Shown here: in pieces, positions 1 through 32,292 of the stretch | Numbering within the stretch: position 1 is the stretch's first letter | Layout of the letters: every line of letters begins with the position of its first letter | Assembly (NCBI GenBank): GCA_013360875.1 | Contig: JABWAU010000032.1 | Coordinates: 1 to 32,292 of the forward strand | Direction of reading: 5' to 3' | Length of the DNA stretch: 32,292 bases | Origin: Anaerolineales bacterium | GTDB taxonomy: Bacteria > Chloroflexota > Anaerolineae > Anaerolineales > Villigracilaceae | Position numbers and translations under genes: made by a program | The notes under the pieces: model-generated | What the model was told of the DNA's origin: nothing | Database searches by the model: none | Seen by the model: only the letters and a program-made list of their open reading frames with translations

Positions 1-1
1 G

Positions 2-280
2 GACGATGTACCGAAGATCGTAGAGGAAGGCAGGTTTGTGGAAGCGGAAGAGAAAAGTTTGTTTGCCGCGATCCGATCCACCGTCCGCCGTCCACCGTCC
101 ACCGTCAATGAATTTCTGGAGATCGTCGTCAAACTCATCCCATCCATCAACTCGTTCTTCGACAAGGTTCTGGTCATGGCGGAGGACGAACAGGTGCGGC
201 GAAACCGCCTCGCGCTCGTGGGACAAATTGCCGGTCTGTCCAAAGGCATTGCAGACCTGAGCAAACTCGAAGGGTTTTAG
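2..280 (+). CDS. glyS: Glycyl-tRNA synthetase beta subunit, C-terminal fragment (5' truncated by window edge)
   Basis: The frame is open from base 2 and gives about 92 residues before TAG. The tail FFDKVLVMAEDEQVRRNRLALVG followed by an LSKGIADLSKLEGF end matches the C-terminal anticodon-binding end of bacterial GlyS beta chains, where FFDxVxVMAxDExxRxNRLAL is typical. GlyS pairs with the alpha chain (or is fused to it) to charge tRNA-Gly in the cytoplasm. An in-frame stretch STVRRPPSTV is encoded by 7-bp tandem repeats at 78-105 and is not typical of the family. A terminator follows. The domain assignment is from family knowledge. Whether this is a separate beta chain or an alpha-beta fusion cannot be seen here. 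Confidence 0.85.
   Translation, partial: DDVPKIVEEGRFVEAEEKSLFAAIRSTVRRPPSTVNEFLEIVVKLIPSINSFFDKVLVMAEDEQVRRNRLALVGQIAGLSKGIADLSKLEGF
78..105. repeat. Four-unit 7-bp tandem repeat inside glyS
   Basis: Four consecutive heptamers fit the consensus CCRCCGT (28 bp). They are translated as part of the GlyS C-terminal region. This has the same period and unit number as the blocks at 6607, 7210, 19236 and 22322, but a different unit sequence. Confidence 0.8.
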
Positions 281-291
281 CCTTTCATCTG

Positions 292-314
292 CCCAGCCTC
301 AACGGTTGGGTTTT
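292..314 (+). terminator. Rho-independent terminator of glyS
   Basis: A 7-bp stem CCCAGCC / GGTTGGG (one G-U pair) with a 5-nt loop is followed directly by TTTTAT. It lies 11 nt after the glyS stop codon. Confidence 0.7.
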
Positions 315-375
315 ATGTTGGAACAACGGGATGGGGGAGATCGTTTAATCGTCAACAGCATGAGAGGAAGGTGAT

Positions 376-1377
376 ATGTTCCGCTTGCGAAGATTGACCC
401 TGTTCATTGTCTTGCTGGCTTCTGCCTGCTCGCAAAAGCCGAGCGTTGATTCGATATCGGAGCCTTCAAGTCCCGCGCCTGCAATATCCATTACGTTAAC
501 TCCATTATCCACATTCACCCCGCATCCAACGTTCTCGCTTGCGAATACGGCGCTTCCTGCCACACCTGTTTCTCAGCCAACGCTTGGAAAAACGCCGCAA
601 GTCCCTTTTGGATTGACATTCGACCAGATCAATCCCATCTTTTACGGAAAAATTTTTTTGGGCGCAACATCTGGCGATATCTGGTTGTATCCACGCGAAG
701 TGTATCCCCTGCTTGGCAACGCGCAGGTTTATGATTTTTACGATCAAAACTTTCAACCTTTTCCAACAACTGTTGTGGTGCCTGAGCCAAGAACCGAAGG
801 GGCGCATCAGTGTGATTTCTTGGACTTTAAATTTGTGGATCCAGGAATCGGCGATGTATCACCGGTTCTCGGCGTAAAGCCCGGGCAATCCGTGACATTT
901 CGACCTGTCCAAACTATTGCGCAGGATAGCGGATTGTACGAACAGTATTTACAGGAATGGCTCGTATTGCAAGGCGTTTCATCCCCGGAGTTAGGTGTTG
1001 TGAAGGTCCTGCGGGTGGATTTGGAAGGGGACGCCGTGGATGAGGTGATCCTTGTGGCAACCAACATCGAAGACTCAATGGGAGGTTTGCATGAGGCAGG
1101 GGCGGGGAAATATTCCGTGGTGCTGATGCGAAAGGTGATAGGAGCACAGGTATATACCGTTCCTTTGGTGGTGGAAATTTACTATGCTACAGACTCCAAG
1201 ATGGAATACCCGATCATATATGATGTTGACCACATCTATGATCTCAACGGAGATGGAAACCTGGAGATTATCCTTTCCGGGCGATGGTGGGAGGGCGGTG
1301 GCTTGTTCGTTCATGAAGTGCATGAATTGAACGCGGTGAGAGTCCTGGATCTTATCTGCGGCTGGGATCCTCGCTAG
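376..1377 (+). CDS. Secreted lipoprotein of unknown function with an EF-hand-like calcium loop
   Basis: 333 residues. The N-terminus MFRLRRLTLFIVLLASAC is a classic lipoprotein signal: positive charges, a hydrophobic core, and a lipobox ending in Cys18. A Ser/Pro/Thr-rich linker runs to about residue 75 and a globular domain follows. Near residue 295, DLNGDGNLEI resembles the Ca-binding DxNxDGxxD/E loop seen in FG-GAP/VCBS and dockerin-like proteins; DLEGDAVDEV near residue 215 is a weaker copy. An AGGAAGGTG ribosome site lies a few bases before the ATG. It stands alone between two terminators. No enzyme family is recognised. A cell-surface binding or sensing role is only inference. Confidence 0.75.
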   Translation: MFRLRRLTLFIVLLASACSQKPSVDSISEPSSPAPAISITLTPLSTFTPHPTFSLANTALPATPVSQPTLGKTPQVPFGLTFDQINPIFYGKIFLGATSGDIWLYPREVYPLLGNAQVYDFYDQNFQPFPTTVVVPEPRTEGAHQCDFLDFKFVDPGIGDVSPVLGVKPGQSVTFRPVQTIAQDSGLYEQYLQEWLVLQGVSSPELGVVKVLRVDLEGDAVDEVILVATNIEDSMGGLHEAGAGKYSVVLMRKVIGAQVYTVPLVVEIYYATDSKMEYPIIYDVDHIYDLNGDGNLEIILSGRWWEGGGLFVHEVHELNAVRVLDLICGWDPR

Positions 1378-1389
1378 GATGATTTCATT

Positions 1390-1483
1390 ATCAGTACTTC
1401 ACGAAAGCGCGTATTAGGCGGTCTCTAGCGCCATATTTGCGCCAGAGGGCGCAAATTACGCGCTGTTTTCGTGAAGTACTGAT
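1390..1483. repeat. Three-arm palindromic element (94 bp)
   Basis: The outer arms 1390-1406 and 1467-1483 are perfect 17-nt reverse complements beginning ATCAGTACTTCACGAAA. A second pairing is 1407-1413 (GCGCGTA) with 1457-1463. Inside are two hairpins: a small one GGCG (1417-1420)/CGCC (1429-1432), and a 9-bp one ATTTGCGCC (1435-1443)/GGCGCAAAT (1448-1456) with loop AGAG. The inner part resembles the elements at 15010 and 27414. Confidence 0.8.
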
Positions 1484-1492
1484 TATCGTTGA

Positions 1493-1526
1493 GAGAGTCG
1501 AATCGCCGAGTTCGACTCTCTTTTCG
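1493..1526 (+). terminator. Rho-independent terminator downstream of the lipoprotein gene
   Basis: Perfect 10-bp stem GAGAGTCGAA (1493-1502) / TTCGACTCTC (1511-1520), 8-nt loop, then TTTTCGCTTAATTT. It lies 115 nt after the lipoprotein stop, beyond the palindromic element. Confidence 0.8.
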
Positions 1527-1592
1527 CTTAATTTGGCAAACAAGTAAAAGTCCTGTTAATGCGGGATTAAATATGAAATAAGTTAACGATGT

Positions 1593-1620
1593 GTGGCAGG
1601 CGGGTGGATTTGGTTATAAT
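1593..1620 (+). promoter_or_regulatory. Candidate promoter of the GT4-GH130 operon
   Basis: A perfect -10 hexamer TATAAT lies at 1615-1620. The best -35 at 16 bp spacing is GTGGCA (4 of 6 to consensus). The predicted start is about 1627, leaving a leader of about 35 nt with an AGAGG ribosome site before the ATG at 1662. Confidence 0.55.
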
Positions 1621-1661
1621 GCCCGGCGCATATTAATTGTACAGAGGGAACAGAGGTTGAT

Positions 1662-3965
1662 ATGATGAAGCACAAAACAACATACCCAAAACACATTGCC
1701 TTCATCGGCAATTACCTGCCGCGTCAATGCGGCATCGCTACATTTACCACGGATCTGTGCGAGGCGGTTGCGGGAACGTATCCTGAAACCGCGTGCATTG
1801 CCCTGCCGGTTAATGACATCGAGTCCGGCTATGCTTATCCGCCGCGCGTGCGGTTCGAACTGGCGGAAAAGGACATCGTTTCTTATCGCCGCGCTGCAGA
1901 TTTTTTGAACATCAATAATGTGGATGTGGTCAGTTTGCAGCACGAGTACGGTATTTTTGGCGGACGGGCGGGCAGTCATATTTTGACGCTCCTGCGCGAA
2001 CTGCGTATGCCCATTGTAGCCACATTGCATACCGTTCTGCACGATCCCAACCCCAATCAACGGCGTGTGCTGGAAGAGACCGCAACCCTGTCCGACCGGT
2101 TGGTGGTGATGAGCCACCGCGCCTCGGAATTCCTGCAGGAGGTCTACCGCGTGCCGCAGGAAAAAATTGACGTGATCCCGCATGGCATTCCGGATGTCCC
2201 GTTTATGGACCCCGCTTTTTACAAGGATCGCTTTGGGGTGGAAGGGCGGACGGTTCTGCTTACCTTTGGTTTACTCTCTGCAAATAAGGGGATCGAAAAC
2301 GTGATTTCGGCTCTGCCCGACGTTTTGGCAAGACATCCCAACGTGGTGTATATCGTTTTGGGCGCCACGCATCCGCACGTCAAACGCCACGAAGGCGAGA
2401 CCTATCGCATGTCGCTCGAACGGCTGGCGCGGGAAAAAGGCGTGGCGGGAAACGTCATCTTCTTCAACCGCTTCGTAACTCTCGATGAACTGGTCGAGTT
2501 CATCGGCGCGGCGGATATTTACATCACGCCCTACCTCAACCGCGAACAAATTGCCTCCGGCACGCTGGCTTACACAGTGGGTGCAGGAAAGGCGGTGGTT
2601 TCCACGCCGTATTGGTACGCCGAGGAACTGCTGGCGGAGGAACGTGGCTGTCTTGTGCCTTTCCGTGATCCCGCCGCGCTGGCGGATCAGATCAATGAAT
2701 TGTTGGATGACGAGACCAAACGTCACGCCATGCGCAAGCGGGCATATCTCTTTGGACGCGATATGATCTGGTCGCGTGTGGCGGAACGCTACATGGAGAC
2801 TTTCGAGCGTGCCCGCGCCGAACGCCGGCGTTTTTTCCATCGCGGTTTTTCAGCGAAGACGCTCGACGAACGCCCGGGCGAACTTCCCCCGCTCAAATTG
2901 GACCACCTGCATCATTTGACCGACGACGTGGGAATCCTGCAACACGCCATTTACACGGTTCCGAATTATCGCGAAGGCTATACCACCGACGATAACGCCC
3001 GCGCCCTGATCGTGGGGATACTCCTTGAGGAACTGGGCAGGGAAGATGCCTTTAATCTGACCTCCCGCTACCTCGCCTTCCTGTGGTATGCCTTCAACGA
3101 GGAGAACGGACAATTCCGCAACTTTCTGGATTACCAGCGCCGCTGGCTGGAAGAGCGCGGGTCGGAAGACAGCCATGGACGCGCGTTGTGGGCGCTCGGT
3201 GTGACATTGGGACGGTCCAACATTGCGGCATATCAGGGTATTGCCGGGCGGCTGTTCGAACGCGCTCTGCCCACGATCCTGGATACAACCAGTCCGCGCA
3301 CCTGGGCGTTTGCTTTGCTTGGCATCCACGAATACCTGCAGCGATTTGGCGGAGACCGCATGGCGAACCGGGCGCGCGAGGAATTGGCAGGGCGGCTCCT
3401 GCAAATGTATAAAAACCAACGTTCTGACAACTGGCACTGGTACGAAGACCGGCTGGCGTATTGTAATGCAGCATTACCGCACGCCATGCTGGTCAGCGGA
3501 TGGGATGGCTCCAATCGCGAGATGATTGACGACGGATTGGAATCGCTTCGCTGGCTGGCGGATATCCAGCGCGCGGACGACAACGACGGTCATTTCGTTC
3601 CCATTGGTTCCAACGGCTTTTATGTCCGCGGCGGCAAGCGCGCCTACTTCGATCAGCAGCCGGTGGAGGCACAGGCGATGGTCTCCGCATGTCTCGAGGC
3701 GTATCGCCTCACGTCCGACCCATACTGGCATCGGGAGGCGCAGCGGATCTTCGAATGGTTCCTGGGCCGCAACGACCTGAATCTTCCCATTTACGACCCG
3801 ATGACCGGTGGCTGCCGTGACGGCCTTCATCCTGACCGCGTAAATGAAAACCAGGGCGCGGAATCCACGCTCGCCTTTCTACAAGCGCTATTGGAATTGG
3901 GATCATTCGAACATACAACCCGCATGGGAAATAAAGAGATCCAAACTGTGGAGGTCGGAGTATGA
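1662..3965 (+). CDS. GT4 glycosyltransferase with C-terminal (alpha/alpha) toroid-like domain
   Basis: 767 residues in two parts. Residues 1-390 are a GT-B fold family 4 glycosyltransferase: N-terminal FIGNYLPRQCGIATFTTDL, a donor-site start FGLLSANKGIENVISALP near residue 201, and an EE-rich donor-binding stretch near 320. Residues 400-755 form a helical domain with the diagnostic GYTTDDNARAL near 440, as in helical-barrel glycosidase-like domains attached to GT4 enzymes. No signal peptide is seen, so it should be cytoplasmic. It overlaps the GH130 gene by ATGA, which implies coupled translation. Family knowledge links such GT4/GH130 pairs to mannoside metabolism; the actual donor and acceptor are not visible. 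ATG 1665 is an alternative start. Confidence 0.85.
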   Translation: MMKHKTTYPKHIAFIGNYLPRQCGIATFTTDLCEAVAGTYPETACIALPVNDIESGYAYPPRVRFELAEKDIVSYRRAADFLNINNVDVVSLQHEYGIFGGRAGSHILTLLRELRMPIVATLHTVLHDPNPNQRRVLEETATLSDRLVVMSHRASEFLQEVYRVPQEKIDVIPHGIPDVPFMDPAFYKDRFGVEGRTVLLTFGLLSANKGIENVISALPDVLARHPNVVYIVLGATHPHVKRHEGETYRMSLERLAREKGVAGNVIFFNRFVTLDELVEFIGAADIYITPYLNREQIASGTLAYTVGAGKAVVSTPYWYAEELLAEERGCLVPFRDPAALADQINELLDDETKRHAMRKRAYLFGRDMIWSRVAERYMETFERARAERRRFFHRGFSAKTLDERPGELPPLKLDHLHHLTDDVGILQHAIYTVPNYREGYTTDDNARALIVGILLEELGREDAFNLTSRYLAFLWYAFNEENGQFRNFLDYQRRWLEERGSEDSHGRALWALGVTLGRSNIAAYQGIAGRLFERALPTILDTTSPRTWAFALLGIHEYLQRFGGDRMANRAREELAGRLLQMYKNQRSDNWHWYEDRLAYCNAALPHAMLVSGWDGSNREMIDDGLESLRWLADIQRADDNDGHFVPIGSNGFYVRGGKRAYFDQQPVEAQAMVSACLEAYRLTSDPYWHREAQRIFEWFLGRNDLNLPIYDPMTGGCRDGLHPDRVNENQGAESTLAFLQALLELGSFEHTTRMGNKEIQTVEVGV

Positions 3966-4945
3966 ACAATCGTCACGCTGATCTTTTTCACCGTCACGCG
4001 TCCAATCCCATTTTAACCGCCGCGCACTGGCCCTATCCGGTAAACAGCGTTTTCAACCCCGGCGCTACGCAGCTTCCGGATGGGACGACCCTTCTCCTTT
4101 GCCGTGTGGAGGACCGTAGAGGTCACTCCCATCTATGCGCGGCGCGCTCTGCCAACGGCCTGGATGACTGGCGGATTGATCCTGAACCAACGTTCTCTCC
4201 CGATCCTGAAAACTTTCCCGAGGAAATCTGGGGAATTGAAGACCCGCGTATCACATATATTCCCGAGTTGAAAAAATACGCCGTTACCTACACTGCCTAC
4301 ACCCGCGGCGGACCCGGCGTTTCGCTGGCATTGACGGAGGACTTTCGCCGCTTCGAACGACTTGGCATGGTCATGCCGCCGGAGGATAAAGATGCGGCAT
4401 TGCTTCCGCGAAGAATCGGGGAGCATTGGGCATTGATCCACCGCCCGGTTGGAGCATTTGGCGCTCACATGTGGATCTCATACTCGCCCGACCTGAAACA
4501 CTGGGGGACCCACCGATTGATGCTTGAGGCGCGGCGCGGCGCATGGTGGGATGCCAACAAGATCGGTCTCTCGTCTCCGCCCATCGAGACGTCGAGGGGC
4601 TGGCTGGTCATCTATCACGGCGTACGTCAAACTGCCGCAGGCTGCCTTTACCGATTGGGTATTGCGCTGTTTGATCTGGAAAATCCGGAACGCTGCCTGA
4701 AACGAAGCAGCGAATGGGTCTTTGGACCGGAATATCCGTACGAACGACGCGGCGATGTGGATAACGTTGTTTTTCCCTGTGGGTATACTCTTGCCTCCGA
4801 TGGAGATACGATCAATCTATACTACGGCGCAGCGGATACGAGCATTGCGCTCGCCACCGGCAGCGTGCGCGAGATTCTCGATTGGCTCGACAAGCACGGC
4901 AGCGATGAAATGCCAAGCTCCGGCAGCATCAAAGACTTTTTCTAG
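3962..4945 (+). CDS. GH130 family glycoside phosphorylase (mannoside phosphorylase-like)
   Basis: 327 residues, the usual length for GH130. The fold is a five-bladed beta-propeller, with family motifs FNPGA, CRVEDRRGHS, GIEDPR (Asp94 is the probable general acid), KDAALLPRR, ALIHRP, KIGLSSPP, LVIYHG, VFPCG and YYGAAD, in the expected order. Family members reversibly phosphorolyse beta-mannosides to mannose-1-phosphate, and some are hydrolases. A short leader and no signal peptide suggest a cytoplasmic enzyme. The start overlaps the stop of the GT4 gene, with GGAGG upstream. Pairing with a glycosyltransferase suggests building or recycling of a mannose-containing glycan. Substrate specificity is not resolved by sequence alone. 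Confidence 0.85.
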   Translation: MNNRHADLFHRHASNPILTAAHWPYPVNSVFNPGATQLPDGTTLLLCRVEDRRGHSHLCAARSANGLDDWRIDPEPTFSPDPENFPEEIWGIEDPRITYIPELKKYAVTYTAYTRGGPGVSLALTEDFRRFERLGMVMPPEDKDAALLPRRIGEHWALIHRPVGAFGAHMWISYSPDLKHWGTHRLMLEARRGAWWDANKIGLSSPPIETSRGWLVIYHGVRQTAAGCLYRLGIALFDLENPERCLKRSSEWVFGPEYPYERRGDVDNVVFPCGYTLASDGDTINLYYGAADTSIALATGSVREILDWLDKHGSDEMPSSGSIKDFF

Positions 4946-4946
4946 A

Positions 4947-4995
4947 TCCCTCCCGATGTGTTAAAATGCTATAAACTCGGCTCACTTGGGAGGGA
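4947..4995 (+). promoter_or_regulatory. Extended -10 promoter and Shine-Dalgarno dyad before the FAD oxidoreductase
   Basis: TGCTATAAA (4967-4975) is an extended -10 with no visible -35. The ribosome site GGGAGGGA (4988-4995) is the exact reverse complement of TCCCTCCC (4947-4954). The left arm lies upstream of the predicted start (about 4982), so it would be present only in read-through RNA from the GH130 gene, where it could hide the ribosome site. Confidence 0.5.
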
Positions 4996-4998
4996 ACC

Positions 4999-6339
4999 AT
5001 GTCTGAAAACTACACCCAAAAATCATTCTGGTTGAATACCTACGGACCGTATACGCCCAATGCGCCCGTGGAAGGCGACATCAGTGTAGATGTTGCCATC
5101 ATCGGCGGGGGATACACGGGACTCGCCACCGCCTATTTTCTCCGCAAAGCCGAACCGGCGATGAAGGTTGCCGTTCTCGAGGGCGAGATCGTCGGCTATG
5201 GCGCGAGCGGACGGAACGGCGGATTCGCCATGACGCTCTTCGGTCTCGAACCCGCCGTGACCGCCATGCTGTTCGGCAAACAGAAAACAGTGGAAGCGCA
5301 TCGCTATTGCGAACGCGCCGTTGACCTGGTGCGCGACATGATCCGCGAACACAACATCCAAAGCGACTTCGAATACACGGGATTTCTGCGCCTGGCGACG
5401 ACTCCCGGCTACGTCAAACGCATCCAGCATGACCTTGAACTGCTCGCCGGCCTCGGCGTGACCGGCATCGAATGGCTCGACCGCGACAAAGCCCGCGCCG
5501 AGGTGAACAGTCCGCTCGTGCTGGGCGCGTGGAGCGAGGCGCGCTGCGGGATTTTGGATCCAGCCAAACAGGTCCGCGAACTGAAGCGCATCGCGCAGGA
5601 AGCCGGCGCGGACGTGTACGAGCAGTCGCACGTCACCGAAATCCGCCGTACTGCAAAGTTTACTTTGCGAACTCCGAGCGGCACGGTCACAGCTGATAAG
5701 ATCGTCTTCGCCACCAACGCGTATTCGCATCTCATCCCCGAAATCTGGAACAAGCAGGTTCCCGCCTTTACACACATGATCATCACCGAGCCGTTGACGA
5801 AGGAACAGATGGACTCCATTGGCTGGAGGAATCGTCAGGGACTCGAAGACGCGCGCAACCTCGTCCACTATTTGCGGCTGACAAAAGATAATCGTCTCGC
5901 CATCGGCGGCAGCGATGTGACGATTGCCTACGGCCGCGACATGAATCGCGACTTGAATGAGAAAACCTTTCAGCAGTTGGAAAAAGATACGATTGAGTTA
6001 TTCCCCGGCTTGAAAGATGTGAAGTTCGTTTTTCGCTGGGGCGGGCCCGTCAGCGTGACGATGGACATGGCGCCCGCGATTGGGATGGTCGGCGACGCGC
6101 GAGCGTGGTACAGTCTCGGCTGCATTGGTCACGGCGTCGCGCCCACGCACCTCAACGGGCAGACGCTGGCCGATCTTTTGTTGGAACGAAAAACCGACCT
6201 GACTTCCATTTGGTTCGTAGATCGAAAGCCCATCCCCTGGCCGCCGGAGCCGCTGCGCTGGGTGGCTTCACAGGCGCTGCTCGGCTACTTGCACGCCGAA
6301 GACTGGTGGTACGAGCGCGGGATGAAAGCGGCGCTATAA
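4999..6339 (+). CDS. FAD-dependent amine/amino-acid oxidoreductase (DAO family, PuuB/OrdL-like)
   Basis: 446 residues. The FAD Rossmann motif is [16 protein letters not shown] (GGGYTG at 36-41). ASGRNGGF follows near residue 70; it is typical of gamma-glutamylputrescine oxidase-like and glycine oxidase-like DAO proteins. A C-terminal stretch [21 protein letters not shown] matches the FAD-closing GHG motif. Likely reaction: oxidation of an amine or N-substituted amino acid with O2 or another acceptor. There are no polyamine-pathway genes nearby, so the substrate is unknown. A strong GGGAGGGA ribosome site decides the start. It is a cytoplasmic, single-gene unit. Confidence 0.8.
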
Positions 6340-6403
6340 CGAAGTCTGCGTAACGCGCTGAAGAATCTCCGCGGCTGGGACGGTTTTTGCAAAGTAATAC
6401 CAT

Positions 6404-6433
6404 ATGAGCAGGCGAAAGTCTGCTCATTATTTC
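6404..6433 (+). terminator. Probable terminator after the FAD oxidoreductase
   Basis: Perfect 8-bp stem ATGAGCAG / CTGCTCAT with an 8-nt loop and a short TATTTC tail. The tail is weak for a Rho-independent terminator. Confidence 0.45.
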
Positions 6434-6474
6434 GGGCTCATTTGGAATTGTCGCGATTAACCTTTTTTGATACG

Positions 6475-6519
6475 CGGATTTCACGGACGACACGGATTTT
6501 CAGATTTTTGGGGATTTTT
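6475..6519. repeat. 9-bp periodic degenerate repeat
   Basis: Successive nonamers start CGGATTTCA, CGGACGACA and CGGATTTTC, followed by two more decayed units. A related array with CGGA-led 9-bp units lies at 32234-32260, and both loci carry a nearby CGTGTCCAGAA string (on opposite strands). Confidence 0.55.
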
Positions 6520-6567
6520 CCGCGCTGTTCGTGTCCAGAATCACAGGAATTCCCAAAGAGCCTTATT

Positions 6568-6596
6568 TTGTGATATTTCCAGAACGCGCCTATACT
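6568..6596 (+). promoter_or_regulatory. Promoter of dnaG
   Basis: TTGTGA (6568-6573), 17-bp spacer, TATACT (6591-6596). Predicted start about 6603, which gives a leader of about 41 nt that has no clear ribosome site. Confidence 0.6.
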
Positions 6597-6606
6597 ATAA
6601 TTCAAC

Positions 6607-6634
6607 CACTGCTCACTGATTACTGACCACTGAA
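6607..6634. repeat. Four-unit 7-bp tandem repeat in the dnaG leader
   Basis: Four heptamers of form YACTGNN (28 bp), ending 9 nt before the dnaG ATG. They occupy most of the predicted 5' untranslated region. Confidence 0.8.
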
Positions 6635-6643
6635 CCCAACCCC

Positions 6644-8572
6644 ATGTCCACCATAGACGAAATCAAATCCCGCATTGACATCGTGGACCTCGTCTCCGAG
6701 GCTGGCGTCAAACTACGCAAGGCGGGGAGAAATTACACGGGCTTCTGTCCGTTCCACGACAACAAGCACACGCCCGCCTTCGTCGTCTGGCCCGAGACCG
6801 GGACGTGGCGCTGTTTCGGCGCGTGCAACGAGGGCGGCGACATCTTCAAGTTCGTGATGAAGCGCGAGAACCTCGATTTCAAAGAGGCGCTCAACAAACT
6901 TGCCGCGCGGGCGGGAGTGGAAGTCCCGGCTTATACAAAACAAACCCCCGAACAAAAAGAGGCATACGATCAACTTCGTCAACTGCTCGAGGAGGCGGTC
7001 GTTTATTATCGCAGCCATCTTTTCAATAACAAGGATGTTCTCGACTACCTGCGCGAAAAACGCGGGCTGACCGACTCCACCATCGAAATCTTTGGTTTGG
7101 GCTACGCGCCTCCGGGTTACGACAACCTCCTCAAGCACTTCACTTCCAAAGGCTATTCGGAGGAGGACTTGATTGACGTGGGTCTTCTCTCTGTGCGTGA
7201 TGACGAGGAACACAATACGCAATACGCAACACGCACTTTCGACCGCTTCCGCAACCGCATTATGATCCCCATTCGCGATGAGCAAGGACGCATGGCAGGT
7301 TTCGGCGCGCGTGTGGTGAACCCCGACGACATCCCCAAATTCCTCAACTCGCCCGAAACGCCGATCTTCAGCAAGGGACGCCTGCTCTACGGTCTCGACC
7401 GGGCGCGCAAGCCGATTCGCATGGCGGATCAAGCCGTCATCGTGGAAGGCTATCTCGATGTCATTGCATTGCATCAAGCGGGATACGAGAACGTTGTCTC
7501 GCCGATGGGCACGGCGCTGACCGAAGACCAGTTGCGTCTGCTCAAACGCTTCACGCGGCGCATCGTCCTCGCCCTCGACCCGGATACCGCCGGTCAAAAT
7601 GCCGTCCTGCGCGGACTCGACGCGGCACGCTCCGCCATGGACAAGGAAGGCGAACTCGGTTTCGATGCGAGGGGCTTGCTCCGCAACGAGTCGCGTTTGC
7701 AGGCGGATTTGCGCGTGGCATCCATGCCCGACGATCTCGATCCCGACGAAATCGTGGCGCGCGATAAGGATGAATGGGCGCGCCTGATCGAAAACGCCAA
7801 ACCCATCGTCACGCACGTCATGGAAACGCTTGCCGCCGGGCAGAACCTCAACGACCCGAAGGTGAAGAATCAGATCGCCGCGCAGATCCTCCCGTTGATC
7901 GAAGATTTGCCAAATCCGCTGGAGCGCGACACGTATCGCCAGGCATTGGCGCGCATGTTACGGGTGGATGAACGCGCGTTGATGGGCGCGCAGCCTCAAG
8001 TCCCGGGGGTGAGGCGGCAGAGAGGCGCCCAGCAGAAACAGGTTATCGAGAAGCCCGGCGTTGCAGTATCCGTCGCATCCAGCAAAAAAGGGGAGGAGTA
8101 CGTCGTTGGCGTTCTGTTCCAAAAGCCCGAGTTGTTGTATCGCCTGGACCGGCTTTTGCAGGAATACGGCCTGGCTCCGCTGGACGCGCAGGATTTCGAT
8201 TACACCGATCACAAGTTGTTGTTCGGGCTGATCCGCGAATCGGTGGAACAGTACAAGACCGATCATCACAGATTCGTGGTGGAGGCGCTGCCCGAGTCGC
8301 TGGAGGCGCGTTCGAGGGAACTGACGCGTCAGACGGAAAAACTCGAAAAGAAGGATGAAAAACTGCTGGAGGAACTTCTGCGCGGCGTGATTAAACTGCG
8401 ACGCGTGGCGGCGGGCGAGAATTTGAACCAGTTGCGTTTCTTGCAGGAGGAGGCGCACCAGGCGGGCGACCTGCGCGCCTCCTCCTACATGGAACTGGTG
8501 TTGCAGCACACGCGGCTGTTGCGCGAACTGGACGACGCCAACCGCAGGATGTCACAGAAACGAGTGGAATAA
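6644..8572 (+). CDS. dnaG: DNA primase
   Basis: 642 residues, full length for DnaG, which makes RNA primers for the replisome. The N-terminal CHC2 zinc finger has ligands Cys35, His38, Cys57 and Cys61 (CPFH...CFGAC); the last pair is spaced C-x3-C rather than the usual C-x2-C. The Toprim domain follows, with VIVEGYLDV (Glu268) and LDPD (Asp312, Asp314) as metal-binding residues. The C-terminal part (about 450-642) would be the helicase-binding region. An in-frame 7-bp repeat (7210-7237) encodes HNTQYATR, just before the conserved DRFRNRIMIPIRD motif. There is no ribosome site; the start is set by the conserved STIDEIKSRIDIVDLV opening. rpoD follows, a widely conserved neighbour. Confidence 0.95.
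   Translation: MSTIDEIKSRIDIVDLVSEAGVKLRKAGRNYTGFCPFHDNKHTPAFVVWPETGTWRCFGACNEGGDIFKFVMKRENLDFKEALNKLAARAGVEVPAYTKQTPEQKEAYDQLRQLLEEAVVYYRSHLFNNKDVLDYLREKRGLTDSTIEIFGLGYAPPGYDNLLKHFTSKGYSEEDLIDVGLLSVRDDEEHNTQYATRTFDRFRNRIMIPIRDEQGRMAGFGARVVNPDDIPKFLNSPETPIFSKGRLLYGLDRARKPIRMADQAVIVEGYLDVIALHQAGYENVVSPMGTALTEDQLRLLKRFTRRIVLALDPDTAGQNAVLRGLDAARSAMDKEGELGFDARGLLRNESRLQADLRVASMPDDLDPDEIVARDKDEWARLIENAKPIVTHVMETLAAGQNLNDPKVKNQIAAQILPLIEDLPNPLERDTYRQALARMLRVDERALMGAQPQVPGVRRQRGAQQKQVIEKPGVAVSVASSKKGEEYVVGVLFQKPELLYRLDRLLQEYGLAPLDAQDFDYTDHKLLFGLIRESVEQYKTDHHRFVVEALPESLEARSRELTRQTEKLEKKDEKLLEELLRGVIKLRRVAAGENLNQLRFLQEEAHQAGDLRASSYMELVLQHTRLLRELDDANRRMSQKRVE
7210..7237. repeat. Four-unit 7-bp tandem repeat inside dnaG
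   Basis: Four heptamers of form ACRCAMY (28 bp), translated in frame into a surface-like linker just before the DRFRNR motif of the Toprim-proximal region. Confidence 0.8.
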
Positions 8573-8598
8573 CGTAACAATTCGATTTTGGCGGCGTC

Positions 8599-8607
8599 TG
8601 GTATAAA
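8599..8607 (+). promoter_or_regulatory. Extended -10 promoter of rpoD, placed for a leaderless transcript
   Basis: TGGTATAAA (TGn plus TATAAA at 8602-8607) ends 7 nt before the ATG at 8615. A start 7-8 nt downstream of the -10 would fall on or beside the initiation codon. No -35 is evident, which is usual for extended -10 promoters. Confidence 0.5.
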
Positions 8608-8614
8608 AGGGCTT

Positions 8615-10234
8615 ATGGCTGTAAAGAAGAAGCGAACCCCGGCGAAGAAGACAAATCGCTCAAAGCCTGCAAAGCCGCACTCGCCCAATCCGGGTGCGCC
8701 GTTCGATGAGTCCCTCATTGACGAAAACGGGATCGAGACGAACGGGAACGGGCTGGCTGAACTCGCGCTCATGGGAGAGGATGCGGGCGATCCCGACGCG
8801 GGCGTTCTTGCCCCAGAGGAGGAACTTTTAGAAGAGGAGGAATTGGATCTCAAGAGTCCCGAGGTCGCCGCGGAGTTGTCGGGGGACCCGGTGCGGCTGT
8901 ACCTGCGCGAGATCGGACAGGTCAAATTGCTGGACGCCGACAGCGAGTTCAGGCTGGCGACGATGATCGAAGTCAATCGCCTCGTGAACGCCTTCCGCCG
9001 CCGCCCGCCCCGCAAGGGACTTACGCCGCCCTGCGCCCTCTGTCACGCCATTCTCTCCGAACTGCACACCTCGTGGGAACGCCTGCTCGAAGACGCAGAC
9101 CGCCTCCACCACGATCCGCCCGATTTGGGATTGATGCTGAGCGAGGCGCAAGCCTTGCGCGCGGGCTGGTCGTCGGACGCGCCCTCGTACCTGCGCGCTT
9201 TTCTGGATAACGGCAAATGGGGGAGCGACCCGCTGTGGGACGACTTCGCGCGGAAAGCCTATTCGGTCTTTCTCAGCCTGTACCTGATCCCGTTCAATTA
9301 TGCGGCGTGGCTCCTCAACCACATCAACCAAAAACACAAACTGCCGAGCCTGCGCACCATGTACGCCCACCTCCCCGACGATAAGGAAGTGCTGGATGAG
9401 ATCGAACTGGTCAAGGCGCAGGCGAAGGAGGCGCACCAGTCCCTGATCCGCGCCAACCTGCGGCTGGTGGTGAGCGTCGCCAAACGTTACCTGGGACGCG
9501 GCATCAACTTCCTCGACCTCATCCAGGAGGGGAATATCGGTCTCCTGCGCGCGGTCAGCAAATTCGACCCGCGCCGCGGGTTCAAGTTCAGCACCTACGC
9601 CACGTGGTGGATCCGCCAGTCCATCAACCGCTCGATCGCCGAACAAGCGCGCACCATCCGCATCCCGGTGCACATGTTCGAGTCCATCACCCGCATCCTG
9701 CGCGTGCAGCGACAGTTGACGCAGGAACTGGGACGCGACCCCACCAACGAGGAACTCGCCCTCGAAGTGGGCTACCTGCCCGCCTCCGACGTGCAAGCCA
9801 TTCTGCGCGCCCACTCGGAGGACATTCCGCTTTCCCCCGACCTGCAACGCAAACTGGATACCGCCATGCAGAAGATTGACCGCGTCCTGCGTTCCGCCGA
9901 GGAGCCGGTCTCGATTGACGGGCCCGTCGGGGACGAGGAGTCCAGTTCGCTGGGCGATTTCATCGAGGACGAGGACGCGCTTTCTCCCATGGACGCCGCC
10001 GCGCGGCAGATGCTCCGTGAACAGATCCGCGCCGCGCTCACCTCGCTTGCCGACCGCGAACGCGAAGTCCTCGAGATGCGCTTCGGTCTCGTGGACGGGC
10101 AGGATCACACGCTCGAGGAGGTAAGCCGCTTCTTCGACGTCACGCGCGAACGGATACGCCAGATCGAAGCGAAGGCGTTGAGGAAATTGAGGCATCCCTC
10201 GCGGAGCAAGCAGTTGCGGGAATACTTGGGGTGA
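8615..10234 (+). CDS. rpoD: Primary RNA polymerase sigma factor (sigma-70/RpoD)
   Basis: 539 residues. The N-terminus is Lys/Pro-rich ([12 protein letters not shown]) and then acidic, in place of a canonical region 1.1. Region 1.2 starts near residue 89 ([13 protein letters not shown]). A non-conserved insert of about 130 residues follows. Region 2 (about 277-345) includes [27 protein letters not shown] and [13 protein letters not shown], which bind core enzyme and the -10 element. Region 3 is about 350-430. Region 4 (about 475-539) carries [29 protein letters not shown], which binds the -35. The insert holds CALCH at 140-144. ATG 8615 is chosen over an upstream TTG at 8588, because that would run through the promoter. 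Confidence 0.95.
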
Positions 10235-10236
10235 AG

Positions 10237-10258
10237 ATGGAGATTGGAGAATTGGAGA
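10237..10258. repeat. Degenerate 7-bp repeat after rpoD
   Basis: Three units of WTGGAGA, with one extra base between the second and third, begin 3 nt after the rpoD stop. This is the weakest member of the heptamer family here. Confidence 0.55.
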
Positions 10259-10300
10259 TTTGTCTTTGACCTTGACGGAAGGCTGGAGTGGCAAATGCGT

Positions 10301-10449
10301 TGGCGTTTTCTGTGATTCGTCCTCTACGGACAGCGAAAACGTCGAAGACATCCCCGCTGGATGCAAAAGACATCAGACTCCCTGTGACGACAAACGATGT
10401 CCCTCATGCAGTGCGGGAGAGCAGACAAAAATACGCATGGGAAGATACA
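10301..10449 (+). ncRNA. Candidate structured RNA or long rpoD 3' leader region
   Basis: Three non-overlapping foldbacks lie in a row. First, CGTTTTC (10304-10310)/GAAAACG (10335-10341) with inner GTCC/GGAC. Second, CATCC (10349-10353)/GGATG (10359-10363). Third, GACATC (10369-10374)/GATGTC (10396-10401). A strong terminator follows at 10452. No promoter of its own is visible and no known RNA family is recognised. It may simply be the rpoD 3' untranslated region. Confidence 0.2.
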
Positions 10450-10451
10450 GA

Positions 10452-10484
10452 AAGGACCTGGCGGGAAGCCAGGTCCTTTTATTA
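10452..10484 (+). terminator. Rho-independent terminator between rpoD and nuoA
   Basis: Perfect 11-bp stem AAGGACCTGGC / GCCAGGTCCTT, 5-nt loop GGGAA, then TTATTAT. It separates the dnaG-rpoD transcripts from the nuo operon. Confidence 0.85.
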
Positions 10485-10511
10485 TGACAAACATCCCCAG
10501 TTTTGTGAAAA

Positions 10512-10553
10512 GAGACACTTTCACTGGTCTGTGAAAGTCTCTTATGTTATACT
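10512..10553 (+). promoter_or_regulatory. nuo operon promoter with an inverted repeat in the -35 region
   Basis: Extended -10 TGTTATACT (10545-10553), with no consensus -35. An inverted repeat, GAGACACTTTCAC (10512-10524), 6 nt, then GTGAAAGTCTC (10531-10541), fills the -35 region and ends 3 nt before the TGn. Its place and symmetry fit a regulator-binding site; the regulator is unknown. Confidence 0.55.
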
Positions 10554-10616
10554 ACCCCGAACGTTGTGCAAGGAAGTACAATCACCGTCCTGATGGGCGT
10601 TTTGCGTGAGGTCAGA

Positions 10617-10970
10617 ATGCTCGAATACGTTGCAATTGCACTCTTAATCGTTTTGGCGACGCTCGTTGCGCTGATCGCGATCGGATTGGGGTATTTATTT
10701 GGACCGCGGAAGGAATCTGAAGTCAAATCCACGCCGTACGAATCGGGCATCGTCCCCTTCGGTCCTGGGTCGCGGCGCATGCCGGTCCGTTTCTATTTGA
10801 TCGCGGTTCTTTTCATCCTTTTCGACATCGAGGTGGTGTTCTTTCTGCCCTGGGCGATCGTGTTCCGCCAACTGGGACTTTTCGGCTTGATCGAAATGGT
10901 CGTCTTTATCGTCATCTTATTGTTCGGCTACGTTTACGCGTGGAAGAAAGGAGCCCTTGAATGGGAGTAG
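10617..10970 (+). CDS. nuoA: NADH-quinone oxidoreductase subunit A
   Basis: 117 residues, normal for NuoA, a three-helix membrane subunit at the junction of complex I arms. TM1 is near 3-25, then the family loop [12 protein letters not shown], then [22 protein letters not shown] as TM2, which holds the conserved acidic FDIE; TM3 ends in WKKGALEWE. The start is placed at ATG 10617, which has GAGG 5 nt upstream. Upstream in-frame GTG (10566) and ATG (10593) lack good sites. First gene of the 14-gene operon; it overlaps nuoB by 10 bp. Confidence 0.92.
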
Positions 10971-11443
10971 AACAGAAACTCGGCAACATGGGCATCGTGA
11001 CCGCGAAACTGGAGGACGTGGTCAACTGGTCGCGCACCCGCGCCATGTGGCCCATGCTGTTCGGTCTCGCTTGCTGCGCCATCGAAATGATGTCGGCGCA
11101 GGCTTCGCACTACGACATGAGCCGCTTTGGCATGGAACTGATGCGTGCCAGCCCGCGTCAATCGGACTTGATGATCGTGGCGGGCCGCCTCTCGCGCAAG
11201 ATGGCGCCCGTGCTTCGTCGCCTGTACGACCAGATGCCCGAACCCAAATGGGTGATCGCCATGGGCGACTGCGCCTCGTGCGGCGGCGTGTTCAACAACT
11301 ATGCCCTCGTGCAGGGCGTGGACGAGATCGTCCCGGTGGACGTGTTCGTGGCAGGTTGCCCGCCGCGCCCCGAGGCGTTGATCCACGGCATTGTGACCTT
11401 GTGCGAAAAGGTCAAGGGCGAGAAGTTTGTAGTACCGACTTAA
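10961..11443 (+). CDS. nuoB: NADH-quinone oxidoreductase subunit B
   Basis: 160 residues. It carries the terminal [4Fe-4S] cluster N2, which passes electrons to quinone. The expected ligands are all present: adjacent Cys38-Cys39 ([11 protein letters not shown]), Cys104 (GDCASCGG) and Cys133 (AGCPPRPE). It is a peripheral-arm subunit that packs against NuoD and NuoH. AAGGAG precedes the start, inside nuoA. Its last codons and TAA stop lie inside a 26-bp palindrome, so the C-terminal VVPT is encoded by the repeat. Confidence 0.95.
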
Positions 11444-11454
11444 GTCGGTACTAC
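11429..11454. repeat. 26-bp perfect palindrome across the nuoB stop codon
   Basis: Half-site GTAGTACCGACTT with its exact reverse complement and no spacer. The nuoB TAA is at the centre (11441-11443). It shares length and core (CGACTT-AGTCG) with the element at 11983-12008. Confidence 0.9.
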
Positions 11455-11465
11455 GGGGTTGTTTT

Positions 11466-11978
11466 ATGGATAATAAACTCGAACCCGTCGTAAAGGTTTT
11501 GCAGGAGAAGTTCGGCGCAACGTACGAGGAGTTTCGCGGCGAGACGCATGTGTTCGTCACAGCGGAACAGATCATCGAGGCGTTGACGCTCCTGCGCGAC
11601 AAGTATGAATTCGAATTGCTCTCGGCGCTGACTGCTGTGGACTATTACCCGCAGACCTCGCCTCGATTTCATGTGATCTATCAACTGTCTTCGCTGGCGA
11701 AAAATGTCACAGTGCAGTTGAGAGTCCTTGTAAACGGCGACCAGCCCAAAGTCCCGACTGCGAGCGGCGTGTACGAGGTGGCGAACTGGCGCGAGCGCGA
11801 AATCTTCGATATGTTCGGCATCGAGTTCGAGGGTCATCCCGATCCGCGAAGGATCCTGATGCCCGAAGGCACGCAGGGACATCCGCTCCGCAAGGATTTC
11901 CCGCTCGGTTACGAGGAACCGCAGTTCACGTTCAACTTCGAAGAGATTGATCTTCGCAAGCCTTACGCAAAGGAATAA
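11466..11978 (+). CDS. nuoC: NADH-quinone oxidoreductase subunit C
   Basis: 170 residues, the standard length for a separate NuoC (30-kDa subunit) in the hydrophilic arm. The signature ANWREREIFDMFGIEFEGHPDPRRILMP region near residues 108-135 and GHPLRKDFPLGYEEPQ near 140-155 are diagnostic. It has no cofactor and forms the scaffold beside NuoD. It is not fused to nuoD, unlike E. coli. It is flanked on both sides by 26-bp dyad repeats. Confidence 0.93.
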   Translation: MDNKLEPVVKVLQEKFGATYEEFRGETHVFVTAEQIIEALTLLRDKYEFELLSALTAVDYYPQTSPRFHVIYQLSSLAKNVTVQLRVLVNGDQPKVPTASGVYEVANWREREIFDMFGIEFEGHPDPRRILMPEGTQGHPLRKDFPLGYEEPQFTFNFEEIDLRKPYAKE

Positions 11979-11982
11979 TGAA

Positions 11983-12008
11983 GCAGTAGCGACTTCAGTC
12001 GTTACTGC
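11983..12008. repeat. 26-bp imperfect palindrome between nuoC and nuoD
   Basis: Half-site GCAGTAGCGACTT faces CAGTCGTTACTGC; the arms pair with one G-T wobble and a mismatch at the centre. It is a second copy of the nuoB/nuoC dyad type and fills most of the 44-nt gap. Confidence 0.8.
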
Positions 12009-12022
12009 GGTTGAGGCATGAT

Positions 12023-13252
12023 ATGACTCAGATTGAAGAAGTCAATTACGATCAATACCGGCACCTGGTTTCGGAGCGCGCCTTTACCGGCGAGACCATG
12101 CTGCTGAACATGGGACCCCAGCACCCGTCCACGCACGGCGTTCTGCGCCTTCTGCTCGAACTGGATGGCGAGACCATCGTCAACGCCGTTCCGGATATCG
12201 GTTATCTGCACACCGGCATCGAGAAGAACATGGAAGCCAAGACCTATCTCAAAGCCGAGGTGATGAGCGACCGTCTCGATTACATGAACACCGTCGGCAA
12301 CAACCTCGCCTATTGCCTGGCGGTGGAAAAACTGGTTGACCTGGATGTGCCGCCGCGCGCCCAAGCCATCCGTGTGATTCTGACCGAACTGCAGCGCATC
12401 GCCTCGCACCTGGTCTGGGTCGGCACGTTCGGGCTCGACCTCGCGGCGATGTCCATGTTCCTGTACGCGTTCCGCGAGCGCGAATATATCCTCGACATCC
12501 TCGAACTGTGTTCGGGGCAGCGCATGATGACGACTTACATCCGTCCCGGCGGTTTGTGGCGCGATGTGCCTGTGGAATTCGAGACGGCGGTGCGCGACTT
12601 CATCAAGATGTTCCCGCGGCGGATTGACGAATACGAAGCCTTGCTGACCAAAAACCCGCTCTTTCTGGACCGTCTGCTTGGCATCGGGGTACTGGATGCC
12701 GCGACCGCCCTTCAGCACGGCGTGACGGGACCCATGCTCCGCGCCTCGGGCGTGAACTGGGACCTGCGCAAAGCGCGCCCTTACATGGGCTATGAACAAT
12801 ACGATTTCGATGTGCCGGTTCGCCCGGAAGGCGATACCTACGCGCGCTACCTCGTGCGCATCGAGGAATTCCGCCAGTCCCTTCGGATCGTGGAACAGGC
12901 GTTGAACAAACTGCCGATGGGTCCGGTGCGAAGCGATAACCGCAAGTTCGTCCCGCCGCCGCGTTCGGAGATCGGCGTGAGCATGGAGGCGCTCATCCAT
13001 CACTTCAAGTTGTGGACGGAGGGTTTTTCCGCGCCGAAGGGATACGTGTATAGCGCGGTCGAATCCCCGCGCGGCGAATTGGGAGTCTACCTCGAAGGCG
13101 ACGGCGGACCCAAACCGCACCGCGTTCACTGGCGCACGCCCTCGTTCGACAACCTGTCCGTTCTGCCCAAGATCGTGAAAGGGCATCTCGTGGCGGACCT
13201 GGTCGCCATCCTCGCTTCCACCGACATCGTGCTCGGAGACATTGACCGATGA
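12023..13252 (+). CDS. nuoD: NADH-quinone oxidoreductase subunit D
   Basis: 409 residues (49-kDa subunit), descended from the NiFe-hydrogenase large subunit and lining the quinone site with NuoB and NuoH. Visible motifs are NMGPQHPSTHGVLR (the HPSTH loop contacts the quinone head), DIGYLHTGIEKNME, the C-terminal ESPRGELGVYL, and the usual LGDIDR end. The start is ATG 12023, with GAGG 6 nt upstream; an in-frame TTG at 12011 would add MRHD and is less likely. It overlaps nuoE by ATGA. Confidence 0.95.
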   Translation: MTQIEEVNYDQYRHLVSERAFTGETMLLNMGPQHPSTHGVLRLLLELDGETIVNAVPDIGYLHTGIEKNMEAKTYLKAEVMSDRLDYMNTVGNNLAYCLAVEKLVDLDVPPRAQAIRVILTELQRIASHLVWVGTFGLDLAAMSMFLYAFREREYILDILELCSGQRMMTTYIRPGGLWRDVPVEFETAVRDFIKMFPRRIDEYEALLTKNPLFLDRLLGIGVLDAATALQHGVTGPMLRASGVNWDLRKARPYMGYEQYDFDVPVRPEGDTYARYLVRIEEFRQSLRIVEQALNKLPMGPVRSDNRKFVPPPRSEIGVSMEALIHHFKLWTEGFSAPKGYVYSAVESPRGELGVYLEGDGGPKPHRVHWRTPSFDNLSVLPKIVKGHLVADLVAILASTDIVLGDIDR

Positions 13253-13755
13253 GCCTTGCCACCAAATATCCGAAAGAAGTAAAACAGATCCTTTCCAAGT
13301 ACCCGCCGGAGCATAAACGCTCGGCGGTCATGCCGTTGTTGTATCTTGCTCAGCGCGAGGAGGGTTATTTGACCAAAACCGCGATGCAGGAAGTGGCGAA
13401 GATTGTTGACATTACTGAGACCGATGTCGCCGCCATCGTCGGTTTCTATACCCTCTATCACGATAAAAAAGAAGGCAAGTACCGCATGCAGGTCTGCACC
13501 GATTTGCCCTGCGCCCTGCGCGGCGCAGACCAGTTCATGGAAAACCTGTGCGCCAACCTCGGCATCAAGGTCGGTGAGACAACGGAGGACGGTCTCATCA
13601 CGCTCGAGGCTGTGATGTGTCTCGCCGCCTGCGACAAGGCTCCCGTGTTCCAGACACAGGGACCGGATGGAATCAAGTACCACGAGAACATGACCGTGGA
13701 TAGGACGATGGAGTTGATCGCCGCACTGAAGAATGCAGGGGGGGAGGCGAAGTAA
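13249..13755 (+). CDS. nuoE: NADH-quinone oxidoreductase subunit E
   Basis: 168 residues, the 24-kDa thioredoxin-like subunit of the NADH-oxidising module. It holds [2Fe-2S] cluster N1a through Cys83 and Cys88 (CTDLPC) and Cys124 and Cys128 (CLAAC), the expected C-x4-C and C-x3-C pairs. The N-terminal helical part (KYPPEHKRSAVMPLLYLAQ) is typical. Its presence, with nuoF and nuoG, marks an NADH-using complex I rather than the ferredoxin-type 11-subunit form. The start overlaps nuoD by 4 bp, and the stop overlaps nuoF by 1 base. Confidence 0.94.
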   Translation: MSLATKYPKEVKQILSKYPPEHKRSAVMPLLYLAQREEGYLTKTAMQEVAKIVDITETDVAAIVGFYTLYHDKKEGKYRMQVCTDLPCALRGADQFMENLCANLGIKVGETTEDGLITLEAVMCLAACDKAPVFQTQGPDGIKYHENMTVDRTMELIAALKNAGGEAK

Positions 13756-15005
13756 TGGCACACATTCTCCTGCGTCACCGGGACATTCCTGACATCCACA
13801 GACTCGAAGTCTACAAAAAGAACGGCGGTTTCGCCGCGTTCAAAAACGCCGTGACCAACATGAAGCCCGCTGAGGTGACCGACGTGGTCAAGAACTCCGG
13901 TCTGCGCGGGCGCGGCGGGGCGGGCTTCCCCACCGGCTTGAAGTGGTCGTTCATAGACAACAAGAACTGGCCCCATTACGTGGTCGCCAACGCGGACGAA
14001 TCCGAACCTGGCACGTTCAAGGATCGCGAGATCATGGAGGGCAATCCCTTCCAATTCCTAGAGGGAGTTGCCATCGCCTCGTATGCGGTCAGCGCGAACG
14101 TGGCATATGTGTACCTGCGGGGTGAGTTCTGGCAATTGGCTGAATTCCTCGACGAAAAGATCGCCGAGATGGAGGAGGCTGGGTACCTCGGCAAAAACCT
14201 GTTTGGCACGGATTACTCACTCAAACTTTACACCCACCTCGGAGCGGGCGCGTACATCTGCGGCGAGGAGACCGCCCTGCTCGAGTCCATCGAAGGCAAA
14301 CGCGGACAGCCGCGCGTGCGTCCCCCTTTCCCGCCGTCCTACGGTTTGTACGGCAAGCCCACCATCGTCAACAACGTTGAAACGCTGACCAACGTGCCGC
14401 TCATCCTTGCCAACGGCGCGGAGTGGTACAAAAACATGGGGACGCCCGACAGCGCCGGCGTGAAGATCTTTTCGCTTTCGGGTCGCGTCCGCAAGCCCGG
14501 CAACTACGAACTGCCCTTCGGAACGACATTCCGCGAATTGATCTTCACCCACGGCGGCGGCGTGCAGGATTCACGCAAGGTCAAAGCCATCATGCCGGCC
14601 GGCGCCTCCTCCTCCCTCATCCTTGTGGACGACGAGAAGGTTCTCGATACGCCGATGGACTATGCCTCCGTCCGCACGCTCGGCGCGGACCTCGGTTCCG
14701 CCTCTGTGATCGTGGTGGATGAAACCGTCTCGATGGATTGGCTGGTCAACAAGACCGTCCATTTCTTCAGGCATGAATCGTGCGGCAAATGCACTCCCTG
14801 CCGCGAAGGCACGTACTGGATGTCTCATCTCACCGAACGTATTCACGACGGTCGCGCCACAAAAGCCGACGTGGATTTGCTCCTCATCGTGGCGAAACAG
14901 ATGCAAGGCAAATGTTTATGCGCGCTGGGCGAGTTTTCGACGATGGCGGTCGTCACCGGCATCGAACGGTTTAGAAACGATTTCGAAAAGGTTGTAAAAG
15001 CGTAA
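13755..15005 (+). CDS. nuoF: NADH-quinone oxidoreductase subunit F (NADH- and FMN-binding)
   Basis: 416 residues (51-kDa subunit), the entry point for NADH electrons. The glycine-rich NADH site GLRGRGGAGFPTGLKWSF is near residues 48-65. The FMN site NADESEPGTFKDREIME follows, then GAGAYICGEETALLESIEG. Cluster N3 [4Fe-4S] is held by Cys343, Cys346 and Cys349 (SCGKCTPCREG) and Cys389 (CLCALGEF). All key residues are present. Translation is probably coupled to nuoE through the TAATG overlap. Confidence 0.95.
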   Translation: MAHILLRHRDIPDIHRLEVYKKNGGFAAFKNAVTNMKPAEVTDVVKNSGLRGRGGAGFPTGLKWSFIDNKNWPHYVVANADESEPGTFKDREIMEGNPFQFLEGVAIASYAVSANVAYVYLRGEFWQLAEFLDEKIAEMEEAGYLGKNLFGTDYSLKLYTHLGAGAYICGEETALLESIEGKRGQPRVRPPFPPSYGLYGKPTIVNNVETLTNVPLILANGAEWYKNMGTPDSAGVKIFSLSGRVRKPGNYELPFGTTFRELIFTHGGGVQDSRKVKAIMPAGASSSLILVDDEKVLDTPMDYASVRTLGADLGSASVIVVDETVSMDWLVNKTVHFFRHESCGKCTPCREGTYWMSHLTERIHDGRATKADVDLLLIVAKQMQGKCLCALGEFSTMAVVTGIERFRNDFEKVVKA

Positions 15006-15009
15006 TTTA

Positions 15010-15070
15010 TGCGTAGGCGGATGCCGCGAAGCGTCCAACGTCCGCCGCACAAGAGAGTGCGGACTACGCA
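15010..15070. repeat. Three-arm palindromic element between nuoF and nuoG
   Basis: The outer arms TGCGTAG (15010-15016) and CTACGCA (15064-15070) enclose two hairpins: GCGGA/TCCGC (15017-15021 with 15041-15045) and CCGCAC/GTGCGG (15045-15050 with 15057-15062); these share one base at the edge. It occupies 61 of the 76 nt between the genes. Confidence 0.8.
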
Positions 15071-15081
15071 CAGGAAGATTT

Positions 15082-17529
15082 ATGTCAAAGCAGATCACAC
15101 TAACGATTGACAGAAGACAGGTCACGGTTCCGGAAGGAACGCTGGTGGCGGATGCCGCGAAGATGGCTGGCATTGACATCCCTGTTTTCTGTCATCATCC
15201 CAAACTCGAACCGGTCGGCATGTGCCGCATGTGTCTCGTGGAGATCGGGCGCCCGGTGCGCGACCGCGCCACGGGTCAATTTGTGATGGAGAACGGCGCG
15301 CCGAAGATCCAGTTCATGCCCAAACTCGAAACCGCCTGCACGAACAAGGTGGAGGAAGGCATGGTGGTGCTGACGCAATCCGAAAAGGCGGCGGAGGGAC
15401 AAAAGGGAACCATTGAGTTCCTGCTCACTTCGCATCCGCTCGACTGCCCGGTTTGCGACAAGGGCGGCGAATGTCCGCTTCAAAACCTGACGATGGCGCA
15501 CGGTCCTGGCAAGAGCCGCTTTATCTTCGACGAAAAGATGCGCCTCGATAAGATGGTGCCGTTGGGCGAATTGATCTGGCTCGACCGCGAACGATGCATC
15601 CAGTGCGCGCGTTGCATCCGCTTCCAGGATGAGATCGCGGGCGACTCGGTCATCGGCTTCGACGACCGCGGACGCAGGACCCAAATCGTCTCTTTCTCGG
15701 AACCCGGATTCGATTCAGTTTTCTCGGGCAACACCACCGACATTTGCCCGGTCGGCGCGTTGACCACCACGGACTTCCGCTTCGGCGCGCGGCCCTGGGA
15801 ACTGGAGGCGCACGCTTCGATATGTACGCAATGCCCCGTCGGGTGCAACACCACGTTGAACACGCGCCGCGAGGCAAAAGCGGGCGGGAAGATCGTCGTC
15901 AAGCGCGTCATGCCGCGGCAAAACGAGGAAGTGAACGAGATCTGGATCTGCGACAAGGGCCGCTTCGCGTATCACTACACCGAAGGAAAAAAACGGCTCA
16001 CCAGACCACTTGCCCGTAAAGATGGAAAGTTGTTGCGTGTTTCATGGGAAGCCGCGACCAAACTCGCCGCCGAGAATTTCCTCAAAGCGAAGAAGAATTT
16101 CGTCATCCTGGCTTCGGGCAGGCTCTCCAACGAAGACCTGTTCAATTTGAAATCGCTTGCCGATCATTCCGAAGGCCGGGCGTACCTGTACTCTCATATT
16201 GGCGGCGGCGAATTGACCTCGCTCGTGGGCGTGGGCGAGGGGACAAACTTCGCGAAGATGGGCGCAGGCACAACCATCGTAGTGATCGCCTCCAACCTCT
16301 ACGAAGAAGCGCCGATCTGGCACCTGCGCGTCAAACAGGCGGCGGAGCGCGGCGCCACGTTGATCGTGATGAATCCGCGTGGGACCAAACTCGACCGGTA
16401 TGCTTCGTTCGTTGTGCGTTACGCGTATGGCGACGAAGTCAAATCCGTTCAGGAACTCGGCAAGAAAGGCAGGATCGGCGACGCGTTCCTGAAATCCGAA
16501 AACGCCGTCATCCTGTATGGAAGCGAGGGGCTTGGCATTTCGGGTTCGGCAGCGGTCGCCTCTGCCTGCGCGAAATTGTTGAACGATAACGGTTTTGTCG
16601 GCAAGCCCAACAACGGACTCATCGGTGTGTGGGGGCGCGCGAACGACCAGGGCGCGTGGGAGATGGGCTTTGAAGTCGAGGAAGACCTCGCAAAGGTATT
16701 GAAAGGCAAAGCAGTGTATATTGTCGGCGCGGACCCGGCGGCGGACGATCCGAAACTCGCCAAAGCGCTCGAAGGCGCGGAGTTCGTCGCAGCGCAGGAT
16801 GTGATGGAAACCGCCACGACCGAAATTGCGGACGTGGTTCTTCCCGCGCAGGCTTTCACCGAACGCGAAGGCACGTTGACCTCCGGCGAGCGGCGCGCGC
16901 AGCGTTTCTATCCGGCTGTCCCTGTGACGGGCGATGCGAAACCCGATTTTGCCATCACCTCGCAGATCGCGCGTCACATGGGCGTCATCCTCGAAGGCAC
17001 GTCGGTTTCGGCGGTGTTTGACATTCTGGCTGCCTCGGTGAAATCGTTCGAGGGATTGAATTACGCCAAACTCGCGGAAGTGAAACCGCAGTGGCCCATC
17101 GTCGGGCGCGGCGACTTGTATTACGGCGGCACGACCTACGAAAACACGCAGGGCATGGGCGCGCAGTTGTCGGCGGCGGCGGCGCGCGGAGAAAAGGTGA
17201 GCATTCCCCGGGTCCAGAGAGAAGCGCCGCCTCGTCCGAAGGAGAACGAATTGCTGGCGGTGCCTGTCACCAAATTGTATGATCGCGGCACGACCGTCCT
17301 TCCCGCCGAGTTATTGCATGAACGGATCGGCGACGCGAGCCTCATCCTGCATCCCGACGCGGCGAAAAGTTTGGGCGTGGAGGCGGGCCAGGCTGTGAAT
17401 GTCAGTTTCAACGGCGTGAGCGGCGGGGCGGTCGTGAAACTGGACGATACGATCCCGGTGGGTGTGGCATTGATCCCGCGCTCGATGGGACTGGCGATCC
17501 GCGAACCCGTCCCGCTAAAGGTGAAATGA
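15082..17529 (+). CDS. nuoG: NADH-quinone oxidoreductase subunit G
   Basis: 815 residues (75-kDa subunit). The N-terminal ferredoxin domain binds [2Fe-2S] N1b with Cys37, Cys48, Cys51 and Cys86. Then come the His-Cys3 cluster N5 (HPLDCPVCDKGGEC) and cluster N4 (CIQCARC plus the later DICPVG Cys). CTQCPVGC with a later Cys in IWICDKG matches the N7 cluster found in some bacteria. The C-terminal part is the molybdopterin-oxidoreductase-like fold, without an evident molybdenum site. AGGAAG precedes the ATG. It overlaps nuoH by ATGA. Confidence 0.94.
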   Translation: MSKQITLTIDRRQVTVPEGTLVADAAKMAGIDIPVFCHHPKLEPVGMCRMCLVEIGRPVRDRATGQFVMENGAPKIQFMPKLETACTNKVEEGMVVLTQSEKAAEGQKGTIEFLLTSHPLDCPVCDKGGECPLQNLTMAHGPGKSRFIFDEKMRLDKMVPLGELIWLDRERCIQCARCIRFQDEIAGDSVIGFDDRGRRTQIVSFSEPGFDSVFSGNTTDICPVGALTTTDFRFGARPWELEAHASICTQCPVGCNTTLNTRREAKAGGKIVVKRVMPRQNEEVNEIWICDKGRFAYHYTEGKKRLTRPLARKDGKLLRVSWEAATKLAAENFLKAKKNFVILASGRLSNEDLFNLKSLADHSEGRAYLYSHIGGGELTSLVGVGEGTNFAKMGAGTTIVVIASNLYEEAPIWHLRVKQAAERGATLIVMNPRGTKLDRYASFVVRYAYGDEVKSVQELGKKGRIGDAFLKSENAVILYGSEGLGISGSAAVASACAKLLNDNGFVGKPNNGLIGVWGRANDQGAWEMGFEVEEDLAKVLKGKAVYIVGADPAADDPKLAKALEGAEFVAAQDVMETATTEIADVVLPAQAFTEREGTLTSGERRAQRFYPAVPVTGDAKPDFAITSQIARHMGVILEGTSVSAVFDILAASVKSFEGLNYAKLAEVKPQWPIVGRGDLYYGGTTYENTQGMGAQLSAAAARGEKVSIPRVQREAPPRPKENELLAVPVTKLYDRGTTVLPAELLHERIGDASLILHPDAAKSLGVEAGQAVNVSFNGVSGGAVVKLDDTIPVGVALIPRSMGLAIREPVPLKVK

Positions 17530-18704
17530 TGCTATCGGATTGGACTCTCTGGCTCGAGTGGTTTATCAAATCGCTGGTGTTGATCTTTGCGCTGCTGGGC
17601 GGTTTTGCCTATCTCACTTGGTATGAACGCCGCGCGCTGGCGCGCATCCAGTCGCGCATCGGTCCGAATCGCGCGGGACCTCAGGGTTTGCTCCAGCCCA
17701 TCGCCGATGCGGTCAAGTTGATCTTCAAGGAGGAACTTGTCCCCGCCAGGGCGGACAAGCTCCTGTTCTTCTGGGCGCCGATCATTACGATGGTTCCCTC
17801 GATCATTCTTGCAGCGATCATCCCGTGGGGAACGTCGTTCACGGCGTTCGGGCGCGAGATCAAACTGTACCTCGCCGACATCAATGTGGGCGTGCTGTAC
17901 CTGATGTCCATCGCCTCGATCGCGGTCTACGGCATTGTGCTGGCGGGCTGGTCTTCGAACAACAAATACGCGATGCTCGGCGGTCTGCGTTCCTCGGCGC
18001 AGATGATCAGTTACGAATTGACGCTGGGGCTTTCGTTCGTGACCGTCATCATCCTTGCGGATTCGATGCGCTTGATTGACATCGTGAACTCGCAAAGGGA
18101 CATCTGGTTCGTGGTCGTCCAGCCAGTCGGCGCGGTGATCTTCTGGATTGCGACGCTGGCGGAGGTGAACCGCGCTCCGTTCGACATGCCCGAAGCCGAA
18201 CAGGAATTGACCGCCGGTTATCACAGCGAGTATTCGGGCATGAAGTTCGCCCTGTTCTTCATGGCGGAATATCAGAAGATGATCGTCATCTGCATGATCG
18301 CCGCGACGTTATATTTCGGCGGTTATCGCGAGTTCCCCTTCCTTTCCAATACCTTTTTCAGCGTGGATCATACCTGGACCCTCGGCTCGTGGCAGATCAC
18401 GAACTGGTTCCTGGGACCGATCTACCTCTTCCTGAAGGTCGTCGTGTTGTTGTTCGGCATGATCTGGGTGCGCGCCACGTGGCCCCGCATCCGCTACGAC
18501 CGCCTGATGTCCTTCGGCTGGAAGATCCTGCTCCCGCTGTCGCTGGCGATCGCCTTCATTACTGCGGTGGGAATTTTGCTGGCAGACGTGTCGAACAATC
18601 CGGTCTTCTTCTGGGCGATCCCGGTGCTTTCGATAATGGCGGGCTTGTTTACCGTTGCGGTGATTTACCGTGAGTTGAGGAGAAAAGCGTATGAGCGTGC
18701 TTGA
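17526..18704 (+). CDS. nuoH: NADH-quinone oxidoreductase subunit H
   Basis: 392 residues with about eight to nine hydrophobic helices. NuoH anchors the peripheral arm and forms part of the quinone channel. Visible motifs are [33 protein letters not shown] (first cytoplasmic loop), [31 protein letters not shown] (third loop, acidic, quinone and proton coupling) and [21 protein letters not shown] near the end. These are the most conserved parts of the family and all are intact. ATG 17529 is an alternative start three bases downstream. It overlaps nuoI by 14 bp. Confidence 0.95.
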
Positions 18705-19209
18705 CCCTTTTGTCGAACTCCTGCGCGGTCTTGGCATCACGTTCAAGACGATGCTGGATAAGCCGGTGACGTTCCAGTATCCCGAAGAGAAACGTCAGGT
18801 GCGTCCGCGTTTTCGCGGGCGACACGTGTTGAAACGTTACGAGAACGGTCTCGAAAAGTGCATTGGATGTTCGCTGTGCGCCGCCGCCTGCCCTGCGGAC
18901 GCGATCTTTGTGGAAGCCTCGGAAAACTCCGACGAAAAACGCTTCTCGCCCGGAGAGCGGTACGCCTCCACCTACGAGATCAACATGCTCCGCTGTATCT
19001 ACTGCGGATTTTGCGAGGACGCCTGTCCCACCGAGGCGATCGTGCTGGGCGACAACTACGAACTCTCCTTCTACGACCGCCGTTCCGCGATCTACACCAA
19101 GGAGATGCTGCTGGAACCCGTCCCCACCGTGGAGATGACCACACCGCGCAAAGTGGAAGCGGGCGTGTTCACGCGCTCGGTGCCGGAGATGAAAGACCCT
19201 GCCGATTAA
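18691..19209 (+). CDS. nuoI: NADH-quinone oxidoreductase subunit I
   Basis: 172 residues (23-kDa, 8Fe ferredoxin-like subunit). Two [4Fe-4S] sites, N6a and N6b, are complete: Cys57/60/63 with Cys67 ([12 protein letters not shown]) and Cys102/105/108 with Cys112 ([12 protein letters not shown]). It relays electrons from NuoG to NuoB. The start lies within nuoH, with GAGGAG upstream. A repeat-filled gap separates it from nuoJ. Confidence 0.95.
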
Positions 19210-19263
19210 CGATTTACGATTGAGTACAGTCCAATCGAAAATCGTCAATCGTAAATCGTCAAT
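19209..19263. repeat. 7-bp repeats in inverted arrangement between nuoI and nuoJ
   Basis: The right block 19236-19263 is four heptamers of CGWMAAT type. The left block (about 19208-19221) is two units in the opposite orientation. ACGATTTACGATTGA (19209-19223) and 19245-19259 are perfect 15-nt reverse complements, so the transcript can form a hairpin. The block fills nearly all of the 63-nt gap. Confidence 0.85.
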
Positions 19264-19272
19264 GGATATGTT

Positions 19273-19797
19273 ATGACCCTCGACCTAGCCCTCTTCCTCA
19301 TCCTCGCCCTCGTCGCCATTGCCGCGGCGCTTGGCATGTTATTGAGCCGCAACGCGGTGTACTCGGCGTTGTTCCTGGTTTTGAACTTCGTCACGGTGGC
19401 GGTGTTCTACCTGCTTCTCGGCGCGCCGTTCATTGCCATGGCGCAGATCACTGTCTACGCAGGCGCCATCATGGTGTTGTTCCTGTTCGTCATCATGCTG
19501 CTCGGCGCGGAAAGACTGCCCGACGCGAAAGTGCTGCCCTGGCAGAAACCGCTGGCGTACGGACTGGCGTTCGTGCTTGCCGCGGAAGCCACCTATCTGT
19601 TCGTTACGCGCGCCAGACCCGAAGGCGACATCCTGCCGCCCGAAGCGGCAGTCAACACCCTGGATAACCTGCGCGCACTGGGAATTGCCCTGTTCAGCGA
19701 TTACCTCCTGCCGTTCGAGGTGACGTCCATCCTTTTGCTGGTCGCGATGGTGGGCGCGATCCTCCTGACCAAAAAGGAGAAATGGGAGCGGAAATAA
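19273..19797 (+). CDS. nuoJ: NADH-quinone oxidoreductase subunit J
   Basis: 174 residues with five predicted transmembrane helices. NuoJ lies in the membrane arm next to NuoK and NuoA. The conserved TM3 segment is [22 protein letters not shown], which in known structures carries the pi-bulge involved in coupling. A C-terminal helix [22 protein letters not shown] is typical. No strong ribosome site is seen; the 7-bp repeat ends 9 nt upstream. Its stop overlaps the nuoK start (TAATG). Confidence 0.93.
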
Positions 19798-20099
19798 TGG
19801 TCCCTGTCGAGTATTACATCATTCTTTCGGCGGTCCTGTTCTCCATCGGTGTGGCAGGCGTGGTCTTCCGCCGTAATGCGCTCGTCATCTTCATGTCCAT
19901 CGAATTGATGTTGAACGCGGCAAACCTCGCCATCGTCGCGTTCAGCAGCGCTCTCAAATCCTTGGAGGGACAGATCTTCGTGTTCTTCGTCATCGCGGTC
20001 GCCGCGGCGGAGGTCGCCGTGGGGCTGGCGTTGATCGTCGAGATCTTCAAGTCCAAGCGTAGCATTGACGTGGACCAGATGAACAGCATGAAGGGATAA
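19797..20099 (+). CDS. nuoK: NADH-quinone oxidoreductase subunit K
   Basis: 100 residues, exactly the usual NuoK length, with three transmembrane helices. The opening [27 protein letters not shown] and the TM2 segment [19 protein letters not shown] (Glu in SIELMLN, essential for proton transfer in E. coli) are diagnostic; the second glutamate lies in [11 protein letters not shown]. The start is ATG 19797 rather than in-frame ATG 19782, based on the conserved MVP opening. Confidence 0.94.
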
Positions 20100-20106
20100 A
20101 ACGAGA

Positions 20107-20169
20107 GTAGCGTGTAGCGTGCTGCGTATTGCGTGGAGTGCGGAGCGCAAAACGAAACACGCACCACGC
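20107..20169. repeat. Nine-unit 7-bp repeat block between nuoK and nuoL
   Basis: 63 bp made of nine heptamers. The first six are GYRGYGY-like and the last ones are their reverse-complement type (ACACGC, ACCACGC). It ends exactly at the nuoL ribosome site CGGAG and takes up most of the 81-nt gap. Confidence 0.8.
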
Positions 20170-20180
20170 CCGGAGTTCTT

Positions 20181-22322
20181 ATGCACTTAAGCGAAACTGT
20201 AAATTCAGGCTTTTTCTTCCTTGCGCCCTGGCTGGTTCTTGCGCCGGTGACAGGCTTGCTGTTCAACATCGTTTTTGGCGGCAGGCTCGGCGAAAAGGCG
20301 ATCGGCTGGGTCGCCAGCGCGGCGTCGGGCGCGGCGTTCGTCGTCAGCGCGTTGCTGGCATGGTCGCTCGCGGCAAACGGAGGTCACGCGGTGAGCGTGC
20401 CTTTTGCGGAGTGGATCCACATCGGGAGTCTCGAACTCGATTGGACGTTCCGCGTCGATTCGTTATCCACGACGATGATGCTGGTCGTCTCGGGCGTCGG
20501 GACCTTGATCCACATCTATGCCATCGGATACATGCACGAGGACGTGCGTTTCAAACGTGACCCGGGCCGGTTCCGCCGCTTCTTCGTTTTCCTCAACCTG
20601 TTCATCGCCGCCATGATGATCCTCGTGAGCGGAGACTCGTACCTGATGCTGTTCGTCGGCTGGGAGGGCGTGGGGCTTTGCTCCTTCCTACTCATCGGCT
20701 TCTGGTACGAGATGGACACGCTGGCGCGTCCCTCTTGGGCGAATTCGGACGCGGCGAAAAAAGCCTTCATTACGAACCGCGTCGGCGACTTTGGTTTCCT
20801 GATCGCGGGCTTCATCATGTTTTGGGTGTTTGGAAGTTTCCAATTCGATGAAGTGTTCAGCCAGGTTTCGACGATTGCCCCCGGAATCATTATTGCAATT
20901 ACCTTGTTCATGTTGGTTGGCGTTGCAGGCAAATCGGCGCAGATCCCGCTGTACGTCTGGCTGCCGGACGCGATGGCGGGTCCGACTCCTGTCTCTGCAT
21001 TGATCCATGCCGCGACGATGGTGACCGCGGGCGTGTATCTCATCGCGCGTTCCGCGCCGTTGTATTCGTCGGTGCCTGAAGCGCAGAACATCGTTGCGCT
21101 GGTGGGAGCCGTCACCGCGCTCTTCGCGGCGACGATCGCCGTCGGTCAATATGACATCAAGCGCGTGCTGGCGTATTCCACGATCTCGCAACTCGGTTTC
21201 ATGGTTGCCGCGGTGGGCATGGGCGCATACGTGGCGGGGATGTTCCATCTCGTGACGCACGCCTTCTTCAAGGCTTTGCTGTTCCTTTCCGCGGGTTCGG
21301 TGATTCTGGGATTGGAGCGCGGGCATCACCGCGCGGCGCATGGACATCACGATGACCATGGCAAGGGGAAGAAGAAAGCAGGAAAGGGGAAAGAGGAAAG
21401 TGGGGATGAGGAATATCATGAAGAAGTGTTCGACCCCGGCGACATGCGCAACATGGGCGGGCTTCGCAAGACGATGCCGGTCACGTTCTGGCTGTATTTG
21501 ATCGGTGGACTGTCACTTTCGGGAATCTTCCCGTTTGCCGGATTCTGGTCGAAGGATGAAATCCTTGCGGATGCATTCAGGGAAGGTTTCACTGGCGTGT
21601 ATTGGCTCCTGACCGTTGCGGCATTTTTCACCGCCCTGTATGTCGGTCGGCAAATCTGGATGGTCTTCTTCGGCGAGCCGCGTCACGAAGCCGCCGCGCA
21701 CGCGGAGGAAAGTCCGCCCGTCATCATTACTCCACTGGCGGTGCTGGCTTTTCTGGCGACCTTCGGCGGCGCGTTCAATCTGCCCGGCGTTCACACTTTG
21801 ACGGACTGGCTCGAGCATACGATTGAAGTGCACGCAGGCGAGTTTATCTGGAGTGTTGCGATCATTTCGACCATGCTGGCTCTGCTCGCTATCCTGGTCT
21901 CGTGGCTGATCTATGGACGCAATCCGCTCAAGGCTGCACAAGTTGATCCCTTGAAGCGACCCCTTGGTTTCATTTTTACGGGCATGGAAAACAAATGGTA
22001 CGTGGATGAACTCTATCAAGCCGTCATCATCAATCCGTTCAAGAAACTGTCCCAGTTCCTCGCGGACGTGATTGACGAAAGGTTCTGGCACGACTGGTTC
22101 CACGAGAAAGTCATCGCGGGGACGTACAACTGGTTGAGCAACATCGCCTTGGATCGTTATTTCGATCAGCGCGGCATTGACGCCTTCGCGAACGCCCTCG
22201 GCGCGTGGACGCAATCTTTATCGGCAGCCCTCCGCAAGGTCCAGAACGGATTCGTGCGCTCGTACGCGCTGTCCGTGTTGCTGGGTGTAGTCGTAATTCT
22301 TGGATATTTGATTTTCAAATAG
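20181..22322 (+). CDS. nuoL: NADH-quinone oxidoreductase subunit L
   Basis: 713 residues, the largest antiporter-like proton-pumping subunit, with the long C-terminal lateral helix. Core motifs are FVGWEGVGLCSFLLIGFW (key Glu), AGKSAQIPLYVWLPDAMAGPTPVSALIHAATMVTAG, and DIKRVLAYSTISQLGFM. Between about residues 380 and 420, a His-rich then Lys/Glu-rich hydrophilic loop replaces the short family loop before DMRNMGGLRKTMP; part of it is encoded by 7-bp repeats. ATG 20181 is chosen because CGGAG precedes it and the frame further upstream is repeat DNA. Confidence 0.94.
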   Translation: MHLSETVNSGFFFLAPWLVLAPVTGLLFNIVFGGRLGEKAIGWVASAASGAAFVVSALLAWSLAANGGHAVSVPFAEWIHIGSLELDWTFRVDSLSTTMMLVVSGVGTLIHIYAIGYMHEDVRFKRDPGRFRRFFVFLNLFIAAMMILVSGDSYLMLFVGWEGVGLCSFLLIGFWYEMDTLARPSWANSDAAKKAFITNRVGDFGFLIAGFIMFWVFGSFQFDEVFSQVSTIAPGIIIAITLFMLVGVAGKSAQIPLYVWLPDAMAGPTPVSALIHAATMVTAGVYLIARSAPLYSSVPEAQNIVALVGAVTALFAATIAVGQYDIKRVLAYSTISQLGFMVAAVGMGAYVAGMFHLVTHAFFKALLFLSAGSVILGLERGHHRAAHGHHDDHGKGKKKAGKGKEESGDEEYHEEVFDPGDMRNMGGLRKTMPVTFWLYLIGGLSLSGIFPFAGFWSKDEILADAFREGFTGVYWLLTVAAFFTALYVGRQIWMVFFGEPRHEAAAHAEESPPVIITPLAVLAFLATFGGAFNLPGVHTLTDWLEHTIEVHAGEFIWSVAIISTMLALLAILVSWLIYGRNPLKAAQVDPLKRPLGFIFTGMENKWYVDELYQAVIINPFKKLSQFLADVIDERFWHDWFHEKVIAGTYNWLSNIALDRYFDQRGIDAFANALGAWTQSLSAALRKVQNGFVRSYALSVLLGVVVILGYLIFK
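21374..21408. repeat. 7-bp repeats inside nuoL
   Basis: Three clear heptamers GGAAAGN (21381-21401) with a degenerate unit on each side. They encode the Lys/Gly/Glu-rich loop of NuoL in frame. Confidence 0.7.
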
Positions 22323-22384
22323 TCGAAAGTCAATGATCGAAGGTCGAACATTCGACCTGTGACCTTTGACCTTCGACCTAGAGG
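22322..22384. repeat. Head-to-head four-plus-four 7-bp repeats between nuoL and nuoM
   Basis: Four heptamers of GTCGAAR type (22322-22349) are followed without spacer by four reverse-complement type units ending GAC (22350-22377) and a ninth unit, CTAGAGG, that supplies the nuoM ribosome site. The two 28-bp blocks can pair over most of their length. Confidence 0.85.
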
Positions 22385-22391
22385 ATGGAAC

Positions 22392-23903
22392 ATGGAATTT
22401 CTTTTGCAACCTCTTACACTGCTGACCTTCTTCCCGATCCTGGGCGTGTTGGTGATTCTCTTCATGAATTCTGAAATGAAGAACGCCATCCGCTGGGTTG
22501 CATTGGTCGCGTCGCTGATCGCCTTCGGCATTTCGATCTGGGTGTTGACGATGTTCAACGCCTCGAACCCGAACCTGCAACTGGTCGCCAAATACGACTG
22601 GATCACTGTCGCTGGTTGGAACATCCAATATCATCTCGGCATTGACGGCTTGAGCATCCTGCTCGTTCTGCTCACGGCGTTCCTCACGCCGATCTCGATC
22701 CTCTCCACATGGACCGCCGTCGAAGAGCGCGTCAAGGATTTCATGCTCTTCTTCCTCCTGCTCGAAGTAGGCATGACCGGCGTCTTCCTCGCGCAGGATT
22801 TGTTCCTCTTTTACATCTTCTGGGAATTCACGCTCGTGCCGATGTACTTCCTCATCGGCATCTGGGGTGGACCGCGCCGCATCTACGCCGCCATCAAGTT
22901 CTTCCTCTACACGATGGCCGGTTCCATTTTGATGCTGCTCGCCATTTTGTGGCTCGGCATCTACGGCGGGACGTTCTCCGTCCCCGACCTGATCGCGCAG
23001 GGCAACATCCCCTCGGACATTCAACTGTGGCTCTTCCTCGCGTTCACCGCCGCCTTTGCGATCAAAGTCCCGATGTGGCCCCTGCATTCGTGGCTGCCCG
23101 ATGCCCACGTCGAAGCGCCGACGGCTGGCTCGGTCATTCTGGCTGGCGTCCTGCTGAAGATGGGAACCTATGGCTTCCTGCGTTTCAACATTCCCCTCTT
23201 CCCAGAGGCGACCGTCAAAGCCGCCCCGTGGATCGCGCTCTTCGCCACCATCGGTATCATCTATGGCGCGGCCGTCTCCTATGCCCAGGCGGACGTCAAG
23301 AAACTGGTCGCGTATTCCTCCGTCAGCCACCTGGGATTTGTCATGCTCGGTCTGTTCGCCTTGAATCATCAGGGCGTGGCGGGCGCCATCTTGCAGATGA
23401 TCAACCACGGGCTTAGCACCGGAGCGTTGTTCCTCCTCGTCGGCATGATCTACGAACAGACCCACACGCGTGAGATGAAGGTCTACGGCGGGTTGTGGAA
23501 GATCACTCCCGTGTTTGGGACGGTCATGCTCATCGTCGCGCTCTCCTCGATGGGCTTGCCCGGGCTCAACGGCTTCGTCGGTGAGTTCACGATCCTGCTC
23601 GGCGCATTCGGTTCGCAGGCGATTGGCAATGCGTGGTATGCCGCCGTCTCCGCCCTGGGCGTCATCATGGCGGCGGTGTACGTCCTTTACATGTTCCAGA
23701 AGATGTTCCTCGGTCCGCAGGGTGAGGTCGTGGCGGAGGTCAAAAAGCACGGTCACGGCATCCGCGACCTGAACTGGCGTGAGATCGTCACCATGGTTCC
23801 CATCCTGGTCTTCATCTTCTGGATCGGGCTGTATCCCAAACCCTTCTTTGCCCTCATGGCTCCCGCTGTGGAGAATTTGGTGAAGATGTTGCCGATACCA
23901 TAA
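22392..23903 (+). CDS. nuoM: NADH-quinone oxidoreductase subunit M
   Basis: 503 residues, an antiporter-like proton-pumping subunit with 14 helices expected. Motifs are FYIFWEFTLVPMYFLIGIWGG (key Glu), AIKVPMWPLHSWLPDAHVEAPTAGSVILAGVLLKMGTYG (key Lys), DVKKLVAYSSVSHLGFVMLG and SSMGLPGLNGFVGEF. Length and order match the family. The start is ATG 22392, with GAGGATGGA upstream; the in-frame ATG at 22359 lies in repeat DNA. Confidence 0.95.
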   Translation: MEFLLQPLTLLTFFPILGVLVILFMNSEMKNAIRWVALVASLIAFGISIWVLTMFNASNPNLQLVAKYDWITVAGWNIQYHLGIDGLSILLVLLTAFLTPISILSTWTAVEERVKDFMLFFLLLEVGMTGVFLAQDLFLFYIFWEFTLVPMYFLIGIWGGPRRIYAAIKFFLYTMAGSILMLLAILWLGIYGGTFSVPDLIAQGNIPSDIQLWLFLAFTAAFAIKVPMWPLHSWLPDAHVEAPTAGSVILAGVLLKMGTYGFLRFNIPLFPEATVKAAPWIALFATIGIIYGAAVSYAQADVKKLVAYSSVSHLGFVMLGLFALNHQGVAGAILQMINHGLSTGALFLLVGMIYEQTHTREMKVYGGLWKITPVFGTVMLIVALSSMGLPGLNGFVGEFTILLGAFGSQAIGNAWYAAVSALGVIMAAVYVLYMFQKMFLGPQGEVVAEVKKHGHGIRDLNWREIVTMVPILVFIFWIGLYPKPFFALMAPAVENLVKMLPIP

Positions 23904-23908
23904 TCTTA

Positions 23909-23955
23909 CCCTCACCCCAACCTCTCTCCCATCGGGAGAGGGGCAGGGGTGAGGG
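23909..23955. repeat. GC-rich palindrome between nuoM and nuoN
   Basis: Arms CCCTCACCCC (23909-23918) / GGGGTGAGGG (23946-23955), with an inner stem CTCTCCC (23924-23930)/GGGAGAG (23934-23940) and loop ATC. Similar CCCTCACCCC-type palindromes are common intergenic repeats in many bacteria. The right arm overlaps the nuoN ribosome-site region. Confidence 0.8.
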
Positions 23956-23966
23956 ATGGAAACGCT

Positions 23967-25415
23967 ATGACCCTCACACCTCAAGATTATCAAGTCCTCA
24001 CCCCTTACATCCTGCTCACCGTCTGGGCGTGTATCCTCCTGCTCCTTGACCTCTTCATCCCGAAGAACCGCAAAGGTATCACGGCACTACTCTCTGCATT
24101 GGGTCTGGCGACCACGCTTGGATTTACACTCTCACAGATCGGCAGTGAAGAAACAGGCTTCTTCGGCATGGTCGTGCTGGACGGCTTCTCGACCTTCGTC
24201 AACGCCCTGCTCCTCGTCAGCGGTCTGCTCGGCGTCGCGCTCGCCTATGGTTATATCCGGCGCACGGGCATCGAACGCGGCGAATACTACACCCTCCTGC
24301 TCTTCAGCGTCACAGGCATGATGCTCATGGCGCAAGCCGCCGACCTCATCATCGTCTTCCTCGCGCTTGAACTGCTCTCCATCCCGCTCTACGTCCTCGC
24401 TGCATTCGCCCGTCCCAGGACCGAATCGGAGGAGGCGGGACTCAAATACTTCCTGCTCGGCGCCTTCTCGACGGGATTCGTCGTCTACGGGATCGCCCTC
24501 GTCTTCGGCGCTGCCCAGTCCACAAACCTTGCCGCCATCGTCGGGTACGCTTCGACATCAAGCCCGAGCCTGCTCCTGACCATCGGGGCGGCTCTCATCC
24601 TCGTCGGATTTGGGTTCAAGGTTGCGGCGGTTCCCTTCCACATGTGGACCCCCGACGTGTACCAGGGCGCGCCGACTGCCGTGACCGCCTTCATGTCGTC
24701 CGGCGCGAAGATCGCGGGCTTCGCCGCGTTGCTGCGCGTCTTCGCCACCGCGTTCCCATCCATTGCCGTGGACATGACCGACGTGTTATGGGGGCTTGCT
24801 GCCTTGACCATGATCGTCGGCAACCTCATCGCCATCGCGCAGACCGACATCAAACGGCTGCTGGCGTATTCGAGCATCGCCCACGCGGGATACATCCTCA
24901 TGGCGTTCGTCCCGTATGGGGACGCGAGCGTCCGCGCGGACTCGGTCGCTGCGGGCTTGTTCTACCTCGTCGCCTATGCCGTGACCAACTTTGGCGCGTG
25001 GGGCGTGGTCATCGCACTGGAAAAAGCAGAGGGGAAGGGATTGGCAATTGCCGATTACGCGGGTCTCTCGAAGAAATATCCCGCCCTCGCCGCCGCCATG
25101 ACAGTCTTCATGCTCTCCCTGATCGGTTTGCCTCCAACGATTGGCTTGGTCGGCAAGTTCTACCTCTTTCGCGCGGTCATTGCGGGCGGATTCACCGGTC
25201 TCGCCATCATCGGCGTATTGACCTCCCTTATCTCCGCATACTACTACCTGCGCGTCGTTGTCGTCATGTACATGCGCGATGGCGAACCAACCATCGAACG
25301 CGAAACCTGGCTGGGTCTCACCACCGGCGCGATGGCGGTCGTCACGGTGGTTGTCAGCCTCGTCCCGCAATACCTGTTCGCCTGGGCGAGCGAGGCGGTG
25401 TTGAAGTTGTTTTAG
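23967..25415 (+). CDS. nuoN: NADH-quinone oxidoreductase subunit N
   Basis: 482 residues, the third antiporter-like pump subunit and last gene of the operon. Motifs are FLALELLSIPLYVLAAF (key Glu), FKVAAVPFHMWTPDVYQGAPTAVTAFMS (key Lys), TDIKRLLAYSSIAHAGYILMAF and SLIGLPPTIGLVGKFYLF. All are intact. ATG 23967 is preferred over the upstream GTG at 23949, which lies in the palindrome arm. A strong terminator follows 7 nt after the stop. Confidence 0.95.
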   Translation: MTLTPQDYQVLTPYILLTVWACILLLLDLFIPKNRKGITALLSALGLATTLGFTLSQIGSEETGFFGMVVLDGFSTFVNALLLVSGLLGVALAYGYIRRTGIERGEYYTLLLFSVTGMMLMAQAADLIIVFLALELLSIPLYVLAAFARPRTESEEAGLKYFLLGAFSTGFVVYGIALVFGAAQSTNLAAIVGYASTSSPSLLLTIGAALILVGFGFKVAAVPFHMWTPDVYQGAPTAVTAFMSSGAKIAGFAALLRVFATAFPSIAVDMTDVLWGLAALTMIVGNLIAIAQTDIKRLLAYSSIAHAGYILMAFVPYGDASVRADSVAAGLFYLVAYAVTNFGAWGVVIALEKAEGKGLAIADYAGLSKKYPALAAAMTVFMLSLIGLPPTIGLVGKFYLFRAVIAGGFTGLAIIGVLTSLISAYYYLRVVVVMYMRDGEPTIERETWLGLTTGAMAVVTVVVSLVPQYLFAWASEAVLKLF

Positions 25416-25422
25416 CAAATAC

Positions 25423-25462
25423 AGACCTCCGAGTTCTCTGAGAACTCGGAGGTCTTTGATTT
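25423..25462 (+). terminator. Rho-independent terminator of the nuo operon
   Basis: Perfect 16-bp stem starting AGACCTCCGAGTTCTC (25423-25438), with its complement at 25440-25455 and one unpaired base between, so the tip must open to form a loop. TTGATTT follows. Confidence 0.9.
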
Positions 25463-25497
25463 AAACGGGACTGCGGTTCAGCCACAGTCCCGTTTTG
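25463..25497. terminator. Second, probably bidirectional terminator (nuo / VOC convergence)
   Basis: 11-bp stem AAACGGGACTG (25463-25473) / CAGTCCCGTTT (25485-25495), with T-rich flanks on both strands. It lies between convergent nuoN and the minus-strand VOC gene. Confidence 0.75.
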
Positions 25498-25511
25498 CTA
25501 TGAACAATTCA

Positions 25512-25910
25512 TCATCCCTCAGTGACTTGATAGATCTGTATCAAATTCCCACAGGTATCGTTGAGGATGGCTATCGTGGTCGTTCCCATGTTGGTTGGCT
25601 CCATGGTGAATTCCACACCCAGCTTCTTCATGCGTTCGTATTCCTTCTGAATATCGTTGACCTCGAATGCAGTAAAGGGAATCCCATCTTTCATGAGCGA
25701 TACCTTGAGCGCTTTCATCGCGGGATAACTCGCATTGGGTTCGAGAAGTAATTCGGTGCCGTTCGGTTCCTCAGGTGAGACGACCGTGATCCAACGGGCG
25801 CCATTTCCCAGGGGGATATCCCGTTTGAGAATGAACCCCATCCTCTCAGTGTAGAACTTCAATGCCTTATCGTAATCGTCTATCGAAACGCTGGACAGTT
25901 TTATCTTCAT
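25512..25910 (-). CDS. VOC-family (glyoxalase/bleomycin-resistance fold) protein
   Basis: 132 residues. It has the two beta-alpha-beta-beta-beta modules of the vicinal-oxygen-chelate fold: a first module with VSIDDYDKALKFYTERMGF and WITVVSPEEPNGTELLLEPN, and a second with FEVNDIQKEYERMKKLGVEF and ILNDTCGNLIQIYQ. Members range from lyases and dioxygenases to drug-binding proteins, and the sequence does not decide the activity. The usual first-strand metal His is not seen, but a Glu lies in ELLLEP. It overlaps the AraC-type gene by ATGA, so the two are co-transcribed on the minus strand. Confidence 0.75.
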   Translation of the reverse strand: MKIKLSSVSIDDYDKALKFYTERMGFILKRDIPLGNGARWITVVSPEEPNGTELLLEPNASYPAMKALKVSLMKDGIPFTAFEVNDIQKEYERMKKLGVEFTMEPTNMGTTTIAILNDTCGNLIQIYQVTEG

Positions 25911-26295
25911 TTTTCAAATCCTCTCGTTAAAAGTTGTGTGGCTTCTCTACAACTCAACTGGCGGAATTCACTGGGACTGAGGCCGAACTGCTGCTTGAAC
26001 GCCTTGCCAAACGCCGCATGGGAATCATAACCCGCCGCCAACGCGACCTCAGTGATATCCACCGCGCCCATGCGTAGTTTCCGTCCCGCCCGCTCCAACC
26101 GCAGACGGCGGACGTAACCAACCGCGCTCTCACCTGTCGTGGCGGTGAAACTCGATGGAAATGCGGCACGGAGAATCCAGCCACTTCCGCCAGGGTTTCG
26201 CGGTTCAGCGTCTCGCTGATATGGTCGCGGATGTATTGGGTGACGTTCTTGATCTGTTCTAAATGGTCTTGCATTCTCTGAATATAGGTTGCCAT
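25907..26295 (-). pseudogene. AraC-family regulator, DNA-binding domain only, with a one-base frameshift
   Basis: The first half reads MATYIQRMQDHLEQI...TLAEVAGFSVPHFHR from 26295 (or MQDH from 26274). The second half, FTATTGESAVGYVRRLRLERAGRKL...VALAAGYDSHAAFGKAFKQQFGLSP, lies in another frame. Restoring one base near 26148-26152 joins them into a normal AraC-type double helix-turn-helix of about 130 residues. As written, each frame is broken. A sequencing or assembly error is as likely as a true mutation. It probably regulated itself and the downstream VOC gene. Confidence 0.75.
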
Positions 26296-26300
26296 GCGGC

Positions 26301-26312
26301 ACAATATATTGT
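26301..26312. promoter_or_regulatory. Small AT palindrome before the AraC-type gene
   Basis: ACAATATATTGT is a perfect 12-bp palindrome 6 nt before the ATG at 26295 (minus strand). TACAAT on the minus strand could act as a -10. It could be an operator for the adjacent regulator; there is no further support. Confidence 0.3.
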
Positions 26313-26364
26313 ACATGGAGTTTCGTCCGCTACTCCAAATGTATCATTTTTTCGTGAGCGAATG

Positions 26365-27399
26365 CTATACATTGAAACTCACCTTCTCCTTCAACATACC
26401 CGGCAGTTCTGGCAGTTTGCTCCGCTCGATCAGGAACGTCGCCAGTTCGGTGATCTCGCGGAAGATATAATGCTGACTCAGGGTCCCTTCGAGATAGCCC
26501 GCGCCGCTGGTGCCGCCCGTCCCTGCACGGATGCCGATCATACGGCGCACCATCGAAAAGTGACGGTAACGCCAGTTCGAGAGCAGTTCGTCAATTTCCG
26601 AGAGCGTGTTCAACAATTCGAACGGCAACTGGAAGATCGGCAGGTCGCGGTACAACGTGATAAACAACGCGGCTCGCATCGCTTTGGACGAAAGGTCGCC
26701 GCGTCCCTTCTCGAAAAAGACCGCATCGAATTCAGCCAGCCTGCCCCTTTCCATCTCGGACAACCCGCCCAAATAAACGCTCCGATAATCCGACCAGAAT
26801 TTATCGGCGTTTGCGTCGCTTGAGGATTTGTAATCCACCCAGTATTTCTCGTCGAAATAAGGCATGCGTTCCAGCCACTTGACAATCAGTTCCTTCAGCG
26901 TGCTTTCGCCTTCCGCCTCCTCGATCTCTTTCAAATCGCTCTCCGAAAGACCGCCCCGCCGCGTGTGCTTGTAATATTCCGCCCTGTGTCTGTGTTCCAT
27001 CTTCAAGCCGAGTTTGGCTTCGATCAGCCTGAACTGTTTGGACTGAAATCCCGAAGCGGGCAGAAGATGGTTTCTGAATTCCAAAAAATCGAGCGCGGTC
27101 ATCGTTTCCAGCACGCTCACCTGTTGGTTGAGCAATTCCAATATTTTCACAATGCGCTTGAGTTTATGTACCACGTTGCTCATGTCGGGCGTGTTCTCGT
27201 TGATGCGGTCCTGGATGAAGATGTTGCGCACGAGATCGAGTTCGAAGAGGATCTGCTTGAACCACAACTCATAAGCCTGGTGGATGATGATGAACAGCAT
27301 CTCGTCGTTGCCGTCCTCCATGCGCGCGAAACTGCGCGGGCGCTGGCTGTTCAAGATCGTATCGAGTTGAATGTAATCGCCGTAGTAAAGGTCGTTCAT
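26365..27399 (-). CDS. kynA: Tryptophan 2,3-dioxygenase
   Basis: 344 residues. This haem enzyme opens the indole ring of tryptophan with O2 to give N-formylkynurenine, the first step of the kynurenine pathway. Visible features are FIIIHQAYELWFKQILFEL (active-site His40), ALDFLEFRNHLLPASGFQSKQFR, and NWRYRHFSMVRRMIGIRAGTGGTSGAGYL, with His280 as the expected axial haem ligand. The end GTGGTSG is the substrate-carboxylate loop. AGGAGAG precedes the ATG. No other kynurenine gene (kynB, kynU) lies in the window. It is divergent from the HAD gene. Confidence 0.92.
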   Translation of the reverse strand: MNDLYYGDYIQLDTILNSQRPRSFARMEDGNDEMLFIIIHQAYELWFKQILFELDLVRNIFIQDRINENTPDMSNVVHKLKRIVKILELLNQQVSVLETMTALDFLEFRNHLLPASGFQSKQFRLIEAKLGLKMEHRHRAEYYKHTRRGGLSESDLKEIEEAEGESTLKELIVKWLERMPYFDEKYWVDYKSSSDANADKFWSDYRSVYLGGLSEMERGRLAEFDAVFFEKGRGDLSSKAMRAALFITLYRDLPIFQLPFELLNTLSEIDELLSNWRYRHFSMVRRMIGIRAGTGGTSGAGYLEGTLSQHYIFREITELATFLIERSKLPELPGMLKEKVSFNV

Positions 27400-27413
27400 A
27401 GTCTCTCCTTATG

Positions 27414-27466
27414 TGTGTAGGCGGCGTTCTCCAACGCTGCCGTTTGCGCCAGAGAGCGCAGCCTGC
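27414..27466. repeat. Three-arm palindromic element between kynA and the HAD gene
   Basis: It contains hairpins GGCGGCGTT (27420-27428) / AACGCTGCC (27433-27441) and TGCGC/GCGCA (27445-27449 with 27456-27460), with weak outer pairing (GTAG-C with G-CTGC). The GTAGGCGG start, CCAACG and GCCAGAG parts recall the elements at 15010 and 1411. Confidence 0.65.
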
Positions 27467-27473
27467 ATATCTG

Positions 27474-27481
27474 AGTATAAT
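27474..27481. promoter_or_regulatory. Overlapping divergent -10 elements for kynA and the HAD gene
   Basis: On the plus strand TATAAT (27476-27481) ends 6 nt before the HAD ATG, placing the start on the ATG (leaderless). On the minus strand TATACT (27479-27474) faces kynA, whose leader would then contain the palindromic element. Confidence 0.5.
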
Positions 27482-27487
27482 CGCTCC

Positions 27488-28153
27488 ATGCTCAAAGCCC
27501 TCCTCTTCGATTTCGACGGTCTCATCCTCGACACGGAAACCCCCGAAGTGGACGTGTGGACCCGCATTTACGCCGAACATGGATTCGATTTTCCCTTTCA
27601 GGACTGGGCGCAAACCGTGGGCGGATACGGCGTCTCGAACTTCGACGCGGCGGAATATCTTTCGCTTCTCTCTCAGGGACGGCTGGATCCTGCTTCGATG
27701 CGCGTTCGCCACAGCGCGGAGAGTCTCGCACGCATCCACGCGCAAACCCTCCTTCCGGGCGTGCTGGAGTTGATCCACGATGCGAAGCGACATGGATTAA
27801 AACTCGCCATTGCCTCCAGTTCCCGCCACGAATGGGTGGATACGCACGCAAAACGCCTGGGCATCTTCCATTACTTCGATGCGGTGGTCTGCGCGGACGA
27901 CGTGGGCGTTGGCAGGACCAAGCCGAACCCGGATCTCTTTCTATTGGCGCTGAATCAGTTACAGGTCCAGAGAGAGGCGGCGGTCGTCCTCGAGGATTCT
28001 CCCAACGGCGTGACCGCGGCAAGGCGCGCGGGGATCTTCGTCGTGGCTGTTCCGAATCCGCTCACCTCCCGTCTGAACATCGAAGGCGCGGACCTGGTCC
28101 TTGACTCCCTGGCGGAATTATCCCTGTCCGCGTTGATGGGAAAATTACAGTAG
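27488..28153 (+). CDS. HAD-superfamily phosphatase / beta-phosphoglucomutase-like hydrolase
   Basis: 221 residues, class C1 cap type. Motif I is LLFDFDGLILDTE (nucleophile Asp8, acid/base Asp10), motif II is ASSS (Ser110-112), motif III is the Lys in RTKPNPD (Lys145), and motif IV is VLEDSPNG (Glu169, Asp170). The helical cap lies between motifs I and II. This set fits beta-phosphoglucomutase, phosphoglycolate phosphatase-like or sugar-phosphate phosphatases; the substrate cannot be told from sequence. The ATG start at 27488 fits the MLKALLFDFDG family opening and the leaderless promoter. Confidence 0.85.
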   Translation: MLKALLFDFDGLILDTETPEVDVWTRIYAEHGFDFPFQDWAQTVGGYGVSNFDAAEYLSLLSQGRLDPASMRVRHSAESLARIHAQTLLPGVLELIHDAKRHGLKLAIASSSRHEWVDTHAKRLGIFHYFDAVVCADDVGVGRTKPNPDLFLLALNQLQVQREAAVVLEDSPNGVTAARRAGIFVVAVPNPLTSRLNIEGADLVLDSLAELSLSALMGKLQ

Positions 28154-28169
28154 CGCACGCTTCGAAGAA

Positions 28170-28211
28170 AATGCCCAAAGCGGGACGCCTGCGTGAACCA
28201 CTTTGGGCATT
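28170..28211. terminator. Terminator between convergent HAD and STAS genes
   Basis: 11-bp stem AATGCCCAAAG (28170-28180) / CTTTGGGCATT (28201-28211), with a small inner ACGC/GCGT stem. On the minus strand it is followed by TTCTTCG, so it best serves the STAS gene. Confidence 0.6.
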
Positions 28212-28251
28212 GATGTCGCGCTCCGGTTGCCGATGGACGGTCAACTTGCCG

Positions 28252-28599
28252 TCAAAACGAAGCCACCGCCTCCTCCACCGTGTCGTGGATTTCGACGTAT
28301 TGCGTGATGCCCGCGATTTGCAGCATCTCGCGGATGGGCGGGATGGGTCCCGCCAGTTTCAGGTGATTCCCGCCGTCTGTTGACAGCATTTTGTGAATGA
28401 TGACGAGCGCGCGCACGCCGATGCTGGTCATGGAAGGGGTGCGGCTAAGGTCAATGACCAGATCGCGCATCCCGTTATTGTAGGCATCCCTGGCGGTTTG
28501 TTCGAGTTCTGCGAAATTTCCCAGGTTGACGCGATCTTGGAGTTGAAAGACGGCGACGGGAACGCGTCCCTGCGCCTGTGAGATCTGTACGAGAGCCAT
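28252..28599 (-). CDS. STAS-domain protein (anti-sigma-factor antagonist-like)
   Basis: 115 residues, a single STAS domain. MALVQISQAQGRVPVAVFQLQDRVNLGNFAELEQTARDAYNNGMRDLVIDLSRTPSMTSIGVRALVIIHKML matches the SpoIIAA/RsbV fold; the serine in DLS...MTSIGVRAL aligns with the usual phosphorylation site. Such proteins release sigma factors from anti-sigma kinases, or act in similar partner-switching. No kinase or phosphatase partner is in the window. AAAGGAGG lies 6 nt before ATG 28599; an in-frame TTG at 28605 is less likely. Confidence 0.8.
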   Translation of the reverse strand: MALVQISQAQGRVPVAVFQLQDRVNLGNFAELEQTARDAYNNGMRDLVIDLSRTPSMTSIGVRALVIIHKMLSTDGGNHLKLAGPIPPIREMLQIAGITQYVEIHDTVEEAVASF

Positions 28600-28641
28600 G
28601 CGCAACCTCCTTTGGCGATAAAACAGAAGTTGATTTCCGCA

Positions 28642-28669
28642 ATCATACCTCGAAGTGCGGGCGGGTCAA
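28642..28669 (-). promoter_or_regulatory. Promoter of the STAS gene
   Basis: On the minus strand TTGACC (28669-28664), 16-bp spacer, TATGAT (28647-28642). The -35 overlaps the stop codon of the upstream exporter gene. Confidence 0.6.
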
Positions 28670-30144
28670 TCCGCGCTGACTGGCATTGCTTCGGCTTCCG
28701 CCGATCCATCCTTCAATTCCCTGCGCGGCGAGAAGAAGGCAGCGACCAGCGCAAGCCCGGCGGCGACGAACGCGAAGAGAAATACCACGGTGATGGCATC
28801 CGCCACGGCGACGCGCGCGGCTTCATTGACGACCGTCTGCGCGCCGGGCAAAGGATCGAGCAATTGCGAAACCAGTCCCAGGTCCAGGCCCGAGGCGGTC
28901 AGGTTCGAGGCGAGTCGCGCGCTCAACGCGGCGCCCATCACGCTCACGCCCAAAGTCCCGCCGATCGAACGGCTGAATTGCATCGTCGAAGTCGCGGTGC
29001 CGAGTTGCCGTCGTTCCACGGTGGTTTGCACGGCGATCAAAAACGGGGGAATGGAGAAGCCCATGCCGATGCCCATCAACGAAACGAAGACCATCAATAA
29101 AGTGCGGCTGGTATCCGCATCCACGCGTGACATGAGAAATGCGCCGGTTGTGAGCAGCGCCGTCCCGGTGATCGCCAGCCTGCGATAGCCGACCTTCAAC
29201 AACAGGCGCGTGCCGATGATGCTCGCCGCCACCCATCCCAGCAACATGGGCGTAACGGTGATGCCCGCCTGCGTTGCGTTCGTGCCAAGGACCGATTGCA
29301 CGAACAACGGGATGAATGACAGACTTCCAAACAACGCCCAACCCGCGAGAACGCCATGCGAAATGGATGCGGCGAATAACCTGTCGCGGAACAGAGGGAT
29401 CGGCAGGATCGGGTTCGCCGCGCGGCTTTCCACCCTAAATAACAGGGCGAACAACAGGACGGAGGCTGCCATCAATATCCAACTGGTGGATGTGCCCACC
29501 TCGAACAGACCGAGCAGCAGCGCGACGACGCCTGCCGATAGCAGCGCCGCGCCCGCATAATCCACCACGGGTCTCGCGTGACCGTGCACGTGGTCGCGCC
29601 ATGCGAAAGCGACCAGCCCCGCCGCGATCAACCCCGGAGGCAGGTTGACGTAGAACACCCAATGCCACGAGAGTTTGTCCACGAGGAACCCGCCCAGCAA
29701 CGGACCGATGATGGATGAGACGCCCCACACACCGGAGAAGAAGCCCTGCATTTTGGCGCGCTGTTCCAGGCTGAACATTTCGCCGATCAGGATGAATGCC
29801 AGCGGCATGATGCCGCCCGCGCCGAGACCCTGCAACCCGCGTGCCAGGATGAGTTGTGTCATCGTATCGGCTTGTCCGCACAGGATGGAGCCGGTGAGAA
29901 AGAGGATCATCGCAAAGACGTACAGTTTGCGGCGTCCGTAGAGGTCCGAGAGTTTGCCGTAAAGAGGAACGGTGGTCGTGGAGGCGAGCATGTAGGCTGA
30001 GAAGACCCAGGCATAATGTTCCAGTCCGCCCAACTGTCCGACGATGGTCGGCATGGCGGTGGCAACGACGGTCGCCTCCATCGAAGCCAGGAACAGGCTG
30101 AGCATGATGCCCATGGTGACAAGGATGATTCGGTTGCGGGACAT
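28666..30144 (-). CDS. MFS multidrug exporter, DHA2 (14-helix) family
   Basis: 492 residues with about 14 hydrophobic segments. The opening ILVTMGIMLSLFLASMEATVVATAMPTIVGQL carries the DHA2 motif D1. YGKLSDLYGRRKLYVFA is the MFS motif A loop between TM2 and TM3. GVWGVSSIIGPLLGGFLVD resembles the antiporter motif C, and WHWVFYVNLPPGLIA is typical of EmrB/QacA-type proteins. It is likely a proton-driven drug exporter in the inner membrane. ATG 30144 is chosen, with AAAGGAT upstream, over the frame start at 30171. TATGAT (30172-30167) is a possible -10. Confidence 0.85.
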   Translation of the reverse strand: MSRNRIILVTMGIMLSLFLASMEATVVATAMPTIVGQLGGLEHYAWVFSAYMLASTTTVPLYGKLSDLYGRRKLYVFAMILFLTGSILCGQADTMTQLILARGLQGLGAGGIMPLAFILIGEMFSLEQRAKMQGFFSGVWGVSSIIGPLLGGFLVDKLSWHWVFYVNLPPGLIAAGLVAFAWRDHVHGHARPVVDYAGAALLSAGVVALLLGLFEVGTSTSWILMAASVLLFALLFRVESRAANPILPIPLFRDRLFAASISHGVLAGWALFGSLSFIPLFVQSVLGTNATQAGITVTPMLLGWVAASIIGTRLLLKVGYRRLAITGTALLTTGAFLMSRVDADTSRTLLMVFVSLMGIGMGFSIPPFLIAVQTTVERRQLGTATSTMQFSRSIGGTLGVSVMGAALSARLASNLTASGLDLGLVSQLLDPLPGAQTVVNEAARVAVADAITVVFLFAFVAAGLALVAAFFSPRRELKDGSAEAEAMPVSAD

Positions 30145-30184
30145 GAAATCCTTTCGTTGTCGGGCAATCATACTCCAAAATAAA

Positions 30185-30210
30185 GAGACCGGCTGTTGCC
30201 GGTCTCACTG
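30185..30210 (-). terminator. Rho-independent terminator of the large lipoprotein gene
   Basis: Perfect 9-bp stem GAGACCGGC / GCCGGTCTC with a 4-nt loop. On the minus strand it is followed by TTTATTTT. It lies upstream of the exporter gene start. Confidence 0.8.
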
Positions 30211-30247
30211 TGGTTTCAAAGTGACTTATTCACTGACGTTACGCACC

Positions 30248-30300
30248 GTCCCGAAGGTTTGGTGTGCAGAACAAGCACGAAAGACGAGAACCTTCGGGAC
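30248..30300. repeat. Palindromic element between the lipoprotein and exporter genes
   Basis: The arms GTCCCGAAGGTT (30248-30259) and AACCTTCGGGAC (30289-30300) are perfect 12-bp inverted repeats around 29 nt that hold a small GTG-GC/GCAC foldback. It has no T-tract, so it is less like a terminator than a repeat element. Confidence 0.65.
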
Positions 30301-30317
30301 GTTCCGTGTAAGATGAC

Positions 30318-31898
30318 TTATTCAGGTTTGTGATACAGCTTAAATGTGCCTGCTTCTATAGTGCCTTCAGATGTTTCCTTTATCCATTCGATTTTGGCAA
30401 AGTATTCATCGCCAAAGATCTCCCAGTTTTCGGCTATGAAACCGCCATCCGCTTCGCTCAATTCGCTTTCGTGTGATGGCAGGAAGATGCCAGTCCACAA
30501 TGGCGTGGGCGGGGAAGTATACGGAGGTGAATCTTCGCATGCAACAGTGAAACTCTCCGTGGTATTCCCAGGATAATAGATCAACTTGAAATCACGCGTA
30601 TAACCGAGTTCATCACTGGGGGATTTTGTGTCGGAGATGATCGCCAAACTGTTGACTGTGAATGTGTCGCCGCCCCGAACGCTGTTCACTTGGCAGCCCT
30701 CCGCCCTGAACTCGAAAACAGTGTTGACCAGAGGCGCTTCGCCTTTAAAACTAAAGTCATTCGGGTTGAATTGGAGTTTGACTTTAGACTCAACTGAAGA
30801 ATCATATCCGCCTCCCTCACCATCATTGAACGTACCCTGCGACTCAAACCTCAATTCAAAGGTCAGGCATTTGCGTACATACTCTTTTGCTTTTTCCTGG
30901 GCGGGTCCTCCCTCTGAACCAAGCAATTGATATTGACGTTCCAAGCCAAGCCACGCCGGCAGGATCCGGTGGATGATGTGGTCGTCGCGGCACAGTTCAT
31001 ACTCCTCTTTCATACACACATCCGAAACCGTATCCATCAACCCCATGTCAATGGATGAAGAACTATCATCTGCCATGCCAAGCAATTGTTTCTGGCGTTC
31101 GAATCCCAAAACGGTCTGCAATGCCAATCGCCCCGCCGCACAACTTTCACCTGCCGCCGCCACGCGCGGCTTGACAACCTGTTCCTCATACTCCTTGAAG
31201 AAACCATCCAGGTCCAATTCCTGCAAAGAGTCATCTGCTTTTCCAAGCAATTGTTCCTGGCGTGCCTTTTGCAGCTTCTCTGCCATTGCGCTCTGGAGAC
31301 GGCGTTCTGCATCGCCGCCAATGCGTGCCCGCACGGGTTCAATATCTGTAAGGAAGCCCTTTGAAACACCCGCACCGCTGAAGTGCATGATGACGATCTT
31401 GATTTCCGGGGAATCCACCACTGGCGGGAGGAGCACAAAGTTTTCACCCGACCCTTGATAACCAAAAAAGATTTGTTGATCAATCGGGATTTCCTGTGAC
31501 GGGATGATCGTCAGCGTGGCGTTGGCATACAACTGCAATCCCTCCGGTTCAAACCGGACCGCGAACTGGTCGCTGCCAAACGGCATCCCCTCAATCTGAC
31601 GCACGGGAGTCATGCGGATCAAGGTGTCGGTGAGAAGAGCGTCCGCAGGGATGTCGAGCCGGTACACAGTCCCGTCTAAGCCGGTGGCGGTCAATGTCCC
31701 GCCGGCGGTGGAGAAGATACCCTCCGCTTGAGTCTCATTGTCAAGTGTCGGTTTGACGCTGATCGGGTCGTTTGGAATGTCAAACACATATTGCAACTCG
31801 GGCGGAACGCTGTTGCCTCCGAGCAATAACCCCGGTAGTCTGCATGCCGTTGTAAGGAACAGGACAAGTATCACGATGAAATAAAAGAATTTTTTCAT
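30318..31898 (-). CDS. Large secreted lipoprotein with ZU5-like segment and QLLG motifs
   Basis: 526 residues. The signal MKKFFYFIVILVLFLTTAC ends in lipobox Cys19. Residues about 65-120 (GGTLTATGLDGTVYRLDIPADALLTDTLIRMTPV) resemble the ZU5-type beta-domain found in bacterial surface proteins. Three copies of RQxQLLG lie at about residues 213, 271 and 323, the first two followed by ADDS, in a helical region with several cysteines. The C-terminal half is beta-rich. Function is unknown; an extracellular role is inferred. ATG 31898 has GGAGG upstream; ATG 31910 does not. Confidence 0.75.
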   Translation of the reverse strand: MKKFFYFIVILVLFLTTACRLPGLLLGGNSVPPELQYVFDIPNDPISVKPTLDNETQAEGIFSTAGGTLTATGLDGTVYRLDIPADALLTDTLIRMTPVRQIEGMPFGSDQFAVRFEPEGLQLYANATLTIIPSQEIPIDQQIFFGYQGSGENFVLLPPVVDSPEIKIVIMHFSGAGVSKGFLTDIEPVRARIGGDAERRLQSAMAEKLQKARQEQLLGKADDSLQELDLDGFFKEYEEQVVKPRVAAAGESCAAGRLALQTVLGFERQKQLLGMADDSSSSIDMGLMDTVSDVCMKEEYELCRDDHIIHRILPAWLGLERQYQLLGSEGGPAQEKAKEYVRKCLTFELRFESQGTFNDGEGGGYDSSVESKVKLQFNPNDFSFKGEAPLVNTVFEFRAEGCQVNSVRGGDTFTVNSLAIISDTKSPSDELGYTRDFKLIYYPGNTTESFTVACEDSPPYTSPPTPLWTGIFLPSHESELSEADGGFIAENWEIFGDEYFAKIEWIKETSEGTIEAGTFKLYHKPE

Positions 31899-32035
31899 GA
31901 AAGCCTCCATTCACACATGCAAGAAATGAAATGCTATCAACACTGCGGGAACCATGTCCCCGCAAGAACAATATGAGGTTGTTGTATTCAAAAATGGTCG
32001 TCGCTCATCTATGAAAAGCGTGCAAAAGCACTCAC

Positions 32036-32092
32036 GCGTAGCGGACGTTTTCCCCTGGCACTGTCCGCCAGGGCAGATGTAACGTCTGCACA
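32036..32092. repeat. Hairpin-forming repeat element in the lipoprotein leader
   Basis: Inner stem CCCTGGC/GCCAGGG with 7-nt loop, flanked by GGACGTT / AACGTCT arms. The GCGTAG-CGG start recalls the three-arm elements, but the likeness is weaker. Confidence 0.5.
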
Positions 32093-32145
32093 CAAATCAT
32101 GCATGAGCCAATGGTCGTTTATGACACCCGTAATTATGGAATGAA

Positions 32146-32174
32146 ATTATAGTACCACGCCCGGTAAATTTCAA
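32146..32174 (-). promoter_or_regulatory. Sigma-70 promoter of the large lipoprotein gene
   Basis: On the minus strand TTGAAA (32174-32169), 17-bp spacer, TATAAT (32151-32146). This is the best consensus promoter in the window. It implies a leader of about 240 nt containing the hairpin element. Confidence 0.7.
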
Positions 32175-32233
32175 TGGAAATGAATCAGTAACTCATGGCT
32201 TTCTCATTATCGGGATTCACGAACTTCTGGACA

Positions 32234-32260
32234 CGGAATTCACGGAGTGAACGGACTTTG
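32234..32260. repeat. 9-bp periodic repeat at the right edge
   Basis: Three nonamers led by CGGA (CGGAATTCA, CGGAGTGAA, CGGACTTTG), followed by inverted CACGGA-like material to the edge. Related to 6475-6519. Confidence 0.55.
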
Positions 32261-32292
32261 TTCCGTTTTTTCACGGAGGCATCCGTGTCATC

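Follow-up and report, generated by a model that had tools for sequence, protein, structure and literature searches.

The nuo locus

The window, meaning the whole 32,292-nt stretch of DNA analyzed here, is one contig of a draft genome of 3.99 Mb in 208 contigs, and the features described below lie on its + strand unless stated otherwise. Upstream of nuo lies rpoD (8588 to 10234; start codon uncertain), which encodes the primary sigma factor, with matches to Pfam sigma-70 regions 1.2, 2, 3, and 4 and a score above the cut-off of the NCBIfam RpoD_Cterm model. The first gene of the complex I operon, nuoA (10617 to 10970), was assigned by a match to PF00507 above its cut-off, the NCBIfam NuoA models matching below theirs. 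It is followed by nuoB to nuoN (10961 to 25415), which are closely spaced on the same strand and carry the expected subunit Pfam families on each of the 13 open reading frames (ORFs) scanned, nuoI being identified in the Pfam scan by ferredoxin domains only. From this spacing, nuoA to nuoN appear to form one operon. A perfect inverted repeat with a 12-bp stem and a 5-nt loop follows rpoD (10451 to 10479) and is a possible terminator; the scan called it terminator-like on the − strand only, and its position suggests use on the + strand. A second possible terminator, with a 15-bp stem and a 3-nt loop, follows nuoN at the end of the operon (25423 to 25455) and was called on both strands. Within the window we also noted an 11-bp perfect stem with a 4-nt loop that spans the end of nuoB and stops 12 nt before the start of the nuoC ORF (11429 to 11454), and a 530-aa ORF on the − strand (30318 to 31910) that gave no Pfam match at an E value of 0.001.

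Judged by NuoA, the closest named relative is Chloroflexi bacterium CFX6 (97% identical), and the named relatives matched by NuoA are mostly titled Anaerolineales, Anaerolineae, or Chloroflexi. The assembly that contains the window (G000) gave a single nuoA match, compared with two in 16 of 17 other genomes of the genus and none in one; a second nuo operon may be missing from this assembly or may have been lost. In several relatives, the promoter of the second nuo operon has an element like AATATGACGAAAATCACC (L022-L034).

A conserved operator in the nuo promoter

The promoter of nuoA has an extended −10, TATG-T-TATACT (10543 to 10553, with TATACT at 10548 to 10553). Seventeen base pairs before TATACT is a weak −35, TGGTCT (10525 to 10530), which matches TTGACA at 3 of 6 positions. 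An earlier note, made from the sequence of this window, had described an extended −10 without a −35 of its own; the −10 is indeed there, and the remark on the −35 comes close, differing from our assignment by this weak hexamer. The same note had placed a probable operator on a near-perfect inverted repeat, CTTTCAC-N6-GTGAAAG, and the repeat exists as described, with perfect arms at 10518 to 10537. The arms, ACTTTCAC-N6-GTGAAAGT, extend to 8 perfect base pairs (10517 to 10538) and to 12 nt at 92% (10513 to 10524 and 10531 to 10542), and the 6-nt loop is exactly the TGGTCT hexamer.

We compared nuoA promoters from two overlapping sets, 30 loci of the genus and family and 80 named loci, which gave 92 distinct promoters after removal of 18 duplicates from the 110; near-identical promoters of close relatives were kept among the 92. 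An extended −10 of the form TGnTAhAnT was found in 88 of the 92, and four lacked a −10 of this form. The comparison revealed a conserved operator, TTTTGTGAAAAGAGACACTTT, with the frame GTG-N8-CAC, at 10501 to 10521. It corresponds to the family footprint TTTTGTGAAAwGTGrCACwTT, overlaps the inverted repeat and is more strongly conserved than the repeat. At least 15 of its 21 positions were matched in 82 of the 92 promoters, and six scored below 15; these figures are biased upward, as the motif used for scoring was derived from the very promoters that were scored and a −10 of the searched form was a requirement. Scores of at least 18 of 21 were obtained for 62 of 88 promoters and for none of 1760 resampled 200-nt sequences, the largest of which reached 17. 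Among the 60 promoters that share the register of the window, GTGAAA is present in 59 and CAC in 53, and mean pairwise identity is 0.81 over the operator, 0.52 over the spacer that follows it, 0.44 over the leader, and 0.39 over the 20 nt upstream. Conservation of the −10 among these 60 is partly built in by the search pattern. The first T of the −35 hexamer is 95% conserved in them, and the best spacer of 16 to 18 bp gives 2 to 4 of 6 matches to TTGACA in all 60. A strict form of the motif, searched across the class, was found in 3 of 298 genomes, all of the same family; this pattern was too strict and missed the genome of the window as well.

The inverted repeat behaved differently in the same promoters. 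Its arms matched at 7 of 7 positions in 2 of the 60 distinct same-register promoters, at 6 of 7 in three, and at 5 of 7 in five, and the two full matches are the promoter in the window and that of a sibling genome (G016), which is near-identical throughout. The complementarity of the arms averaged 3.4 of 7, compared with 3.2 (standard deviation, 0.08) when arms were permuted between sequences (P = 0.01, with relatedness uncontrolled). The exact repeat occurs at a single place in the 3.99-Mb assembly, and with up to three mismatches it was not enriched in the whole genome, with 159 + 159 matches on the two strands compared with 162 + 162 for the reversed control. A shared operator at the repeat was rejected on this lack of conservation and enrichment. 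The earlier note had itself named loss of the repeat in front of nuoA in close relatives as evidence against its proposal, and since the arms are not kept in relatives, the repeat does not survive its own test. A terminator at the repeat was rejected as well: the scan did call one on both strands, but only 3 of the 8 pairs are G-C and the repeat lies upstream of the likely transcription start.

The left arm of the repeat consists of the last four bases of the operator and three more, and the right arm is part of the semi-conserved GAAAGTCTCTTATG before the −10. In this species, the repeat would be a by-product, the right end of the operator being by chance complementary to GAAAGTC, a semi-conserved part of the spacer that precedes the −10. 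That it instead functions as an operator restricted to this species and its closest sibling seems to us very improbable. Its arms do flank the −35 hexamer exactly, it recurs in the sibling, and it is rarer than chance: when the 137-nt stretch from 10480 to 10616 was shuffled with its dinucleotides preserved, 13 of 1000 sequences contained a perfect stem of at least 8 bp with a loop of 3 to 10 nt. The two full matches in 60 promoters and the absence of enrichment in its own genome speak against it. The proposal of a redox-linked operator in the nuo promoter is therefore partly supported, right in kind, since an operator that is probably redox linked is present, and wrong in place, the real site being 10501 to 10521. 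The region that had been outlined, 10512 to 10553, takes in the repeat and the −10 but cuts through this operator, which starts at 10501.

Two spacings and an upstream element

The distance from GTG to the extended −10 in the 82 promoters is 43 bp in 60, 42 bp in seven, 31 bp in ten, 30 bp in three, and 32 bp and 34 bp in one each; no operator was found at 35 to 41 bp. Among the 67 promoters of the long register, the distance from the −10 to the start of NuoA varies from 44 to 216, and the operator spacing is fixed all the same. Both registers occur within the genus, with 8 of 17 loci at 43 bp, one at 42 bp, and eight at 31 bp. In the register of the window, the operator lies upstream of the −35. 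Long-register −35 hexamers match TTGACA at 2 to 4 of 6 positions; in the short register, all six positions are matched only in the three promoters at exactly 30 bp, the promoter at 34 bp matches at one, and the rest match at 3 or 4.

Across the order, we scored 27 further promoters, six from the same family and 21 from 13 other families. Twelve reached at least 15 in register and 15 did not, although nearly all of the genomes of these 15 have Rex; the operator was absent in register from, for example, G039, G040, G045, G050, and G059. In four families (f7, f9, f12, and f14), the operator resembles TTGTGAAATTTGACACC, whose TTGACA is a consensus −35 at 17-bp spacing (5 of 27 promoters and more in a second set). 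The operator contains the −35 in these families, and a bound protein would cover it. In the second order-level set, which comprised 29 loci and included one genome already represented among the 27 promoters (G046), the operator core lay at 30 to 31 bp in 17 of the 26 loci that could be placed, three not being placed.

A degenerate CRP/FNR-type element, ATGAC-AAAC-ATCCCC in the window (10484 to 10498) and ATGACnAwtATCACC in relatives, lies upstream of the operator. The pattern TGAY-N4-RTCH, starting 17 to 19 nt upstream of the operator, occurred in 37 of the 67 promoters of the long register and in none of the 15 of the short register, compared with about 0.6% in shuffled sequence; most of the short-register promoters come from close relatives, so few independent events lie behind this difference. 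A similar element precedes the second nuo operon of relatives. The suggestion that the complex I operon is controlled at one site is thus too simple, given the second, CRP/FNR-type element in these 37 long-register promoters.

Related sites at other respiratory genes

The earlier note had recommended a search before other respiratory genes, and this was productive: sites related to the operator precede a haem-copper oxidase operon and NDH-2-like genes. The pattern TTTGTGAAAWNNNRCACWTT, which was drawn with the nuo and oxidase sites both in mind, has two exact matches in the genome of the window, at nuo and at the haem-copper oxidase operon. With up to two mismatches, it gave 62 matches in 8 genomes compared with 9 for the reversed control (strand counts summed). 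The oxidase was named from a COX1 Pfam match in one genome (G025) and a match to the CoxB model far below its cut-off. In 10 of the 13 loci placed, its site falls downstream of the likely −10 and ahead of the ribosome-binding site (by eye; 2 of 15 were not placed); the site is missing from G004, G001, and G006. The oxidase promoter also has an element similar to the CRP/FNR-type element of nuo, like TGTAACnAAAGTCACTGC, about 29 bp before the likely −10 (hand count, one genome).

The NDH-2-like genes, pyridine nucleotide oxidoreductase genes (Pyr_redox_2) named by eye, drew attention through two sites before one such gene, and a survey of the family showed TTGTGAA-N6-CAC at 9 or 10 of 10 positions in 23 of 27 loci (shuffle P ≤ 0.02 each). 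In 18 of these 23 loci, the site directly follows the likely −10; in the other five, the best-scoring site precedes that −10 (both counted by eye). The four loci without a site include two with a coding-looking upstream stretch and two distant paralogues. Mostly lying past the likely −10, the sites at the oxidase and NDH-2-like genes would fit a repressor.

Promoters of rex share this frame. Across the order, TTGTG-N8-YACAA was matched at 9 or 10 of 10 positions in 22 of the 27 rex promoters placed (3 of 30 were not placed; L266-L295), for the most part at 31 to 32 bp from an extended −10. All 11 promoters placed within the family have their GTG at 31 or 32 bp from the −10, a distance near that of the short nuo register. 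These sites have the frame of the nuo operator with different inner bases, such as TTGTGTGGAATTGTACAA.

CRP-type sites of the form TTTGTGA-N7-CACA were also abundant, with 33 matches in 6 genomes and 4 for the reversed control; several of these are nuo or oxidase sites themselves (nuo in G025; the oxidase in G000, G016, and G025). Of 29 matches viewed, 18 are intergenic and 11 lie inside an ORF of at least 100 aa. Their neighbors (L057-L086) include nrfH, cydA, an FNT channel, HdrB/C-like genes, multihaem cytochromes, and others; NrfH scored above its NCBIfam cut-off, a CydA fragment scored below its own, and the others were named by eye. About 3.3 kb from the nrfH site (G000:C182:18909-18926) is a CRP/FNR-type gene whose predicted recognition helix contains REVVSR (L214). 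In G025, three CRP/FNR-type genes stand in a row (G025:C1:1497196-1498878), about 1.6 kb from a TTTGTGA-N6-TCACA site.

Candidate regulators of the nuo operator

As the main reading, we lean towards binding of the nuo operator at 10501 to 10521 by Rex, the dimeric sensor of NADH/NAD+. Rex is encoded in these bacteria: PF06971 matched above its cut-off in 9 of 9 genomes, and a Rex match was found in 111 of 121 genomes of the order, that in G402 being weak and probably spurious. The Rex protein of the genome containing the window aligns over nearly its whole length with solved Rex proteins (best E value, 2e-51), and the NCBIfam Rex models match a sibling protein that is 96% identical to it. NADH dehydrogenases and terminal oxidases are Rex-type targets, and the predicted sites lie at nuo, at the NDH-2-like genes (23 of 27 loci), and at the oxidase (10 of 13). 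At low NADH, GTGAAA-N5-CAC would be occupied by Rex, with the edge of the protein extending into the −35 region, and nuo would be kept repressed; as NADH rises, Rex would be released and more complex I would be made. The oxidase operon and the NDH-2-like genes would be held down by the same protein, mostly at sites where it would obstruct RNA polymerase across or beyond the start. In this scheme, the operator with its conservation and two spacings, the related sites at three respiratory promoters, and the presence of Rex are observations, whereas Rex binding, repression by binding and the direction of the redox response are all inferred.

The main rival is a protein of the CRP/FNR family, HcpR- or DNR-like, that binds 10501 to 10521 and either activates or represses nuo, perhaps as one of two tandem dimers, the other bound to TGAC-N4-ATCA about 21 bp upstream (hand count); we regard it as possible but doubtful. 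The GTG-N8-CAC spacing is also that of TGTGA-N6-TCACA, which the nuo site of the window matches at 8 of 10 positions and the family consensus at 9 of 10. The genome has 11 HTH_Crp_2 matches, eight of them above the cut-off (one of the eight ArsR-like), and the abundance of the CRP-type sites described above points the same way. The core HcpR target is hcp. In Geobacter and Desulfuromonas, nrfHA and ndh are among the members of HcpR regulons, according to an excerpt of the published survey (PMC1274295). The fixed spacing of the operator suggests contact with RNA polymerase; a repressor that simply blocks would not require so strict a spacing as 42 to 43 bp, which counts against the Rex reading. 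Operator sequence pulls the other way. Directly before CAC, 35 of the 60 nuo promoters that share the register have A, 24 have G, and one has T, so that of the CRP/FNR half-sites TGTGA and TCACA the left is present and the right is not, and the two do not occur together. With T in only 1 of 60, the second half-site is without the A6 position, which is usually used in CRP/FNR recognition as described in the same excerpt (PMC1274295). This absence of T next to CAC would count for Rex over a CRP-type protein. The placement of the operator may be a further point against a CRP-type activator. Sites of such activators are usually centered near −41.5 or −61.5, and the operator is centered at about −48.5 or −36.5 (hand count from the predicted start), not a usual class I or class II position.

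Consensus scores and phylogenetic distribution did not decide between the two. Against the Rex consensus of Staphylococcus aureus, TTGTGAAWWWWTTCACAA (taken from an excerpt of PMC2883068), nuo sites matched at 13 to 14 of 18 positions, oxidase sites at 15, and NDH-2-like sites at 15 to 17, the last with 17 of 18 for the site in G005 and 15 of 18 for that in the genome of the window. The nuo site of the window matched at only 13 of 18, and 73 of 1000 shuffled sequences did as well. Scores of 15 to 16 of 18 were also obtained for the nrfH, FNT, and cydA sites, and because the nrfH site, taken as CRP/FNR type, reaches 16, this score does not separate Rex from CRP/FNR sites; by consensus scores, nuo fits neither clearly. 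Of 29 genomes, 26 were evaluated for both; 15 of the 19 with Rex have the nuo operator, as do two of the seven that lack Rex, some of the latter being incomplete, and Rex presence does not predict the nuo operator well. Other observations that count against Rex are the different inner bases of the rex promoter sites, the oxidase site missing from three genomes, and the five NDH-2-like promoters with the best site upstream of the likely −10; in favor of it are the repressor-like positions of most other sites and the spacing at the rex promoters. A regulator of another family, for example an ArsR-like protein encoded about 6 kb from the oxidase site, seems distinctly unlikely. An ArsR-like profile match does lie about 5.9 kb from that site in G000, where the protein was read, and 5.8 kb from it in G016, but in G004 the corresponding gene is some 14 kb from the site, in G025 it is distant, and no motif points to this candidate.

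A bolder reading, in which one operator acts in opposite ways in the two registers, draws on the weak −35 (2 to 4 of 6) and the upstream CRP/FNR-type element of the long register. At 30 to 31 bp, the bound protein would repress over the −35; at 42 to 43 bp, it would contact RNA polymerase and be needed for transcription. We think this improbable, and a caution is that in the short register only the three promoters at exactly 30 bp have TTGACA.

Relation to known systems and significance

The closest parallel to the Rex reading is Streptomyces avermitilis, whose Rex directly regulates nuo, cyd, atp, rex, and ndh2 and, in the excerpt of the study drawn on here, gives protection from −42 to −16 at nuoA1 and from −3 to +25 at cydA1, its operators thus lying over the −35 or past the start (PMC5355995). 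As in the Rex operator (ROP) of nuoA1-N1 described there, the same operon has GTG-N8-CAC in its core promoter, one half-site is strong and one weaker, and related sites stand at other genes for NADH oxidation or oxidases, including one located, here by prediction, past the transcription start (PMC5355995). Unlike the S. avermitilis sites, which keep TTCAC, the weak half here is GACACwT-like; the nuo promoters studied here also differ from that ROP in having two −10 spacings and, in many relatives, an adjoining CRP/FNR-type element, and their regulator is a candidate (PMC5355995, same excerpt). HcpR and CRP-type operators, given as wTGTGAnnnnnnTCACAw in the excerpted survey, resemble the nuo operator in their GTG-N8-CAC spacing, in their respiratory targets, and in the presence of like sites elsewhere in the genomes, and differ from it in that the second half of the nuo site has no T before CAC in 59 of 60 promoters (PMC1274295).

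Little is known of respiratory-chain control in Anaerolineales, on which there was nothing among the literature matches listed. Our searches, with subscription papers mostly outside their scope, returned no match for Rex with Chloroflexi and, among the matches listed for Anaerolineae or Anaerolineales with Rex or Crp regulation, none on the nuo promoter. Judging from promoter comparison, the conserved operator probably ties respiration to the redox state of the cell, and one motif common to complex I, the NDH-2-like genes, and the oxidase suggests a respiratory regulon linked to NADH that is open to test. Differing by about one helical turn and both occurring even within one genus, the two spacings form a natural experiment on the effect of operator position on a promoter; if the bolder reading were true, the gain or loss of one helical turn, even within one genus, would have changed a site of redox repression into one of activation.
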